The notes beneath the pieces are model-generated. The model was not told the origin of the DNA, ran no database searches, and worked only from the letters and a program-made list of their open reading frames with translations. From assembly GCF_013170805.1 (NCBI RefSeq), contig NZ_CP051293.1, positions 3,602,001 to 3,666,000 on the forward strand: DNA of 64,000 bases. Direction: 5' to 3'. Source of the stretch: Mesorhizobium sp. NZP2077 (GTDB lineage: Bacteria > Pseudomonadota > Alphaproteobacteria > Rhizobiales > Rhizobiaceae). Shown in pieces: positions 1-64,000 of this stretch. The position numbers were made by a program, and so were the translations under genes. How positions within the stretch are numbered: the stretch's first letter is position 1; the number at the start of each line of letters is the position of its first letter.

Positions 1-1
1 T

Positions 2-2083
2 TTCGTGCCGTCGTTCACCGCAGCGGCCAATGCCTTCCGCGACGTGATCGTGCGCAACAAGGCCGCCATCCTCGACTTCGCCAGCAACGCGCTGGCCAAG
101 GCGAAAGTCCTGATCGCCGATTTCTTTGCAGCGCTGTCGGGGCGCGATGCGGATGTCAGCGCCAGCGGTAAGTGGATCGTCGAATGGCGCGATGCGATCG
201 TCGGCTTTGGCGAAGACGTCGTGCACGTCGTCAACGGCGTCGTCATCCCGGCTTTCGCGGCCCTCCGCAAGGCGGCTGGACTGGTGACCGATGCCGTCAA
301 TGCCGTCTTCGGCACCAACATTTCCGGCGGCGAACTGCTGATCCTGGCCTCGATCACGCAAATCCTTGGCGGCTTCCAGGTGCTGCGCACCGCGATCTTT
401 ACCACGATCAATGCGCTGTCGATCTTCTCGACCGCGCTGCTGGCCAATCCATGGCTCGCCGTCCTGACCGTCGTCGCCGGTGGCATCCTACTGTGGGCGA
501 CGAGGACCGACGAGGCGACGGCGGCGCTGCGCGTCCACGATGACCTGATCGGCAAGGTTGGCAGCGCATACGATCAGGCGGGCCGCAAGGTCGCCGAGAT
601 GACGCAGCAGATGAAGGATCAAGCCCTCATCGCTGCCAGGACTTCTCAGGAGGTGTCTGCAAAGGCGCTGCCTGATGCCCTTGATGAAGCGATTGCCAAG
701 ATCGGCCAGTTCGAAGGCCAGTTGCCCCACGCGGCGGACGGTCTCTTCAAGCTTTTCGACAAGTTCAAAGACACGAAGGACATCGAGGCATTCCGGGCTG
801 CCGTTGCCAGCATCGGGGCGCAGAGCCCAGAACTCGGCAAGCTCGCGCAGCAGTTCCTTGATATCACTGAGCCCGCTCATAAGCTCAATGTCGATCTGCA
901 GGAAAGCCTCAACTGGATCGGCCTATACAGCAATAAGCTGACCGATAGCGAGTTCGCGGCTAAGCAGGCTGCGCTCGGCATCGCTGGTTTCTCCGCTGAC
1001 ACCAAGAGCGCCGCGACCGACGTCAAGGATCTCGGCACGAAGGTCGACGAAACCAAGACGAAAGTCGAAAGCCTAGGCCAGACGATCACGGTCTTTCGCG
1101 GCGGCGGGCCGGGCGGCAGCCTGACGAAGGAAGTCTTCGACGTCGTCGATGGCGTCGCGCATCGCGCCGATCAATCGAAGGCGGCTCTCGACGGCGTGGC
1201 TGCCAGTGCCAAGACGGCCGGCGAAAACATCAAGAACGTCTCCAGCGAGATCACCAATGCCGTTAAGCCGGATGCCGCAACGGCGGGTGTCGACGCTATT
1301 GTCACCGACGTTAACCGCATTGCCCCTGCGGCGCAGCAAACTGCGGACGAGACCAATTCCGCCCTTTCGACGATCGACGCCGGCTCGGCCGCGCAGGCTG
1401 CCGACGCCGTGGTCGCGCCGTTCGAAAGCCTGCCCGGCAAAATCTCTGCAATTCTGTCGGGCATCCAGTCACTGGTGCAGGGCGGCTTTGCCAGCCTGTC
1501 CGCGACCGTCACCAGCCTAGCCGCGCAGATCAATGCGCAGATCCAGAGCATCCTGTCGGCGCTTCGTGCGGCCGCAGCGGCTGCATCGTCCTTGCGCGCA
1601 CAAGCGGCATCGGGTTCGGCATCCGAGCAAGGTGGCTCGCATGGCGGGTTCGCGGGCGGCGGCGATGTGCGCGGCGCAGGCACTGGTACCAGCGACAGCA
1701 TTCTCGCCTGGCTGTCGAATGGCGAGTTCGTCAATCGGGCGGCGGCGGTGGCCTATTATGGCCGCGACATCTTCCACGCGCTGAACAACATGACGCTGCC
1801 GAAAGGTCTGCTGCGCGGTCTGCGCGGATTCAACGTTGGCGGCGCGGTTGAGATCTTCTCGCGATCGATGGCCATTCCAAGGCTGGCTGGCGGCGGCGCA
1901 ATTGCGGTCTCCCCATCGGCGGCGGAGGGCGCTGGCGGCACCATGCGCATCAAGCTCGATTTCGGCCTTGGCATTGATCAGGTGTTTGAGGCTGTCACCG
2001 ACAGTTTCACCGCGACAAGACTACAACAGTTCGCTCTGCGCCAGGCACAGACGAGCGCCGGTCGGAGGCCCAGCGGTAAATGA
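2..2083 (+). CDS. Phage tail tape measure protein (5' end outside window)
   Basis: The reading frame is open from the first bases, so the true start lies upstream; the GTG at 5 is only an internal candidate. Tape measure proteins set tail length and are threaded through the tail tube. What is seen: a long Ala/Asp/Lys-rich helical protein, a hydrophobic stretch at about residues 108-165, and a C-terminal Gly-rich segment followed by GTGTSDSILAWLSNGEFVNR, a signature common near the C-terminus of siphophage tape measure proteins. The stop overlaps the next start (ATGA at 2080), so it heads a coupled tail operon. Family call is firm; phage type (siphovirus-like) is inferred from gene order. Confidence 0.85.
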   Translation, partial: FVPSFTAAANAFRDVIVRNKAAILDFASNALAKAKVLIADFFAALSGRDADVSASGKWIVEWRDAIVGFGEDVVHVVNGVVIPAFAALRKAAGLVTDAVNAVFGTNISGGELLILASITQILGGFQVLRTAIFTTINALSIFSTALLANPWLAVLTVVAGGILLWATRTDEATAALRVHDDLIGKVGSAYDQAGRKVAEMTQQMKDQALIAARTSQEVSAKALPDALDEAIAKIGQFEGQLPHAADGLFKLFDKFKDTKDIEAFRAAVASIGAQSPELGKLAQQFLDITEPAHKLNVDLQESLNWIGLYSNKLTDSEFAAKQAALGIAGFSADTKSAATDVKDLGTKVDETKTKVESLGQTITVFRGGGPGGSLTKEVFDVVDGVAHRADQSKAALDGVAASAKTAGENIKNVSSEITNAVKPDAATAGVDAIVTDVNRIAPAAQQTADETNSALSTIDAGSAAQAADAVVAPFESLPGKISAILSGIQSLVQGGFASLSATVTSLAAQINAQIQSILSALRAAAAAASSLRAQAASGSASEQGGSHGGFAGGGDVRGAGTGTSDSILAWLSNGEFVNRAAAVAYYGRDIFHALNNMTLPKGLLRGLRGFNVGGAVEIFSRSMAIPRLAGGGAIAVSPSAAEGAGGTMRIKLDFGLGIDQVFEAVTDSFTATRLQQFALRQAQTSAGRRPSGK

Positions 2084-2529
2084 TTTCGGCAGACAACCCG
2101 ACGCTTCTTCGGCTTGATCCGATCTCGGTCCCGCCCTATTCGGCGCGCGGTATCTCGGAGGAGTTCAGCCTTGATGGTGACGCGCAGCTGGCGCGCACCG
2201 TCAACAATACCTTGATCGATCTTGGCGACGGAACCTCCGAAAAGTACCGGATGTCTATCACCTGCACCGACCAGAACATGCCGGCTCTAGACGGCGTTCG
2301 TCGCGGCATGGTGCTGACCGTCGATTGCTCGACAGAGTTCTCATACCTGACCGCCACCGGCTCGCCATCGCGCACCGTAGCGTCAACCACGGATGACCCC
2401 GCTTCGCGCGAGGAAGGTGCCTATACGCTGTATAGGCCTCGCCTGACGATGATGGTGGCAGACTATCGCCTATCGTTCGATGAATGGGGGGCTGCCTGCA
2501 ATTGGTCCCTCGATTTGATCGAGGTCTAG
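2080..2529 (+). CDS. Phage tail protein, probable distal tail component
   Basis: A 149-residue soluble protein, translationally coupled to the tape measure gene by a 4-base ATGA overlap and followed 3 bases later by the next tail gene. No catalytic motif or membrane segment is visible; it is rich in beta-prone Thr/Ser/Asp stretches. In siphophages the first gene after the tape measure is usually a distal tail or tail-completion protein, so that role is inferred from position only. It could equally be a tail assembly chaperone or minor tail protein. Confidence 0.65.
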   Translation: MISADNPTLLRLDPISVPPYSARGISEEFSLDGDAQLARTVNNTLIDLGDGTSEKYRMSITCTDQNMPALDGVRRGMVLTVDCSTEFSYLTATGSPSRTVASTTDDPASREEGAYTLYRPRLTMMVADYRLSFDEWGAACNWSLDLIEV

Positions 2530-2532
2530 CCC

Positions 2533-4293
2533 ATGTGGTTCCTTGCCTGGGTAGACGAGACCGAGACCACATTCGGCATTGAGCACCAGGTCGAGGACGA
2601 GCAAATCGTCTCGATCTCGCTCACCCACAAAGAGGGCGCATTCGCCAGTCTCGACATCACGGTCAAGAACCCGCGCGTCGGTCTGCTCGCACCCGGCCGG
2701 AAACAATGGGCGTGGCTGTCGTGGCAGGATGAGAAAAACCCGACTGCCGGCGTCGTGCCCATCCTGTTCGGCCGCCTCGTCGGCGTGCCGCAGCAGGTGC
2801 AGGGCAACCAGGTGACGCTGACGTTCCTGGCTCGGCCGTCCGACTATGATGCGCTCAAGCGGGCGCTGGCGGCAACGATGCGGGTGGCTCCGAACTGGGA
2901 TCCGATGTTCCTCAACGCCGATTCCAGGGATGATCCGGACACGGTGCTGGAGGGCTACACCCACGCTTGGCACATCGGCCGCGTCGATCTGGGGGTGACA
3001 GCTTCTGACATCCTCAATGGCGAGGATGGGCTCATCGATTTCGGCGGCGAGTTCATCCGCGAAAGCCTGACAGTCGATCCCGGCGAGCCGCCGCTGACCT
3101 CGATCAAGGTGTCGGCCGAAATCAACTGGGCACAGGTGGCGTCTGGCACGGTCGATTTCACCAAGCAGGTTGTCGCCGCCTTCACCACGGCAGGATCCGG
3201 CAACGGCTATGCCATCCAGTCGCTGACCGGCGATGGCCTCATGCAGGACTATCCCGAAAAGGATGACCGCATCGGCGGCGGCTGGTCCTTTGGCGACGGC
3301 TCGATCACGCGCACCGACGGCTTTGTCGTGCCGCAGGACTATCACCAGATCGTGATGACCAACGGCACCGGCCAGTTTCCGATCTGGACCATGAAGCCGG
3401 TGTTTCTCGCCGACTATGACGTTTCCCGCAACCGGCAGGAGACGCTGTCGTTCACGCTTGTCGCCGACTGCCAGGCGATCCTCACCGACCCCGAAGGCCA
3501 GGACATCACAGAGATGAAGGTTTCCGGCGATGCCGACGAGCCGGTCGATGAGCCGACCACCGACTTTCCCGATGGTGCGCCGCCGATCGGCGATGTCCGC
3601 AATCGGGCGTATCTCACCACCACGCGCGGCCGGCGCAGCATCGATTTCCTGATCTGCCGTGCGCGCCGCATCATCCTCGAGCGCTCGCGCGCGGTATCGA
3701 TTTCCTTCTCGGCACCGCTCACCGCGGGCCTTGCCGAGACACTATCCTGCAGGATGAATGCCCGTGTCGCTGATCCGCGCATTCCTGGTGGCGAAGCAAC
3801 AGGCAAGATCATCGGCTACGCCATCACCTCGTCCAATGGCTCGTCGATCGCTTCGCTCACCATCGGCTGCACCGTCGGCAAGGGAAACACGGTGACGACA
3901 GTCCCGGGCGAGCCGACCTATGCCGAGGAAGGCTATGTTGAGGACGGCTACCAGGCCTATTCCGGGCGGACGGTAATGCCGATCGCTGGCGAGATCACGC
4001 TATCGGAAGACTATCTGCTGGTGCCGCCGAACGATGATGGCGTCGACTTCCTGGTCATGAACCCGGCAACGCTGGTCGAGCAGATCACCATCGTCAATCC
4101 GCTGCCAACTCAGCGCACGGTGCTCGATGCTTTCCATGCGGATCTGTCCGCGGCGATCGAGGCCTTGAACCAGGTGTTCACCGAGGTCGATGGCGACTTC
4201 AAGGTGCTGAAGGGCGGGCCGTTCGTGACGGATTATCCGCTTGAGGTGAGCGCGTTGGCCGTCCCTAAGACCATCAACTTGGAAGCCGCCTGA
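2533..4293 (+). CDS. Phage tail/baseplate hub-like protein
   Basis: A 586-residue protein starting ATG at 2533, just after the stop of the previous gene. The N-terminal third contains FGRLVGVPQQVQGNQVTLTF, resembling the repeated beta-domain wording of baseplate hub or tail-associated proteins that describe a field and its deviations. A later acidic linker (around residues 335-350, DEPVDEPTTDFPDG) separates it from a C-terminal half with Tyr/Glu-rich beta segments. Being third after the tape measure fits a hub/tail-tip role. No peptidase or lysozyme motif was recognised. It ends in a TGATG stop/start junction with the next gene. Confidence 0.6.
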   Translation: MWFLAWVDETETTFGIEHQVEDEQIVSISLTHKEGAFASLDITVKNPRVGLLAPGRKQWAWLSWQDEKNPTAGVVPILFGRLVGVPQQVQGNQVTLTFLARPSDYDALKRALAATMRVAPNWDPMFLNADSRDDPDTVLEGYTHAWHIGRVDLGVTASDILNGEDGLIDFGGEFIRESLTVDPGEPPLTSIKVSAEINWAQVASGTVDFTKQVVAAFTTAGSGNGYAIQSLTGDGLMQDYPEKDDRIGGGWSFGDGSITRTDGFVVPQDYHQIVMTNGTGQFPIWTMKPVFLADYDVSRNRQETLSFTLVADCQAILTDPEGQDITEMKVSGDADEPVDEPTTDFPDGAPPIGDVRNRAYLTTTRGRRSIDFLICRARRIILERSRAVSISFSAPLTAGLAETLSCRMNARVADPRIPGGEATGKIIGYAITSSNGSSIASLTIGCTVGKGNTVTTVPGEPTYAEEGYVEDGYQAYSGRTVMPIAGEITLSEDYLLVPPNDDGVDFLVMNPATLVEQITIVNPLPTQRTVLDAFHADLSAAIEALNQVFTEVDGDFKVLKGGPFVTDYPLEVSALAVPKTINLEAA

Positions 4294-4760
4294 TGGTCAC
4301 TCTCCAAGGCCTTTCTAATCCCTGGCGGGCCGGGCGCAATTCCAGCGGCGCGCGGATTTCGATATTCGACAGCGGCGGCAATGGCGACGGCGTGCTCAAG
4401 CGCGCGCTTTCAAAGGTCAAGCCGGACGAGGGCGGCGATGCGCATTTCCGCTTCGGCAAGGCGTCGCGCTTCACGCTGACCACGCCCGATCAGCAGACCA
4501 ATCCAGGCACGACGGTCAACTGGCCACCGGACGATCCGGCCGACGATCCCAAGGACGGGATCATCATCGATGACTTCGACTACATCGACCGCAGCGTCGA
4601 GAAGATCAGGGTCGAAAATCCAGACGATTCCGAGCAGTACGTCATCATCGAGCGCATCCTGAAAGTGATGTTCGTCGACCGTCAGACCGGACGCTACAAG
4701 CGCTTCAATTTCGACTGGTCGAAAAAGCCATCCGAAACCACCGACAACAGCCAGGCCTGA
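4293..4760 (+). CDS. Hypothetical phage structural protein
   Basis: 155 residues, starting in a TGATG junction with the upstream hub-like gene, so almost certainly co-translated with it. The protein is hydrophilic, with an acidic Pro-rich middle (residues about 76-100) and no membrane segment. I do not recognise a family. Position between hub-like and fibre-like genes suggests a tail-tip or baseplate part; this is inference. Confidence 0.65.
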   Translation: MVTLQGLSNPWRAGRNSSGARISIFDSGGNGDGVLKRALSKVKPDEGGDAHFRFGKASRFTLTTPDQQTNPGTTVNWPPDDPADDPKDGIIIDDFDYIDRSVEKIRVENPDDSEQYVIIERILKVMFVDRQTGRYKRFNFDWSKKPSETTDNSQA

Positions 4761-4772
4761 CGGGATCAACAG

Positions 4773-5315
4773 ATGATTATTCTCCGCTCGGTGAAGGGAT
4801 CAAACCTCACGCCAGCCGAAGTCGACGGCAATTTCACCGATCTCGACGATCGCGTGACTGATATCGAGGATAGCCCGCCCGTCGCTGTTCCTCCGTCCAA
4901 CATGACGGTGGCCGGAACTCAGTGGACGATCTACTATCCCGACGGCCTGACGTTCGGCCCATTCACCTTGCCGCAAGCGAACTTTCGGCCATCAATCGGC
5001 ATCGACATCGACGCCGACACCGACGGCACCTTCACGGTCACGTCCGCGCATTCGAACCGCTATCTGCGCTATGCCGGCAGCGAAATCCTGACAGTCATCC
5101 TTCCGGGCGATTTGCCTGCCGACACTGAAGTCAGCTTCCGCCAGGTCGGCGACGGGGCAATTTCCTTTCCCGAAAGCACCGATGTTCTGGTCAACGGCTA
5201 TGACGGATTCCTCAACCAGACAGCAGGCCGCGGCAGCACGGTGACGGCCAAAGTTGTGCCCGATGGCGGCGAATGGGATTTGATCGGCCGCCTTGCTGAA
5301 GATGTGACCGCCTGA
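4773..5315 (+). CDS. Phage tail fibre-type structural protein
   Basis: 180 residues. The N-terminus LRSVKGSNLTPAEVDGNF matches the short motif (LRSxKGSxLTxxEVDxNF) that opens many phage and prophage tail fibre or neck/fibre accessory proteins. The rest is beta-rich with repeated Asp/Thr/Gly, as in trimeric fibre shafts. It sits in the tail operon, 12 bases after the previous stop, and its own stop overlaps the next start by one base (TGATG). Motif-based call; the host receptor is unknown. Confidence 0.7.
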   Translation: MIILRSVKGSNLTPAEVDGNFTDLDDRVTDIEDSPPVAVPPSNMTVAGTQWTIYYPDGLTFGPFTLPQANFRPSIGIDIDADTDGTFTVTSAHSNRYLRYAGSEILTVILPGDLPADTEVSFRQVGDGAISFPESTDVLVNGYDGFLNQTAGRGSTVTAKVVPDGGEWDLIGRLAEDVTA

Positions 5316-6214
5316 TGCCCGCTGCTTACGGTTCCAAGGCCCATCCGGTTCAGCAGGATCCATTCCAGCAGATCGTCGAGGTGCATTGGAACGCCGTGAA
5401 ATATATCGCGTTCCCGTTGCGCATCCTGCGTCGCTCGGTGGTCAAGGACTATCCTTATCCGGGGGCGGCCGATGGCGAGGTCGCGTCAAGCGGCAATCAG
5501 CCATGGGACTGGACGGCGGTCGCCGAAGAGTCGCCGCTCGCAGCCAACCCGACCACTCCTTATTCTGTGAACTATATTACCGGCTTTCAATATGAATATG
5601 ATTCCGATGCCTCGCCAGCGCCTGGATATGGCGGCTACGGCATGGGTAAGTCTGGCGGCGGCTGGTCCGCCCTCAAACTCGACGCGATGCATGGCTTGCC
5701 GAGCTTGCCTGATGTCCGCGCCTTAGCGCCATGGACGGTGGTCCTGTGCGCGCTTGTCACGAGCCAGTCGTTTTTCAGCTGGTGGCCGCGCGCCGAATAC
5801 CAGTCGGTCGGCGGCGAGGCGATACCCGGCCTTACTGTTCCCGGTCGTTCGGACATTCCGTTCCGTGGGGTCTCGTCGGCGACACTGCAAATGCGCGGCG
5901 CAACGTTCACCGATGCGCCGTTGCAAGGCACGGGCTTCTTCGGCGGCACCGACGGCACCGTCGGGCGAGACCCGTACTCGCTCGGTACCTATTATTGCAA
6001 ATATGGCGTGACTAACTTCTGGAACCCACTTACCGGCGAGGGCATGGATTACGTCTTCTCGCCACTCGACATAGACCTGGCCAGCATCGTCATCACGCGT
6101 CACGGCAAGACCTATCGCGCGATCGGCGCCGCATTGGTGCCACCGCCGGAGATCGCGCCGACATCGCCGGGTGAATTGTGGATCCTGTGCGAGAAGGAAA
6201 CGACAACATCATGA
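5315..6214 (+). CDS. Hypothetical phage tail-tip or fibre protein
   Basis: 299 residues, rich in Gly, Tyr, Trp and Pro, without membrane segments or recognisable enzyme motifs. It is coupled to both neighbours: TGATG at its start and ATGA at its end. High aromatic and Gly content and location after the fibre-type protein fit a receptor-binding or tail-tip role, but nothing in the sequence proves this. Confidence 0.6.
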   Translation: MPAAYGSKAHPVQQDPFQQIVEVHWNAVKYIAFPLRILRRSVVKDYPYPGAADGEVASSGNQPWDWTAVAEESPLAANPTTPYSVNYITGFQYEYDSDASPAPGYGGYGMGKSGGGWSALKLDAMHGLPSLPDVRALAPWTVVLCALVTSQSFFSWWPRAEYQSVGGEAIPGLTVPGRSDIPFRGVSSATLQMRGATFTDAPLQGTGFFGGTDGTVGRDPYSLGTYYCKYGVTNFWNPLTGEGMDYVFSPLDIDLASIVITRHGKTYRAIGAALVPPPEIAPTSPGELWILCEKETTTS

Positions 6215-6849
6215 TGCCAGGTGTAGCCGCCCAACCGTTAGGCCATCGCAGCATCGCCGATGACACGCTGCTGACGTTCGATCCTGTCAACGGTATCTAT
6301 TCGGTCGCCGGTGTCGCTGTGGCGGCAGGCGACATCGTCGACCAGCCTGAACTGATCGTCGCTGGTGTCGGTCTGGTCATTGCGGAATCCGGGAATGTAG
6401 TCGCGATCGTTGGCGCGGCGCTGGACTATCTTCTGACCGCGAATTGGACTGCCTCTGTCGGATGGGACCATTTCGAAGGCAACGGCAACATCTATCCGCT
6501 GGTGGTATCGGCGGCCGACGACGACACGATCCAGCTGCGTCGCTACGCCTTCAGCTTCGTCATGGATGCGCAGGATTTTACCGGGGGCAACAACCGCGAG
6601 GCGACTGATGTCACGGTCGTCGGCGCTGGCGTCCACAAGGTGGCGGTCACCCGCACCGATGCCGAGCTGGCGTTTTCGATCGACGGCCGGGCGGTGGTTT
6701 CAGACAGTTCGAGCAGTTTCGCCATCACGCCGACCGGGGCGGCGCTCGGCGGCTACCCCGGCGACGTTGTTTTCGATGCCATCACCATTCGTTCATTCCG
6801 CGTCTGGTTGCCGAAGGACAGCAGCCTGCTGCCGGCGCTGTCGGCCTAA
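6211..6849 (+). CDS. Hypothetical phage protein with possible LamG/concanavalin-like fold
   Basis: 212 residues from the ATG at 6211, chosen because it overlaps the previous stop (ATGA) and follows a purine-rich ribosome site GAGAAGGA at 6191-6198; an in-frame ATG at 6178 would overlap the upstream gene by 37 bases. The C-terminal half (LAFSIDGRAVV, followed by a strand-rich run) resembles laminin-G/concanavalin-like modules found in prophage tail adhesins. Likely a receptor-binding or decoration protein; the fold is my pattern impression, not a proven match. Confidence 0.6.
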   Translation: MMPGVAAQPLGHRSIADDTLLTFDPVNGIYSVAGVAVAAGDIVDQPELIVAGVGLVIAESGNVVAIVGAALDYLLTANWTASVGWDHFEGNGNIYPLVVSAADDDTIQLRRYAFSFVMDAQDFTGGNNREATDVTVVGAGVHKVAVTRTDAELAFSIDGRAVVSDSSSSFAITPTGAALGGYPGDVVFDAITIRSFRVWLPKDSSLLPALSA

Positions 6850-7055
6850 TTCGGCTTCCGCAGCGCGTTCAGTACCAAATCCGCCTCATGCCGATCGCCT
6901 GAAGCGACGACCGCCCATAACCCGCCTTCCAGCTTCAGCAAGCCACCATCGGCGGTGCGGATCTCGCCGGCGCAGCTGATCACGTTCGCCCTGAACTCAT
7001 CGCTGTGCTTCGCCCAAGGCGCGGCAAGAATTACCAGGTCTCTGCGGTCTGACAT
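6846..7055 (-). CDS. Small hypothetical protein, antisense within the prophage
   Basis: 69 residues read on the minus strand between two plus-strand phage genes, starting at the ATG complementary to 7053-7055. The composition (MSDRRDLVILAAPWAKHSDE at the N-terminus) looks like a real small soluble protein rather than random frame. Its end touches the stop of the tail gene at 6849. No convincing Shine-Dalgarno sequence is seen, so coding status is uncertain. A longer reading to 7142 would run into the endolysin gene and is unlikely. Confidence 0.35.
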   Translation of the reverse strand: MSDRRDLVILAAPWAKHSDEFRANVISCAGEIRTADGGLLKLEGGLWAVVASGDRHEADLVLNALRKPN

Positions 7056-7095
7056 CGCGGGACTGTAGCCAATCATCATCCGAAAGGAAAACGCC

Positions 7096-7587
7096 ATGGA
7101 TCTGTCCCTGGGTTGCACCCGCATGCTTATCGACGAGAGCAAGGCACAGGGCCTGCTGCGGAATCAATGCGCCTATGTGCTGGCCACCGCCTTCTGGGAG
7201 ACGGCGCACACCATGCAGCCAGTGGTCGAGGCCTATTGGCTCTCGGAGAACTGGCGCCGCAGCAATCTCCGTTATTACCCGTGGTATGGCCGTGGCTTTG
7301 TCCAGTTGACCTGGGAGAAGAACTACCAGCGCGCCGAAGCCGAGACTGGCCAGCCCGTGCACCAGAACCCGGCGCTGGCGCTCAATCCTATGGTTGCCGC
7401 CAAGATCGCCGTGACCGGTATGCGCGAAGGCTGGTTCACCGGCCGCGACCTCAACGACTTCATCGACCTGGGGCATTCGGACTTCGTCAATGCACGCCGG
7501 ATCATCAACGGCACCGATCGGGCGCAGGAGATCGCGGTGCTCGCGCAGCACTATGACGACGCGCTTAAGGCCGAATGGGTTGGCTGA
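7096..7587 (+). CDS. Phage endolysin, glycoside hydrolase family 19-like
   Basis: 163 residues with a good ribosome site (AAAGGA) upstream of ATG 7096. GH19 chitinase-like muramidases cut peptidoglycan or chitin-like polymers. Visible hallmarks: the substrate-site helix AFWETAHTMQPV with the candidate catalytic Glu, and YYPWYGRGFVQLTWEKNY, the classic GH19-type YxGRGxxQLTxxxNY block, followed by an RIINGTD motif. No signal peptide, so release would depend on a holin. It opens the lysis cassette with the membrane and spanin genes downstream. Confidence 0.88.
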   Translation: MDLSLGCTRMLIDESKAQGLLRNQCAYVLATAFWETAHTMQPVVEAYWLSENWRRSNLRYYPWYGRGFVQLTWEKNYQRAEAETGQPVHQNPALALNPMVAAKIAVTGMREGWFTGRDLNDFIDLGHSDFVNARRIINGTDRAQEIAVLAQHYDDALKAEWVG

Positions 7588-7970
7588 ACGTGACGGACAA
7601 GCGCTTCACGACAGGCTTCGGCGCCGGCTACAGCCGCTTCGGCAAGCCGTGGAACGTGCGCCGCCGGCTGGCCATCGCCATCATCATCTGGGGCTGCGGG
7701 CTGATCACCTTCCTCGCTTTCTTCGGCAAGCCTGACAGCCTGCGCGAGACCATCGCCAGCTCGGTGGCGCTGCTGGTCGCTTCGACCGTCGGCTCCTTCA
7801 TCTTCGGCGCCACATGGGACAACAACTCCGAGCGTCGGGCCGAGATCGACTACATGTCGGTCAACGCCGGCATGCCTCCCAACATGACCGGCGGGGCCAA
7901 CATCGTTCAGCAGAACGTTGCGCCGCCTGGCCCGGCCATGCCCGAACCTCCCGGAGATCCGCACCAATGA
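7575..7970 (+). CDS. Small membrane protein of the lysis cassette, holin candidate
   Basis: 131 residues with two hydrophobic segments (about residues 32-50, LAIAIIIWGCGLITFLAFF, and 60-82) and a Pro-rich cytoplasm- or periplasm-facing tail. It overlaps the endolysin gene by 13 bases; a GTG at 7590 is an alternative start. Two membrane spans directly after an endolysin gene is the usual arrangement for a class II holin, but no family motif proves it. The stop overlaps the next tiny gene (ATGA). Confidence 0.6.
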   Translation: MGWLNVTDKRFTTGFGAGYSRFGKPWNVRRRLAIAIIIWGCGLITFLAFFGKPDSLRETIASSVALLVASTVGSFIFGATWDNNSERRAEIDYMSVNAGMPPNMTGGANIVQQNVAPPGPAMPEPPGDPHQ

Positions 7971-8026
7971 TCAAGTTCGCCGTCACGCTCGCCATTGCGC
8001 TGGCGCTCTACGGGTTGTGGGCATGA
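7967..8026 (+). CDS. 19-residue hydrophobic peptide in the lysis cassette
   Basis: An ATG at 7967 overlaps the previous stop (ATGA) and opens a 19-codon frame, MIKFAVTLAIALALYGLWA, that ends by overlapping the next start (ATGA at 8023). The peptide is a single transmembrane helix. It could be a functional micro-protein, for example a holin regulator, or a translational relay that hands ribosomes to the spanin gene. Coding is inferred from the precise double overlap. Confidence 0.45.
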   Translation: MIKFAVTLAIALALYGLWA

Positions 8027-8505
8027 TCCTGGCGTTCCTTGCGCCCGTGCTGGCCGTCCTAGGCCCCATCTGGTCGTTCAGCACGTCCCGCGTCGGCCTG
8101 CCGCTGGTCGTCGCCGGCGGCATCGTCTTCTTCTATGAGGGCGTGCCGATCGGGCCGCTGCGCTACATCCCTTATGCCGGGCCGGTGCTGGCCTCGCTGG
8201 TCGACGGCCGTGTCGATCGGGAATACGCGGCAGGCCAAAAAGCCGAGGCGGCGCTCTGGCAGGAACGCCTTCGCCTGGCCGCAATCGCCCAGGCTGCCGA
8301 CACCAAGACACGGCAGCAGGACATCGATGCCGCGGCACAAGAGTACATCGACAGGCAGCATAGCGACGCCGGCCGTATCGCCGAACTGCAGCGCGCCCAT
8401 AAGGATGAAGACAATGTTCCGCCCGATCCGACGAAGCCTGCTGTTTGCCGCCCTGCTGGCATCTCTGCAGGGGTGTCAACACGGCTCGATGCCATCGGTA
8501 GATAG
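8023..8505 (+). CDS. Inner-membrane spanin-like lysis protein (Rz-type)
   Basis: 160 residues from ATG 8023, coupled to the upstream peptide. It has N-terminal hydrophobic segments (about residues 1-20 and 25-40) followed by a long charged Ala/Gln/Arg/Glu helix (about 65-130) likely to form a coiled coil across the periplasm, the layout of i-spanins, which fuse inner and outer membranes in the last step of lysis. The gene overlaps a lipoprotein gene in another frame (8414-8698), the hallmark Rz/Rz1 arrangement. The call rests on topology and overlap, because spanins diverge strongly in sequence. Confidence 0.75.
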   Translation: MILAFLAPVLAVLGPIWSFSTSRVGLPLVVAGGIVFFYEGVPIGPLRYIPYAGPVLASLVDGRVDREYAAGQKAEAALWQERLRLAAIAQAADTKTRQQDIDAAAQEYIDRQHSDAGRIAELQRAHKDEDNVPPDPTKPAVCRPAGISAGVSTRLDAIGR

Positions 8506-8698
8506 TCTGCTTCCGAAGCCAGCCGTGCATGTTGATCCGAGCGTGATGCAGGAGTGCCCGACCGTTGTCGACGTTCCGCACCGTTTCATCCCCTATGACG
8601 AGATGCTTGGTCTTTGGGCTGCTGATCGCGCGATTTCAGGTGACTGCAAGCGCGGCAAGCACGCCGCCATCAAGACCATCAAGGCGCTGACCAAATGA
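8414..8698 (+). CDS. Outer-membrane spanin-like lipoprotein (Rz1-type)
   Basis: 94 residues from ATG 8414, chosen because AAGG at 8401-8404 gives a usable ribosome site; an ATG at 8405 is too close to it. A positively charged start (MFRPIRRS) and hydrophobic stretch lead to a lipobox ending LQGC, so Cys21 should be lipidated. It begins inside the i-spanin gene in a different frame and runs beyond it. O-spanins anchor in the outer membrane and pair with the i-spanin. The mature part has three more Cys residues. The stop overlaps the next start (ATGA at 8695). Confidence 0.75.
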   Translation: MFRPIRRSLLFAALLASLQGCQHGSMPSVDSLLPKPAVHVDPSVMQECPTVVDVPHRFIPYDEMLGLWAADRAISGDCKRGKHAAIKTIKALTK

Positions 8699-9159
8699 TC
8701 TTCGCCCACATCTCGCGTTCGCTGCGCGACACCTTCCCGGCGAGAGCCTCGGAATGGGCGCTGGCAACCATGCTGTTCGGCTGGTCGGTGATCCTGCACG
8801 CCAGCCCTGACCTGTTCCAAAGCGGCCCTCCCACCTATACGGCGCTTGCCAACATCATGCCGCAGTCAACATGGGCGGCGCTGTGCCTGGTCGTTGGCGG
8901 TGGCCGGCTGGTTGTCCTTGCCGTCAACGGTGCCTGGCGGCGCTCTCCGCATGCGCGCGGGCTATCGGCCTTCATCAGCGCGCTGTTCTGGTTTGAGATC
9001 ACCATCGGCATCCTCCAGGGCGGCTCTTACGGGGTCGGCTTGGCTGTCTATCCGGTGCTGTTCCTTCTCGATTGCTACAATGTCATCCGCGCCTTTGGCG
9101 AAGCGGGCAGATCAGACGCTAACCATAAGCGGGTGGCTGGGAATGGAACTGACGCCTGA
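8695..9159 (+). CDS. Phage-associated multi-pass membrane protein
   Basis: 154 residues with about three or four hydrophobic segments (around residues 20-35, 55-75, 92-108 and 110-128). It is coupled to the o-spanin gene by ATGA and is followed by another membrane-anchored phage protein. No family is recognised. A holin, antiholin or superinfection-exclusion role is possible from position in the lysis block; none can be demonstrated here. Confidence 0.6.
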   Translation: MIFAHISRSLRDTFPARASEWALATMLFGWSVILHASPDLFQSGPPTYTALANIMPQSTWAALCLVVGGGRLVVLAVNGAWRRSPHARGLSAFISALFWFEITIGILQGGSYGVGLAVYPVLFLLDCYNVIRAFGEAGRSDANHKRVAGNGTDA

Positions 9160-9478
9160 GTTGCTTGGAACTGCGGCCGTTGGGGCGGTCGTCGTTGTCG
9201 GGGCTGTCGGCAATTATCTGCGGACACTGCGGGAGAGACCGCGCGGGCTGGATGCCGTGGTCGCCGGCGTCGGCTTCGGCTTCGGCGACAAGGAACAAGG
9301 CGAGCGCGTGATCGCCGTGCTCGACCGTTGCGCCAAGGCGCTGGAAGCGCTGGCTGACAAGCGCTCGGACGAAATGGAAGAAATGCACCGGTCGCTGCTC
9401 GACCGCCTCGATGCCCAGGAGCGCCGCGAGGAGCAGGAAGAACAAACGCCAAGGCGCCATCCGCCGCGCCGCCGCTGA
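9143..9478 (+). CDS. Small membrane-anchored coiled-coil protein, end of prophage operon
   Basis: 111 residues from ATG 9143, overlapping the upstream gene by 17 bases. It has one N-terminal transmembrane helix (about residues 8-25), a Gly-rich turn and a strongly charged C-terminal helix with Glu/Arg-rich heptads ending in a Pro/Arg tail. It is the last gene before a strong terminator. The topology resembles a second spanin-like or a membrane scaffold protein; function unknown. Confidence 0.6.
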   Translation: MELTPELLGTAAVGAVVVVGAVGNYLRTLRERPRGLDAVVAGVGFGFGDKEQGERVIAVLDRCAKALEALADKRSDEMEEMHRSLLDRLDAQERREEQEEQTPRRHPPRRR

Positions 9479-9491
9479 ATTCCTGTCGCCC

Positions 9492-9531
9492 AAAAAAGCC
9501 CGCCGTGCCCGAAGAGGTGCGGCGGGCTTTT
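9492..9531 (+). terminator. Rho-independent terminator of the prophage late operon
   Basis: GCCCGCCG at 9498-9505 pairs with CGGCGGGC at 9520-9527 around a 14-base loop. An A-run precedes and TTTT follows, so the stem can extend by A-T pairs. It lies 13 bases after the last phage gene. Confidence 0.85.
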
Positions 9532-9694
9532 CATCGCCTTGAAGGGTGCCGCTGGCAAGCGGCTTACCTACCGCAGGCCTCACAACGCAACGTCTTAACT
9601 GGCTTCCATATGCTCGACGACAAGAAAAGGCTAAGCGGGATCAAGATGTTAAGGATAACACATTGATTCAACTAACCTTTTTCGATCTATGGGA

Positions 9695-9722
9695 TTGAAA
9701 TCCATAAGCTCTATGCTATCTT
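9695..9722 (+). promoter_or_regulatory. Sigma-70-type promoter of the toxin-antitoxin pair
   Basis: TTGAAA (9695-9700) and TATCTT (9717-9722) are separated by 16 bases, close to the housekeeping consensus, 25 bases before the antitoxin start. The surrounding 150 bases are clearly more AT-rich than the rest of the window. Similarity to consensus is seen; activity is inferred. Confidence 0.55.
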
Positions 9723-9746
9723 TAGGTCGCACATGGGTAGATACGT

Positions 9747-10451
9747 ATGACCGTGCATAGTGATCTTTGGAAGCACCGTTTGAACGTCCCCGCCTATCGC
9801 GTGAAGGACGCGGCTCGCTATGCCGGAACATCAGCGCAGACAGTAGGGAATTGGCAAAGGCTGCGCGGGAACGCGCCAAGCGTCATATCTGGCCGTGACC
9901 CAAACGAACTGCTTTCCTACATGCAGGTCATTGAATTGGGCGTCGTCGCCGCTATGCGGAAGGCTGGCGTTCCGCTCAAATCAATTCGAGACGCTAGGGA
10001 CTATTTGGCGGCCGAATTTGGCTCGCAGCAGCCATTCGCAGAGTACCGCTTCAAGACCGATGGCAAGCAATTGGTCCTCAATTCCGAAGATCTCGATCCG
10101 ACCGTTAAGAACCGCTTGATCATCGTCAGTGAGGCTGGGCAATACGCTTGGAAGGAAATCCTCCAGCAACTTCTTCGGGAGTTTGAATACGCGCCGGACG
10201 ACAAAGGTGTGGTCGTGCGCTGGCGGGTCGCGGGCGTTGACGAGCCGGTATCGATTGATCCTCGCGTAGCGTTTGGGGCGCCTCAAGTTAGCGGGGTGCC
10301 CACATGGGTTTTGCGAGAGCGGTGGGGTAGTGGTGAGGGTCTGAAAGACATCGCCGAAGACTTCACTCTTGAGCCGCACCTTGTCATGTCTGCCTTGCGG
10401 TTCGAAGGAGTGGCGGTTGATCCGGACCGTCCTAATCAGTGGGTGAACTGA
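9747..10451 (+). CDS. VapB45-like antitoxin, MerR-like HTH plus DUF433
   Basis: 234 residues. The N-terminus YRVKDAARYAGTSAQTVGNW reads as a MerR-like helix-turn-helix, and the C-terminal part (GVPTWVLRERWGSGEGLKDI, then a second HTH-like helix) is the DUF433 module typical of VapB45-type antitoxins, which bind their own promoter and a PIN-like toxin. The next gene overlaps it by 13 bases and encodes such a toxin-like protein, supporting the pairing. Autoregulation through the promoter at 9695-9722 is expected by analogy. Codon use and GC look lower than in flanking chromosomal genes, suggesting a transferred cargo unit. Confidence 0.78.
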   Translation: MTVHSDLWKHRLNVPAYRVKDAARYAGTSAQTVGNWQRLRGNAPSVISGRDPNELLSYMQVIELGVVAAMRKAGVPLKSIRDARDYLAAEFGSQQPFAEYRFKTDGKQLVLNSEDLDPTVKNRLIIVSEAGQYAWKEILQQLLREFEYAPDDKGVVVRWRVAGVDEPVSIDPRVAFGAPQVSGVPTWVLRERWGSGEGLKDIAEDFTLEPHLVMSALRFEGVAVDPDRPNQWVN

Positions 10452-10744
10452 CGTTCTATTTCGATAGAACGTTTGGCATCCGATTGCCGGGTGCATTGCG
10501 AACGATTCGACCGCCGGCCAAGATAAGGTGGCATCAGGACGAAGGCTTTCCGGTCGACATGCAGGATGACGATTGGATGGCAGTCATCGGGCCAAGGCGA
10601 TGGGTTGTACTTTCCCAGGATCGCAAATGGCATAAAGTTGAAATCGAGGCCAATGCCGTAAAGCAGCACGGTTTGCGGTGTTTCTATTTCCCGTGCGCTA
10701 GCGAGAATATATGGACTTCGCTTGGCCACTTTGTCCGCCGCTAA
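10439..10744 (+). CDS. VapC45-like PIN-domain toxin, possibly C-terminally short
   Basis: 101 residues from a GTG start at 10439 inside the antitoxin gene. It starts FYFDRTFGIRLPGALR, contains DDDWM, RRWVVLSQDRKW and GLRCFYFPC, matching the order of acidic and hydrophobic blocks in VapC45 PIN-like proteins; these are predicted RNases with Asp residues in the active site. The Mycobacterium VapC45 is longer (about 138 residues as I recall), so the C-terminal helix may be missing here; no clear continuation was found in the other frames. Whether it is active is unknown. Confidence 0.7.
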   Translation: MGELTFYFDRTFGIRLPGALRTIRPPAKIRWHQDEGFPVDMQDDDWMAVIGPRRWVVLSQDRKWHKVEIEANAVKQHGLRCFYFPCASENIWTSLGHFVRR

Positions 10745-10893
10745 GCAGCAGCGTCTTGAAACTGGGTCTGGCCGCTTTCCGTGAGGGGGCGGCCAGATCA
10801 GTTTTCTGATCCTGCACCTTGACCCCTTGAGAGTCACGCCGAATCATCGTTGCCAACGTGTATGAGTCGCTCCTACACTGCAAGGTGGAACTC

Positions 10894-10943
10894 GTCGGAT
10901 TTTGACGGTATTTGGCTAGATCAGTCGGAATTTGACGAAATCT
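10894..10943. repeat. Two imperfect direct repeats, possible insertion-sequence end remnant
   Basis: GTCGGATTTTGACG (10894-10907) recurs as GTCGGAATTTGACG (10924-10937), one mismatch, 30 bases apart. Multiple spaced repeats of this kind are typical of transposase-binding ends of some insertion sequences, but no transposase gene is adjacent, so the remnant idea is inference. Confidence 0.4.
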
Positions 10944-10964
10944 GCCATTGTGTGGCGTAGGGCG

Positions 10965-11159
10965 ATGTCAGACGAAGTAGATCAGGACAAGAGCGGCGAA
11001 GTCCGATTCACGGTATCGTCTCAAACCATGAAGTACTTGGCATGGCTCTCACGCCATACGGTGCTTGGGAAAGGCGAAAACGAGGTTGCACGGCAAGTGT
11101 TGACCCAGCGCCTTGCGGAAATGAGGCAAGAGGATTACCGCGACTGGCAGAAGCCATAA
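10965..11159 (+). CDS. Small hypothetical protein, ribbon-helix-helix-like
   Basis: 64 residues from ATG 10965 (preceded by AGGG at a suitable distance; an upstream ATG at 10932 lies close to the repeats and lacks a ribosome site). The strand VRFTVS followed by two amphipathic helices rich in Arg/Glu resembles small ribbon-helix-helix proteins, often antitoxins or regulators. No partner gene is obvious. A minus-strand frame (11008-11334) overlaps it, so one of the two may not be coding. Confidence 0.5.
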   Translation: MSDEVDQDKSGEVRFTVSSQTMKYLAWLSRHTVLGKGENEVARQVLTQRLAEMRQEDYRDWQKP

Positions 11160-11334
11160 GCCCCCCCTGCGGCTGGGTAGCGCCTACAGGCGGCTTTACG
11201 GTCAAAGCATGCGCCAGCAATTCAATGGGCGCGTCCATGTCGGTTACGGCCCTGTATACCGCCAGTGTCACCGCCACTAGGAGTTCTTCTGGCGTGTGAT
11301 TATCGTTTTCCGGCAGTGGTAAGGGCCGCTTCAT
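11008..11334 (-). CDS. Hypothetical protein, overlaps opposite-strand gene
   Basis: 108 residues. The first 55 residues (MKRPLPLPENDNHTPEELLV onwards) read like a genuine soluble helical protein; the remainder is antisense to the plus-strand gene at 10965-11159 and looks random. The real protein may therefore end early through a sequence change, or the gene may be decaying. Weak ribosome site. Function unknown. Confidence 0.35.
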   Translation of the reverse strand: MKRPLPLPENDNHTPEELLVAVTLAVYRAVTDMDAPIELLAHALTVKPPVGATQPQGGLMASASRGNPLASFPQGAGSTLAVQPRFRLSQAPYGVRAMPSTSWFETIP

Positions 11335-11366
11335 GAGCGGACTATGCGCCTTGTGGCGTTGGCGGT

Positions 11367-11558
11367 CTACCGCCCGATGATCCGATTGATAATGGTTTCG
11401 TCAGGCTCGCAGTCGGTGAAATCCTTCAAGAGCAGCCGGGCATGTTTCGCCCAATGCTCTTCAGCCATGTTTAGCTCGATTACCGACTTCCTGAAGGCGT
11501 TGCGCACAATGTCGAAATCGAAGGCCGAAATGTGTCGGTTTCCATGGTCCTGGTCCAT
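11367..11558 (-). CDS. Small hypothetical protein
   Basis: 63 residues starting at the ATG complementary to 11556-11558, with GGGAG upstream as ribosome site; a longer version to 11618 lacks one. Mostly helical, with HISAFDFDIVRNAFRKSVIE in the N-terminal half and several acidic residues near the end. No known domain. Small orphan genes like this are common near rhizobial genomic islands. Confidence 0.55.
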   Translation of the reverse strand: MDQDHGNRHISAFDFDIVRNAFRKSVIELNMAEEHWAKHARLLLKDFTDCEPDETIINRIIGR

Positions 11559-11767
11559 GATCGTAGCTCCCGAGGATGGGCGGGAGTTTTGCGAACTCTC
11601 AAGCGCCGACGCCCACAACTGCCAGTCAGCGACGATAGCGATTCATAATCCGTTTGATCAAGGGTTCAACGGGATTCCACTGTACGGTTTTTACCAAGGG
11701 CAGAAGGCGAATTGCCATCCTATTATCGTTCGCTAATTTTGGCGCGCGGCGCCCCCAAGTGCCGCAG

Positions 11768-11815
11768 AGTGGCCGGCGCAGGGGATTTCTCAGGCACATC
11801 TCTGCGCCGGCCACT
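11768..11815. repeat. Perfect 14-bp inverted repeat with 20-base loop
   Basis: AGTGGCCGGCGCAG (11768-11781) is perfectly complementary to CTGCGCCGGCCACT (11802-11815), followed by TTTAT. It could be a terminator, an attachment or recombination site, or a miniature element end. It lies immediately before the small gene at 11818. Confidence 0.7.
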
Positions 11816-11817
11816 TT

Positions 11818-12048
11818 ATGAGCCGGGTTTGTCAACGACATAATCGCCGTTGCCACCATGGCGATGCGCTCGACCTTGAAAAGATCAAGGACAAGCTTGG
11901 CCCCGATGCGCCTGCCATGGCGGACGATCTCATCCCCAAACTGAAATGCGCCAAGTGCGGCGGCAAGCAGGTCGGCCTGATCTACTCTCCCGACACCACG
12001 CCAAACGGCAAATACGGTACTGCGCAGGCCGTGAGGGACGGGCGATGA
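11818..12048 (+). CDS. Small zinc-ribbon-like hypothetical protein
   Basis: 76 residues from ATG 11818. It contains Cys/His in the N-terminus (CQRHNRRCHHGDAL) and a CAKCGGK pair later, the spacing of a small zinc ribbon, then LIYSPDTTPNG. It starts three bases after a strong inverted repeat and has no clear ribosome site, so the frame may be the 3' part of an older longer gene (open back to 11737). The stop overlaps the next start (ATGA), suggesting a real two-gene unit. Confidence 0.5.
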   Translation: MSRVCQRHNRRCHHGDALDLEKIKDKLGPDAPAMADDLIPKLKCAKCGGKQVGLIYSPDTTPNGKYGTAQAVRDGR

Positions 12049-12209
12049 CGGGCGCAACCTATGTGGTCAAGGCCTTCGACGATAAGGCGAAGGTCTGGAA
12101 AACAGTGATGTCGACCAAGGACAAAGATCAGGCCGATGCGGCGAAGGCCGCTATCGAACAGGACGGGGTGAGGGCGGAAATCGAGACTATTGGCCGGCAG
12201 AAGCGTTGA
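12045..12209 (+). CDS. Small hypothetical protein
   Basis: 54 residues, ATGA-coupled to the zinc-ribbon-like gene. The pattern TYVVKAFDDKAKVWKTVMST followed by a helix and a final strand resembles a small alpha/beta sandwich. No known family recognised. It is the last gene before the chromosomal serine-cycle operon. Confidence 0.5.
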   Translation: MTGATYVVKAFDDKAKVWKTVMSTKDKDQADAAKAAIEQDGVRAEIETIGRQKR

Positions 12210-12222
12210 CTTTCTTCCGTGT

Positions 12223-12246
12223 CACCTATTGCGCCACCTATTGTGC
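12223..12246. repeat. 12-bp tandem repeat, two copies
   Basis: CACCTATTGCGC (12223-12234) is followed directly by CACCTATTGTGC (12235-12246), one mismatch, and a third partial CAC. Located just after the last island gene. Confidence 0.6.
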
Positions 12247-12460
12247 CACAAAAATGGCCTATGGCGGGAATTTGGCAACAATATCAAAAGCACACACAGG
12301 TGCGGGTGCATCTCGACCGCACCATTTCCCTGGCAAATTGCTGTTGATACAGCCGAGCGAACTCTAAGCGCTCGCCGTTGGGCCGAGACTAGCCGCGGAA
12401 ATCCTGTTTTGCTTGTGCTGACTGCTGGCAAGCCGAGTCGAGTCACCAGACTTGCCGCAT

Positions 12461-12504
12461 CAAAACAAAAGCGACGGCGCGTCATGCCGGCAGCGCCGCC
12501 GTTT
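12461..12504 (-). terminator. Rho-independent terminator of the sgaA-mcl-mtkAB operon
   Basis: Read on the minus strand, CGGCGGCGC pairs with GCGCCGTCG around an 11-base loop and is followed by TTTTGTTTTG. It lies 20 bases beyond the mtkB stop. Confidence 0.7.
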
Positions 12505-12523
12505 CAGAAATCACCTGGATGGA

Positions 12524-13423
<900 letters not shown>

Positions 13424-13436
13424 TTTTCGACCTCCC

Positions 13437-14621
13437 TCAGGCTGCTTTTTTCTTGGCGACCGCGCGCCAGGCGGCGACGGCTTTTTCGGCGGCTTCGGCC
13501 AGCGTGTCGGCGACGATCACCGCCTCGCCGGAATCGGCCAGGATGCGGCGGCCTTCCTCGGCCCTGGTGCCGGAGAGCCGGACCACCAGCGGCACGTTGA
13601 CGCCGACCTCGCGGATTGCCTTGATGACACCTTCGGCGACCCAATCGCAGCGGTTGATACCGGCGAAGATGTTGACCAGGATGGTCTCGACATTCTTGTC
13701 GCCGAGCACGGCGCGGAAGGATTTCGCCACCCGCTCGGGCGAGGCGCCGCCGCCAATGTCGAGGAAGTTGGCCGGCTCGCCGCCGGCGATCTTGATCATG
13801 TCCATCGTCGCCATGGCGAGCCCTGCGCCATTGATGATGCAGCCGATATTGCCGTCGAGGCCGACATAGGAGAGGCCGCGGTCGCTGGCGAAGGTTTCGC
13901 GCGGGTCTTCCTGGCTCTTGTCGCGCAATTCGGAGATTTCCGGCCGGCGAAACAGGGCGTTCTCGTCGAACGACATTTTGGCATCGAGCGCGATCAAATT
14001 GCCGTCGCGAGTCACCACCAGCGGGTTGATCTCCAGCATCGACGCATCATAGTCGCCGAACACCTGATAGCAGCTGAAGATGGTCTCGGTCGCCTTGCCG
14101 ATCAGATTGTGGTCGAGGCCGAGCCCGAAGGCGATCTCGCGCGCCTGGAAGCGTTGCATGCCGACGCCGGGATCGACCGATGTGCGCAGGATGGAATCGG
14201 GCGCCTTCTCGACGATGTCCTCGATCTCCATGCCGCCGGCGGCCGACGCCACGATCATGACGCGCTCTTCCTTGCGGTCGAGCACGAAGCCGACATAAAG
14301 CTCCTGGGCGATGTCGACGGCTTCCTCGAGATAAAGCCTGGAGATCAGCTTGCCGCGTGGTCCGGTCTGCTGGGTCACCAGCTTGCGGCCAAGCATGGCT
14401 TCGGCGGCGCTCGAGATTTCCTCGTCATTGGCGCACAGTTTTATGCCGCCGGCCTTGCCGCGGGCGCCGGAATGAACCTGCGCCTTCAGCACCCATTTGC
14501 CGCCGCCGATCTCCCTGGCACGGTAGGTCGCCTGCTCGGGGCTATAGGCGAGTCCGCCGCGCGGCACATGCACGCCATGCCGGGCGAGCAGTTCCTTGGC
14601 CTGATATTCGTGGATGTCCAT
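13437..14621 (-). CDS. mtkA: Malate-CoA ligase beta subunit (ATP-grasp)
   Basis: 394 residues, starting [17 protein letters not shown], the standard opening of succinyl/malyl-CoA synthetase beta subunits. An ATP-grasp domain follows ([13 protein letters not shown], then the Mg-binding EINPLVV motif) and a C-terminal CoA-ligase domain with GGGASPERV. It forms an alpha2beta2-type complex with the product of the next gene. The pair plus mcl and sgaA identify it as malate thiokinase rather than the TCA enzyme; a second sucCD pair would be expected elsewhere in the genome. Confidence 0.87.
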
Positions 14622-14641
14622 TTTTTATCCTCCCTGAACAG

Positions 14642-15613
14642 TCAATGCGCTGCTACGCGCGGCTGGCCAAGTTGGCCGGCGCGTTCGATGGCCTCGTTGA
14701 CCACCAACACATTCCTCGCCATGCGCTCCGACGCCGCGTCGATCATCTTGCCGTCGAGCGCCGCCGCTCCCTTGCCTTGCGCCTCGGCCTCCTTCAGCAC
14801 TTCAAGGATGCGCCTGGCGCGGGTGACCTCCTTCTCCGGCGGCGAGAAGACGTCGTTGGCGAGCGCGATCTGCGAAGGGTGGATCGCCCATTTGCCTTCG
14901 ATGCCGAGGGCGGCGGCGCGCCTGGCGCCGGCGATGTAGCCCTCCGGATCGGAGAAATCGCCGAACGGCCCGTCAACGGCGCGCAAACCGTAGGCGCGGC
15001 AGGCGACGGTCATCCGCGACAGCGCGAAGTGCCACTGATCGCCGGGATAATCTGGGTTGAGGCCGCCAATGTTGACGGTGCGCGCCTTGCAGCTTGCGGC
15101 ATAGTCGGCGACGCCGAAATGCATGGCCTCCAGCCGGCCGGGCGTCGCGGCAATGGCCTCGACATTGGCCATGCCGAGCGCGGTCTCGATCAGCGCTTCG
15201 AGGCCGACACGGGTCTTGAAACCCTTGGCCATCTCGATCTGGTTGACCATGGCCTCGACCATGTAGAGATCGGCCGGCACGCCGACTTTCGGCACCAGTA
15301 TGGTGTCCAGCCGGTCGCCGGCTTGTTCCATGACGTCGACCACGTCACGGTACATGTAGTGGGTGTCGAGGCCGTTGATGCGTACCGAGACGGTCTTGCC
15401 CTTGGCGCGCCAGTCGATGTCGTTGAGCGCCTGAATGATGTTCTTGCGGGCACGTTCCTTGTCGGGCGGCGCGACCGCGTCCTCGATGTCGAGGAAGACG
15501 AAGTCGGCGGCGCTGTTGGCCGCCTTGTCGATCATCTCCGGGCTGGAGCCGGGAACAGCGAGCTCGCTGCGCTGCAGCCGCAATTTCCTGAGATGGTTGA
15601 TGGTGTGGCTCAT
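14642..15613 (-). CDS. mcl: L-malyl-CoA / beta-methylmalyl-CoA lyase
   Basis: 323 residues from the ATG complementary to 15611-15613. It is a CitE-like TIM-barrel lyase: RSELAVPGSSPEMIDKAANS near the N-terminus, FVFLDIEDAVAPPDKERAR with acidic Mg2+ ligands, and the IHPSQI block near the C-terminus. It splits malyl-CoA to acetyl-CoA and glyoxylate, the last step of the serine cycle, and may also serve the ethylmalonyl-CoA route. It lies between sgaA and mtkA on one transcript. Confidence 0.9.
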   Translation of the reverse strand: MSHTINHLRKLRLQRSELAVPGSSPEMIDKAANSAADFVFLDIEDAVAPPDKERARKNIIQALNDIDWRAKGKTVSVRINGLDTHYMYRDVVDVMEQAGDRLDTILVPKVGVPADLYMVEAMVNQIEMAKGFKTRVGLEALIETALGMANVEAIAATPGRLEAMHFGVADYAASCKARTVNIGGLNPDYPGDQWHFALSRMTVACRAYGLRAVDGPFGDFSDPEGYIAGARRAAALGIEGKWAIHPSQIALANDVFSPPEKEVTRARRILEVLKEAEAQGKGAAALDGKMIDAASERMARNVLVVNEAIERAGQLGQPRVAAH

Positions 15614-15624
15614 TGTCGGCTCCC

Positions 15625-16815
15625 TCAGGCGGCTTCGGCGACCGGCACGGCGGTCGAGGCGCGGAAATGCTGGATGGCGGCGCCGACGCCGGAGCCCGGA
15701 GCCAGCCGCACGCCGCAATCGAGCAGGGCCATTTCGGCAGCCGACAGCGAGGAAAGCACCATCACCTCGTTCAGCCAGCCGAGATGGCCGATGCGGAAGA
15801 CCTTGCCGAACACCTTGTTGAGGCCGCCGCCGAGCGAGGTCTGGTAGGTGCCGTAGGCGCGCTTGACGATGTCGCCGCTGTCGATGCCTTCCGGCACCAG
15901 GATGGCGCTGACCGTGTCGGAGTGCCATTTCGGCGTCTTGGCACAGAGTTTCAGGCCCCAGGCGTCGGCCGCTTTGCGCACGCCTTCGGCTAGGCGATGA
16001 TGGCGGGCAAAGATGTTCTCCAACCCTTCGTCGGCGATCAGGTCAAGCGAGGCGCGCAGGCCGCGCAGCAGCTGCGTCGCCGGCGTGTAGGGGAAATAGC
16101 CGGCATCGTTGGCGCGGATCATGTCCTCGAAAGAGAAGAAGCAGCGTCGGTGGGTGGCGGTTCGCGAAGCGACAAGCGCCTTCTTGCTGACCGACAGGAA
16201 GCCGAGGCCGGCAGGCAACATGAAGCCCTTTTGCGAGCCGCTGACGGCGCAGTCGACGCCCCATTCTTCCTGTCGGAAGTCGATCGAGCCGATCGACGAC
16301 ACGCCGTCGACGAAGAGCAGGGCAGGGTGGTTTGCATCGTCGAGCGCGGCGCGGCAGCCGGCGACGTCGCTGGTCACACCGGTCGCGGTCTCGTTCTGCG
16401 TGCAGAAGACGGCCTTGATGCGGTGCGTCTTGTCGGCCTTGAGCCGCTCGGCATAGAGCTCAAGCGGCACGCCGGTTCCCCATTCGCAATCGATGACATC
16501 GACCTCGAAGCCGAGGCGCTCGGCCATATCGACCCACAGATGCGAGAACTGGCCGAAGCGCGACATCAGCACACGGTCACCGGGGCTGAGCACATTGGTC
16601 ATCGCCGCTTCCCAGGCGCCGGTCCCCGACGACGGGTAGATGAAGATGCGGCCAGTCTCGTTCTTGAAGACGCGTTTGATGTCCTCGAACAGCGGCAGAG
16701 TGAGATCGGGGAAGGACGCGGCGCGCATGTCCTCCATCGGCAGGTTCATCGCCTGCCGGACCTGTTCGGGGATGTTGGTCGGCCCGGGAATGAAAAGATG
16801 GGTGAAACCGGCCAT
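15625..16815 (-). CDS. sgaA: Serine-glyoxylate aminotransferase
   Basis: 396 residues, class V PLP aminotransferase. N-terminal FIPGPTNIPEQVRQAMN and the PLP-lysine motif SGSQKGFMLPAGLG (Lys196) are characteristic of SgaA/AGXT. It converts serine plus glyoxylate to hydroxypyruvate plus glycine, regenerating glycine for serine hydroxymethyltransferase. First gene of the four-gene serine-cycle operon, with AGGAGG-like ribosome site upstream. The glyoxylate released by Mcl feeds back here, so the operon forms a closed loop. Confidence 0.92.
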   Translation of the reverse strand: MAGFTHLFIPGPTNIPEQVRQAMNLPMEDMRAASFPDLTLPLFEDIKRVFKNETGRIFIYPSSGTGAWEAAMTNVLSPGDRVLMSRFGQFSHLWVDMAERLGFEVDVIDCEWGTGVPLELYAERLKADKTHRIKAVFCTQNETATGVTSDVAGCRAALDDANHPALLFVDGVSSIGSIDFRQEEWGVDCAVSGSQKGFMLPAGLGFLSVSKKALVASRTATHRRCFFSFEDMIRANDAGYFPYTPATQLLRGLRASLDLIADEGLENIFARHHRLAEGVRKAADAWGLKLCAKTPKWHSDTVSAILVPEGIDSGDIVKRAYGTYQTSLGGGLNKVFGKVFRIGHLGWLNEVMVLSSLSAAEMALLDCGVRLAPGSGVGAAIQHFRASTAVPVAEAA

Positions 16816-16926
16816 GATGCGAACTCCTCCTGATCCAGCAAAGCGGTGGTGGGGAGTTTCGTTTCGACGGCTAAAGCCAACAACACCTTGGCGGGTAAGA
16901 TCTCGCCGCGCGCGGGTGGGTTCGGA

Positions 16927-16970
16927 CTACCCGGCAGGCCTACCCGGCGAGTATAAGCTTGGCCTACCCG
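16927..16970. promoter_or_regulatory. Three direct repeats CTACCCG(G), possible regulator sites
   Basis: CTACCCGG at 16927-16934 and 16940-16947 and CTACCCG at 16964-16970 lie between sgaA and the LuxR-type regulator, with centres 13 and 24 bases apart. The third overlaps the stop codon of the regulator gene. Their position upstream of sgaA suggests binding sites for an activator; the owner is unknown. Confidence 0.45.
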
Positions 16971-17632
16971 AAAGGCTGCTTCTGGGTACGCCGCTCTCGC
17001 GAATAGAGCGCGACGGCCATCGCCCGGTTGCGGACGTCGAGCTTGTCGTAGAGATTCTTGAGGTGGTACTTCACCGTGTTCTCGGAAATGCCGGTCCGCG
17101 TCGCGATCTGCAAATTGGTCCAGCCGTCGGAAAGCACCGCCAGCAGCTCGCGCTCACGCACCGTGAGCTGCGCCAGCGGCGTGTCGTTGACCTTATTGAT
17201 GTCGATGTAGGGGATGCAGATGCGGCCGTGCGCGACGGCCAGGATCGTGTCGAAGATAATAGTCGGGTCATCGAACTGGAAACAGTAGCCCTGGGTGCCG
17301 AGCCGCACGCATTGCTTCAGGATGCCGATGTCATGGTCGTTGGAAAAGACGGTGATGCGCACATCGAGCTTGCGGCTCTGGACTTCGGCCAGCACATCAG
17401 CGCCGTCCATGTCGGCGAGCTTCCAGCCGATGATTGCAACATCGAACCCGCCCTTGTCAGCCAGATCCAGGAATTGCTTGCCGCTCTGCACCGTGCTCAG
17501 CAATTCGAAACGGCCGTCGCATTCGAGCATTTCGCGAAGTGCCGATATGACGAATGGATTGCGCTCGGCGACGACAATGCGCATGCGCCGGTCGCCGATT
17601 GCCTTGCTCGTTTTCCCGGGCTTGCTGTTCAA
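16964..17632 (-). CDS. LuxR/NarL-type regulator with atypical receiver domain
   Basis: 222 residues from a TTG at 17632 with AGGA upstream; an ATG at 17584 (residue 17) is the alternative start. The N-terminal domain reads as a response-regulator receiver, but the phospho-acceptor position is Gly69 (DVAIIGWKLADMDG) and the conserved Lys near the end is Gln119. The C-terminal HTH (LTVRERELLAVLSDGWTNLQ ... ENTVKYHLKNLYDKL) is a standard LuxR domain. It is just upstream of the serine-cycle operon on the same strand and probably controls it, independently of phosphorylation or through a ligand or partner. Confidence 0.85.
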   Translation of the reverse strand: MNSKPGKTSKAIGDRRMRIVVAERNPFVISALREMLECDGRFELLSTVQSGKQFLDLADKGGFDVAIIGWKLADMDGADVLAEVQSRKLDVRITVFSNDHDIGILKQCVRLGTQGYCFQFDDPTIIFDTILAVAHGRICIPYIDINKVNDTPLAQLTVRERELLAVLSDGWTNLQIATRTGISENTVKYHLKNLYDKLDVRNRAMAVALYSRERRTQKQPFG

Positions 17633-18001
17633 GGGCCGTTTTGTCCTAGGTGCCGCAACTCAGGGGCCCAGGCTTCAGGCCTGGACCGGTATCATGATAA
17701 TTCTGCCCCAATCGCGCTGGGGTGCTCTTTCCCCAGCGACATCGGCTGTCGCGCCGTATGAAGCTGGGGTTCGCTGGTTTTTGATGGGATTGGCATTGCC
17801 AGGTCAGGCATCCGGGATACGCCCGCCGCTTGGCGTGGAATAAGCGTTTCGTTTGATATTCCGGGTCTTAGAGCGATAAGTTCTCAAATCGAATCGCGTC
17901 TGCACGCGAGATGCATCGGATTTCCGCGAAACCGATTTCCGCTTTGAGGTCCGATGCTCTAGACCTGAGACACAATTTTTCCGGGATGGCGGGAGGCGCT
18001 G
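17633..18001. other. Intergenic region with rhizobial-type inverted repeat element
   Basis: 369 bases without a gene between the divergent LuxR and mgtE genes. It contains GCATCGGA (17913-17920) and its perfect complement TCCGATGC (17950-17957) flanking GCGAAACCGATTTCCGCTTT, a wording that recurs in intergenic repeats of Rhizobiales. The element may be an mRNA stem-loop or a scattered repeat. GGGAGG at 17991 is the ribosome site of mgtE. Confidence 0.5.
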
Positions 18002-19414
18002 GTGGAGCACGAGCAGACGACCTCCGCCAGGGCGGCTGACGACGCCCATGCCGACATCTATGGCGAGGACGGCGCGGTCCTTTCGTCCTTCCTTGCCCAG
18101 ATCGGAGCAGCGCTCGCCGACCGCGATACGTTGGCCCTCAAGCATGAAGTCGACCATCTGCACCAGTCGGAACTCGGCGACCTGATCGAGGCGCTGCATC
18201 CTGAGCAGCGGCGGACCCTGGTCGAGCTGCTGGGCGCCGATTTCGACTTTTCCGCGCTGACCGAGGTCGACGAGGCGATCCGCATGGAGATCGTCGATCA
18301 CATGCCCAATGCGCAGATCGCGCAGGCGGTGCAGGCACTCGATTCCGACGACGCTGTCTACATTCTCGAGGACCTCGAAAAGGAAGACCAGGACGAGATC
18401 CTGTCGCAACTGCCGTTCACCGAGCGGATCAGGCTGCGCCGCTCGCTCGACTATCCCGAAGAGACCGCCGGGCGGCGCATGCAGACGGAGTTCGTCGCGG
18501 TGCCGCCGTTCTGGACCATCGGCCAGACCATCGACTATATGCGCGAGGACAAGAATTTGCCTGAGCGCTTCAGCCAGATCTTCGTCATCGACCCGACCTT
18601 CAAGCTGCTCGGCGCCATCGACCTCGACCAGATCCTGCGCACCAAGCGCACGGTCAAGGTCGGGGAGGTCATGCATGAGACGCGGCACGCCATTCCGGCG
18701 ACGATGGATCAGGAAGAGGCCGCGCGGGAGTTTGAGCAGTACGATCTGCTTTCGGCCGCCGTCGTTGACGAGAACGAGCGGCTGGTCGGCGTGCTGACCA
18801 TCGACGATGTCGTCGACGTCATCCAGCAGGAGGCCGAGGAAGATCTGCTGCGCATGGGCGGCGTCGGCGACGAAGAGCTTTCCGACAGCATTTTTTCGAC
18901 CTCGCGCTCGCGCGTTCCCTGGCTGCTGATCAATCTGTTGACGGCATTCCTGGCGGCGTCGGTGATCAGCCTGTTCGACCGCACGATCGAGCATATCGTG
19001 GCGCTTGCCGTGCTGATGCCGATCGTCGCCGGCATGGGCGGCAATGCCGGCTCGCAGACCATGACCGTCACCGTGCGGGCGCTGGCGACCAGGGATCTCG
19101 ACATCTACAATGCCGGCCGCATCATCCGCCGCGAAATGGGCGTCGGCTTCATCAACGGCATTATCTTCGCCATCCTGATCGGCATCGTCGCAGCGGCCTG
19201 GTTTCGCGATCCCAATCTCGGCGGCATCATCGCGGCGGCGATGATCATCAACATGTTCGTCGCCGCTCTTGCCGGTATCCTGATCCCGCTGCTGCTCGAC
19301 CGGTTCAAGATCGATCCGGCGGTGGCTTCGGCGGTGTTCGTTACCACGGTCACCGATGTCGTCGGCTTCTTTGCCTTTCTTGGTCTCGCCACATGGTGGT
19401 TCGGCGCCGCATGA
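18002..19414 (+). CDS. mgtE: MgtE-type magnesium channel
   Basis: 470 residues, GTG start with GGGAGG upstream. Order of domains: MgtE N-terminal superhelical domain (about residues 40-140), two CBS domains (about 145-270) that sense Mg2+/nucleotide, and five transmembrane helices (about 295-470). The first helix region holds PIVAGMGGNAGSQTMTV, the signature pore motif. Imports Mg2+ at the inner membrane. Single-gene transcription unit; the MerR gene downstream is separated by 143 bases. Confidence 0.95.
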   Translation: MEHEQTTSARAADDAHADIYGEDGAVLSSFLAQIGAALADRDTLALKHEVDHLHQSELGDLIEALHPEQRRTLVELLGADFDFSALTEVDEAIRMEIVDHMPNAQIAQAVQALDSDDAVYILEDLEKEDQDEILSQLPFTERIRLRRSLDYPEETAGRRMQTEFVAVPPFWTIGQTIDYMREDKNLPERFSQIFVIDPTFKLLGAIDLDQILRTKRTVKVGEVMHETRHAIPATMDQEEAAREFEQYDLLSAAVVDENERLVGVLTIDDVVDVIQQEAEEDLLRMGGVGDEELSDSIFSTSRSRVPWLLINLLTAFLAASVISLFDRTIEHIVALAVLMPIVAGMGGNAGSQTMTVTVRALATRDLDIYNAGRIIRREMGVGFINGIIFAILIGIVAAAWFRDPNLGGIIAAAMIINMFVAALAGILIPLLLDRFKIDPAVASAVFVTTVTDVVGFFAFLGLATWWFGAA

Positions 19415-19557
19415 GTGGCCTCAATTGACTTTTACGTAAATGCCGTGCGAGGCTCGCGCGGGGTGCTGCATCGATTCCGGCGTGGCAAGGGTTTGGTTCG
19501 GGACAGAAGGCGACGCCGCATGGCCATCGCCAGGGATTCCGGCGGGCGGGAGTGACA

Positions 19558-19944
19558 ATGCGGGAATATTATTCGATCACTGAGCTGACCCGCGAATTCG
19601 ACGTGTCGACGCGGACGCTGCGTTTCTATGAGGATGAGGGACTGGTGCAACCGGTGCGGCGTGGCCGCACGCGGCTGTTTCGCCCGTCCGACCGCCATCT
19701 CATCCGGCAGATCATGCGCGGCAAAAGGCTTGGCTTCTCGATCAACGAGATCCGCGAAATCATCCAGATGTACAAGGAGCCTCCGGGCGAGGTCGGTCAA
19801 CTCAAGCTGATGATCAAGCGCATCGAGGAAAAGCGCGAAGATCTGAGGCAAAAGCGCCGCGACCTTGAGGAGACGCTGGCAGAGCTAGACCAGGCAGAGG
19901 AATCCTGCGTCGAGCGCTTGGTGGAGCTTGGCGTCAATACGTAA
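19558..19944 (+). CDS. MerR-family transcriptional regulator
   Basis: 128 residues from ATG 19558, with GGGAG six bases upstream; the GTG at 19552 is less likely. The N-terminal winged helix (YSITELTREFDVSTRTLRFY) and the following dimerisation coiled coil (residues about 80-120) are typical. Cys residues typical of metal sensors are absent except one near the C-terminus, so it is more like the acyl-CoA/leucine-catabolism (LiuR-like) MerR branch. Target genes are not evident next to it. Confidence 0.85.
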   Translation: MREYYSITELTREFDVSTRTLRFYEDEGLVQPVRRGRTRLFRPSDRHLIRQIMRGKRLGFSINEIREIIQMYKEPPGEVGQLKLMIKRIEEKREDLRQKRRDLEETLAELDQAEESCVERLVELGVNT

Positions 19945-19950
19945 CGCCAC

Positions 19951-20427
19951 TCAAATCCAGCGCCGAACCCTTTTGGCGTAGTCGCGGTATTTCTTGCCGA
20001 ATTTCGCCGCCAGGATCTTTTCCTCGCCCTCGATCGCGACCTTCTGCGTGGCGAAGGCGGCGATGAAGGCCAGCGGCAGGAACCAGACGATCCCCGAGAC
20101 AAAGGCGACGCCGATCAGCAGCAGCGTGTTGGCCAGATACATCGGGTTGCGGGTGATGCCGAAGGGGCCTGTGGTGACGAGGTGGTCGGGTACCGCGTTG
20201 GGGTTGAACGTCGTCTTGGCCCGCATCATGGTGCGGATGGCGGTGAACCAGAGTGCGGCGACACCGAACAGCGCCACCCAGCCGGCGGCGAACAGGATGT
20301 CGCCCAGAAGGTCGCCGATCCAGGGCAGGGGATAGAGCATGCCGAGGATGACGCTGATGGCGATCGCCGCGGTGTAGATCACCGGCGGCCACGGTATCAG
20401 TCCCGGCTTCGGTTGGGTTTCGGTCAT
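19951..20427 (-). CDS. Isoprenylcysteine carboxyl methyltransferase-family membrane protein
   Basis: 158 residues from the ATG complementary to 20425-20427, overlapping the upstream DUF1624 gene by four bases. Four hydrophobic helices precede GPFGITRNPMYLANTLLLIG and the C-terminal E-x-x-L...FG-x-x-Y-x-x-Y motif, which mark the ICMT/PEMT-like methyltransferase fold that binds S-adenosylmethionine. The bacterial substrate is unknown; lipids or quinone-like molecules are possible. Confidence 0.85.
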   Translation of the reverse strand: MTETQPKPGLIPWPPVIYTAAIAISVILGMLYPLPWIGDLLGDILFAAGWVALFGVAALWFTAIRTMMRAKTTFNPNAVPDHLVTTGPFGITRNPMYLANTLLLIGVAFVSGIVWFLPLAFIAAFATQKVAIEGEEKILAAKFGKKYRDYAKRVRRWI

Positions 20428-21422
20428 TGCGTTCCTCCCTCGTTCATCTTGTCTTCGGTCTGGGCCGTGCAACTGGCGGCCAGATCGCCCAGATGCGCCC
20501 GGAATTCGGGACTCTGGTCGTTATTCTCGAGCCGATCAAGCGTGGCCTCGCCCTCGATCGTCGTCAGCATGCAACCGCAATAGCTGGTGCAGAAGGTTGC
20601 GTTGCGAATCTGCTCGCACGAGCGTTGGCAGGTTTTCAGGAAGTTCACCTGCGGGGTTTCGACCTGGGCCGGCATCATCTGCGAAAACAGCCAGACGCAG
20701 CCGATCAGCAGCGGCTGGTGGATCAGGTAGAAAGCGAGGCTGTGGCGGCCGATGAAGAGCAGCGGATTGGCCCAGCGGCCGGGCACCAGGCTTGCCAGCC
20801 GCGCTCGTGTACCGGACGCGGAAGCGAGTTTCGCCACCCCGATGCCGATCAGCACCGCGCCGAACCATGGAAACAGCGGTACATAGTCGTTGGAGCGCGG
20901 ATTGATCGCCGACAGGCCGATCCACCACAGCCAGGCGTGATCCAGGGCCTCGAAGCGCAGGTAGACGGGGGCGGCGATGACAAGCGCGGCAACGACAAGC
21001 GTCAGCAGGGCCGGCAGCCGCAGGAAGGCGAGTCCGAGCAGGCTGGCGAGCGCGATCTCGTGCAGGATGCCGAAGAAAATGAATCCATCCGGCGTCGCGA
21101 TGCGGGTGACCACCGAAATGGCGATCGCCGCGCCAGCGACCATGGCGAAGCGCTTCCAAAAACCGTTCCAGCGGATCTGCTGGCCGTGCGCCAGGTAGAG
21201 GCTCACGCCGACCAGGAACAGGAAGGTCGAGGCGATGCAGCGCGCGTAGATCTTCCACCAGCCGAAGGCGGTAAGGCCGGGGTCGGTGTAGCCGAAGAAC
21301 TCCAGATCCCAGGTGAAATGGTAGCTCGCCATCGCCAGCAGCGCGATGCCGCGCACGATGTCGATGACGACTATGCGCCTGGATGGCTCCGGAACGGGTG
21401 CGGTCGACGTTTGGATACTCAT
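20424..21422 (-). CDS. DUF1624 / HGSNAT-like membrane protein with Cys-rich tail
   Basis: 332 residues. The N-terminus IVVIDIVRGIALLAMASYHF and the multi-helix layout match DUF1624, related to heparan-alpha-glucosaminide acetyltransferases, which transfer acyl groups across a membrane. After the last helix comes a soluble tail of about 75 residues with a Cys cluster (CQRSCEQI ... FCTSYCGCM). The tail lies outside the membrane domain and may bind a metal or form disulfides. Coupled to the ICMT-like gene, so both may modify the same lipid or sugar. Confidence 0.75.
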   Translation of the reverse strand: MSIQTSTAPVPEPSRRIVVIDIVRGIALLAMASYHFTWDLEFFGYTDPGLTAFGWWKIYARCIASTFLFLVGVSLYLAHGQQIRWNGFWKRFAMVAGAAIAISVVTRIATPDGFIFFGILHEIALASLLGLAFLRLPALLTLVVAALVIAAPVYLRFEALDHAWLWWIGLSAINPRSNDYVPLFPWFGAVLIGIGVAKLASASGTRARLASLVPGRWANPLLFIGRHSLAFYLIHQPLLIGCVWLFSQMMPAQVETPQVNFLKTCQRSCEQIRNATFCTSYCGCMLTTIEGEATLDRLENNDQSPEFRAHLGDLAASCTAQTEDKMNEGGTQ

Positions 21423-21647
21423 GGTCTCGCGATCTGATTCAGCCCCGCCTGAGGACTATCACGGTTGGACGGGACAGAAGAAGGCCGGGAGCACGGCTAT
21501 GCAGGCACCGGGGTCGAGCAACGCTTTAGGCCAGCACAGGAAAGCCTTTGACCGGTTTCGCTTTTTGCCGGTTATGCGTCGGTTTCCTCTTAATTACCCG
21601 GAACCGAGCGCGGCAGATTTGGCAGGTGATTCTGCTTTGGGGAAGCA

Positions 21648-22847
21648 ATGTCCACCCATGTGCGCCACCCGATCTGGCTCCCGGCCCTCAAGGCCGCGGA
21701 TGCGCGCACCTTCGCCTCGCTCTATGCGGTCGAATCCTTCGCCCGCGCCACGGTGTCGAGCGTCATCCCGATCCAGGCCTACGAAATCCTCCACAACGAG
21801 CAGATCGTCTCGATCCTCTACACCATCGTGGCGATGCTCGGCCTGTCGGTGACCTTGTTCATGCCGATGCTGATCCGCCGCTTCGCCCGGCGCTGGGTCT
21901 ACACTGCGGGCGCCTGCCTGCTTGCTATCGGTTCGCTGTTCTTCGTCACCCACACGCTTGCGGGGCAACTGGCGGGCATGCTGTGCCGCGTCATGGGCGC
22001 CAGCGCGCTCTCCATCACGCTCAACCTCTACATCATGGACCACATCCGCAAGACCGACTTCATGCAGGCTGAATCGCTGCGCATGGCGTGGTCGATGTTT
22101 GCCTGGACCGGCGGGCCGACGCTCGGCATCTTCCTCTACACGCGCTTCGGCATCTATGCCGCGCATGGCGCGGTGGCGGTGTTCGCGCTGGCCCTGCTGG
22201 CGCTGTTCTGGACCTATCGGCTGGGCGACAACCAGTCGATCCGGCCGGGCAAGACCCGGCCGGCCAATCCGCTCGCCAATATCGGCCGCTTCGTCGCCCA
22301 GCCCAGATTGAGGCTCGCCTGGCTGATCGCCTTTGGCCGGTCCTGCTTCTGGTCGACGTTCTTCGTCTATGGACCGCTGTTCATGGTCATCACCGGCGAG
22401 GGGAAGCTGGCCGGCGGCCTGCTGGTCTCGGCCGGCAATGCGCTGCTGTTCATGGCGATCTTCTGGGGCAAGGCCGGAAAGCGCTTTGGCGGCCGCAAGA
22501 CCATGACCTTTGCCTATTTCGCCATGTCGGCGATGCTGCTGGCGGCGGGCACGGTGGGAGCGACAGCGCCGTTGCTGACCGGCGCCTTTCTGCTCGGTGG
22601 CGCGTTCTTCACCATTGCGCTCGACGCGCTGGGCTCGACCGCCTTCATGCGCTCGGTGCGCTCCTATGAGCGGGCGCAGATGGCGGCGGTCTACCGCACC
22701 TATCTCGATTTTTCCGAGCTGACGCCGCCGCTGGTTTATTCCGTAGTGCTGATCTTTTTCGGACTGGGCTCGGTGTTCATCACGCTCAGCCTGCTGGCGG
22801 CGGTTTGCGGCTTCGTGACGTGGCGTTACCTGCCGAAGTCTCTCTGA
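21648..22847 (+). CDS. Major facilitator superfamily transporter
   Basis: 399 residues with about 12 hydrophobic segments, a central hydrophilic loop around residues 190-215 and a Gly-rich helix near residue 160. No drug- or sugar-specific signature is recognised. It lies alone on the plus strand, 3 bases before the convergent Rieske gene, with a 225-base gap upstream in which no feature stands out. Substrate unknown. Confidence 0.85.
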   Translation: MSTHVRHPIWLPALKAADARTFASLYAVESFARATVSSVIPIQAYEILHNEQIVSILYTIVAMLGLSVTLFMPMLIRRFARRWVYTAGACLLAIGSLFFVTHTLAGQLAGMLCRVMGASALSITLNLYIMDHIRKTDFMQAESLRMAWSMFAWTGGPTLGIFLYTRFGIYAAHGAVAVFALALLALFWTYRLGDNQSIRPGKTRPANPLANIGRFVAQPRLRLAWLIAFGRSCFWSTFFVYGPLFMVITGEGKLAGGLLVSAGNALLFMAIFWGKAGKRFGGRKTMTFAYFAMSAMLLAAGTVGATAPLLTGAFLLGGAFFTIALDALGSTAFMRSVRSYERAQMAAVYRTYLDFSELTPPLVYSVVLIFFGLGSVFITLSLLAAVCGFVTWRYLPKSL

Positions 22848-22850
22848 CGA

Positions 22851-24041
22851 TCAGGGCATTGACCAAAGCGCCGCGTGGCGCTCGCGCACCCAATTGTGGA
22901 AGCGGTGCAGGTCATATTCCTCGGGCATCAGCACGCCAGATTGGTGGCGCATCGAGCGCAGGCCCCTCTGGTTGACCTCGCAGATCGCCGCATCCTCTTC
23001 CAGCACCTGTGTGCCGAAGGCGACGATGTTGTCGATGTCTGTCGCGGCCAGCGCCTCGGGCGCGAACAGCCATTCGGCGACAAGCTCCGTCTGCTCGGGG
23101 CCGAGCGGCAACAGGCGCACGGTCCTGACATAATCGACATGACCGACGATGAACATCGAGGGCAGGCTGGTGGCATAGGTCTGGCCGGCGGCGCGTTCGG
23201 CTGGCGTCAACCCCGAGAAGACCGGCCCGTGCGTCCGGCCATCGCGCGACCAGGTTTCGGCGCCGGCGCGCAGGCCACCGGAAAACTCCGGCGCGTCATT
23301 GTCGGCATGGCGCGTCCATTCGGGATCGTCATGCCGGCTCATCAGGCCGCGGCCATAGATCGGCACCAGCCGCGACAGGTCCTTGTGGACGCCCGGGCAG
23401 TGCAGGCACTCGTTGAAGTTTTCCCAAAAAATCTTCCAGTTGCAGTTCATCACCTTGCGCAGCACATGGCCTGAGACCAGCGTTTCCAGCGGCCAGTTGC
23501 CGAGATTGCCGGAGGCGGGATCGAAGGATGCCTGCGCCGAGCCGCCCGCGTTCTCCAGTAACGCGTCCTCGTGCAGATTGATGAACACGAAGCCGCGCCA
23601 CACCGACAGCGCGACGCGATAAAGCGGGTGGTCGGCCTTGTCGAAGCCGTCCGGCAGCGATTTCGACGGCACGCGCACGAGGTCACCGCGCAGCGAATAG
23701 GACCAGGCATGGTAGGGGCATGTGATCAGCCGCGCCTTCAGCCGGCCCTCGCTCTCCTGGCACAGCTGCGAGCCGCGATGGCGGCAGGTGTTGTGGAAGG
23801 CGCGCAGCTCGCCGGTGTCGTCGCGCAGCACGATGATATCCTGCGTGCCGATGCGGAATCGGCGGAAGGCCAGCGGCTGGGCCAGATCGGTCTCGCGGCA
23901 GACAAGCAGCCAGTTTTTGTACCAGATGGCATCAAGGTCACGCTGATAGGCCGCCGCATCCCAATAGGCCGATGAGGGCAGCGTGGGTTCGGCCTGGGTC
24001 AGGCCGTTATAGGGATCGCGCTCGCTCGCAATGGGCTGCAT
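22851..24041 (-). CDS. Rieske-type ring-hydroxylating oxygenase alpha subunit
   Basis: 396 residues from ATG 24041, chosen for its AGGAAG ribosome site. The Rieske [2Fe-2S] site is CRH (Cys86, His88) and CPYH (Cys108, His111). The mononuclear iron site follows in NCNWKIFWENFNECLHCPGV. The opening and length resemble glycine-betaine/stachydrine demethylases (GbcA/Stc2 group) as much as aromatic dioxygenases. A betaine demethylase would fit the N-methyl-compound genes elsewhere in the window, but no reductase subunit gene is adjacent. Substrate not settled. Confidence 0.85.
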   Translation of the reverse strand: MQPIASERDPYNGLTQAEPTLPSSAYWDAAAYQRDLDAIWYKNWLLVCRETDLAQPLAFRRFRIGTQDIIVLRDDTGELRAFHNTCRHRGSQLCQESEGRLKARLITCPYHAWSYSLRGDLVRVPSKSLPDGFDKADHPLYRVALSVWRGFVFINLHEDALLENAGGSAQASFDPASGNLGNWPLETLVSGHVLRKVMNCNWKIFWENFNECLHCPGVHKDLSRLVPIYGRGLMSRHDDPEWTRHADNDAPEFSGGLRAGAETWSRDGRTHGPVFSGLTPAERAAGQTYATSLPSMFIVGHVDYVRTVRLLPLGPEQTELVAEWLFAPEALAATDIDNIVAFGTQVLEEDAAICEVNQRGLRSMRHQSGVLMPEEYDLHRFHNWVRERHAALWSMP

Positions 24042-24194
24042 GGCTGGCTTCCTGTGAGGACGCCAGCCGACACCCGGCCGGTGCAATTGTCAATTGTCGT
24101 GCCCAGGACCACCTGACTTGTCGGCATGGCGCAATCGCGCTGATTGCCGGCGGAATTTGGTTTGCCGCGTGTCGTGATTTTCCCTATAGTCACA

Positions 24195-24372
24195 TGGTCG
24201 TCGGTTCCGTTTTGGAGCCAAGAGGGAATGCGGTGCGGGCTCGTTTGTTGCCCAATGCCGTGGCTGCCCCCGCAACTGTGTGCGGTAGTCCTCTCCATAT
24301 GCCACTGAAGATTCGTCTTCGGGAAGGTGGAGAAGGGCGCTGATCCGCGAGCCAGGAGACCTGCCGACGACG
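24195..24372 (+). ncRNA. Cobalamin riboswitch
   Basis: The conserved elements occur in order: GGTTCC (24203-24208), AGAGGGAA (24221-24228), GCTGCCCCCGCAACTGTGTG (around 24262-24282), the CACTG core (24303-24307), GGGAAGG (24321-24327) and the B12 box GAGCCAGGAGACCTGCC (24349-24365). A CCCTC/GAGGG hairpin (24387-24401) lies between it and the cbtB ribosome site. In this family adenosylcobalamin binding turns off expression, here of cobalt uptake and B12 synthesis genes. Confidence 0.95.
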
Positions 24373-24415
24373 GCAAAACTGACAGGCCCTCGGGTGGAGG
24401 GTGAAAGGACAAGAT

Positions 24416-24595
24416 ATGACTACCGCTTCCGTCTCCCTCGGTGCCTCCGTCTCCTCGCAGTCGCGCTTCATGCAGCTCGCTCTTGCTGCGTTTCTCGGCA
24501 TTTTCGTGATGGGCTTTGTCGGCTTCTCGCATATCGATGCGATCCACAATGCGGCTCACGACTATCGCCATTCGATGGCGTTCCCCTGCCACTGA
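24416..24595 (+). CDS. cbtB: Cobalt transporter subunit CbtB
   Basis: 59 residues from ATG 24416 with AAAGGA upstream. One transmembrane helix (about residues 20-40) and a His-rich C-terminus HNAAHDYRHSMAFPCH, the proposed metal-binding motif of CbtB. It works with CbtA, the next gene, in cobalt uptake for cobalamin synthesis. It is the first gene after the riboswitch, which is where CbtB genes typically lie. Confidence 0.93.
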   Translation: MTTASVSLGASVSSQSRFMQLALAAFLGIFVMGFVGFSHIDAIHNAAHDYRHSMAFPCH

Positions 24596-24610
24596 CGAGG
24601 ATCTAACATC

Positions 24611-25414
24611 ATGAACCTGTTTCGCAACGTCGTGTTCATCGCGGCGATCGCAGGGCTCGTGGCTGGCGTCGTCCTCGCCTGCATGCAGGCCTATGCCACC
24701 GTGCCGCTGATCCTGAAGGCGGAAGTCTACGAACAGGCCGGCGGTGGCCACAAGCACGACCATGCCGCGGCACCGGCCGCAACGGATACCACTGCCATGA
24801 GCACGGCCGCCCCGGCGGGGAATGCCATGAGCACTGCGGCGCCGGCCCTGGCCGAAGCGACTGCTCCGGCGGAAGACGAGGGTTGGACGCCGGCGGACGG
24901 TTTCGAGCGTTTCGCCTTCAGCGTGCTTGCCAATATCGTCACCGGCATCGGCTTTGCGCTGATCCTGGTCGCTGTTTCGGAATTCGCTGGTGGCATCGGC
25001 ACCTGGCGCCAGGGCGTGTTCTGGGGCCTGGCCGGCTTTGCCGTGTTCACGCTGGCGCCTGGTCTCGGTCTGCCGCCGGAACTGCCGGCCATGCCTGCGG
25101 CCGATCTGACGCAGCGCCAGATCTGGTGGTGGGCAACGGTGGCGGCGACCGCAGCCGGGCTCGGCCTGATCGCGTTCCGCAAGTCGCTGCCGCTGGCGAT
25201 CCTGGCCGTGGCCTTGATCGTCGCGCCGCATATTGTCGGCGCGCCGCAGCCCGGCAGTTACGAGACAGCAATTCCCGAAGGTCTGCATCACCAGTTCGTG
25301 GTGGCGGTGACGGTGACCAATCTGGTGTTCTGGCTGGTGCTTGGCGCCGTCGTCGGCGTGGTGCGCGGACGCTTCACCGGCACCGCGACCAGCCTGCGCG
25401 ACAGCTTTGCCTGA
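24611..25414 (+). CDS. cbtA: Cobalt transporter subunit CbtA
   Basis: 267 residues with about six membrane helices and a His-rich loop near residues 44-50 (GGGHKHDH) likely to bind cobalt. An Ala/Thr/Met-rich linker (about 51-85) follows. It is 15 bases after cbtB and under the same riboswitch. The stop region overlaps the probable TTG start of cobU. Confidence 0.93.
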   Translation: MNLFRNVVFIAAIAGLVAGVVLACMQAYATVPLILKAEVYEQAGGGHKHDHAAAPAATDTTAMSTAAPAGNAMSTAAPALAEATAPAEDEGWTPADGFERFAFSVLANIVTGIGFALILVAVSEFAGGIGTWRQGVFWGLAGFAVFTLAPGLGLPPELPAMPAADLTQRQIWWWATVAATAAGLGLIAFRKSLPLAILAVALIVAPHIVGAPQPGSYETAIPEGLHHQFVVAVTVTNLVFWLVLGAVVGVVRGRFTGTATSLRDSFA

Positions 25415-25922
25415 TCGCGGCAAGCTGACCTTCATCATCGGCGGTGCGCGCTCCGGAAAGAGCGGGCACGCCGAAACCCTGGCGACGGAGTTGCCGTCAC
25501 CATGGATTTATATTGCCACCGCGCAAGCCTATGACGACGAGATGCGCGAGCGCATCGCGCTGCACCGCTCGCGGCGCGGCGAGGGCTGGACGACCATCGA
25601 CGCGCCGCTCGACCTTGCCGGCGCGATTGAGGCCCTGCCAGACAACCAGCCGGTGCTGGTCGACTGCCTGACGCTGTGGCTGACCAATCACATGCTGGCC
25701 GATCACGAACTTGAGCTGGAATGCCGGCGGTTGGCGGATGTGCTGTCGTGGCCGCGCGGGCCTTGGTTCGTGGTTTCAAACGAAGTCGGGCAAGGTATCG
25801 TGCCGGACAATGCCCTGGCGCGCCGTTTTCGCGATGACGCCGGGCGTCTCAACCAGCAAGTCGCGGCGATCGCCGATACGGTGCTGCTGATGGTGGCGGG
25901 GCTGCCGCTCAAGGTGAAATGA
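25407..25922 (+). CDS. cobU: Adenosylcobinamide kinase / adenosylcobinamide-phosphate guanylyltransferase
   Basis: 171 residues from a probable TTG start at 25407, giving the normal distance to the P-loop GGARSGKS (residues 12-19). It phosphorylates adenosylcobinamide and attaches GMP in nucleotide-loop assembly of cobalamin. The VSNEVGQGIVP block is characteristic. A frame starting further upstream would lie inside cbtA. It overlaps cbtA by eight bases and is followed directly by cobO. Confidence 0.9.
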   Translation: MPDRGKLTFIIGGARSGKSGHAETLATELPSPWIYIATAQAYDDEMRERIALHRSRRGEGWTTIDAPLDLAGAIEALPDNQPVLVDCLTLWLTNHMLADHELELECRRLADVLSWPRGPWFVVSNEVGQGIVPDNALARRFRDDAGRLNQQVAAIADTVLLMVAGLPLKVK

Positions 25923-25923
25923 G

Positions 25924-26538
25924 ATGACCGACATCGACAATAAGGACGAAGAGCGCCATCGCGCCAAGATGGCCAAGCGCAAGGCGGTGCAGGACGCCGA
26001 GGTGGCGAGCAAGACGGTCGAGAAGGGTCTGCTCATCGTCAACACCGGCCCGGGCAAGGGCAAGACGACGGCCGCCTTCGGCCTGGCGCTGCGGATGCTC
26101 GGCTATGGCAAGCGCGTCGGTGTCGTCCAGTTCATCAAGGGCAAATGGCACACTGGCGAGAAGGATGCGTTTGCCGCCTTCGGTGATCGTGTCGTCTGGC
26201 ACGCGATGGGCGAGGGTTTTACCTGGGAGACACAGGATCTGAGGCGCGACATCGCCGCGGCGCAAGCTGCCTGGGCCAAGGCGCTGGAGTTGATCGCCGA
26301 TCCGTCGATCAGTCTTGTCGTGCTCGACGAGCTCAACATCGCGTTGCGCTACGATTATCTTGACCTCGAAGAAGTGGTCGCTGCGCTGAAAGCGCGGCGC
26401 GAAGGCCTGCATGTTGTCGTCACCGGCCGCAATGCCAAGCCGGCCCTGGTCGAGGCCGCGGATCTGGTCACCGAGATGGGCGTGACCAAACACCATTTTT
26501 CGGCAGGCGTGAAAGCACAGCAGGGGATCGAGTTCTAG
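25924..26538 (+). CDS. cobO: Corrinoid adenosyltransferase
   Basis: 204 residues, with P-loop NTGPGKGKTTAAFG (residues 40-53), the hallmark of the CobO/CobA type. It transfers the 5'-deoxyadenosyl group from ATP to cob(I)yrinic acid a,c-diamide or cobinamide. It begins two bases after cobU. Its TAG stop shares the CTAG palindrome at 26535-26538 with the stop of the convergent cobD gene. Confidence 0.95.
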   Translation: MTDIDNKDEERHRAKMAKRKAVQDAEVASKTVEKGLLIVNTGPGKGKTTAAFGLALRMLGYGKRVGVVQFIKGKWHTGEKDAFAAFGDRVVWHAMGEGFTWETQDLRRDIAAAQAAWAKALELIADPSISLVVLDELNIALRYDYLDLEEVVAALKARREGLHVVVTGRNAKPALVEAADLVTEMGVTKHHFSAGVKAQQGIEF

Positions 26539-27509
26539 AACACCAGAACCGCGATCACCGAAACAACAGCGAATAGCGCGATCAGCAGATAATCGGCGAC
26601 GCGGTAGAGTTTCAGCGCCCGCCTGATGTCGCCGCTGTCGACGTCGCGTCGGCCGCCTTCGCCCATGAAGACGTCGTCGACCACGATGCCGCCATAGCTG
26701 CGTGGCCCGGCGAGCGCCAGGCCAAGCGCGCCGGCCATGGCGGCTTCCGGCCAGCCGGCATTGGGTGAGCGGTGCTTTTTCGCGTCGCGCCACACCGCTT
26801 GCCGGGCGCTGCGGGGATCTGCATCCTTGACCAGAAAAGCCGCCAGCACGATCAGCAGCGCCGTCAGCCTCGACGCCGGCAGGTTGATCCAGTCGTCGAA
26901 GCGTGCGGCTGCCCAGCCGAAGGCTTCGTGACGCGGGGTACGGTGGCCGATCATCGAATCGGCGGTGTTGGCGGCCTTGTAGGCAGCGCCTCCGGCCAAT
27001 CCGCCGACGCCGGTCCAGAAGGCGGGGGCGACGATGCCGTCGGAAAAATTCTCGGCCAGGCTTTCGATCGCCGCGCGGCAGACGGCGGCGCGGTCGAGCG
27101 CTTCGGGATCGCGGCCGACGATTCGCGAGACGGCGACACGGCCCATGGCGAGGCCGCCCGAGTCCAGCGCGTCGGCAACGGCCTCGACATGGTCGTAGAG
27201 GCTCTTCTGCGACAGAAGCGATGTCCCCAGAAGGGCGGCGATGAATAGGCCGAACGGAACGAACCAAAGCAGGACAAGCTGCAAGCAAAGGCCGATCACC
27301 GCCGGCACGAGCACGATGATCAGCAGCGCCTGGACACCGCGTTGGTGACGCAGGGCGTCGGGATCAGTGGCGCGGTTGAGCCTGCGATCGAGAAAGGATA
27401 TCAGCCTGCCGAACCACGTCACCGGATGGCCGATGGCGCGGAACAGCCAGTCCGGGTAACCGAGGGCGAATTCGACGGCCAATGACAGGAAAGCGATCAG
27501 GACTGACAT
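26535..27509 (-). CDS. cobD: Adenosylcobinamide-phosphate synthase
   Basis: 324 residues from ATG 27509, giving the conserved start with GYPDWLFRAIGHPVTWFGRL. It is a polytopic CbiB/CobD protein that attaches aminopropanol (phosphate) to adenosylcobyric acid in the inner membrane. SLAENFSDGIVAPAFW and the GWPEAAMAGALG region are typical. It is transcribed against cobO and divergently from cobC, and its start codon overlaps the cobC start codon (CATG at 27507-27510). A longer 359-codon reading runs into cobC and is rejected. Confidence 0.93.
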   Translation of the reverse strand: MSVLIAFLSLAVEFALGYPDWLFRAIGHPVTWFGRLISFLDRRLNRATDPDALRHQRGVQALLIIVLVPAVIGLCLQLVLLWFVPFGLFIAALLGTSLLSQKSLYDHVEAVADALDSGGLAMGRVAVSRIVGRDPEALDRAAVCRAAIESLAENFSDGIVAPAFWTGVGGLAGGAAYKAANTADSMIGHRTPRHEAFGWAAARFDDWINLPASRLTALLIVLAAFLVKDADPRSARQAVWRDAKKHRSPNAGWPEAAMAGALGLALAGPRSYGGIVVDDVFMGEGGRRDVDSGDIRRALKLYRVADYLLIALFAVVSVIAVLVF

Positions 27510-28554
27510 GAAGCTTCTTGATGGAGCGGTGGACCATGGTGGAAGTCTTGGCCGGGCGAGGGTGCTTTTCCCCAACGCCGTGCTGCCTTTCGTCGACCTC
27601 TCGACTGGTATCAACCCGCACTCCTATCCGCTTTTCGACCTGCCCGCCACCTCGCTGTCGCGATTGCCGGAAGCCGGGCGCGGGCGCGAGCTGACCGAAA
27701 TCGCGGCAAGCACCTATGGCGCGCCGTCGCCAGCCAATGTCGTCGCGGCGCCCGGCACGCAGATCCTGCTGCCGCGCGTGGCCTCGCTGGTCAGGCCCGG
27801 CAAGGCATTGGTGCTGGGGCCGACCTATGCCGAACATGCCCGCGCAGCGGCGATTGCCGGGCATCAGGTGGGCGAAATCGGCGATTTTGCGGCGCTGGCA
27901 GGTGCCGACGTTGCTATCATCGTCAATCCGAACAATCCCGATGGCCGCGTCATCGAGCGCGACCGGCTGCTGGCGCTGGCCGCCGGGCTGCGCGCAAAAG
28001 GCGGGCTGCTGGTCATCGACGAGGCCTTCATGGATGTCGGCCCGCGCCAGCACAGCCTCGCCGGTGATGTCGACCAGGGCGGCATCGTCGTGCTGCGCTC
28101 GTTCGGCAAGTTCTTCGGCCTGGCCGGCCTGCGGCTTGGCTTCGCGCTGTCCGATGCCTCGACAGTCCAACAGCTGGAGACGCAACTCGGCCCATGGGCC
28201 GTCGCCGGTCCGGCGCTCGAGTATGGAATCCGCGCGCTTGCCGATATCGGCTGGCAGGACGCGATGCGGGCATCGCTTGCCGAGGCAGCCGCGCGGCTCG
28301 ACGAACTGTTCGCCCGTTTCGGCGTGTCCGTCGCGGGCGGCACCACATTGTTCCGTTATCTCAGCCTGCCGGATGCAGCCGGCCTGTTTTCGGCACTTGG
28401 CGAACGCGGCGCCCTGCTTCGGCATTTCTCCGACCGGCCGCATGTCCTGCGCGCCGGTCTGCCGGGGAGTCAGGAGGAATGGCAGCGGCTCGAATCCGCC
28501 CTTGCCGAATGGGCGGCGCGGCGCGAGGATCGATCAAAGGGTTCAAGAAAATGA
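27508..28554 (+). CDS. cobC: Threonine-phosphate decarboxylase
   Basis: 348 residues, class I/II PLP fold. NPNNPDGRV and the PLP-lysine motif SFGKFFGLAGLRLGF (Lys201) place it with CobC/CobD decarboxylases, which supply (R)-1-amino-2-propanol phosphate for the nucleotide loop. CAGGAC upstream is a plausible ribosome site. It is coupled to the following phosphatase-like gene by ATGA (28551-28554). Confidence 0.92.
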   Translation: MKLLDGAVDHGGSLGRARVLFPNAVLPFVDLSTGINPHSYPLFDLPATSLSRLPEAGRGRELTEIAASTYGAPSPANVVAAPGTQILLPRVASLVRPGKALVLGPTYAEHARAAAIAGHQVGEIGDFAALAGADVAIIVNPNNPDGRVIERDRLLALAAGLRAKGGLLVIDEAFMDVGPRQHSLAGDVDQGGIVVLRSFGKFFGLAGLRLGFALSDASTVQQLETQLGPWAVAGPALEYGIRALADIGWQDAMRASLAEAAARLDELFARFGVSVAGGTTLFRYLSLPDAAGLFSALGERGALLRHFSDRPHVLRAGLPGSQEEWQRLESALAEWAARREDRSKGSRK

Positions 28555-29060
28555 TCCATGTCTGCTCGCTGGCGAAGATCGAGGAAACGGTGGCAAGGAC
28601 GGGTGCCGACCGGGTGCTGTCGCTGCTCTCCGCCGGAACGGAGGTGGTTCGCCCGGCCTCGATTTCGAGGGAAAACCATTTGCATCTGGTCATGCACGAC
28701 ATCGCGGTGGCGCAGGACGGCATGACCATGCCGGGCGAGGAGCATGTCCGTAATCTGCTCGATTTCGCGCGCCGCTGGGATCGAGCAAAGCCGATGGTGG
28801 TGCATTGCTATGCCGGCATCAGCCGCTCGACCGCCTCGGCCTATATCATCGCCGCCGCACTCTCGCCAAAACGTGACGAGGCCGAACTGGCGCAGACATT
28901 GCGGGCGCTGTCGCCTTCGGCGACACCCAATCCGCGCCTGATCGCGGTGGCCGACGCTCTGCTTGAGCGCAATGGCCGCATGATCGAGGCGATTCAGTCG
29001 ATCGGGCGCGGTGCCGATGCATTCGAAGGCACTCCGTTCGCGCTGAGGATCGATAGTTAG
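28551..29060 (+). CDS. Protein tyrosine/dual-specificity phosphatase-like protein
   Basis: 169 residues from ATG 28551, overlapping the cobC stop. The signature HCYAGISRST (His85, Cys86, Arg92) is the HCx5R phosphatase loop, and Asp50 in VMHDIA is a candidate general acid. It is an intracellular enzyme without signal peptide. Coupling to cobC suggests a link to cobalamin synthesis, perhaps dephosphorylating a phosphorylated intermediate, although the family usually acts on proteins. Substrate unknown. Confidence 0.85.
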   Translation: MIHVCSLAKIEETVARTGADRVLSLLSAGTEVVRPASISRENHLHLVMHDIAVAQDGMTMPGEEHVRNLLDFARRWDRAKPMVVHCYAGISRSTASAYIIAAALSPKRDEAELAQTLRALSPSATPNPRLIAVADALLERNGRMIEAIQSIGRGADAFEGTPFALRIDS

Positions 29061-29064
29061 GCGG

Positions 29065-29868
29065 CTACTTCAGCCACTCGGCGAGCTTCGCCTTGCGCAC
29101 ATCCCTGAGCAGGCTGATGAAGCCGTCGGCTTGATGCTCTGCCGTCAGCCTACCTTTTTCCGCAGTCGCGATGCTGGCGTCGCCGACCACGCCGTTCGGG
29201 TTGAGATCGCTGGCGATCCAGGCGAAGGCGTGGGTGCCGGTGTGGCGCAGCAGCGCGAATTCCTTCTCGGCCTTGGCGACATTGGAAACGAAATTGTCGG
29301 CCTTGCCCATGTCAACCAGATCCGGGCGGAAATGCAGCATCAAGGACGTCTCGACATCGCCGCCATGGATGCCGTGACGGTCCTCGAGCTCGGTGTACAT
29401 GCCGGCCGGGCGGCCAAAGCGCTGCCAGCTGGTCTTTACCGCCAGCATCTTTTCGCGCACGCGCAATTCACGCGTGATGATGCCCATGATCTCTTCATTG
29501 CCGCCGTGCGAGTTGACGACGACGAGCTTGCGCACGCCGGCGTGCGCGATCGACAGGCCAAGCTCGGTCCAGGCGTCGACCAGCGTCGTTGCCGGCAAAG
29601 TGAGGGTGCCCGGCGCGTGCAGATGCTCGTTCGACTTGCCGACCGCCTGGACCGGCAGGATGCGAATGTCGAGATCGTCGGGCAGACGGGCGATCACGGT
29701 GTCGAGCATGCCGTTCATGATCGAGGTGTCGGTCGAGACCGGCAGATGTGGTCCGTGCTGCTCGATCGCCGCCACCGGCAGAACGGCGATCGTCGCCTCC
29801 GGATCGATCGAGGCATATTCGGTGGTCCGGTAGTCGCCCCACCAGGCGCGTCTTTTCGCTACGGTCAT
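29065..29868 (-). CDS. Creatininase-family amidohydrolase
   Basis: 267 residues. Metal-binding motifs EQHGPHLP (Glu36, His38), Asp47, and VVNSHGGNEE (His121) plus a downstream GGDVETS Glu are those of creatininase/MftE-type Mn/Zn amidohydrolases, which open small cyclic amides or act on formamides. It is followed upstream on the same strand by a RidA gene and lies divergent from an ABC/amidohydrolase operon, suggesting a shared nitrogen-compound pathway. True substrate not creatinine-proven. Confidence 0.88.
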   Translation of the reverse strand: MTVAKRRAWWGDYRTTEYASIDPEATIAVLPVAAIEQHGPHLPVSTDTSIMNGMLDTVIARLPDDLDIRILPVQAVGKSNEHLHAPGTLTLPATTLVDAWTELGLSIAHAGVRKLVVVNSHGGNEEIMGIITRELRVREKMLAVKTSWQRFGRPAGMYTELEDRHGIHGGDVETSLMLHFRPDLVDMGKADNFVSNVAKAEKEFALLRHTGTHAFAWIASDLNPNGVVGDASIATAEKGRLTAEHQADGFISLLRDVRKAKLAEWLK

Positions 29869-29923
29869 GTCATGCCTCTTGAATGGTTAGGGGAGACCTA
29901 GCGCGGCGCTGGCAGCCTGTCGA

Positions 29924-30307
29924 TCACCCGGCCGCGATGGCCTCGACCTCGACCTTGAATTCGGGTCGGGCAAAACCGCTGACGATCATCAGCGTCGAGG
30001 CCGGCGCCGGGCTCGAAAACAGCCGGTCGCGGACATCCATATAGGGGCGCAGATGCGCTCGGTCGGTGACATAGGCGTTGATGCGAACGACATCCCCGAG
30101 CCCCAGTCCCGCTTCTGCGAGGATCGCCTCGATGTTGCGGAAGCAGAGCTCGGCCTGCGCGCCGGCGTCCTCGGGAATCTGGTCGTCCGCCGTGATCGCC
30201 ACCTGGCCGGAGCACATCACCAGCCGCTTGCCCGGCGGCACCTCGACGCCGTGGCTGTAGCGGGCAAAAGGCGGCTTGATCGACTTCGGGGCGAGGAATC
30301 TGAACAT
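29924..30307 (-). CDS. RidA/YjgF-family enamine/imine deaminase
   Basis: 127 residues, normal for the family. VVRINAYVTD and the final EVEAIAAG block mark the RidA trimer interface and active site, although the catalytic Arg position should be checked. It hydrolyses reactive enamines or imines released by PLP or oxidase enzymes. In pyrimidine-type catabolism RidA-like proteins remove aminoacrylate; that is a plausible job here, next to creatininase-like and cytosine-deaminase-like genes. Confidence 0.87.
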   Translation of the reverse strand: MFRFLAPKSIKPPFARYSHGVEVPPGKRLVMCSGQVAITADDQIPEDAGAQAELCFRNIEAILAEAGLGLGDVVRINAYVTDRAHLRPYMDVRDRLFSSPAPASTLMIVSGFARPEFKVEVEAIAAG

Positions 30308-30495
30308 GGCAATCTCCTGGATATCGCCAGCCTAAGGCGGGATGCGTTACAGCTTCAAGATGGCGGTGCATGTTGCCCGTGCGATTGTGGACAGGCGTTC
30401 AAAAAATAGGCACGATGCCTCCGGTGCAGCACGACCTTTCCGGCTTTCGCAGATGGCTGTGGTGCAGGCGGGCGGGTCCCGGCGCGAGACGCCGG

Positions 30496-30511
30496 TGGCA
30501 TGTGTCTTGCT
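30496..30511 (+). promoter_or_regulatory. Sigma-54 (-24/-12) promoter
   Basis: TGGCATGTGTCTTGCT matches TGGCACG-N4-TTGCW with one deviation in the -24 block. Predicted transcription start is near 30522, about 50 bases before the ATG at 30573. Three GGTGCA motifs at 30365, 30423 and 30461 resemble NtrC half-sites, without full palindromes. Confidence 0.75.
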
Positions 30512-30572
30512 TCTTGAATCTTTGGTGTCGAGCCTGGCGCGTGGCGCCGGAGCAAACAGAGGGTGGTTGTCG

Positions 30573-31577
30573 ATGTACGCAAAACAGAAGATCTCGGTCG
30601 CGGTGGTGGCCTTGCTGGCAGCCAGCACGCTGGGTGCCGCGGCGAATGAAAAAGTCACCTTCGGCACCAACTGGTTGGCCGAGCCGGAACATGGCGGCTA
30701 CTACCAGGCCGTGGCGGACGGTACCTATGCCGCCTGCGGCCTCGACGTCACCATCATGCAGGGCGGCCCGCAGGTCAGCGGGCGGCCGATGCTTTTGGCC
30801 GGCAAGATCGACTTCTACATGGGCGGCAATCTGCTGTCGGCCTTCGATGCCGTCCAGCAAGGCATTCCGATGCGCGTGGTGGCCGCAGACTTCCAGAAGG
30901 ACCCGCAGGTCATCATGTCCCATCCCGGCGAAGGGCTGGACAAGTGGGAGGATCTCAAGAACGCCGACCAGTATATTCTGGGTGACGAAGGCGTGCAGAC
31001 ATTCTTCCAGTGGATGGTCACGGCGCTCGGCTTCGACGCCGCCAAGCGCGCGCCTTACACCTACAACACCGCTCCTTTCATCGCCAACAAGAAGTCGATC
31101 CAGCAGGGCTACGTCACCTCCGAGCCGTTCGCGGTCAAGAAGGAAGGCGGCTTCGTGCCGAACCAGTTCCTGCTCGCCGACTATGGCTGGGATACCTATT
31201 CGACAACGATCGAGGTGATGCAGGACACGATCGACAAGAAGCCGGAGGTCGTCCAGTGCTTCGTCGATGGCTCGGCCAAGGGCTGGTACAAATACCTCTA
31301 CGGCGACAACAAGGCCGCCAACGACATGATCAAGAAAGACAATCCTGACATGAGCGACGACCAGATCGCCTTCTCGATCGAGCAGATGAAGAAGTTCGGC
31401 CTTGCCGATTCCGGTGACACCGAGAAGCTCGGCATCGGCGCCATGACCGATGCGCGCATCAAGAGTTTCTACGACAAGATGGTCAAGGCCAAGGTCACAC
31501 CTGAAGGCATCGACATCACCAAGGGCTACACGTTGGCCTTCGTCAACAAGGGCGTCGGGCTCGACCTGAAGAAATAG
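30573..31577 (+). CDS. ABC transporter substrate-binding protein, NMT1/THI5-like
   Basis: 334 residues, signal peptide ending near ALLAASTLGAAA. The mature protein has the NMT1/THI5-like fold, with FGTNWLAEPEHGGYYQAVAD as opening, the family used for pyrimidine, hydroxymethylpyrimidine and related heterocycle uptake. A GAGGG ribosome site precedes ATG 30573. It is first in the operon with ATPase and permease, under a probable sigma-54 promoter. Ligand unknown. Confidence 0.9.
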   Translation: MYAKQKISVAVVALLAASTLGAAANEKVTFGTNWLAEPEHGGYYQAVADGTYAACGLDVTIMQGGPQVSGRPMLLAGKIDFYMGGNLLSAFDAVQQGIPMRVVAADFQKDPQVIMSHPGEGLDKWEDLKNADQYILGDEGVQTFFQWMVTALGFDAAKRAPYTYNTAPFIANKKSIQQGYVTSEPFAVKKEGGFVPNQFLLADYGWDTYSTTIEVMQDTIDKKPEVVQCFVDGSAKGWYKYLYGDNKAANDMIKKDNPDMSDDQIAFSIEQMKKFGLADSGDTEKLGIGAMTDARIKSFYDKMVKAKVTPEGIDITKGYTLAFVNKGVGLDLKK

Positions 31578-31589
31578 GCCAGCCTGGGC

Positions 31590-32414
31590 ATGATAGGGGA
31601 AAAGGTGGCGCGAGCGCCGGCATCGGACGTCGCTCCGACCTTGCTCGCGCTGCGCGGCGTCGGCAAGGTGTTTTCCAACGGCGTGACGGCGCTGAGTGAT
31701 GTCGACCTGACCATCCGGGAAGGCGATTTCCTCAGCCTGCTCGGGCCGTCCGGCTGCGGCAAGTCGACCGCACTGCGGCTGATCGCCGGCCTGTCGACGC
31801 CGACCTCCGGCGTGCTCGACTGGCGCGGCGGCGGTTCGCTCGACCGTGCCAATATCGGCTTCGTCTTCCAGGAGCCGACGCTGCTGCCCTGGGCCAGCGT
31901 CTTCGACAATGTCTGGCTGCCGCTCAGGCTGAAAGGCATTTCCCGCGCCAAGGCGGCGCCAGCGATCACGCAGATGCTGGCGCGGGTGCACCTGACCGGT
32001 TTCGAGGACGCCGTGCCGCGCGAACTGTCGGGTGGCATGAAGATGCGCGTGTCGATCGCGCGCGCCATGGTCACCAAGCCGCGCGTGCTGTTGATGGACG
32101 AGCCGTTCGCGGCACTGGACGAGATCACCCGCTTCAAGCTCAACAATGATCTGCTGGAGCTTTGGCAGGACGAGCGCTTCACCGTTGTCTTCGTCACCCA
32201 CAGCGTCTTTGAAAGCGTGTTCCTTTCCAACCGCGTCGTCGTCATGGCGGCGCGACCGGGCCGGGTCTTCGACGAACTCGCCATCGAGGCGTCCTATCCG
32301 CGCGATGAGGTGTTTCGCACCTCGCCGGACTATGCGGCCCTGTGCCGGCAGGCCTCGGACGTGTTGGTCACTGCCATCAATTCAACAGCAGGCGCGCATC
32401 ATGACGGCCATTGA
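31590..32414 (+). CDS. ABC transporter ATP-binding protein
   Basis: 274 residues. Walker A GPSGCGKST, signature LSGGM and Walker B LLMDEPFAALD are intact. SsuB/TauB-like family that pairs with NMT1-type binding proteins. It lies 12 bases after the binding-protein gene and overlaps the permease start by 14 bases. Energises import of a small organic solute. Confidence 0.93.
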   Translation: MIGEKVARAPASDVAPTLLALRGVGKVFSNGVTALSDVDLTIREGDFLSLLGPSGCGKSTALRLIAGLSTPTSGVLDWRGGGSLDRANIGFVFQEPTLLPWASVFDNVWLPLRLKGISRAKAAPAITQMLARVHLTGFEDAVPRELSGGMKMRVSIARAMVTKPRVLLMDEPFAALDEITRFKLNNDLLELWQDERFTVVFVTHSVFESVFLSNRVVVMAARPGRVFDELAIEASYPRDEVFRTSPDYAALCRQASDVLVTAINSTAGAHHDGH

Positions 32415-33252
32415 CGAGCAGGTGCTCCAACTCGATCCCGAGGAAGCGCGGCGCGTGCGCCAGGAACAGTTTGAACGGATCGGCCGCTGGGTTCTGCCGC
32501 TGGCGATCATGATCCTGGCGATCTGCCTGTGGGACCGCATCTGTGTCTGGAACGAGATCCCGCAATACATCCTGCCGCGCCCCGGCTTGGTGTTGCAGAC
32601 ACTCTTCAACGACGCCGGCCTGCTGTTCTCCTCGCTGCTGGTCACCTTGCGCATCACCTTCCTCAGCCTGGCTTTGGCTGTCATCGGCGGCGTCGGTCTG
32701 TCGGTGCTGTTCACGCAATCGAAATGGGTCGAGATGTCGTTCTTCCCGTTCGCCATCGTGCTGCAGGTGACGCCGATCGTGGCGATCTTTCCGCTGATCA
32801 ACATCTATGTGAACAACCAGACGACCAAGCTTCTGCTGTGCGCCTGGATCGTCGCCTTCTTTCCGATCCTGTCCAACACCACGCTTGGTCTCAACTCCGT
32901 CGACCGCAATCTGCGCGACCTGTTCAAGCTCAATGGCGCGACGCGCTGGCAGCAGCTGCGCTATCTCCGACTGCCGGCGGCGATGCCGTATTTCCTCGGC
33001 GGGTTGAAGATCGCCGGCGGCCTGTCGCTGATCGGCGCCGTCGTGGCGGAGTTCGTCGCCGGCACCACCGGCCAGTCGTCGGGGCTCGCCTCCCGCATCA
33101 TCGAGGCCGGCTATCGGCTCAACGCGCCAAGGCTGTTCGCGGCGCTGTTCCTGATCTCGCTGACCGGCATCCTGATCTTCCTCGTGCTGTCGCTGATCTC
33201 GCATCTCATTTTGCGGCGCTGGCACGAGAGCGCACTGAAGCAGGAGCGGTAG
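32401..33252 (+). CDS. ABC transporter permease
   Basis: 283 residues from ATG 32401, with a long N-terminal soluble lead (about 28 residues) then about six transmembrane helices. The EAA loop for ATPase docking is around residues 180-200 (DLFKLNGATRWQQL). BPD_transp_1-type permease of the SsuC family, forming the channel with the ATPase encoded upstream. Confidence 0.92.
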   Translation: MTAIDEQVLQLDPEEARRVRQEQFERIGRWVLPLAIMILAICLWDRICVWNEIPQYILPRPGLVLQTLFNDAGLLFSSLLVTLRITFLSLALAVIGGVGLSVLFTQSKWVEMSFFPFAIVLQVTPIVAIFPLINIYVNNQTTKLLLCAWIVAFFPILSNTTLGLNSVDRNLRDLFKLNGATRWQQLRYLRLPAAMPYFLGGLKIAGGLSLIGAVVAEFVAGTTGQSSGLASRIIEAGYRLNAPRLFAALFLISLTGILIFLVLSLISHLILRRWHESALKQER

Positions 33253-33256
33253 TGCC

Positions 33257-34558
33257 TTGATTCCAGACTCAGCTTCATACCGGCTCGCCAATGCCCGTCT
33301 TCACGCATCGCTGACGCCGGGGCTCGCTGCGGCCTATGACGGGGATGGCTTTGCGCTGCTCGACATCACTGTCGCAGATGGCAAGATCGCGGGCATTGCC
33401 GCACATGATCGGGCAGGGGCACCAGCCGATGCCATCGACCTTGCCGGCCGCATCGTTCTGCCCTGCTTCGTCGACTGCCACACCCATATCGACAAGGGTC
33501 ATATCTGGCCGCGAAAGCCCAATCCCGATGGCACCTTCATGGGTGCGCTCAATGCCGCGGGCGCCGATCGCGTCGCACGCTGGGGCGCCGAGGATCTTGC
33601 CAAGCGCATGGATTTTTCGCTGCGCTCGGCCTATGCGCATGGCACGAGGGCGCTGCGCACCCATCTCGACAGCGTCGCGCCGCAGGAGGAAATCTCCTGG
33701 CCGGTGTTCGAAACGATGCGCGAGACATGGCGCGGCCGCATCGAATTGCAGGGCGCCTGCCTGCTCGGCATCGAGGGCGTGCGCGACAAGAAATGGTTCG
33801 ACAGGCTGGCGAAACGGGTGGCTGCGGCCAAAGGTGTGCTCGGCGTCGTCACTTACATGGTGCCGGACCTGGAGGAGTTGCTTGACCATGTCTTCGCGCA
33901 GGCGATCAAACATGGGCTCGACCTCGATTTCCACGCCGACGAGACCGACGACGTCGCGGCGATCTCGTTGAAGAAGATCGCCGAGGCGGCACTCTGGAGC
34001 GGCTTCGAGGGCAATATCCTTGTCGGCCATTGCTGCTCGCTGGCGCGGCAGCCCGATCTCGAGGTGCTGGACACGCTGGACAAGGTGGCGAAAGCCGGGC
34101 TGGCGGTGGTGTCACTGCCGATGTGCAATCTCTATCTGCAGGATCGCCGCTCCGATCAGACCACGCCGCGCTGGCGTGGCGTGACGCTGCTGCACGAGAT
34201 GAAGGCGAGGGGCATTCCGGTGGCGGTTGCTTCCGACAACACGCGCGATCCTTTCTACGCCTATGGCGACCTCGACATGCTGGAGGTCTACCGCATGGCG
34301 ACGCGCATCCTGCATTTCGACCATCCGGTCGCCGACTGGCCGCAAGCGGTGACCGCGACCCCGGCCAAGGTGATGCGGGTCGACGGTTTCGGCACTCTTG
34401 CCGCAGGCGGCGATGCCGATTTCATCCTATTCAAAGGTCGAAGCTGGACCGAATTGCTGTCGCGGCCCGAATCGGATCGCATCGTCGTGCGCGCCGGGCG
34501 CGCGATCGACCGGCAATTGCCCGACTATGCCGAACTCGACGAACTGATGGTGGAATGA
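33257..34558 (+). CDS. Cytosine deaminase-like amidohydrolase
   Basis: 433 residues from a TTG start at 33257. HTHID (His75, His77) is the N-terminal metal site, then DFHADETDD, GHCCSL and ASDNTRDPFYAYGDLDML in the order seen in CodA-type deaminases and in creatinine deaminases. It removes ammonia from cytosine or related ring compounds. Four bases after the permease, so probably acts on the imported compound. Substrate could be cytosine, isocytosine, creatinine or an unknown heterocycle. Confidence 0.85.
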   Translation: MIPDSASYRLANARLHASLTPGLAAAYDGDGFALLDITVADGKIAGIAAHDRAGAPADAIDLAGRIVLPCFVDCHTHIDKGHIWPRKPNPDGTFMGALNAAGADRVARWGAEDLAKRMDFSLRSAYAHGTRALRTHLDSVAPQEEISWPVFETMRETWRGRIELQGACLLGIEGVRDKKWFDRLAKRVAAAKGVLGVVTYMVPDLEELLDHVFAQAIKHGLDLDFHADETDDVAAISLKKIAEAALWSGFEGNILVGHCCSLARQPDLEVLDTLDKVAKAGLAVVSLPMCNLYLQDRRSDQTTPRWRGVTLLHEMKARGIPVAVASDNTRDPFYAYGDLDMLEVYRMATRILHFDHPVADWPQAVTATPAKVMRVDGFGTLAAGGDADFILFKGRSWTELLSRPESDRIVVRAGRAIDRQLPDYAELDELMVE

Positions 34559-35955
34559 TGGACGTTTCGGCGCTCAAACGCGATCTCGACGGGCTGAAAT
34601 TCGACGACAATCCGGCCATCGTCCAACAGAAGAGCCGTGACTTCTACTGGTACAGCCCTGTGCTGAAACAGCAGCTCGACCATGTCACCGGCGACCTGAT
34701 CGTGACGCCGAAGACCGAGGCCGAACTGATCCGCGTGCTCGCCGCTTGCCATCGGCATGGCGTGCCGGTGACGCCGCGTGGCAGCGGCACGGGCAATTAC
34801 GGCCAGGCGATGCCGCTTTCGGGCGGCGTGGTGCTCAATCTGGCCGAGATGAACGAGATCAAATCGATCGCGCCGGGGCGCGTGGTGACCGGGCCGGGCG
34901 CGGTGCTGGCCGATATCGACAAGGCAACACGCGCGCATTCCGGCCAGGAACTGCGCATGTCGCCATCGACCTATAACACGGCCTCGATCGGCGGCTTTGT
35001 CGCTGGCGGTTCCGGTGGTGTCGGCTCGATCCGCTGGGGTGGCTTGCGCGATCTCGGCAATGTCATCCGGCTGCGGACGGTGACGATGGAGGCCGAGCCG
35101 CGCGTCATGGATCTCACTGGCGAGGATGTGCTGAAAGTCATGCACGCCTATGGCACCAACGGCATCATCACCGAGGTCGAGATGCCGCTGACCGCCAGCT
35201 ATGACTGGATCGACGTCATTGTCGGCTTCGACGATTTCATGGACGCGGCCGGATTCGGCAACGATCTCGCGGTCCAGGACGGCATACTGGCGAAGCTAAT
35301 CACGCCGATCGCGGCACCTATCCCTTACGACTATTTCAAACGGCACCAGCGTTTCTTCCGGCGCGAGCAGAGCGTTGTCGTCTGCATGATCGCGCCGCAC
35401 GCGATGGATGCGTTTGTCGCCTTTGCGGCGCGTGGCAAGGGCGAGATCGTGTTCCGCGCCGACCGCGAGGCCGATCTCAAGGGGCTGCCGCCGGCCTATG
35501 AGCTAACGTGGAACCATACGACGCTGCGCGCCATCAGGGTCGATCCCTCGATCACCTATCTGCAGGCACGCTATCCGTCGCCGGATCATCTCGCCCACGT
35601 CAAGGCAATGGTCGATCGCTTCGGCGACGAGGTGCCGGCGCATCTCGAATTCATCCGCTTCGACGGCGCGATCGGCGTCGCGGGGTTGCCGCTCGTGCGC
35701 TTCACCACGGCCGAACGACTGGACGAGATCATCCGTATCCACGAGGACAATGGCTGCTGGATCTTCAATCCGCACCGCTACACGCTGGAGGAAGGCGGTA
35801 TGAAGCAGACCGACGAGGTGCAGCTTGCCTTCAAGCGCGAGACCGATCCGCAAGGGCTCCTCAACCCCGGCAAGATGATCGCCTGGGAGAACCCGGACTA
35901 TGATTACCGCTCGGGCAAGTCGTTCCTGTTCAAGGGGCTACAGAGGGTTGGATGA
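34555..35955 (+). CDS. FAD-binding oxidase/dehydrogenase (PCMH type)
   Basis: 466 residues from ATG 34555 (or 34558), overlapping the previous stop. The FAD-binding PCMH domain shows TPRGSGTGNYGQAMPLSGGV and SIGGFVAGGSGGVGSIRWGG; the C-terminal part ends RETDPQGLLNPGKMIAWE, like glycolate/lactate oxidase (GlcD) relatives. It should oxidise a hydroxyacid or ring compound in the cytoplasm. In the same operon as an amidohydrolase and two flavoproteins, so it likely oxidises a deaminated intermediate. Confidence 0.85.
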   Translation: MMDVSALKRDLDGLKFDDNPAIVQQKSRDFYWYSPVLKQQLDHVTGDLIVTPKTEAELIRVLAACHRHGVPVTPRGSGTGNYGQAMPLSGGVVLNLAEMNEIKSIAPGRVVTGPGAVLADIDKATRAHSGQELRMSPSTYNTASIGGFVAGGSGGVGSIRWGGLRDLGNVIRLRTVTMEAEPRVMDLTGEDVLKVMHAYGTNGIITEVEMPLTASYDWIDVIVGFDDFMDAAGFGNDLAVQDGILAKLITPIAAPIPYDYFKRHQRFFRREQSVVVCMIAPHAMDAFVAFAARGKGEIVFRADREADLKGLPPAYELTWNHTTLRAIRVDPSITYLQARYPSPDHLAHVKAMVDRFGDEVPAHLEFIRFDGAIGVAGLPLVRFTTAERLDEIIRIHEDNGCWIFNPHRYTLEEGGMKQTDEVQLAFKRETDPQGLLNPGKMIAWENPDYDYRSGKSFLFKGLQRVG

Positions 35956-36536
35956 TGAACATCCTCGCCCTCTACGCGCATCCGGTCGAGAGCAGCTTCA
36001 ATGCCGGCCTGCACCGGTTGATCGTCGAGCGGCTGACGGCGGCGGGGCATACGGTCGATGACTGCGATCTCTACGCCGAGGATTTCGACCCCAGGCTGAC
36101 GCGCCAGGAGAGGCTGGACTATCACAATCCGCGCGGCTCCGCGGACCCCGCGGCGCCGTATGTCGAGCGCCTGTTGCGGGCCGATGCGCTGGTGCTTTCC
36201 TATCCGGTCTGGAACTATGGCTTTCCGGCGATCCTGAAAGGCTTTTTCGACCGTGTCTTCCTGCCCGGCGTGTCGTTCAAGCTCGTCGACGGCAAGGTGC
36301 AGCCGTCGCTGCACAACATCCGCAAAGTCGCGGCGGTCACCACCTATGGCGGCAGCCGGTTTCGCGCCATTGTGATGGGTGATCCGCCGCGCAAGCTGAT
36401 CAAGCGCATGCTGCGCGCCACGGTAAAGCCGGGCGCGCCGGTGACTTACCTCGCACACTACGCGATGAACCTGTCGACCGACGACACACGGAAGGCCTTC
36501 ATGACGAAGGTTGCTGCGAGCATGGATGCGTTCTGA
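35952..36536 (+). CDS. NAD(P)H-dependent oxidoreductase, flavodoxin-like fold (first paralogue)
   Basis: 194 residues. The flavodoxin-like start MNILALYAHPVESSFNAGLH and YPVWNYGFPAILKGFFDRVF match the NQO1/MdaB/KefF group, which bind FMN or FAD and reduce quinones. Coupled to the FAD-oxidase gene by ATGATG overlap. Together with the next paralogue it could re-oxidise or reduce a redox product of the pathway. Confidence 0.87.
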   Translation: MMNILALYAHPVESSFNAGLHRLIVERLTAAGHTVDDCDLYAEDFDPRLTRQERLDYHNPRGSADPAAPYVERLLRADALVLSYPVWNYGFPAILKGFFDRVFLPGVSFKLVDGKVQPSLHNIRKVAAVTTYGGSRFRAIVMGDPPRKLIKRMLRATVKPGAPVTYLAHYAMNLSTDDTRKAFMTKVAASMDAF

Positions 36537-37123
36537 TGCGGGTCCTAGTGGTCTATTGCCATCCGGTGCCGGAAAGTTTTTGTGCAAGCATTCGCGACAC
36601 CGCCGTCGATGCGCTGAAGGCAAGGGGCTGGGAGGTGCGGCTGCTCGACCTCTATGCCGAGAAATTCGACCCGGTGATGGGTTGTGAGGAGCGGCGCAGC
36701 TACAATAACCAGGCGCCGCAGGATCCGGCGCTGAAGCCGCATTTCGAACTGCTCGCCTGGGCCGAGGCGATCCTGTTCGTCTACCCGACCTGGTGGTACG
36801 GGCTGCCGGCGATGCTGAAGGGCTGGCTCGACCGCGTATGGGCGACCGACGTTGCCTTCAAGCTACCGGCGGGCAAGGGACGGATCAAATCGCTGATGAC
36901 GCATGTGACCAAGGTCGGCGTCATCACCACCTGCGGTGCACCGACCTGGTGGAGCGTCGTCGTCGGCCAGCCCGGGCGCAAGACATTGCTGCGCGGCATG
37001 CGTGCGCTGTGCGCGACAAGGTGCAAGACGTTCTTCCTGGCGCATTATCTGATGGATGCCTCGACGCCAAAGACGAGGGCGGCGTTTCTGGCGAAGGTGA
37101 GGGCGAAGCTGGAGCGGTTTTAG
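36536..37123 (+). CDS. NAD(P)H-dependent oxidoreductase, flavodoxin-like fold (second paralogue)
   Basis: 195 residues, same domain order as its upstream neighbour: MRVLVVYCHPVPESFCASIR and YPTWWYGLPAMLKGWLDRVW. It begins in a one-base overlap with the first paralogue, so the pair probably arose by tandem duplication and then diverged. Both lack membrane segments. They may form a heterodimer. Last gene of the operon, followed by a hairpin. Confidence 0.87.
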   Translation: MRVLVVYCHPVPESFCASIRDTAVDALKARGWEVRLLDLYAEKFDPVMGCEERRSYNNQAPQDPALKPHFELLAWAEAILFVYPTWWYGLPAMLKGWLDRVWATDVAFKLPAGKGRIKSLMTHVTKVGVITTCGAPTWWSVVVGQPGRKTLLRGMRALCATRCKTFFLAHYLMDASTPKTRAAFLAKVRAKLERF

Positions 37124-37135
37124 GGAATTAGCGTC

Positions 37136-37159
37136 CTTCTCCCCGCAAACGGGGCGAAG
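37136..37159. terminator. Possible bidirectional terminator between convergent operons
   Basis: CTTCTCCCCG (37136-37145) can pair with CGGGGCGAAG (37150-37159) around CAAA, with one bulge, between the ends of two convergent genes. No long T-run. Confidence 0.4.
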
Positions 37160-37169
37160 AAAGACCGCG

Positions 37170-39620
37170 CTACATCTTCACCCGCTCCGCCTTCGGATCA
37201 TACATCGGCTTCAGCGACGCCTCCGCCGCGAAACGCTCGCCGGCGATCTCGATCTCGTAGGACGACGCCAGCACATCAGCCTCACTCTCGCCCTGGCACG
37301 GCACATAGCCCAGCCCGATGGCGCCGCCGAGATGGTGGCCGTAATTGCCCGAGGTGATCGGGCCGACGATCTTGCCATCGCGCAGGATCGCTTCATTGTG
37401 AAAGAGCAGGGGCTGTGGGTCTTTCAGGCGGAACTGCACCAGGCGTCGGTTCAATCCGGCTTCCTTCTTCTTCAGCACGGCATCGCGGCCGATGAACTCG
37501 CCCTTGGCCGTCTTCACCGCGAAGCCGAGGCCAGCTTCCAACACGTTGTCCTCGTCGGTGATGTCGTGGCCAAAATGGCGAAAGGCCTTTTCGATGCGGC
37601 AGGAATCCAGCGTATGCAGGCCGCAGAGTTTCAGGCCGACATCGGCGCCGGCCTCGTCGATCGCCTCGAAGACATGGGCTGCCTGGTCGGTCGAGACATA
37701 GAGTTCCCAGCCGAGTTCGCCGACATAGGTGACGCGGTGGGCGCGGGCGAGGCCCATGCCGATCTCGATCTCCTGGAACGTGCCGAACGGGTTGTTGTTG
37801 TTGGAGAAATCATTGGGGCTGACCTTCTGGATCAGTTTTCGCGCGTCAGGGCCCATCAGGCAAAGCACGCTTTCGGCCGCTGTCACATCGGTGATGACGA
37901 CGAATTCCTCGCCCACATGCCGGCGCAGGCAGGCGAGGTCACGCTGCAGTGTAGCACCCGGCACGACGAGGAAGTACGCCGTATCCGACAGCCGCGAGAC
38001 GGTAAGATCGCTTTCGATGCCGCCGCGCTGGTTGAGCATCTGCGTGTAGACGATCTTGCCTGGCGCCACGTCCATGTCGTTGGCACACAGTTTTTGCAGG
38101 AAGGCACAGGCGTCGCGGCCCTCGACGCGGATCTTGCCGAACGAGGTCATGTCGAACAGGCCGACCTTGTTGCGGACCGCCAAATGTTCTTCGCGCTGGT
38201 TGTCGAACCAGTTCTGCCGCTTCCAGGAGTAGCGGTATTCGCGCTCCTGGCCTTCGCGGGCGAACCAGTTGGCGCGCTCCCAGCCGGCGACCTCGCCGAA
38301 CACCGCGCCGCGCGCCTTCAGGTGCTCATGCAGGGGCGAACGCCTGACATTTCTCGACGTCGCCATCTGGCGATAGGGGAAATGGTCGGCATAAAGCAGG
38401 CCGAGCGTTTCGGAGACGCGCTCCTTGAGATAGCGGCGGTTCTTCTGGAACGGCTGGGCGCGGCGGATGTCGACTTCCCAGAGATCGAAGGGCGCTTCGC
38501 CGTCGTTGATCCACTGCGCCAGCGCCATGCCGGCGCCGCCGGAGGAGACGATGCCGATCGAATTGTAGCCGGTCGCCATCCAGTAGCCGGAGAGCTCCGG
38601 TGCCTCGCCGAGATAGTAGCGGTCGTCGGGGGTAAAACTTTCAGGACCGTTGAAGAAGGTGTGGATGCCGGCGGTGGCCAGCATCGGCATGCGGTTGACG
38701 CCCATTTCGAGGATCGGTTCGAAATGGTCCATGTCCTCGGGCAACTGGTCGAAGCAGAAATCCTCGCGGATGCCATCCATGCCCCAGGGCTTGGCAACCG
38801 GTTCGAAGGCGCCCAGCATCATCTTGCCGGCATCTTCCTTGTAGTAGGCGCACTCGTCCGGCACGCGCAGCACCGGCAGGCGGGAAAGGCCGGGGATCGG
38901 CTCGGTGACGAGATAGAAATGCTCGCAGGCGTGAAGCGGGATGGTGACGCCGTTCTGGGCGCCCAGTTCGCGCGCCCACATGCCGGCGCAATTGACGATG
39001 ATGTCGGCCTCGATGGTGCCTTGATCCTCGCCCTGTGCCCAGGACACGCCGATGACGCGGCCTGCCTTGGTGTGAACCTTGGTCACCTTCACATTCTCGA
39101 CGATGGTGGCGCCGCGCTGGCGCGCACCCTTGGCCAGCGCCATGGCGATGTTGGCCGGATCGCACTGGCCGTCGAGCGGCAGGTGCACGGCGCCGACGAC
39201 GTCGGATACATTGAGATGCGGGTACATCTGCTTGACTTCGCTCGGTGAAATCTCGCGCACGTCGACATCGAAGGCGCGGGCCAGCGACGCCTGCCGGTAG
39301 ATTTCGTGCTTGCGCTCCTCGGTCAGCGCGACGGTGATCGAGCCGACCTGGCGCATGCCGGTGCCGACTTCGGTCTCGGCTTCCAGCTTGACGTAGAGGT
39401 CGGCCGAATATTTCGCCAGCCGCGTCATGTTCTGCGAGCCGCGCAACTGGCCGATCAGGCCGGCGGCATGCCATGTCGTGCCCGAGGTCAGCTGCTTGCG
39501 TTCGAGCAGCACGATGTCGGTCCAGCCAAGCTTGGCCAGATGATAGGCGACCGAACAGCCGGAAACGCCGCCGCCGATGATGACGGCCCGGGCCTTGGTG
39601 GGGATGGTCTTGGTGGTCAT
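37170..39620 (-). CDS. Dimethylglycine/sarcosine dehydrogenase-like protein with GcvT domain
   Basis: 816 residues. FAD domain VIIGGGVSGCSVAYHLAKLG (residues 13-32), a TTWHAAG site with His51 at the covalent-FAD position of dimethylglycine dehydrogenases, then a FAO_M-like middle and a C-terminal GcvT folate-binding region (about residues 400-816). The reaction would remove a methyl group from an N-methyl amino acid and pass it to tetrahydrofolate. Last gene of the operon; its start overlaps the end of the aminotransferase gene by four bases. Substrate could be dimethylglycine, sarcosine or a related amine. Confidence 0.87.
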   Translation of the reverse strand: MTTKTIPTKARAVIIGGGVSGCSVAYHLAKLGWTDIVLLERKQLTSGTTWHAAGLIGQLRGSQNMTRLAKYSADLYVKLEAETEVGTGMRQVGSITVALTEERKHEIYRQASLARAFDVDVREISPSEVKQMYPHLNVSDVVGAVHLPLDGQCDPANIAMALAKGARQRGATIVENVKVTKVHTKAGRVIGVSWAQGEDQGTIEADIIVNCAGMWARELGAQNGVTIPLHACEHFYLVTEPIPGLSRLPVLRVPDECAYYKEDAGKMMLGAFEPVAKPWGMDGIREDFCFDQLPEDMDHFEPILEMGVNRMPMLATAGIHTFFNGPESFTPDDRYYLGEAPELSGYWMATGYNSIGIVSSGGAGMALAQWINDGEAPFDLWEVDIRRAQPFQKNRRYLKERVSETLGLLYADHFPYRQMATSRNVRRSPLHEHLKARGAVFGEVAGWERANWFAREGQEREYRYSWKRQNWFDNQREEHLAVRNKVGLFDMTSFGKIRVEGRDACAFLQKLCANDMDVAPGKIVYTQMLNQRGGIESDLTVSRLSDTAYFLVVPGATLQRDLACLRRHVGEEFVVITDVTAAESVLCLMGPDARKLIQKVSPNDFSNNNNPFGTFQEIEIGMGLARAHRVTYVGELGWELYVSTDQAAHVFEAIDEAGADVGLKLCGLHTLDSCRIEKAFRHFGHDITDEDNVLEAGLGFAVKTAKGEFIGRDAVLKKKEAGLNRRLVQFRLKDPQPLLFHNEAILRDGKIVGPITSGNYGHHLGGAIGLGYVPCQGESEADVLASSYEIEIAGERFAAEASLKPMYDPKAERVKM

Positions 39621-40798
39621 GCGGCCTCACGACGGTAGCTGGAAGCAAAACGGCGCAGCCGAAGTGCTGCTTCTTGGAGAATGGGCTCCGGCTGGCAGAG
39701 GCTGATGCGTATGTGGCCGGCGGCGGCTTCGCCGAAGCTGGAGCCCGGCATCACACCGACATTCTCCTTGTCGAGGAAGGCGAAGGCGAATTTCTCGTCG
39801 TCGCGTTCGACCGCAGATATGTCGAGCATGACATACATGCCGCCTTCGGAGCCGCGCACGGCGACGTCGTTCATGCCGCGCACGGCGTCGAGGAAGACGG
39901 TGCGGCGCGCCGCGTAGCGCTCGGCGATATCCTTCACGCCGTAATGATTCTCCAGCGCCTCGGCGCAGGCGACCGAGATGAAGGCCGGCAGGCCATAGGT
40001 CGTCACCAGGTTGAGGTTGATGAGCAGCGTGATCATTGCTTCAGGCCCGGTCAGCCAGCCCATGCGCCAGCCGGTCATGCCATGGCTCTTGGACATGGAA
40101 TTGATGACAAGCGTGCGCTCGGCCATGCCGGGCAGCGAGCGTGGCGAGACGTGCTCGCCGCCGCCCAGCGTCCAGTAGACCTCGTCCGACAGCAGCCAGA
40201 GGTCGTGCTCGCGGCAGATTTCGGCCAGCTGTTCCAGCCGCTCGCGCGAATAGACCGCACCGGTCGGGTTGTTCGGTGTGTTGATCAGGATGGCGCGCGT
40301 GTTGGGCTTGAGCGCAGCGCGGATCATGTCGGCATGCGGCTGGAAACCATCCTCTGCCGGCGTCTCGACCACGGTGAAACTGGCACCGGCGGCGCTGAAC
40401 GTGTTGGGGTAGGTGGCGTAATAGGGGGCAACGACGATGGCGTGGTCGCCCTGGTCGAGCACGGCCTGCACGGCCGCGTAAAGGGCGGCCTGGCCGCCCG
40501 GCGTGGCGATGACCTGATCCGGCGTCGTTTCGACGCCGGTGCAGGCGCTCGAGGCTGCCGCCATTGCCTGGCGCAGGCGCGGCAGGCCCGGCAGCGGCGT
40601 ATAGTGGTGATTGCTGCCGCGAACCGCGGCCACGCAGGCCTCGATTGTTTGCGAAGGCGTGTCGAAATCATGGTCGCCGACCGACAGCATGATGATGTCC
40701 TCGCCGGCCGCCTTGCGGGTCCAGGCGGCCGAGTGGACTTCCCAGCCATCCTTGCCTGACGGGACAATGCCGGAAATGCGCGATGATGGTCTAGGCAT
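39617..40798 (-). CDS. Class I PLP aminotransferase
   Basis: 393 residues from ATG 40798. TPNNPTGAVYSRERLEQLAE and SMSKSHGMTGWRMGW (with the PLP-lysine) place it with aspartate aminotransferase-like enzymes. It overlaps both neighbours slightly: 8 bases with the upstream homocysteine methyltransferase gene, 4 with the dehydrogenase gene. The linkage suggests it trans- or de-aminates an intermediate of the N-methyl compound pathway, but the amino donor is unknown. Confidence 0.88.
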   Translation of the reverse strand: MPRPSSRISGIVPSGKDGWEVHSAAWTRKAAGEDIIMLSVGDHDFDTPSQTIEACVAAVRGSNHHYTPLPGLPRLRQAMAAASSACTGVETTPDQVIATPGGQAALYAAVQAVLDQGDHAIVVAPYYATYPNTFSAAGASFTVVETPAEDGFQPHADMIRAALKPNTRAILINTPNNPTGAVYSRERLEQLAEICREHDLWLLSDEVYWTLGGGEHVSPRSLPGMAERTLVINSMSKSHGMTGWRMGWLTGPEAMITLLINLNLVTTYGLPAFISVACAEALENHYGVKDIAERYAARRTVFLDAVRGMNDVAVRGSEGGMYVMLDISAVERDDEKFAFAFLDKENVGVMPGSSFGEAAAGHIRISLCQPEPILQEAALRLRRFASSYRREAA

Positions 40799-41696
40799 GT
40801 ATATCTCCCGAAATCTCATAGCCGGCCAGTTCGAGCCGGTCGCGCAGCGCGGCAATATGCGGCGGTCCGACTTCGCAGCAGCCGCCGACGATGTCGGCAC
40901 CTGCCTCCACCCAGCCGATCGCCTGCTCGGCATAGGCGTCCGGGCCGAGGTCGTGACGGGCGTGCAGCACATCGACGGTACCGCCGTGCTTGAGCGCCTC
41001 CGTGGAGGTGAAGCCATTGGCATAGGCGCCGACCGGGCCGCCGAGATCGATCAGTTCAGGCAAGGCGGCGGCGATTGCTTCCGGCCGGCAGCAGTTGAGC
41101 AGCCGCGCCGCTATCGGCAGGCCATCAAGCGCTCTGGCCGCGGCGGCTATTGTTTCACCGCTGCGCAGCCGCGGCGTGCCGTGATCGGCCAACGTCCACG
41201 ATACCCAGACCGGTTTGCCGCTTTCCGATGCCGCTGTGACGGCCGCCCGCGCCTCATCGGCCGAGGCCATGGTCTCACACAGGAAGAGATCGACGCCATT
41301 CGCCTGCTCGGCAACGATGCGGCGGTAGATGTCGAGCGTCTCCTGGTAAGAGATGGTCAGCGCCGGTGCGTAGCTGCCGAAAAGCGGTGACAGGCAGCCG
41401 GCGATCGCTGCATCGCCGGCCTCGTTGCGAGCCTGCCTGGCCAGTTCGATGCCGCGCTTCTGCAGTGGCTTGAATAGCTCCTCGGCGCCCTCGCGCGCCA
41501 GGCGTTCGGGTGTCGCCGAATAGGTGTTGATGGTGATGACACGGGCGCCGGCGCGGATGAATTCGGCATGCAGATCGCGTACCAGATCGGGTTCATCGAT
41601 CAGCACCCTGGCCGACCACAAGGGCGTCGGCTCGGATTTGCTGCGCCGGACCAGTTCCTGACCCATGCCACCGTCGGTGAGGATGACTTTCTTCAT
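40791..41696 (-). CDS. Homocysteine S-methyltransferase family protein
   Basis: 301 residues from ATG 41696. The N-terminal LTDGGMGQELVRRS and the Cys-rich zinc sites NCCRPE and GGCCEVGP match the Zn-dependent homocysteine/betaine methyltransferase fold. It could use a betaine or S-methylmethionine-like donor to methylate homocysteine. Between two dehydrogenase-like genes, it would provide a first demethylation step and couple it to methionine. Donor is inferred. Confidence 0.88.
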   Translation of the reverse strand: MKKVILTDGGMGQELVRRSKSEPTPLWSARVLIDEPDLVRDLHAEFIRAGARVITINTYSATPERLAREGAEELFKPLQKRGIELARQARNEAGDAAIAGCLSPLFGSYAPALTISYQETLDIYRRIVAEQANGVDLFLCETMASADEARAAVTAASESGKPVWVSWTLADHGTPRLRSGETIAAAARALDGLPIAARLLNCCRPEAIAAALPELIDLGGPVGAYANGFTSTEALKHGGTVDVLHARHDLGPDAYAEQAIGWVEAGADIVGGCCEVGPPHIAALRDRLELAGYEISGDIHA

Positions 41697-44146
41697 GCTC
41701 TCAGTCTTTCGTTCTTCGGATCCCACAAAGGCTCGTCCTTCTGCACGATCGCCTTGAAGCGTTCGCCGAAAATCTCGATCTCGACTGAAGTGCCGGGCTC
41801 GGTCAAATCGATGCGCAACATGCCGAGCGCGATCGACTTGTCGATGCGATGGCCCCAGCCGCCTGACGTGGTCTCGCCGACGATCTGGCCACCATGCCAC
41901 AGCGTCGACATGTAGGGCGCGTCGCAATCGCCGGGGTTGTCGACGACCAGCGTGACGAAGCGCTTCTTCACGCCTTGCTGCTTTTCGTTCTGCAGCGCGG
42001 CTTTGCCACGGAAGTCGGGCTTTTCCCATTTCACGAAGCGCTCGAGCCCGCCCTGCAGGATCGAATAGTCGGTCGAGAGATCGCCTTTCCAGGTGCGGTA
42101 GCCCTTTTCGAGCCGCAGTGAATCCAGAGCGTACATGCCGAACGGCTTCAGGCCATGCTGTTGTCCTGCCGCGCAAATGGCATCGAAGATGGCGGCTGTG
42201 TCGTCGACCCTGGTGTGGATTTCCCAGCCGAGTTCGCCGGCGAAGGAAACACGCACGAGCTTGGCCCAGCGGCCGGCGATCTTCGTTTCCTGATGCGTCA
42301 GCCACGGCAGCGCAAGGTCGGCGTCGCAGACATCGGCGAGGATTTTTCGCGAATTGGGGCCGGCCAGGATCTGGGTGGAGAATTCCTCGGTCCGGTCGAT
42401 CAGCTTGAATGGCGAGTCCTTGGGCATGCGCGATTTCAGCCATTCGAAATCATGCCATTGCGCGACCGCGGCGGTGATCAACGTCATCACATTCTCGTCG
42501 TGGCGCACGACGGACATTTCTGTGACAATGCGGCCCTTGTCGTCGGCGAAGTAGACGAGGCCGATGCGGCCGGGCTTCGGCACCAGTCCGGTGACCTGCA
42601 GGCTCAGCCATTCGGCGGCGCCGGAGCCTTCGAGGTTGAAGCGCGAGAAGCCGGGCAGGTCGAGAATGCCGGCGGCGTCGCGCACCGCCAGGCATTCCTC
42701 GCGCACGCGATGCTGCCAGGGGCCATCGCGACGGAAGGTCAGCGTGGCTTCCTCGGAAATGTCGTCGCCGTCCTTGGCGTACCAGGTGGCGCGCTCCCAA
42801 CCATTATAGGCATCGAAGCGGCCGCCGAACGCCTTGATGCGATCGTGGATCGGCGACAGTTTCCGGTCGCGTCCCTCGGGCCAGGCATGGCGCGGGAACT
42901 GGATGGCATACTCATTGCCGTAGATTTCGAGACCCTTGGCGACGCAATAATCGGGCGCCGAGGCAAAGGATGTGAAGCGGCGCGGATCGCAGGACCACAT
43001 GTCCCATTCCGTCTGGCCTTGCGTCACCCATTCGGCCAGCACCTTGCCTGCGCCGCCGCCTTGGGCGATGCCGAAGGTGAAGACGCAGGCTTCGAAGGCA
43101 TTGGGCACGCCAGGCATCGGCCCGATCAGCGGATTGCCGTCTGGCGCATAGGGGATCGGTCCGTTGATAACCTTGGACAGGCCGGCGGTGCCGAGGATCG
43201 GCACGCGGGCGACGGCGTCAGCCAGATAGTGTTCCAGCCGGTCGAGATCGTCGGGGAAGAGCTGGAAGGAAAAATCCTCCGGCATCGGATCATTGTGGGT
43301 GGCCCAATGCGCGCGGCAATTTCGCTCATAGGGGCCGAGATTCATGCCGGCCTTTTCCTGGCGCAGATAGTAGGAGGTGTCGACATCGCGCAGCAGCGGC
43401 AGCTTCTTGCCCTGTTCCTTCGACCATGCGGCGAGTTCGGGTATTTCCTCGAACAGGATGTATTGGTGGCTCATCACCATCATCGGAACTTCGCGGCCGA
43501 ACATCCGGCCCACTTCGGCGGCGCGATAGCCGGCGGCATTGACGACGATCTCGCAGCGGATCTCGCCCTGCGGTGTCTCGACCACCCATTCGTCATTCTC
43601 GCGGCGCACGCCGGTGACCGGGCAGAAGCGGATGATTTTCGCGCCCATGTCGCGCGCGCCCTTGGCCAGCGCCTGGGTCAACTGGGCCGGATCGATGTCG
43701 CCGTCGCTCGGGTCATAGAGAGCGCCTTTCAAATCATGCGTTTCGATGAAGGGGTAGCGGCGCTTGATCTCGTCGACGCCGACCACGTCGATGTCCATGC
43801 CCTGGTAGCGGCCCATGCCCTTGGCGCGCTGGAACTCCTGCATCCGCTCCTTCGAGTGGGCGAGCCGCAGCGAACCGGTGACGTGGTAATTCATTGGGTA
43901 GTCGACTTCAGCGCCCAGCCCACGATAAAGCTCGGTCGAATAGCGCTGCATGTTCATCAGCGACCAGGACGAGGAGAAGGTCGGCACATTGCCGGCGGCA
44001 TGCCAGGTCGAGCCCGAGGTCAATTCGTTCTTTTCCAAGAGCACGCAGTCGGTCCAGCCCGCCTTGGCGAGATGATAGAGCGATGAGGTGCCGACGACAC
44101 CACCTCCGATGATCACCACGCGCGCCGTGCTCGGCAAACCCGCCAT
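41693..44146 (-). CDS. Dimethylglycine dehydrogenase-like protein with GcvT domain
   Basis: 817 residues from ATG 44146, with GGGAGAAG upstream. FAD motif VIIGGGVVGTSSLYHLAKAG (residues 11-30) and STWHAAG with His49 at the covalent-FAD position. The C-terminal half is GcvT-like (YALDSLRLEKGYRTW motif). It is clearly a paralogue of the gene at 37170-39620 in domain order. Runs directly after the XRE-cupin regulator gene (22-base gap), so probably the first structural gene of the operon. Confidence 0.88.
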   Translation of the reverse strand: MAGLPSTARVVIIGGGVVGTSSLYHLAKAGWTDCVLLEKNELTSGSTWHAAGNVPTFSSSWSLMNMQRYSTELYRGLGAEVDYPMNYHVTGSLRLAHSKERMQEFQRAKGMGRYQGMDIDVVGVDEIKRRYPFIETHDLKGALYDPSDGDIDPAQLTQALAKGARDMGAKIIRFCPVTGVRRENDEWVVETPQGEIRCEIVVNAAGYRAAEVGRMFGREVPMMVMSHQYILFEEIPELAAWSKEQGKKLPLLRDVDTSYYLRQEKAGMNLGPYERNCRAHWATHNDPMPEDFSFQLFPDDLDRLEHYLADAVARVPILGTAGLSKVINGPIPYAPDGNPLIGPMPGVPNAFEACVFTFGIAQGGGAGKVLAEWVTQGQTEWDMWSCDPRRFTSFASAPDYCVAKGLEIYGNEYAIQFPRHAWPEGRDRKLSPIHDRIKAFGGRFDAYNGWERATWYAKDGDDISEEATLTFRRDGPWQHRVREECLAVRDAAGILDLPGFSRFNLEGSGAAEWLSLQVTGLVPKPGRIGLVYFADDKGRIVTEMSVVRHDENVMTLITAAVAQWHDFEWLKSRMPKDSPFKLIDRTEEFSTQILAGPNSRKILADVCDADLALPWLTHQETKIAGRWAKLVRVSFAGELGWEIHTRVDDTAAIFDAICAAGQQHGLKPFGMYALDSLRLEKGYRTWKGDLSTDYSILQGGLERFVKWEKPDFRGKAALQNEKQQGVKKRFVTLVVDNPGDCDAPYMSTLWHGGQIVGETTSGGWGHRIDKSIALGMLRIDLTEPGTSVEIEIFGERFKAIVQKDEPLWDPKNERLRA

Positions 44147-44168
44147 GTTTCTTCTCCCGAATCTTAAT

Positions 44169-44756
44169 TCAATAGACGGGTGGTGAAACCACCCAGATGA
44201 CAACCGCCGCCTCCGTGCCTGGATTGCGCCAGCGATAGGGCTTGCCTTCGAAGCGGAAGGAATCGCCTTCACCGAGCCGGTGCCAGATACCAGCTATCTC
44301 GATCTCGAAAATGCCCGAGGCGATATAGCCGGCTTCCTCGGTCGGCCGCAGCTGCCCGGTCTTCATCTCCGCGCCCGCCGCGAAGATCGAGCGCACCATC
44401 TCGAAGCTACCACCGAGATCGGGCGACAGAAGTTCTTCCACCAGGCCGGATTCGCTGGTGCCAAGCGTGCGGCGTCTGCCGGCCCGCACCACCACGCCGC
44501 GCTCGCTCTCGACCGGTACGTCATGGCTGAAGAACAGGCTGATCGGCACGCCGAACAGCTCGGCGAAGGCCCTGAGGTCGCTGAGCGATGGCGTCGACAG
44601 GCCGCGCTCGACCTGGCTGACCCAGCCGACCGAACGGCCGAGTTTCAGCGCGATCTCGGCAAGCGTCAGCCCGCGTGCTCGGCGCAGCGCCCTGATATCG
44701 CCGGCCAGCACGCGTTCGTCAGGTCCCTGCAATGTTCGTGCGGTAGTGGAGGGCAA
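44169..44756 (-). CDS. XRE-family regulator with C-terminal cupin domain
   Basis: 195 residues. N-terminal HTH (about residues 18-75, LRRARGLTLAEIALKLGRSV) and a C-terminal cupin (about 110-195, ending with the GxxRWRNPG-type ring) that probably binds a small ligand. It heads the operon with the dehydrogenase genes and lies divergent from a nitroreductase gene; the intervening repeats look like its operators. Cupin ligand is likely a methylated amine or amino acid. Confidence 0.9.
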   Translation of the reverse strand: MPSTTARTLQGPDERVLAGDIRALRRARGLTLAEIALKLGRSVGWVSQVERGLSTPSLSDLRAFAELFGVPISLFFSHDVPVESERGVVVRAGRRRTLGTSESGLVEELLSPDLGGSFEMVRSIFAAGAEMKTGQLRPTEEAGYIASGIFEIEIAGIWHRLGEGDSFRFEGKPYRWRNPGTEAAVVIWVVSPPVY

Positions 44757-44766
44757 AACGCGCTCT

Positions 44767-44834
44767 TCATGAAAATTTCAATCCGATTTTCATGAGAAAT
44801 CAAGCTCATGAAAAAATCAAGCGGATTTTCACCG
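44767..44834. promoter_or_regulatory. Two tandem 29-bp operator-like repeats
   Basis: TCATGAAAAT (44767-44776) and ATTTTCATGA (44786-44795) are perfect inverted halves around 9 bases. A second copy, TCATGAAAAA (44806-44815) with ATTTTCACCG (44825-44834), has the same 29-base layout, starting 39 bases later. They sit between the divergent XRE-cupin and nitroreductase genes. Confidence 0.75.
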
Positions 44835-44936
44835 ATGCTCAAGATTTGCTTGCAGGATTTTGACGGTTCATGCAATGGCTCCGCCGCGAGCGGCGAGTGG
44901 GGACGTCCGGTCGACAAAAAGGCTAAGGGACGGCCC

Positions 44937-45641
44937 ATGCTGGAAAAGAAGGCTCGAATCGCGAGTGAGGCCGAGATCGTCGATGAGGCGATCGTGTCGC
45001 GCCGTTCTGTGCGCGCATTTCTGCCCGACATGATCGACGACGACACCATCCGCGACATTCTGGCGGTTGCGGCACGCGCGCCGTCCGGCACCAACATGCA
45101 GCCATGGCGGGTCTACGTCACCAAGGGCGAGACCAAGCAACAGATATCGGATGCTATCCTGAATTCCGGTATCCGCGCCGAAAAGGCCGACTGGGACGAG
45201 TATCGCTATTATCCTACCCAGTTCTTCGAGCCTTATTTGACACGGCGCCGCGCCAACGGCTTCGGGCTTTACGGCGCGCTCGGCATCGGCCGCCGGGAGG
45301 TCGACAAGATGCGCGCCCAACACGACCGCAACTTCGTCTTCTTCGACGCGCCTGTCGGCATGATCTTCACCATCGACCGCCGCCTCAACCAGGGTTCGTG
45401 GATCGACTACGGCATGTTCCTGCAGAATATCATGGTCGCGGCGCGGGGCAGGGGTCTGCACACCTGCCCGCAGGCAGCCTTCGCGCCCTATCACCGGCAG
45501 ATCCGGCCGGTGCTCAACATTCCCGACGAGGAGATCGTCGTCTGCGGCATGGCGCTGGGCTATGAGGACATTTCCAAGCCGGAAAACGCCTTCCGCACCG
45601 ACCGTGTGCCGCTGGAAGAGTGGGTGACGTTCAGCGAATAG
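44937..45641 (+). CDS. Nitroreductase family oxidoreductase
   Basis: 234 residues from ATG 44937, with AAGGGA upstream; an upstream ATG at 44808 would run through the operator repeats. SRRSVRAF and ARAPSGTNMQPW are the FMN-binding signatures of nitroreductases. It probably reduces nitro, enone or quinone compounds with NAD(P)H. Divergent from the dehydrogenase operon and likely co-regulated with it. Confidence 0.88.
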   Translation: MLEKKARIASEAEIVDEAIVSRRSVRAFLPDMIDDDTIRDILAVAARAPSGTNMQPWRVYVTKGETKQQISDAILNSGIRAEKADWDEYRYYPTQFFEPYLTRRRANGFGLYGALGIGRREVDKMRAQHDRNFVFFDAPVGMIFTIDRRLNQGSWIDYGMFLQNIMVAARGRGLHTCPQAAFAPYHRQIRPVLNIPDEEIVVCGMALGYEDISKPENAFRTDRVPLEEWVTFSE

Positions 45642-45661
45642 CCGGCTCGTCAGCCGGCTTC
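45640..45661. terminator. Hairpin between convergent genes
   Basis: AGCCGGCT (45640-45647) and AGCCGGCT (45652-45659), each self-complementary, pair around CGTC between the nitroreductase stop and the convergent MFS stop. Likely a bidirectional terminator. Confidence 0.55.
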
Positions 45662-47103
45662 TATTCCGTATTCATCCGCATACCGTGGCCGCTGACATGG
45701 GCGCCGTCCTGCGGCGTCAGCTTCAGATAGGCAAGCAGCGCGCAGAGCGTGATCACACCTTCGATCGCGAATAGGATGCGGAAATCATTCGTTACGGCAG
45801 GCCCGCCGCCGGCCAGGAACGACAGCATCGCCGCCGCCAGGCCGACGCTGATCGCCACCGCCAGCTGCCAGAGGATGTAATAGAGGGCGCTGAAGCGGGC
45901 GAGCTGTTCGGGAGCGATGTCGGAATAGGCGAGGTTTCCGGTCGAGGCCCATTGTATGGAACGAAAGACGCCGAAAACGAAGATATAGCCAAGCACGATC
46001 CAGACCGGTGTCGTCGCCTGTATCAAGGCGAAGCCGGCAACCATGGCGGCCACGAACGGCGTGTTGAAGACCAGCACGCGGCGGAAACCGAACCGGTTGA
46101 GGACGCGCGGCATGAAGAAACGCATGATCACGGAGCCGAGCGCGGCAACGAAGGTCAGCGATCCCGCCTGCACCGCGCTCATGCCGAAGCCGAGCTGGAA
46201 CATCAGCGGCAGCAGGAAGGCGACGGAACTGAGGCCGATCGTGTCCAGGCCGCCGCCGGTGAGGAACGAGATGCGGAAAGTGCGTATGCGCAGGAGCTTG
46301 AGGTCGAGCAGGGGATTGGTCACGCGCAGGCAGTAGAGCGAGGCAATCGACAAGATGACGACCGCCAGCGCCAGTTCAGCGGCGATCATGCCGCCGGCGG
46401 CGTCCTTGGCGGCCAGCGAGTCCATGCCGAAGACCAGCAGGATCATGCCGCTGCCGACCAGCAGGAACCCTGGAAAATCAAACCGCGTGCGCACTGGCTT
46501 GGTCACCGTCGGGAACAGTGAGGCGGCAAGGACTGCCGCAGCCAGCGCGAATGGCACGTTGATGAAGAAAATCCAGCGCCAGGAAATGTAAGTGGTCAGC
46601 GCGCCGCCGACGAGCGGCCCAACCAGCGGCCCGGTTTGGCTGGCCACGGAGATATACATGTTGACCTTGAGCGTGCGGCTGCGCGGAAAGCTCGACAATA
46701 TGACGACCTGCCCGAGCGTGCCCATCAGCGCACCGCCGAAGCCTTGCAGGGCGCGGGCGCCGACCAGCATCCAGATGTTGTCGGACAGCCCGCACAGCGC
46801 CGACGAGCCGGCGAACACCAGCAAGGCAAAGCAGTAGACGTTGCGCAGGCCGAAGCGGTCGGCGGCCCAGCCGCCGAGCGGCATCGAGATGATCAGGCTG
46901 GCGACATAGACGGTGATCAACAGGCCGAGCTGGCTCGGCGGGCGGGCGAGGCTTTCGCCGATGCCGGGCAGCGCCGTCACCACGACGTTCTGGTCGAGGC
47001 TGGTCATGAACACGCCACAAGCGACCGTCAGCGGCAGCAGGAGCAAGGCTCTGGCCGACACATCGGCGCGATCCGTGGCGCCGGCGGATAGTTCTGCGGT
47101 CAT
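45661..47103 (-). CDS. MFS transporter, DHA2 drug-efflux-like
   Basis: 480 residues from ATG 47103, about 14 hydrophobic segments. VVVTALPGIGESL and the ALQGFGGALMGTLGQVVILS motif are typical for the DHA2 14-TM drug exporters (EmrB-like). Substrate not shown. It is a single minus-strand gene between the nitroreductase and soxG; a longer frame to 47487 has no ribosome site. Confidence 0.88.
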   Translation of the reverse strand: MTAELSAGATDRADVSARALLLLPLTVACGVFMTSLDQNVVVTALPGIGESLARPPSQLGLLITVYVASLIISMPLGGWAADRFGLRNVYCFALLVFAGSSALCGLSDNIWMLVGARALQGFGGALMGTLGQVVILSSFPRSRTLKVNMYISVASQTGPLVGPLVGGALTTYISWRWIFFINVPFALAAAVLAASLFPTVTKPVRTRFDFPGFLLVGSGMILLVFGMDSLAAKDAAGGMIAAELALAVVILSIASLYCLRVTNPLLDLKLLRIRTFRISFLTGGGLDTIGLSSVAFLLPLMFQLGFGMSAVQAGSLTFVAALGSVIMRFFMPRVLNRFGFRRVLVFNTPFVAAMVAGFALIQATTPVWIVLGYIFVFGVFRSIQWASTGNLAYSDIAPEQLARFSALYYILWQLAVAISVGLAAAMLSFLAGGGPAVTNDFRILFAIEGVITLCALLAYLKLTPQDGAHVSGHGMRMNTE

Positions 47104-47276
47104 GGGGATGTTCGAACCAAACGAATGTGCCGAGTCTGAGACGGGATTTTTATACCCCTTGGGCCGATCTGGCGGCCACGTTTTCCTACCATGGCCGCTG
47201 GCGGCGCGATTCTCTAGCGGCAGAACCGGCCGGCATTGAGGCCAGAAGCGGCAGGGCCGCCAACTGGCCGCACCGC

Positions 47277-47864
47277 CTATTGTACTTCGTAGCCGACTTC
47301 CTCGCTGGCATGGCAAAGCGCCTTCCAGAACGAACGCGCGAACGAGCGGAAGACGTAGATGTCGAACTGGTCGGCGCCGGTGCGCTGGATCTGGGCGAAG
47401 ACGTCGTGATGGGTGGTCGAGCGACCGGCGCCGACCGGGAAGGCAGTAAGGGTGAAGTCGATGGCGAAGAATTTCGCCAGCACCCATTCGGCCTTCGGCC
47501 CGGCTATGCGGATGGCGGTGCGGCCATGCGACAGGTCCGTCACCGTGCCGATGGCCGGCGTCACCACTTTGGCAAAGGAAGCGGCCAGCCCTTCGGCTTC
47601 ATCGGCCACGGTGAACTTTCCCGGCGCGAAGCCGAACACCGCTTTCACACCGTCGCTCAGCCCGCCGCCGGCGCCGTCGGGCAGCGCAAGCCCGGTGACG
47701 GTGCGGATGGCTGATATCAGCGTCTTCTCCTCGCCCGGCCAGGCGGTGAGCTGCACAATCGAGCCCGGCCGCGTTTCGGTGAGGATGATCTCGACGCCAT
47801 GCTCGAAATTGCCATGCGAGCCGACATGAAACTCCGGCTCGAGGGGGGATTGGCGCTCAACCAT
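47277..47864 (-). CDS. soxG: Sarcosine oxidase gamma subunit
   Basis: 195 residues from ATG 47864, overlapping the end of soxA by eight bases. GcvT-like fold of the gamma subunit, with the C-terminal VFRSFARSFWKALCHASEE typical of SoxG. Part of the cytoplasmic heterotetrameric sarcosine oxidase that converts sarcosine to glycine, passing the methyl carbon to tetrahydrofolate. Last gene of the operon. Confidence 0.93.
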   Translation of the reverse strand: MVERQSPLEPEFHVGSHGNFEHGVEIILTETRPGSIVQLTAWPGEEKTLISAIRTVTGLALPDGAGGGLSDGVKAVFGFAPGKFTVADEAEGLAASFAKVVTPAIGTVTDLSHGRTAIRIAGPKAEWVLAKFFAIDFTLTAFPVGAGRSTTHHDVFAQIQRTGADQFDIYVFRSFARSFWKALCHASEEVGYEVQ

Positions 47865-50800
47865 GCATGCGGGTCCCTTCCGGATCGTAGAAATGGTTGG
47901 AGACGATTTCGACCGGCCCGAAGCGGTTGCGCAGTGGATCGGAGACATGGGCGCGGGTGCCGTGCCTTGCCTTGCCACCCGCGACCAGCGCCAGCGCGAT
48001 ATGCTTGCCGAGCGCGGGCGAATAGCAGCAAGCGGTGATGTGGCCGATCGAGCCGTGCGGATTGGCCTCGTCAAGCTCTTCGACAATGTGCGCGCCGCCA
48101 TTGAGCGGCCGATTGTCGAGCGCGATCAGGCCGACCAGTTCCAGCCGGTCGGACGCGATCAGGCCTTCGCGGTCCATCATCGCCGAGCCGATGAACGGCT
48201 TCTTCTTCGACAGCATCCAGTCGAGATGCAGGTCGCGCGCCGTGGTGCGGCCGTCGATCTCGGCGCCGGTGACATGGCCCTTCTCGATGCGCATCGTACC
48301 CAGCGCCTCGAGCCCGTAGGTGACCAGCCCGAACGGCTTGCCAGCCTCGACCAGCGCTTCCCAGACATGGGTGCCATAGCCGGCGCCGGAATAGACCTCG
48401 AAGGCCATTTCGCCGGAGAAGGACAACCGGCAGATCATCACCGGCACGCCAGCGATTTCACCACGAACGATGCCCATGAATGGCAAGGTCGCATTGTCGA
48501 CGGCGGTGACGGTCACGCAAGCAGCAAGGATTGCCCTGGCCTTCGGTCCGCCGATCGCGGCACCCGCCCATTCGTCGGTCACCGAGGTGACGTGGACCTT
48601 GAGGTCCGGCCAGATCACGTCGAGGAAATATTCCAGATGCTGCATCACCTTGCCGGCGTTGGCCGTGGTGGTGGTCATCAGGAAATCCTGTTCGCCGAGC
48701 CGCCAGGTGGTGCCGTCGTCGAAGGCAAGACCGTCCTCGCGCAGCATCAGCCCATAGCGCGCCTTGCCGACGGCGAGCGTCGAAAACATGTTGGTGTAGA
48801 CGCGGTCGAGGAATGCGGCGGCGTCGGGGCCCTGCACGGCAATCTTGCCCAACGTCGAGACATCGACGATCCCTGCACTTTCGCGCGTCGCCTTGGCTTC
48901 TCGCACATAAGCCTGCTCGACGGTTTCGCCGGAAAGCCCGTAGATCATCGGTCGGTACCAGAGGCCGGCGGAATACATGGTCGCGCCGTTGGCGACATGC
49001 CAGTCATGCATCGGCGTCAGCCGCTCCGGCTTCAGGTCGCCAAAGCGCTCCGCCGCCAGCGAGCCGATCGACACCGGCGCGAAGGGCGGCCGGAAACGCG
49101 TCGTGCCGACTTCCGGGATCGGCTTGCCCAGCGCCTCGGCCATGATGGCGAGACCTGGAACGTTGGAGCTCTTGCCCTGGTCGGTCGCCATGCCGAGCGT
49201 GGTGTAGCGCTTCAGGTGCTCGACCGAGACGAAGCCTTCGCGGTGTGCCAGGCGGACATCTTCCGCCGTCACATCGTGCTGGAAGTCGACAAAGCTCTTG
49301 CCCTTGGCCCTGATCTCGAAGACCGGTGCCGGATCGGGATCGCTAGGTACGGCTTCGACGGTCGGCAATGCCGCCGGCGTGCCCGTTCCGCCGACGGCCG
49401 CAAGGCCAGCGGCGCGGCCTTCGGCGATCGCCTCGGCGGTGGAAAAACTGCCGGTGAAGGCGCCGGCGCCAAGCCATTGTTGTGTTGGCCAATGCTGCGT
49501 CGGCTTCGGCGGCAGGAAGGCCTGTCGTGCGGCATTCCATTCCGCTTTGGCGCCGGCCTGGCTGGCCAGGTGGATGGTCGGCGACCAGCCGCCCGACATC
49601 AGCAGGCAGTCGGCATGGATGCTGCGCTCATCACCGGTCAGCGTACCGGTGACCATGTCGAAACGCTGGACCTTGATGCCGGACAGCGCCTTGCCACCCT
49701 CGGTGGCGATGACGGCGTGGCCGGCAAAGATCTCAGCCTCGGCTTCTGTGGCGAGCTTGCGCATCTCTGGCGAAAGCTCGGACCTGACGTCGGCGATGGC
49801 GACGATCGCCGCACCTGCCTTCTTCAGGGCGACAGCCGCGCGATAGGCGCTGTCATTGTTGGTGAACAGTGCGATCCGTTCGCCCGGCAGCACGCCGAAC
49901 TCGTTGGCATAGCGCTCGGCGGCATGGGCCAGCATCACGCCCGGCCTGTCATTGCCCGGAAAGACCAATGGACGCTCGAAGGCGCCGGTAGCCAGCACCA
50001 CGGACTTGGCGCGGATCGCCCAATAGCGATGGCGCGGCTCGCCCTTGACGGGCTGCTCCTTGTGGTCGCTGACCCGTTCAAGTGCCGCAAGGGTGTTGTT
50101 GTCGTAATAGCCCCAGACCGTGGTGCGCGGCAAAAGCCGGACATTGTCGCGGCCTGCGAGCTGGGTGACGGTGCGGCGGGCCCAATCGGCGGCGGGCGCG
50201 CCGTCGATGGTCTCATCCGACCAGTTGGTCGAGCCGCCGAAACGCGGTTCGAGATCGGCCAGAATGACGCGGGCGCCCTGATCGGCGGCCGCCTTGGCGG
50301 CCATCAGGCCGGCGGGGCCGGAGCCGACCACCAGCACGTCGCAAAAGGCGTTCATGCGCTCGTAGCGGGCGGGATCCTTCGCCGATCCGGCGCTGCCCAG
50401 ACCGGCGGCGCGGCGGATGAAATGTTCGCAGAACATCCAGAAGCGCGTGCCCTTCAGCGGGCCGATCACCGGTCCCATGAAGGTCTTGTAGTAGAAACCG
50501 GCCGACAGGATCTTGCCGCCGAGCTGGTTGACGGCATTGATATCCCAGGCCAGCGAGGGAAAGCGGTTCTGGCTGATCGCCACCAGCCCGTCATGGATCT
50601 CGACCATGGTCGCCGGAATGTTGGGCTCGCGAACCTCGCCCTTCAGCACAGTCACCAGTGCGTTGGGCTCCTCGACACCTGCGGTGAGCAGGCCGCGCGG
50701 GCGGTGATATTTGAACGAGCGCCCGAAAAGCGTGACGCCCTTGCCCAGCAGCGCCGAGGCCAGCGTGTCGCCGGCATGGCCGGTATAGGCAACGCCGTCG

Positions 50801-50865
50801 AAGGTGAAGCGGATCGTCTTCAGCCGGTCGATGCGGCCACCAGTGTCGGTGCGGCGCGGGCTCAT
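47857..50865 (-). CDS. soxA: Sarcosine oxidase alpha subunit
   Basis: 1002 residues. Order: N-terminal ferredoxin-like module (about 1-80, without iron-sulfur cysteines), NAD/FAD domain VLVVGSGPAGLMAAKAAADQ (about 177), and C-terminal GcvT folate domain from about residue 620. It binds NAD+ and transfers the methyl-derived carbon to folate. Overlaps soxD by four bases upstream. Full length for the family. Confidence 0.95.
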   Translation of the reverse strand: MSPRRTDTGGRIDRLKTIRFTFDGVAYTGHAGDTLASALLGKGVTLFGRSFKYHRPRGLLTAGVEEPNALVTVLKGEVREPNIPATMVEIHDGLVAISQNRFPSLAWDINAVNQLGGKILSAGFYYKTFMGPVIGPLKGTRFWMFCEHFIRRAAGLGSAGSAKDPARYERMNAFCDVLVVGSGPAGLMAAKAAADQGARVILADLEPRFGGSTNWSDETIDGAPAADWARRTVTQLAGRDNVRLLPRTTVWGYYDNNTLAALERVSDHKEQPVKGEPRHRYWAIRAKSVVLATGAFERPLVFPGNDRPGVMLAHAAERYANEFGVLPGERIALFTNNDSAYRAAVALKKAGAAIVAIADVRSELSPEMRKLATEAEAEIFAGHAVIATEGGKALSGIKVQRFDMVTGTLTGDERSIHADCLLMSGGWSPTIHLASQAGAKAEWNAARQAFLPPKPTQHWPTQQWLGAGAFTGSFSTAEAIAEGRAAGLAAVGGTGTPAALPTVEAVPSDPDPAPVFEIRAKGKSFVDFQHDVTAEDVRLAHREGFVSVEHLKRYTTLGMATDQGKSSNVPGLAIMAEALGKPIPEVGTTRFRPPFAPVSIGSLAAERFGDLKPERLTPMHDWHVANGATMYSAGLWYRPMIYGLSGETVEQAYVREAKATRESAGIVDVSTLGKIAVQGPDAAAFLDRVYTNMFSTLAVGKARYGLMLREDGLAFDDGTTWRLGEQDFLMTTTTANAGKVMQHLEYFLDVIWPDLKVHVTSVTDEWAGAAIGGPKARAILAACVTVTAVDNATLPFMGIVRGEIAGVPVMICRLSFSGEMAFEVYSGAGYGTHVWEALVEAGKPFGLVTYGLEALGTMRIEKGHVTGAEIDGRTTARDLHLDWMLSKKKPFIGSAMMDREGLIASDRLELVGLIALDNRPLNGGAHIVEELDEANPHGSIGHITACCYSPALGKHIALALVAGGKARHGTRAHVSDPLRNRFGPVEIVSNHFYDPEGTRMHG

Positions 50866-51158
50866 GCCTCGTCCTCCGCCTTGGGGCGCGCGGCTGAGCC
50901 ATGATCGCCGCGCACGAAGGCGACGCGGGAAATCTCATGCGTCAGCGTGTTGCGCACGACGCGCAGATGCGCGCGGCAACCGCCGGAATGCTGCCAGATT
51001 TCATTGTGATCGCCGGCCGGGTTCAGCCGGTCATAGACATAAGCGTTCCACGCCTCGAAATTCTGCGAGACGGGGTCGGGTCGTTCGCGATTGCCGTCGC
51101 CCTGATAGGTGAACTCGATTACGTCGCGCGGGCCGCAATAGGGGCAGGTGATGAGCAC
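50862..51158 (-). CDS. soxD: Sarcosine oxidase delta subunit
   Basis: 98 residues. The CPYCGPRD motif (Cys5, Cys8) with His57 and Cys61 (HSGGC) forms the zinc site typical of SoxD. It starts nine bases after the soxB stop. Small structural subunit of the enzyme. Confidence 0.95.
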   Translation of the reverse strand: MLITCPYCGPRDVIEFTYQGDGNRERPDPVSQNFEAWNAYVYDRLNPAGDHNEIWQHSGGCRAHLRVVRNTLTHEISRVAFVRGDHGSAARPKAEDEA

Positions 51159-51167
51159 AGGATGTTC

Positions 51168-52436
51168 CTAATGAAGCCTGGGGTTCGCGCCCTGGCCCTT
51201 GTCGTCGATGACGAGGCCGCGGTGGAAGCGGTCGAGCGTGAACGGCGCGTTGAAGTCGTGCGGCTCATCCTTGGCGATGGTCCAGGCAAAGGTCCAGCCG
51301 GAGGCCGGCGTCGCCTTGAAGCCGCCGTAGCACCAGCCACAGTTGAGATACATGCCGGGCAGGGGGCCGGTGGTGATGATCGGCGAGCCGTCCATCGACA
51401 TATCGCAGACGCCGCCCCAGGAGCGCAGCATGCGCACACGCGCAAGGCCCGGGAACAGCGCCAGCATCTCGCTCATCACCTCGTCGACGATGGGCAAATT
51501 GCCGCGCTGAGCGTAGCTGTTGTAGCCGTCTATGTCGCCGCCATAGACAAGGCCGCCCTTGTCGGACTGCGACATGTAGAAATGGCCCATGCCGAAGGTC
51601 ACGACCGTGTCGATGAAGGGCTTTAGCGATTCCGTCACGAAAGCCTGCAGCACATGGCTCTCGATCGGCATCGTTTCGATGCCAGCGAGATGCATGACGC
51701 GCCCGGTGCTGCCGGCCACGGCAACCGCCACCTTCTTGGCCCGGATGTCGCCGCGCGAGGTGGTGACGCCGGTGACGCGGTCGCCATCGCGCAGGAAGCC
51801 GGTGACCTCGCAGTTCTCGACGATGTCGACGCCGCGCCGGTCGGCACCGCGCGCATAACCCCAGGCCACCGCGTCATGGCGGGCGGTGCCGGCGCGCCGT
51901 TGCATCAGGCCGCCGACCACGGGAAAGCGCGCCTCGCTGGAAATATCGAGCGCCGGGATCAGGCGCTTGATCTCGGCCGGCGTCATCAGCTCTGCGTCGA
52001 CGCCGAGATGGCGCATGGCGTTACCGCGCCTTGCATAGTCGTCGAACTGGGTCGGCGTGTGTGCCAGGTTCAGGCAGCCGCGCTGCGAGAACATGACGTT
52101 GTAGTTGAGTTCGTGCGAGAGGTTCTCCCACATCTTCATCGAATGCTCGTAGAAGCGGGTGTTGGCCGGCAGCAGGTAGTTCGAGCGCACGGCCGTGGTG
52201 TTGCGGCCGACGTTGCCGGAGCCGAGCCAGCCCTTTTCCAGCACCGCGACGTTGGTGATGCCGTGTTCCTTGGCCAGATAGTAAGCGGTCGCCAGACCGT
52301 GACCGCCACCGCCGATGATGATGACATCATAGGAAGCCTTCGGATCGGGCTTGCGCCAGGCCGGCTTCCAGTCCTTGTTTCCCTTGAGCGCGTTCGCAAG
52401 CAGCGAAAAGGCCGAGTACTCTGCCATCATTGTCAT
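51168..52436 (-). CDS. soxB: Sarcosine oxidase beta subunit
   Basis: 422 residues from ATG 52436 (ATGs at 52430 and 52427 are close alternatives). FAD site VIIIGGGGHGLATAYYLAKE near residues 38-57; GTARHDAVAW carries His187, the equivalent of the covalent FMN His of heterotetrameric sarcosine oxidases. It oxidises sarcosine. First gene of the soxBDAG operon, divergent from the MscS-type gene. Confidence 0.95.
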   Translation of the reverse strand: MTMMAEYSAFSLLANALKGNKDWKPAWRKPDPKASYDVIIIGGGGHGLATAYYLAKEHGITNVAVLEKGWLGSGNVGRNTTAVRSNYLLPANTRFYEHSMKMWENLSHELNYNVMFSQRGCLNLAHTPTQFDDYARRGNAMRHLGVDAELMTPAEIKRLIPALDISSEARFPVVGGLMQRRAGTARHDAVAWGYARGADRRGVDIVENCEVTGFLRDGDRVTGVTTSRGDIRAKKVAVAVAGSTGRVMHLAGIETMPIESHVLQAFVTESLKPFIDTVVTFGMGHFYMSQSDKGGLVYGGDIDGYNSYAQRGNLPIVDEVMSEMLALFPGLARVRMLRSWGGVCDMSMDGSPIITTGPLPGMYLNCGWCYGGFKATPASGWTFAWTIAKDEPHDFNAPFTLDRFHRGLVIDDKGQGANPRLH

Positions 52437-52579
52437 CCGGTTCGGGCGATGCGGCAGACTATAGAGCAGGCCGCATCCGCAAAGCCAATATTGCGCCATG
52501 GCCTTTCGACTGACCGACGCCGCGATGCGACGGCTTGCCCCATGATATGGCCGTCTTTATCAAGGACAGGCTTTTTGAA

Positions 52580-55102
52580 ATGCCTTTGCCGCCCATGAGT
52601 CGCCAACAAATCATGCTTTTTCGATTGCTTCGCCTCTTCCTGATCCTCGCGCTCGTCGTTTCGGCGCAGCCTTCGTTCGAGGCGATGGCGCAAGCGCTTG
52701 GCCAGGGCGCCGCCGGCTTGATCACCGATCAGCAGAAAGTCATTCAGGGGCTGACGGCCAAGGCCGACGATCTCGAAAAGAAAATACAGCAGGATGGTGA
52801 GGACGATGCCTCGCTCGTGGATATCCGTCTGCAGCTGGAGGATGTGTCGCGGGCGGCATTGACCAGCGCGCTGGCGTTCCGTTCGCGGCTCACCGACATC
52901 AACAATCGCATCGAGGTGCTGGGTCCGCCGCCGGCGGCGGGCCAGCCGTCGGAGCCCGACATCGTGACCGGCGAACGCCAGGCGCTGGCGTCGGAAAAGG
53001 CCGAGATCAACGCTGTCGTCGCCAGCGCGCAGAACCTGTCGATCCGTATCAGCGGGTTGATCGACAAGATCGGCAAGATGCGCAGTGACTTGTTCCGTAA
53101 CTTTTTGACCAAGCGCTACGTGCTCTCGGATGCGCTGAGCCCGCAGGTGTTTTCCGACGCCCGCGACGAGTTCAACAATTTCTACAAGGCGGTGTCGTCA
53201 TGGCTGAGCTTCGCCTTCAAGTTCAAATTCCAGGCCATCCTCGCTGCAACTTTCGTGGCGCTCGGCCTGGCGCTGGTACTGCTGGTCGGCGGCAGGCGCC
53301 TGTTCGGGCGCATGTTCGAGGCTGACCCCACCAATGAAGACCCATCCTATCTCAGCCGCCTCACGGTGGCCTTCTGGTCGACATTGCTGCCGACCCTGGC
53401 GGTCGGCGCATTTCTCGGCTCGACCATTTTCTTTTTCAATTACTACAACGTCTTGCGTGGCGACATTGGCCTCTTCCTGAACGCGATGGCGACGGTCATT
53501 GGCGTGGTGTTCTGCGTCAACCGGCTGACCAATGCGGCGTTGGAGCCGCGGCTGCCAAACTGGCGCCTGATCCCAGTCGAGACCGGGCCGGCGCGCTGGC
53601 TGGTGCGCCTGGCCACCGCCATGGCGGTGGTCATCTCAGTCAACACCTTCCTGTCTGTTATCAACGACAAGATGGGCTCGCCGCTGTCGCTGACCATCGC
53701 GCGCAGTTTCGTCGCCACCATCATCGTCGGCATCATCCTGATCCTGATGGCGATGCTGCGGCCGTTCAAGGCGCGGGACGGAAGCTGGCGGCCGTGGCCG
53801 GCATGGCTGCGCTACCTGGCGCTGGCGCTTGGCCTGTTCACCATCGTCGCCGCTCTGCTTGGCTATATCGGTCTTGCGCTGTTCGTCTCGCTGCAGGTCG
53901 TGGTCACCGGCACGGCGCTGATCACCGCCTATATCGGCTTCCTGTCGGCGCGCGCGATCGGCGAGGAGGGGGCTTTCGCCAACACATCCGTCGGGCGCTG
54001 GCTGTCGACCAATTCCAGCTACGAAGACACCGCACTCGACCAACTCGGCCTTGTCGTCAGCATTGCCATCAACCTGTTGATCGTGCTGGTTTTCCTGCCG
54101 CTGATCCTGCTGATGTGGGGCTTCCAGCCAGGCGACATCCAGGCCTGGGCCTACAAGCTCGCGACCGGGATCAATATCGGTTCGGTGACGATTTCGGTTA
54201 CCGGCATCCTTTCGGGCATCATCGTCTTCGTCATCGGCTATTTCCTGACGCGCTGGTTCCAGGGCTGGCTCGACGGCTCCGTCATGGCGCGCGGCAAGGT
54301 CGATACCGGCGTGCGCAACTCGATCCGGCTGGCGGTCGGCTATGCCGGCGTGGCGCTGGCGGGGTTGGTCGGCATATCAGCGGCGGGCATCGATCTCTCC
54401 AGCCTGGCGCTGGTCGCCGGTGCGCTTTCCCTAGGTATCGGTTTCGGTCTGCAGAACGTGGTGTCGAATTTCGTCTCCGGCCTGATCCTTCTGGCCGAGC
54501 GGCCATTCAAGGTCGGCGACTGGATCGTGGCCGGCGACGTCAGCGGTACGGTCAAGAAGATCAGTGTGCGCGCTACCGAGATCGAGACGTTTCAGCGGCA
54601 GTCGGTGATCCTGCCCAATTCGAACCTGATCAACAATGCCGTCGGCAACTGGACGCATCGCAACAAGCTCGGCCGCATCGACATCAGGGTTGGCGTCGCC
54701 TATGGCAGCGACGTCAAGCAGGTTCACGCCATCCTGCTGGAGATTGCGCGCAGCCATCCGATGGTGCTGAAGAACCCCGAACCCTTCGTGCTGTTTTCCA
54801 ATTTTGGACTTGCCGCGCTCGAATTCGAGATCCGTGTTTTCCTGGCCGATGTGATGAACGGTAATATCGTGCAAAACGACGTCCGTTTCGCCGTGCTGGA
54901 AAGATTCACCGACCAGCACATCGAGATACCCTCGACGCCGCGCGCCGTTATCGAGACCAAGCATGCGAAGGCCTGGCCGACCGACGACGACAAGATCGAG
55001 GCCGACTTTGCCGACCAGCAGCAGGCGAAGGCGGACGCCGAGGCGGAGAAGAAGCGTTTGGTCAAGACCGGGCGCAAGGTGCGCAAACCTGATCCCGACT
55101 AG
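52580..55102 (+). CDS. Large mechanosensitive channel, MscS/DUF3772 type
   Basis: 840 residues from ATG 52580; the upstream TTG at 52535 is unlikely, and ATG 52595 is an alternative. It has a signal peptide ending near residue 36, a periplasmic coiled-coil DUF3772 domain (about 40-200), about 11 transmembrane helices, and the C-terminal MscS pore and beta domain, with ALSLGIGFGLQNVVSNFVSG the Gly-rich pore helix. Opens under membrane tension to release solutes. Confidence 0.9.
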   Translation: MPLPPMSRQQIMLFRLLRLFLILALVVSAQPSFEAMAQALGQGAAGLITDQQKVIQGLTAKADDLEKKIQQDGEDDASLVDIRLQLEDVSRAALTSALAFRSRLTDINNRIEVLGPPPAAGQPSEPDIVTGERQALASEKAEINAVVASAQNLSIRISGLIDKIGKMRSDLFRNFLTKRYVLSDALSPQVFSDARDEFNNFYKAVSSWLSFAFKFKFQAILAATFVALGLALVLLVGGRRLFGRMFEADPTNEDPSYLSRLTVAFWSTLLPTLAVGAFLGSTIFFFNYYNVLRGDIGLFLNAMATVIGVVFCVNRLTNAALEPRLPNWRLIPVETGPARWLVRLATAMAVVISVNTFLSVINDKMGSPLSLTIARSFVATIIVGIILILMAMLRPFKARDGSWRPWPAWLRYLALALGLFTIVAALLGYIGLALFVSLQVVVTGTALITAYIGFLSARAIGEEGAFANTSVGRWLSTNSSYEDTALDQLGLVVSIAINLLIVLVFLPLILLMWGFQPGDIQAWAYKLATGINIGSVTISVTGILSGIIVFVIGYFLTRWFQGWLDGSVMARGKVDTGVRNSIRLAVGYAGVALAGLVGISAAGIDLSSLALVAGALSLGIGFGLQNVVSNFVSGLILLAERPFKVGDWIVAGDVSGTVKKISVRATEIETFQRQSVILPNSNLINNAVGNWTHRNKLGRIDIRVGVAYGSDVKQVHAILLEIARSHPMVLKNPEPFVLFSNFGLAALEFEIRVFLADVMNGNIVQNDVRFAVLERFTDQHIEIPSTPRAVIETKHAKAWPTDDDKIEADFADQQQAKADAEAEKKRLVKTGRKVRKPDPD

Positions 55103-55167
55103 GTCCAGCACATCGGACAACTGGCGTGCCTGGAGAAGCCAAAACCAATTGCGGCATGAATGCGGCA

Positions 55168-55200
55168 TTCAGTTGCGGTTCAGCTTCCATCTCATATAAG
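55168..55200 (+). promoter_or_regulatory. Activator-type promoter with TTCAG direct repeats
   Basis: TTCAG at 55168-55172 and 55179-55183, 11 bases apart, lie just upstream of a TATAAG -10 box (55195-55200). Direct repeats on one helical turn next to a missing -35 box suggest an OmpR-type activator. Confidence 0.45.
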
Positions 55201-55268
55201 CTCCCATGCAAAGGGCGAAAATGCCTTGCGAAATGCAACAGAGGCGGTGGGAACACCGATATTGCAAC

Positions 55269-55532
55269 ATGTGGAAGTCTCTCGTCGTCGCCGTCGGCTT
55301 GCTCGCCGTGAGCGGTACGGCCAATGCCGCCAGCGCGGTCAACAAGGACGCCGAGACCCGCACGCTGGTCGTGACCGAGGGTGGCAGCAAGACCGAGCTA
55401 GCGCTGGCTGGCGGTGAAACCGTCGAGTTCTGCCAGAACGGCTGCTTCGTCACCTTGCCCAACGGCGACCTCGAAGCCCTGACCGGCTCGGAAACCGTCG
55501 AAATCTCGGGCGGCGTCGCCCGCATCAAGTAA
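55269..55532 (+). CDS. Small secreted periplasmic protein
   Basis: 87 residues from ATG 55269; starting further upstream at 55206 would leave no leader after the promoter. A signal peptide with predicted cleavage after TANA (residue 20) precedes a mature acidic beta-rich protein with a Cys pair (CQNGC). Common in Rhizobiales, function unknown. Probably activated by the TTCAG-type promoter. Followed by a terminator. Confidence 0.7.
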   Translation: MWKSLVVAVGLLAVSGTANAASAVNKDAETRTLVVTEGGSKTELALAGGETVEFCQNGCFVTLPNGDLEALTGSETVEISGGVARIK

Positions 55533-55550
55533 TCTCGATGGCATAATTGG

Positions 55551-55577
55551 AAAGGCCGGGCATTTGCTCGGCCTTTT
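55551..55577 (+). terminator. Rho-independent terminator
   Basis: AAAGGCCG (55551-55558) pairs with CGGCCTTT (55569-55576) around a 10-base loop, followed by T, 19 bases after the stop of the small periplasmic gene. Confidence 0.8.
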
Positions 55578-55758
55578 ATCGTTTCCGGTAGCATTTGTTT
55601 AATAACGACGCCGGAAATACCGGTGCGGCAGCCGTCTGCAACCAGGCGTTTTAACGTTCGCTACGCCATCCCCCGCTATACCAGCGTCAAGACGCCAAAA
55701 CGCGGCGCGCAACCAGATTCCGGTTTCCCGGATCATACGCTGGCAGGGCAGGACGGAC

Positions 55759-57192
55759 ATGGACGCGCGGTCGGACAGGAACGCAATACCGCTTGCGGTC
55801 GATCTCGACGGCACGCTGATCGCAACCGACCTGTTGTGGGAAGGCTTGTTCCTTCTGCTCAAGAAGAACCCGCTCTATATCTTCCTGGTGCCATTCTGGG
55901 CTGCCGGCGGGCCGGCGCGGCTGAAGCAGGCGATCGCGCAGCGCATCGACATCGACCCCGCGACACTGCCCTATCGCGCGCCCTTGCTCGACCGGCTCCG
56001 TACCGAGCACAGCGAAGGCCGCCAGATCGTGCTGGCGACCGGCACGCCGCGCAAATTCGCCGACGCCATAGCTGCCCATCTCGGCATTTTCGACCGGGTG
56101 CTGGCGACCGATGGTTTCGACAATCTCACCTCTGGCAAGAAGCGTGCTTCGCTGGTCGCCGCCTATGGCGACGGCGGTTTCGATTATGCCGGCAACAGCC
56201 GCCATGACCTCCAGGTCTTCGACGCCGCGCGCAATGCAATCGTTGTCGCGCCCGACCGTGATGCCGCGCGCTGGCAGGCGGCGCATGGCGCCGAAACCAT
56301 GCCGGCGCCGAAGCCGACCTTGCGGACCATCGTCAAGATGCTGCGCGTGCATCAGTGGCTCAAGAACTCGCTGATCGCCGTGCCGATGGTGCTGTCGCAC
56401 GAATATTTCAACACCAACATGATCTGGCAGTGCCTGCTGGCGTTCATCTCTTTCAGTGCGGTGGCGTCCGCCATCTATATCCTCAACGATTTCTTCGACC
56501 TCGCGCTTGACCGCAAGCATATCACCAAGCGCAACAGGCCGTTCGCCAGCGGCGCACTGTCGATCCCGTTCGGCCTCGGCGCGATCGTCGTGCTGTTGGC
56601 GATCGGCATCGGCACCAGCCTGTTTTTGCCAATCCAATTCCTCGGTGTGCTCGGCGGCTACATGGTCGTCACCACGGCCTATTCGCTGTCGTTCAAGCGC
56701 ATGCTGCTGGTCGACGTGCTGACGCTTGCCGGCCTCTATTCGATCCGCGTGATCGCCGGTGCGGCCGCGACCGGCGTCGACGTCTCGTTCTGGCTGCTCG
56801 CCTTCTCGATCTTCTTCTTCCTGTCGCTGGCGCTGGTGAAGCGCTTTGTCGAATTGCGCACCACCGCCATTCCGCCCGGCGAACGCATTGTCGGCCGTGG
56901 CTATCGCACCGAGGATCAGGAGATCGTCGCCCAGGCCGGCATGGCCTCGGCCTTTTCCTCGGCGCTGGTGTTGGCGCTCTACATGGACAGCGTCGCGGTG
57001 CGCGAACTCTATCCACATCCATGGCTGATCTGGCCGCTGGCACCGATCGTCCTTTACCTGACCATGCGCGTCTGGATCCTGGCGCGCCGCGACGAGATGC
57101 ATGACGACCCGGTCGTGTTCATCATCCGCGACTGGCGCAGCCAGATCGTGGTGGCGATCGGCGCGGTGCTGCTGGTCATCGGGGGCTGGTAG
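55759..57192 (+). CDS. HAD phosphatase - UbiA prenyltransferase fusion (DprE pathway-like)
   Basis: 477 residues. The N-terminal HAD domain has DLDGT (Asp15, Asp17) and the second half is UbiA-like: NDFFDLALD (Asn243-Asp251) is the prenyl-diphosphate site, followed by YSLSFKRMLLVDVLTLAGLY. In the mycobacterial route a UbiA protein (Rv3806c) makes decaprenylphosphoryl-5-phosphoribose and a phosphatase removes the phosphate; here both activities may be fused. First gene of the sugar cluster, followed 2 bases later by the DprE1-like oxidase. Confidence 0.85.
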   Translation: MDARSDRNAIPLAVDLDGTLIATDLLWEGLFLLLKKNPLYIFLVPFWAAGGPARLKQAIAQRIDIDPATLPYRAPLLDRLRTEHSEGRQIVLATGTPRKFADAIAAHLGIFDRVLATDGFDNLTSGKKRASLVAAYGDGGFDYAGNSRHDLQVFDAARNAIVVAPDRDAARWQAAHGAETMPAPKPTLRTIVKMLRVHQWLKNSLIAVPMVLSHEYFNTNMIWQCLLAFISFSAVASAIYILNDFFDLALDRKHITKRNRPFASGALSIPFGLGAIVVLLAIGIGTSLFLPIQFLGVLGGYMVVTTAYSLSFKRMLLVDVLTLAGLYSIRVIAGAAATGVDVSFWLLAFSIFFFLSLALVKRFVELRTTAIPPGERIVGRGYRTEDQEIVAQAGMASAFSSALVLALYMDSVAVRELYPHPWLIWPLAPIVLYLTMRVWILARRDEMHDDPVVFIIRDWRSQIVVAIGAVLLVIGGW

Positions 57193-57194
57193 GT

Positions 57195-58544
57195 ATGGCC
57201 GGCCGGTTCCAGAGCTTTGGCCTCGCCAGGCCGCCTGCGCCACGTGCGATCCACGCCGACGACGCCATTGCGCTGCTGAAGGGTGGCCAGGCGAAGGATG
57301 GGTCGCTGTTGGCCTATGGCAGTGGGCGTTCCTATGGCGATTCCTGCCAGAACCAGGTCGGCGCGGTCGTCGACATGCGGACCCTGAACCGCATCCGCGC
57401 CTTCAACGCCGAGACCGGCGTGCTCGAGGCGGATGCCGGCGTGCTGCTGTCGGATACCATCGCGTACGCCGCACCCCACGGCTTCTTCCCGGCTGTCGTT
57501 CCGGGCACGCAATTCGTCACGCTCGGCGGCGCCATCGCCAATGACGTGCACGGTAAGAACCACCACCGGCGCGGCACGTTCGGCTGCCATGTCGAGAGTT
57601 TCATGCTGCTGCGGTCCGATGGAAAGACCTATCGCTGCTCGGCCATGGACAATCCGCGCCTGTTTGCGGCGACCATCGGCGGCATGGGCCTGACCGGCCT
57701 GATCCTGTCGGCCTCGATCAGGCTGATGCGGGTGCCTTCGCTCGACATCGTCGAGAAGACGACGCCGTTTCGCGATCTCGGCGAATTCTTCGATCTGGCC
57801 GAGGCGGCGGACCAGGCCAATGAATATGCGGTGGCCTGGATCGACCAGCTCGCCGGCGGCCGCAACAGTGGCCGCGGCCTGCTGTTCACCGGCAACCATG
57901 CCGAGCATGGCTCGCATGCGGCCGCGCGCGCCGGCGCTAATTTCGTGGTGCCGTTCCAGCCGCCATTCAACGTGCTCAGCCGGCCGTTCCTGACCGCTTT
58001 CAATGCCGCCTACCGATGGAAGAAAGGCCGCGCCACGGTGCCGCGCCAGACCGGCTATCAAGGTTTCTTCTTCCCCCTCGACGGCGTGCGCGACTGGAAC
58101 CGGCTTTATGGCCCCAAAGGGCTTTTCCAGCACCAGAGCGTGGTGCCGGAAGAGGTCGCGCGTGCCGTGGTGCCGGAATTGCTGGTCGCTGCCCGGCGGG
58201 CCGGGCAGGGGTCCTTCCTCACCGTGCTGAAACGCTTTGGCTCAATTCGCTCGCCGGCGCTGCTGTCATTCCCCAGGCCGGGCTACACGCTGACGCTGGA
58301 TTTCCCCAACAAGGGGGAGCCGACACTTGCCTTGCTTGGCGAACTCGACCGCATCACCATCGCGGCCGGCGGTGCAGTCAACCCCTACAAGGATGCGCGC
58401 ATGAACGCGGCAACCTTCGCCGCCTCCTTTGCGGACTGGCCAAGGCTGGAAGCGCTGCGCGACCCTGCCTTTATGTCCGATTTCTGGGCGCGCACGGCTG
58501 GCAGCATCGACCTGCGGCGGCGCGGCGCTGAGGCCGCGGAATAG
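57195..58544 (+). CDS. DprE1-like FAD-dependent sugar oxidase
   Basis: 449 residues. FAD-binding GSGRSYGDS (residues 43-50) and VPGTQFVTLGGAIANDVHGK running into NHHRRGTFG (to residue 130) match DprE1-type proteins, which oxidise the 2'-hydroxyl of polyprenylphosphoryl ribose. A DprE2-like reductase is needed for completion; the SDR at 59097 is a candidate. It lies 2 bases after the UbiA-HAD gene, so the two work together. Confidence 0.85.
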   Translation: MAGRFQSFGLARPPAPRAIHADDAIALLKGGQAKDGSLLAYGSGRSYGDSCQNQVGAVVDMRTLNRIRAFNAETGVLEADAGVLLSDTIAYAAPHGFFPAVVPGTQFVTLGGAIANDVHGKNHHRRGTFGCHVESFMLLRSDGKTYRCSAMDNPRLFAATIGGMGLTGLILSASIRLMRVPSLDIVEKTTPFRDLGEFFDLAEAADQANEYAVAWIDQLAGGRNSGRGLLFTGNHAEHGSHAAARAGANFVVPFQPPFNVLSRPFLTAFNAAYRWKKGRATVPRQTGYQGFFFPLDGVRDWNRLYGPKGLFQHQSVVPEEVARAVVPELLVAARRAGQGSFLTVLKRFGSIRSPALLSFPRPGYTLTLDFPNKGEPTLALLGELDRITIAAGGAVNPYKDARMNAATFAASFADWPRLEALRDPAFMSDFWARTAGSIDLRRRGAEAAE

Positions 58545-58668
58545 ATAAAATTGGAATGAATCGTGGTTAGCAAATGATTAATTGCAAGATTTACTCAAAA
58601 CACTCTTGTGAGTTCACGAAATCTTTTCAGCTCTGTATTACTCGATGATACGGGGTGGGTGAGCAGGT

Positions 58669-59100
58669 ATGAAATATATCGTCTTCATTCTCTTTACGGT
58701 CATGACCAATGCCGCTGCGCAGCTGATGCTGAAGCAAGGCATGATGTCGCTTGGACCGATCTCGTTCGAGGGCGTCAATCCGCTCGTGAAGCTGCTGCAG
58801 ATCGTCTTCAGTCCCTGGGTGTTCCTCGGCCTTTGCACCTTCGTCATTTCGATGGCCTCGCATCTCTATGTGCTGTCCAAGGTCGAGTTGTCCTTCGCCT
58901 ATCCCTTCCTCAGCCTCGCCTACGTCGCCGTCGCCATCTTCGCCTATTTCGTCTTCCGCGAAGACCTCAATGGCTGGCGCATCGCCGGTATCGCCTTCAT
59001 CTGCGTCGGCACGGTGCTGATCGCGCAAAGTGGGCGCGGGCATGACGAGGAGACGGCTTCCCTTTCGTCCGACAAGATTCACAGCGAGACCGTTCGATGA
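58669..59100 (+). CDS. Small DMT/SMR-like membrane protein
   Basis: 143 residues with four hydrophobic helices, the size of small multidrug resistance proteins. ELSFAYPFLSLAYVAVAIFA is a conserved helix. In sugar-lipid clusters such proteins act as flippases or exporters of polyprenyl-linked sugars, such as the ArnE/F pair. It overlaps the SDR gene by four bases. Probably moves the lipid-linked sugar made here. Confidence 0.8.
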   Translation: MKYIVFILFTVMTNAAAQLMLKQGMMSLGPISFEGVNPLVKLLQIVFSPWVFLGLCTFVISMASHLYVLSKVELSFAYPFLSLAYVAVAIFAYFVFREDLNGWRIAGIAFICVGTVLIAQSGRGHDEETASLSSDKIHSETVR

Positions 59101-60107
59101 GACATGTGATTTTCGGCGGTGACGGCTTCGTCGGCCGCCACCTTGCCCCGAAGCTTGTGGCTGATGGCGAAGAGGTTGTCGTCGCCGACATCGTCAAGAG
59201 CGACCTGCCGCATTACCGCAATGTCCGTTTTGCCAAATGCGACGTGACACAAGCCGCCTCGGTGGCCTGTGTCGGCATCGAGCTGGACGACATGGTCTAC
59301 AATCTGTCGGCCAAGATGCTGTCGCCGATCCAGGTGCGCGCCAAGCGCCACGACTTCTTTTTCCCGGTCAATTTCCACGGCACCGAGCACATCATCCAGG
59401 CCATGGACCGAGCCGGCGCTTCCAAGCTCGTCCACTACACGACCGACATGATCTACGGCCACACTGTCACCCAGCCGATGATGACCGAGGAGCATCCGGT
59501 CGCGCCGCTCGGCGAGTATGGCTGGTCGAAGCAGAAGACCGAGGAACTGGCCGCGCAATGGCGAAAGCGTGGCATGTCGATCTCGCTGTTCCGGCCGCGT
59601 CTGATCATCGGGCCCGGCCGGCTCGGCATATTGGAAAAACTGTTCAAGCTGATCGACTGGAATCTTCCGGTGCCGATGATCGGCTCGGGCAAAAACCCCT
59701 ATCAGTTCATCTCGGTGTTCGACTGTGCCGAGGCTGCCCGCGCGGCCTGGAAGGCCGGCGTGCCCAACGAGGCCTACAATCTCGGCTCGCTCAACCCGCC
59801 GCCGGTGAAGAAGCTGCTCGGCGATTTGATTAAGCATGCCGGCTCGAAATCGATCCTGCTGCCGACGCCCGGCTGGGCGGTCAAGCGCACGCTCGACCTG
59901 CTCGATCTCATGAACATGCCGATCATGGATCCGGAGCAGTATCTGATCGCCGACGAGGAGTGCGTGCTTGACGTGTCCAAGGCCGAGCGCCAGCTCGGCT
60001 GGGTGCCGCAATATCGCGACGAGGACATGCTGATCGCCGCCTACAGCGAGTACCGCGCCAAGAAGGCCGGTCACGCCGTCGCAACCACACATGTGCCCGC
60101 CGAATAA
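59097..60107 (+). CDS. NAD-dependent epimerase/dehydratase (extended SDR)
   Basis: 336 residues. FGGDGFVGRHL (GxxGxxG-like) at residues 6-16, the active site Tyr141-x3-Lys145 (YGWSK), plus a hydrophobic C-terminal region. It acts on a nucleotide- or polyprenyl-linked sugar. It overlaps the transporter gene upstream, and 61 bases separate it from the aminotransferase. It could be the missing reductase for the DprE1-like step, although DprE2 is a shorter classical SDR. Confidence 0.85.
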   Translation: MRHVIFGGDGFVGRHLAPKLVADGEEVVVADIVKSDLPHYRNVRFAKCDVTQAASVACVGIELDDMVYNLSAKMLSPIQVRAKRHDFFFPVNFHGTEHIIQAMDRAGASKLVHYTTDMIYGHTVTQPMMTEEHPVAPLGEYGWSKQKTEELAAQWRKRGMSISLFRPRLIIGPGRLGILEKLFKLIDWNLPVPMIGSGKNPYQFISVFDCAEAARAAWKAGVPNEAYNLGSLNPPPVKKLLGDLIKHAGSKSILLPTPGWAVKRTLDLLDLMNMPIMDPEQYLIADEECVLDVSKAERQLGWVPQYRDEDMLIAAYSEYRAKKAGHAVATTHVPAE

Positions 60108-60168
60108 CGGGCCCGCCAAACAGTTTGTGGCGCACGACGCTGGTCGTTAGCGCGGACAGGAGATTGAA

Positions 60169-61641
60169 ATGACCGTCATGGCCAAGCCCGAACGGACGAA
60201 TGCGCGCACCATGGTCAGCGCGCCAGCGCTGTCGCCCGCCACCATCGCCAAGCCCGATTTGATCAGCGTCGAGCAGGCCAAGGCGATGGATGTCGCCCGC
60301 ATGACCGATTTGTTCAAAGCGCATCTAAATCCCGGCCAGCTGCATTTCATGAAGCTGCTCGGCTTCCACAAGGTCAAGATCGAGCGTGCCGAAGGCATGT
60401 TCTACATCGACCAGAATGGCCGCAAGATACTCGACTTCTTCGGCGGCTTCGGTTCGCTGGCCTTCGGCCACAACCATCCGCGTATCCTCGAAGCGCGCAA
60501 AAAGTTCCAGGAGGAGAAGCGCCAGGAAATCGCCATCGCCTTCATGTCGCAATATGCGGCGGCGCTTGCGCACAACATCGCCAAATGCTCGCCCGGCGAT
60601 CTCGACATGGTGTTTCTGGGCTCGTCCGGCTCGGAGGCGATGGAAGCGGCGGTGAAGCTCGCCGAGCGCGCCGCCGGCCCGAAGCGGCCGAAAATCGTCT
60701 ATGCCGAGAATTCCTTCCACGGCAAGACCAAGGGCGTGCTGGGCATCACCGACGGCCAGCTTTATCGCGCTGATTTCAAGATGGCCGAGAACACGGTCCG
60801 CATTCCATTCGGCGACATCGAGGCGGTCGAGCGCCTGTTCCGCAGCGATCCGGAGGTCGGCGTCATCGTGCTCGAAACCATCCAGGGTGGCGGCGGCATC
60901 ATCCAGGCCCCTGCCGAATACTGGCAGAAGCTGCGAGCGCTCTGCGACCAGTTTGGCGTGCTGTGGGTCGCCGACGAAGTGCAGTGCGGCTATGGCCGTT
61001 CGGGCCGTTTCTATGCCTTCGAGCATTACGGCGTCGTGCCTGATGTGACGGCGCTGGCCAAGTCGCTCGGCGGCGGCAAGGCGGCGGTCGGTGCGATGAT
61101 AGCCAAGCGCGACGTCTACATGAAGGCCTATGGCACGCCGAAGACGGCGATGATCCATGCCATGGCGACCTTTGGCGGCATGGGCGAGGCCTGCATAACC
61201 GCGATCGAGGGCCTCAACGTGCTCTATGACGAAGGGCTGATCGACAACGCCGCCGTTACCGGTGACTACCTTCTGCAGCGCCTGCTGGCGCTCAAGGACA
61301 AATATCCGAAGATCATCAAGGATGTTCGCGGCAAAGGCTTTATGGTCGGCCTCGAGTTCCACGACTTCTCGCAGACCTTGCCGATGGTGTTGCGCCCGAT
61401 CGTCAGTGTGCTCGACGACAAGCTGAAGGGATCGCTGTCCGGCTTCGTCGGCGCGCTGTTGCTGCGCGATTACGACGTGCTCGTCGCCTTCACCGAATAC
61501 AACCGCAACGTCATCCGGCTCGAACCGCCACTGATCTGCCAGCGCGAGCATGTCGACCGCTTCGTCGATGCCTTCGACAGCCTGCTGTCGCGCGGCATCG
61601 TGTCGATCGTGAAGGATTTCGTCAAAAGCCAGGTCCGTTGA
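60169..61641 (+). CDS. Class III PLP aminotransferase
   Basis: 490 residues. NSFHGKTKG and ADEVQCGYGRSGR are the family signatures, with the PLP Lys298 in TALAKSLGGG. The N-terminus is longer than usual by about 30 residues. In a glycan cluster it may make an amino sugar or amino-substituted unit, but similar enzymes act on diamines and beta-amino acids. Start at 60169 has AGGAGA upstream. Confidence 0.85.
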   Translation: MTVMAKPERTNARTMVSAPALSPATIAKPDLISVEQAKAMDVARMTDLFKAHLNPGQLHFMKLLGFHKVKIERAEGMFYIDQNGRKILDFFGGFGSLAFGHNHPRILEARKKFQEEKRQEIAIAFMSQYAAALAHNIAKCSPGDLDMVFLGSSGSEAMEAAVKLAERAAGPKRPKIVYAENSFHGKTKGVLGITDGQLYRADFKMAENTVRIPFGDIEAVERLFRSDPEVGVIVLETIQGGGGIIQAPAEYWQKLRALCDQFGVLWVADEVQCGYGRSGRFYAFEHYGVVPDVTALAKSLGGGKAAVGAMIAKRDVYMKAYGTPKTAMIHAMATFGGMGEACITAIEGLNVLYDEGLIDNAAVTGDYLLQRLLALKDKYPKIIKDVRGKGFMVGLEFHDFSQTLPMVLRPIVSVLDDKLKGSLSGFVGALLLRDYDVLVAFTEYNRNVIRLEPPLICQREHVDRFVDAFDSLLSRGIVSIVKDFVKSQVR

Positions 61642-61649
61642 GAACTTCG

Positions 61650-62882
61650 ATGCTGACCAAGTCTCCCGCTGCGAAAAACCCGCTCGACCGGCTCGCCGAG
61701 ACCGGTCTGGCGTGGGGCGGGGCGACCTATGCCCGGTTGGCCGCACCGATCGGCGCGGCGGCCTTCGCGCTCTACATTCTTCTGACGGCGTTCACGGCTT
61801 GGGTGATGCCCGACGCCAACTGGGACATGCTGCCCTATCTCGCAATATCGGAGGAAGGCACCTATCCCGATGCGCAGGCGCTGCATGATTATGCCTACAG
61901 CACCGTCAAATCAGGCGTTTCGGCCGGCGACTACAAGGCGCTGACCGACGATGGCGGCGGCTTCCGCAGCCACATGACGGACAATGCCGCTGATTTCCAT
62001 TCGCTGCTCGGTATGTACCGGATAAAATTCCTCTATGCCGAGATCCTGTCGACGTTGAGCGCGGTGATGTCGCCGGTCGAGGCGATGCGCCTGGTGCAGG
62101 TGTTTTCGGTGCTGCTGTTCGGCGCGATCACGTTGCTCTGGCTGCACAGGGAAAAGGCGCTGGCGCTGGCGCCGGTGGTCGGCGCGGTGCTGATCATGGC
62201 TGGTTTCGGCGATGCGGCGCGGGCATCGACGCCGGATCTGCTGACGTCGACGCTGCTGCTCGGCGGGCTCTACGCCTATATCAGAGGCCGCGAGGCAGCG
62301 ACGGCGATCCTGCTCTTCCTCGCCTTCATGATGCGGCCGGACAATATTGTTTTCCTTGCCGTTTTCGCGGTGCTGCTGGTCGCCTTCCGGCAAAAGGCAT
62401 GGGGCGCGCTGGCCGGTTTTGCCGCATCTTTTGTCGCCTATTTCGCCATTTCGCACTGGGCCCATCATCCCGGCTGGTGGCCGCATCTGTGGTTCTCCAG
62501 CATCGAGCAGCACTATAATATGGACGGCTTCGAGCCGGCGTTTTCGGTCACCGCCTATCTCAGGGCGTTTGCGACATCGCTGCTGCGCGCCATCAATCTG
62601 AACAGCTGGGTCGGCGTTTCAGTTCTGGCACTGGCCGGCTGGTTCGCCGCCGGCCGTGCCGGCTTCCGCCTTGAGCGCCGTGCCGGCATTTTGTTCGCGG
62701 CGCTGGTGCTGGGTGCGCTGGCGAAGTTCACGGTCTTCCCGATCCACGACACGCGCATCTATTTTCCACACCTGATCCCGCCCTTCCTGCTGCTGGCGAC
62801 GCCGTTCATGGCGCTGTGGGCAGCCCTGGTGCGCGGCCAGCATCGCGCCGCCTTTCAAATCATTCCCGGAGACAAGCCATGA
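61650..62882 (+). CDS. Polytopic membrane protein, glycosyltransferase-like
   Basis: 410 residues from ATG 61650; a TTG at 61638 in the previous stop region is an alternative. About ten hydrophobic helices, and an early exposed segment with DANWDMLPYL resembling the acidic loop of GT-C glycosyltransferases that use polyprenyl-phosphate sugars. The stop overlaps the FkbM start (ATGA). A GT-C role is inferred from topology and cluster. Confidence 0.65.
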   Translation: MLTKSPAAKNPLDRLAETGLAWGGATYARLAAPIGAAAFALYILLTAFTAWVMPDANWDMLPYLAISEEGTYPDAQALHDYAYSTVKSGVSAGDYKALTDDGGGFRSHMTDNAADFHSLLGMYRIKFLYAEILSTLSAVMSPVEAMRLVQVFSVLLFGAITLLWLHREKALALAPVVGAVLIMAGFGDAARASTPDLLTSTLLLGGLYAYIRGREAATAILLFLAFMMRPDNIVFLAVFAVLLVAFRQKAWGALAGFAASFVAYFAISHWAHHPGWWPHLWFSSIEQHYNMDGFEPAFSVTAYLRAFATSLLRAINLNSWVGVSVLALAGWFAAGRAGFRLERRAGILFAALVLGALAKFTVFPIHDTRIYFPHLIPPFLLLATPFMALWAALVRGQHRAAFQIIPGDKP

Positions 62883-63637
62883 GTTCGCTATCCAGCCTGG
62901 CGCGCATCGCCTTGTCGCTCGGCCTTCCCTCCGGCCTGCTCGATCGCGGGCCGTCGCTGCGCGGCACGAAGTTCCTGGCCAAGGCGGCGCTGAAAGCACG
63001 CTTCGGCGGGGCAGGGCAGCCGTTCCAGATGGTCAATGTCGGTGCCTGCGATGGCGCGCTGTTCGACGATGTCACGCCCTGGCTGCACAAGATTTCCGGC
63101 GCCCGCGCCATGCTGGTCGAGCCGATCCCCTACAATCAGAAGCGACTGCGCGCCAACTATCCCGACACGGACCGCTTCATCATCGAGCCGGTAGCCGTGA
63201 CCCGGACCAAGGGCACGATCACCGTCCACACGTTCGATGCCGCAGCCCTCGAGGCGGGCACCTTGCCGATCGAGTTCATCGGTTGCTCCTCGGTCACCGA
63301 CACCAATCTGATGTCAGGCAAGAATGCCTGGGGCGAGGCCGACGCCAACTTCAACAAATTCGCGCCGCATCTGAAGGACATCGAAGTGCCATCGGAAACG
63401 CTCCAGACATTGCTCGATCGCAACCGCATCAGCCATATCGATGCGTTCCTGGTCGATTGCGAAGGTGCGGACTGGATCGTCTTCGAACAGCTCGACCTCA
63501 AGCGTTATCGTCCGGGCATGATCAAGGTCGAGGTCGGCGCGCTGCCGGCAGCCGAGATCGGTCAGGTCGTGGTCAAGCTGAAGACGGCGGGCTACCAGCT
63601 CGGCTTCCAGGCCGAGGATATCTGGGCTTTTGCCTGA
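62879..63637 (+). CDS. FkbM-family methyltransferase
   Basis: 252 residues. NVGACDGALF (residues 53-62) is the SAM-binding loop, followed by MLVEPIPYNQKRL, and IDAFLVDCEGADWIVFEQLD is the characteristic FkbM C-terminal motif. It probably O-methylates a sugar of the glycan made by this cluster. Last gene of the cluster, translationally coupled. Confidence 0.9.
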   Translation: MSSLSSLARIALSLGLPSGLLDRGPSLRGTKFLAKAALKARFGGAGQPFQMVNVGACDGALFDDVTPWLHKISGARAMLVEPIPYNQKRLRANYPDTDRFIIEPVAVTRTKGTITVHTFDAAALEAGTLPIEFIGCSSVTDTNLMSGKNAWGEADANFNKFAPHLKDIEVPSETLQTLLDRNRISHIDAFLVDCEGADWIVFEQLDLKRYRPGMIKVEVGALPAAEIGQVVVKLKTAGYQLGFQAEDIWAFA

Positions 63638-63669
63638 GGCTACCGTTTCTCCCTGATCATACCGGGTCG

Positions 63670-63685
63670 CGCCGCACATGCGGCG
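63670..63685. repeat. Short palindrome between FkbM and dehydrogenase genes
   Basis: CGCCGCA (63670-63676), CA, TGCGGCG (63679-63685) forms a perfect 7-bp inverted repeat. It may be an operator of the dehydrogenase gene or a weak terminator; no T-run follows. Confidence 0.4.
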
Positions 63686-63786
63686 TGTCGCAAACAGGCG
63701 GTAGCGTCGTCCCGGTCGCCTGCATATTGTGCGCCGATGAAAACGGGCGCTGACGCTGCCCGCAATAGCATTTGGAGTCGCGGGCA

Positions 63787-64000
63787 ATGGCAGAGTTTCC
63801 GAAAAAGGCGAAGGTAGTCATCATTGGCCTCGGCGGTATTGTCGGCGCATCGATCGCGCATCACCTGATCGAGCGCGGATGGGACGATATTGTCGGCATC
63901 GACAAGTCGGGTATCCCGACTGACATCGGCTCGACGGCGCATGCTTCCGACTTTTGCTACACGACCAGCCACGACTTTTTGTCCTGCTGGACGACGCTCT
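63787..64000 (+). CDS. Dimethylglycine dehydrogenase-like FAD oxidoreductase (cut by window end)
   Basis: The first 71 codons are visible from ATG 63787 with GGAG 10 bases upstream. It has the FAD-binding VIIGLGGIVGASIAHHLIER and STAHASDF with His52 at the covalent-FAD position, very like the two complete dimethylglycine-dehydrogenase-like proteins in this window. The rest lies beyond the edge, so GcvT content is not shown. The frame is open to the last base. Confidence 0.82.
   Translation, partial: MAEFPKKAKVVIIGLGGIVGASIAHHLIERGWDDIVGIDKSGIPTDIGSTAHASDFCYTTSHDFLSCWTTL

Follow-up and report, generated by a model that had tools for sequence, protein, structure and literature searches.

The nine genes at positions 29065–37123 of the stretch analysed (64,000 nucleotides of Mesorhizobium sp. 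NZP2077, hereafter the window) are in our judgement likely to make up a pterin/folate catabolism operon. The gene families, their co-conservation, the orthology of the FAD enzyme to a solved folate enzyme and the relatedness of the deaminase to a protein named pterin deaminase all come from sequence comparison, while we infer the substrate of the transporter, the order of the steps and the roles of the reductases, RidA and the creatininase-family protein. The initial annotation called the module undescribed, which is too strong a word, since the FAD enzyme is orthologous to a deposited structure (6V42) and the deaminase akin to that named enzyme; both enzyme types, flavin oxygenase and pterin deaminase, are already tied to pterin/folate breakdown.

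Gene arrangement and co-conservation

Open reading frame and profile searches recovered all nine genes, open and with the families and place that the initial annotation had given them. On the minus strand lie a creatininase-family amidohydrolase (29065–29868; PF02633, 228 bits) and a RidA-type protein (29924–30307; PF01042, 83.7 bits), which diverge across an intergenic region (30308–30572), the presumed promoter region, from a packed run of seven plus-strand genes. The run encodes an NMT1/ThiY-type periplasmic binding protein (30573–31577; PF09084; the ATG at 30573 is our choice of start), the ATPase (31590–32414; PF00005, 112.5 bits) and permease (32401–33252; PF00528, 82.3 bits) of an ABC transporter, a pterin-deaminase-like amidohydrolase of the Amidohydro_3 type (33257–34558; NF005759 'cytosine deaminase', 654.3 bits), a FAD-binding flavin oxygenase of the VAO/PCMH fold, the ortholog of PDB 6V42/6V43 (34555–35955; PF01565), and two paralogous flavodoxin-fold NAD(P)H:quinone/flavin reductase-like proteins (35952–36536 and 36536–37123; PF02525, Flavodoxin_2, 106.8 and 122.7 bits). 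Because neighbours on the plus strand overlap by 1–14 bases or are separated by 4–12, we read the seven genes as one operon. A scan of 28900–37400, including 30308–30572, gave no sigma-70-like promoter; terminator-like sites in the same interval numbered 8, against 5.7 ± 2.7 in shuffled sequence. The RNA switch search of 28500–37500 gave no family at its gathering score, the sole match being one to an IRES family, unrelated and below threshold (17.5 bits; gathering score 40). Homologs of the nine genes were absent at E ≤ 1e-6 from the remaining 54 kb of the window.

The gene set is kept together in Mesorhizobium, in other Hyphomicrobiales and in six genomes from a different family of the same class, the order of genes being shuffled between lineages. 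Among 80 named relatives, the best of at least 584 matches and a sample in which close kin weigh heavily, the FAD enzyme, deaminase and permease occur in 80/80, the binding protein and ATPase in 79/80, the creatininase-family protein in 76/80, the reductase labelled as the first in 74/80 and RidA in 73/80. A wider set of 40 more distant genomes of the order, hand-picked out of 76 and with at least three loci cut by contig ends, retains a flavodoxin-type reductase of either kind in 37, the deaminase in 35, an ATPase in 35 (some of them unrelated), the binding protein in 30, RidA in 30, the permease in 29 and the creatininase-family protein in 25; 15 of the 40 thus lack the last and 10 lack RidA. 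The five wider loci without a deaminase are L195 (truncated), L213, L215, L217 and L219. It should be noted that the sets of named and unnamed loci overlap (e.g. L039/L069, L041/L078, L044/L083, L048/L091 and L054/L118), and counts from the two sets cannot be treated as independent. The nine-gene grouping exceeds chance. This bears out the claim that the genes form a single co-conserved module which takes up a cyclic nitrogen compound, deaminates its ring and oxidises it; a lack of co-conservation, named in advance as evidence against it, is not what the relatives show.

Recurrent neighbours were sought by clustering the open reading frames of 30 loci, in which some genomes appear twice, ignoring the many antisense clusters, and the profile searches of such neighbours covered four proteins. 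In 14 of the 40 wider loci a homolog of an 8-oxoguanine-deaminase-family protein is added. We do not count the flanking dimethylglycine-dehydrogenase-like and aminotransferase genes as members of the module, each being matched in 27 of the 80 relatives; matches to the former are confined to L059–L092 (Mesorhizobium and near records), and those to the latter extend, weakly (31–35%), to L119 and L125.

Components of the module

The FAD enzyme matches 6v42_A/6v43 over its full length (759 bits, 68.8% identity), is equal to it in length and has 169 of 171 family-invariant columns in common with it. A quick tree places it in the 6V42 clade, where 6V42 groups among four Mesorhizobium-type orthologs (SH-aLRT 96), and paralogs of less than 52% identity form one side of a branch with support 99. 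By this comparison it is the ortholog of the flavin oxygenase deposited as 6V42, whose entry title reads 'flavin oxygenase with cofactor bound involved in folate catabolism'; the label is that of the deposit, and our literature search found no paper mentioning 6V42 or 6V43. The source organism of 6V42 is absent from the loci compared, the best of which reaches 76%. As the predicted structure of the oxygenase is of middling confidence (pLDDT 68.3), the claim rests on the sequence match and not on the fold.

Kinship of the deaminase leads in the same direction. In a single comparison it is 38% identical over 395 columns (234 bits) to P0147, a Variovorax protein named 'Pterin deaminase' in UniRef and the only one so named among the 120 proteins listed, the rest being called amidohydrolase or cytosine deaminase or left nameless. 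Within the Mesorhizobium genome it is the only close relative of P0147, the next of the three matches standing at 27%. The HxH, H, H, E and D positions of amidohydrolases, whose catalytic roles in the deaminase we presume, are kept in an alignment of the window protein, the Variovorax protein and the other rows, and are presumably the same in pterin deaminase, EC 3.5.4.11 (Arad3529; Variovorax sp. F1 PDA). The window protein differs in length, with 433 residues and a longer C-terminal tail against about 400. These comparisons suggest that the 'cytosine deaminase' of the window groups with the named pterin deaminase and is itself a candidate pterin deaminase.

A second lineage shows a similar arrangement. 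At locus L173, of a Variovorax-like genome, the deaminase is 85% identical to P0147 and is directly followed by a RidA-family gene (profile searches of eight stretches of L173), so that such a gene lies near the deaminase in both the Mesorhizobium and the Variovorax-like lineages. Within about 9 kb L173 also holds an NMT1-type binding protein (55%), ABC transporter parts, a FAD enzyme (42%), a creatininase-family protein (45%) and a flavodoxin (47%). Its FAD enzyme is a homolog lying outside the 6V42 clade, and L173 therefore resembles the module by families and not by strict orthology throughout. The available text of PMC9513972 describes endoribonuclease genes downstream of the Variovorax deaminase genes and places the Variovorax proteins at 36.0 and 37.0% identity to the folate-deaminating Arad3529. 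The deaminase of the Rhizobium rhizogenes cluster is 35–36% identical to P0147 (next match 29%), and these agreeing percentages suggest that Arad3529 may be the gene of that cluster. The Variovorax deaminases compared start with MKLEAVR or MKLEALR, and the forward primer given in the same text encodes MKLEAVR; the C-terminus read from its reverse primer was found in none of the 18 proteins compared, nor was the Variovorax sp. F1 enzyme itself among them. A degenerate pattern modelled on the published Variovorax primer matched none of 200 genomes of the family of genome G636, and the L173 deaminase then served as the protein query for named relatives.

The binding protein has the ThiY-type fold, and its nearest folds are thiamin and aminopyrimidine binders (ThiY/Thi5/NMT1) at 16–18% identity. 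Likeness of fold at 18% does not settle the ligand, which is probably a pteridine rather than a thiamin precursor. The two reductases are 41% identical to one another, and the nearest PDB sequence to the second is 3lcm, an NADPH quinone oxidoreductase. None of four subfamily models (creatininase, MftE, ArfB, IolN) reaches its curated cut-off with the creatininase-family protein, TIGR04448 for creatininase giving 83.7 bits against 235 and TIGR03964 for MftE 114.7 against 172. The protein shares PF02633 with both families and keeps EQHG...D and NxH, but has HGG where creatininase has HYE. RidA in turn scores 27.3 bits with the RutC model, whose cut-off is 169.1, and so differs from the Rut pyrimidine pathway, which was compared on RutC alone. 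The initial annotation saw no match to the creatinine or Rut pathway, and the creatininase, MftE and RutC scores, all under their curated cut-offs, agree with it. In line with the ring opening and imine clean-up suggested in the initial annotation, we propose that in this pathway the creatininase-family protein may hydrolyse a ring or an amide and RidA an enamine or imine. The general logic of the Rut pathway likewise combines flavin oxidation with a RidA-type protein and a hydrolase.

Alternative readings of the locus

The name carried by the deaminase invites a simpler view, in which a true cytosine deaminase serves cytosine or pyrimidine salvage and the other genes process pyrimidines. NF005759 is an equivalog model for cytosine deaminase, its cut-off of 403 bits is well exceeded, and databases repeat the name. 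We nevertheless regard this as very improbable, since solved cytosine deaminases are distant from the window protein (93 bits) and P0147 is closer, and the RutC score of RidA speaks against it as well. In one low-identity HMMER alignment, moreover, the FPQEG loop of a solved cytosine deaminase becomes LGIEG in the window protein; the Gln of that loop, which we take to be the pyrimidine-binding residue of E. coli cytosine deaminase (CodA type), is Ile here, and a pathway from cytosine to uracil only, which the initial annotation had held up as the outcome that would undo its proposal, is thus not what emerged. Plain cytosine salvage was rejected on such model cut-offs and residues, as were the Rut, creatinine and mycofactocin systems. 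Still more remote is the idea that the FAD enzyme is a 2-hydroxyacid dehydrogenase of the glycolate/D-lactate type and that the operon serves to deal with an acidic by-product: the GlcD model gives it 88.5 bits against a cut-off of 567.9, and 6V42 is far closer. The motif HxGDGNxH, presumably typical of such dehydrogenases, is absent from 14/14 orthologs in an alignment that contains no hydroxyacid dehydrogenase; all 14 have NPHRYTLEEGG and lack EHG at that place, EHG occurring elsewhere in one row.

Two further readings would change the extent or the substrate of the pathway. If the creatininase-family protein and RidA were chance neighbours, the pathway would consist of transporter, deaminase, FAD enzyme and reductases; four loci (L206, L207, L220, L221) indeed keep the flavodoxin, FAD enzyme and deaminase genes alone, and both accessory genes vary in place and strand among lineages. 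Yet in the 80 relatives they stay, at the counts given above, within the 10 kb or less fetched despite that shifting place, the creatininase gene accompanies the FAD gene at loci that have no deaminase (L215, L217, L219) and at 12 of 14 paralog loci, and both genes recur at L173, all of which makes chance unlikely. It is a good deal easier to imagine, though we lean against it, that the real substrate is free pterins or lumazines, or else some other compound that is a pteridine or resembles a purine (biopterin, molybdopterin breakdown products, 8-oxo-purines), with folate as a side substrate. A 2013 JACS study is said to have found small pterins to be better substrates of Arad3529 than folate, and the 8-oxoguanine-deaminase-family homolog of the wider loci fits as well; against this, the ortholog of the FAD enzyme was deposited as an enzyme of folate catabolism.

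Proposed pathway and its significance

In the pterin/folate route that we favour, the ABC transporter with its ThiY-like binding protein would import pterin or folate, and the amidohydrolase would strip the 2-amino group of the pterin ring, giving lumazine from pterin or deaminofolate from folate, with release of ammonia. The deaminated compound would then be oxidised by the FAD flavin oxygenase, for which the adjoining flavodoxin-fold NAD(P)H reductases may supply reduced flavin or electrons. As the site of oxidation, cleavage of the C9–N10 bridge appears slightly likelier than oxygenation of the ring; cytokinin oxidase cleaves at its secondary amine. An imine or enamine product would be hydrolysed by RidA, and the creatininase-family enzyme could open a cyclic amide or ureide, or cleave an amide. 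Taken furthest, the nine genes may constitute a complete dedicated pathway from folate or pterins to an opened ring, in which an ABC importer specific for pteridines and a pterin deaminase are followed by a VAO-fold FAD oxygenase that flavodoxin-type reductases feed, RidA is itself an enzyme of the pathway, and a new subfamily of creatininases supplies the hydrolase that opens the lumazine ring (or cleaves an amide); this fuller version we offer tentatively, at somewhat less than even confidence.

How bacteria break down folate and pterins has been little mapped: according to the available text of PMC5082436 (2014), the genes and steps were not well understood, and in that of PMC9513972 what becomes of deaminopteroate is left open. 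Our literature search, which reached the abstract openings of the best-ranked matches, found no publication that treats these genes together as a set. The module links both known types of enzyme with a transporter and with candidate pathway proteins (reductases, RidA and the creatininase family), and it provides nine defined genes, in soil bacteria that can be cultured, with which to test the pathway. It also puts a widespread database label in doubt, as Mesorhizobium proteins listed as 'cytosine deaminase' may better be called pterin deaminase candidates. If the complete pathway holds true, it would be a general route to vitamin B9 as a nitrogen source in soil alphaproteobacteria, and Variovorax would use the vitamin by a related module.

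Layout of the candidate pterin/folate operon

The nine genes and their family domains, which the initial annotation had placed at 29065–37123, were recovered at that place by ORF check and profile searches, in a genome of 7.69 Mb for which Mesorhizobium supplies the closest named relatives in the scan. A plus-strand run begins with the NMT1 binding protein gene (ATG at 30573) and ends with the second flavodoxin-fold gene (stop at 37123); its members overlap or nearly touch, and the RidA and creatininase-family genes point the other way, across a divergent region of 265 bases. The remainder of the window holds no homolog of any of the nine genes at E ≤ 1e–6, and no LysR- or MarR-type regulator was recognised adjoining the operon there.

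Two dimethylglycine-dehydrogenase-like FAD/GcvT genes adjoin the operon within 37170–52499, which also holds sarcosine oxidase alpha, delta and beta-like DAO domain genes. Enzymes of these types act in folate-dependent demethylation; they may neighbour the pterin module by chance. Upstream, the stretch 25924–28554 holds a class I/II aminotransferase gene together with genes of cobalamin type (CobO-type adenosyltransferase, CobD/CbiB). The plus-strand ORF 28194–29060 is convergent with the creatininase gene and presumably resembles a tyrosine/dual-specificity phosphatase, given the motif HCYAGISRS seen by eye in its C-terminal part.

The FAD enzyme, the deaminase and the other proteins

The full-length match of the FAD enzyme to 6v42_A scores 759 bits, at 68.8% identity to the solved protein, and the next PDB sequence reaches 53 bits. 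6v42_A and 6v43 are identical in sequence, and the fold search gives the title of 6V42 as ‘Crystal structure of the flavin oxygenase with cofactor bound involved in folate catabolism’. Fourteen orthologs share 171 invariant columns, of which the solved protein keeps 169. A quick tree of 51 rows, with SH-aLRT support only and long-branch warnings among paralogs, groups it with four Mesorhizobium-type orthologs (96) and has the paralogs below 52% identity as one side of a branch (99). The HxGDGNxH motif typical of hydroxyacid dehydrogenases occurs in none of the 14 orthologs, NPHRYTLEEGG in all of them. The predicted structure is of moderate confidence (pLDDT 68.3).

At the DNA level, two 500-base bins of the FAD gene (35000–36000), compared with L059, L060, L064 and L071, L072, L074, L078, L081, are 87–89% identical to M. 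tianshanense-type and 75–78% to M. kowhaii/ciceri-type loci; in neighbouring operon bins the order is mostly reversed (84–95% to M. kowhaii/ciceri-type, 80–89% to M. tianshanense-type). The gene of this strain is thus mosaic, as if replaced by recombination.

The deaminase carries the database name cytosine deaminase. Solved cytosine deaminases are distant from it (93 bits) and have an FPQEG loop where it has LGIEG. As query we used the deaminase of L173, a Variovorax-like locus with the same gene families. Among its 120 listed matches the named ones are Variovorax, except one Verminephrobacter and one unplaced proteobacterium; P0147, a Variovorax protein 85% identical to the query, has the UniRef name Pterin deaminase, and the other named matches are amidohydrolase or cytosine deaminase. 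KLEAVR close to the N-terminus or a terminal QENIA served to pick 18 proteins from 240 listed relatives. The start that the published forward primer encodes is present in all 18, preceded in two by a few residues, and the C-terminus read from the reverse primer in none. The window deaminase shares 38% identity with P0147 and is its only close match in the genome (next 27%); in Rhizobium rhizogenes, with which we take A. radiobacter K84 to belong, the best match is the cluster deaminase (35%, next 29%; coordinates agree). Section 8 of PMC9513972 gives 36.0 and 37.0% between Variovorax proteins and the folate-deaminating Arad3529. In percentage, the R. rhizogenes cluster deaminase stands at the same identity level to P0147.

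PMC9513972 also describes endoribonuclease genes downstream of Variovorax deaminase genes, and in L173 the gene next after the deaminase is of the RidA family (PF01042). This locus also has a binding protein, permease, ATPase and ferredoxin-NAD-flavin reductase, and its FAD enzyme, creatininase and flavodoxin are 42, 45 and 47% identical to those of the window. Its FAD enzyme falls outside the 6V42 clade, which counts against a simple reading.

The two flavodoxin-fold proteins share 41% identity, and NAD(P)H quinone reductases are relatives of the second. None of the listed curated subfamily cut-offs is reached by the creatininase-family protein, which retains EQHG..D and NxH but not creatininase's HYE. 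For RidA, identity as RutC is excluded by a curated cut-off.

Co-conservation in relatives

The co-occurrence that the initial annotation proposed to check is borne out, less completely in wider sets. Among 80 named loci found via the FAD enzyme (coverage of at least 60%; the best 80 of at least 584 matches, so leaning to close kin), FAD enzyme, permease and deaminase occur in 80/80, binding protein and ATPase each in 79, creatininase in 76 and RidA in 73; the first reductase type is labelled in 74 and the second in 35. The flanking dimethylglycine-dehydrogenase-like and aminotransferase genes are each present in 27 of the 80. The FAD enzyme itself is found in 106 of 297 genomes of the order (E ≤ 1e–100) and 32 of 398 of the phylum (E ≤ 1e–80).

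Co-conservation is less perfect in the wider order sample, comprising 20 of 29 returned non-window loci and 40 hand-picked from the other 76 genomes. All 20 hold the five core genes, at least one flavodoxin and RidA, and 14 hold creatininase. In the 40, at least three of which are truncated, the core five occur together in 28, any flavodoxin in 37, deaminase in 35, binding protein in 30, permease in 29, RidA in 30, creatininase in 25, and the ATPase in 35, unrelated ABC ATPases counted in. In a different family of the class, seven genomes have an ortholog of at least 54%, and six of these were examined; core, flavodoxin and RidA are present in 6/6 and creatininase in 5/6, one of these matches being only 25% identical and at the locus edge. 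Strand and place of RidA and creatininase vary by lineage; because they nevertheless stay near the module, this speaks for a functional tie to it.

Known parts and related modules

Neither the oxygenase nor the deaminase type is of a new kind. Searches on folate/pterin catabolism, 6V42/6V43 and the gene combination returned the whole gene set in none of the matches listed, from a literature in which subscription journals are mostly outside coverage. The abstract of a 2013 JACS paper on Arad3529 reportedly proposes an undescribed pterin degradation pathway.

Reduced forms consist of flavodoxin, FAD enzyme and deaminase (L206, L207, L220, L221), of FAD enzyme and flavodoxin (L213), or of creatininase, FAD enzyme and some ABC parts without deaminase (L215, L217, L219). 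Many relatives have a second amidohydrolase near RidA (L048:14961–16304, L050, L053–L057, and 14 of the 40 wider loci), homologous to the L048 protein and absent from the window; the L048 protein is a member of the 8-oxoguanine deaminase family (NF006055, scoring 646 bits against a cut-off of 532) and is related to PDB 2paj, which we take to be isoxanthopterin deaminase. By one profile search each, a LysR-type and a MarR-type regulator are among the members of ORF clusters (including L095:4751–5776 and L048:7286–7837) that occur in 11/30 and 10/30 loci, some of these loci coming from one genome.

Two same-genus genomes, G248 (C22) and G265 (C13), hold the ortholog plus a distant FAD paralog (38%), which in G248 adjoins a creatininase-family gene (35%; L180). 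At L181, L182, L184, L172, L174, L175 and L178, FAD paralogs of 40–49% identity sit in NMT1-transporter/creatininase clusters of their own, some without a recognised deaminase and two (L181, L182) with two FAD paralogs each. These paralog clusters suggest that such modules form a broader family acting on related ring compounds.
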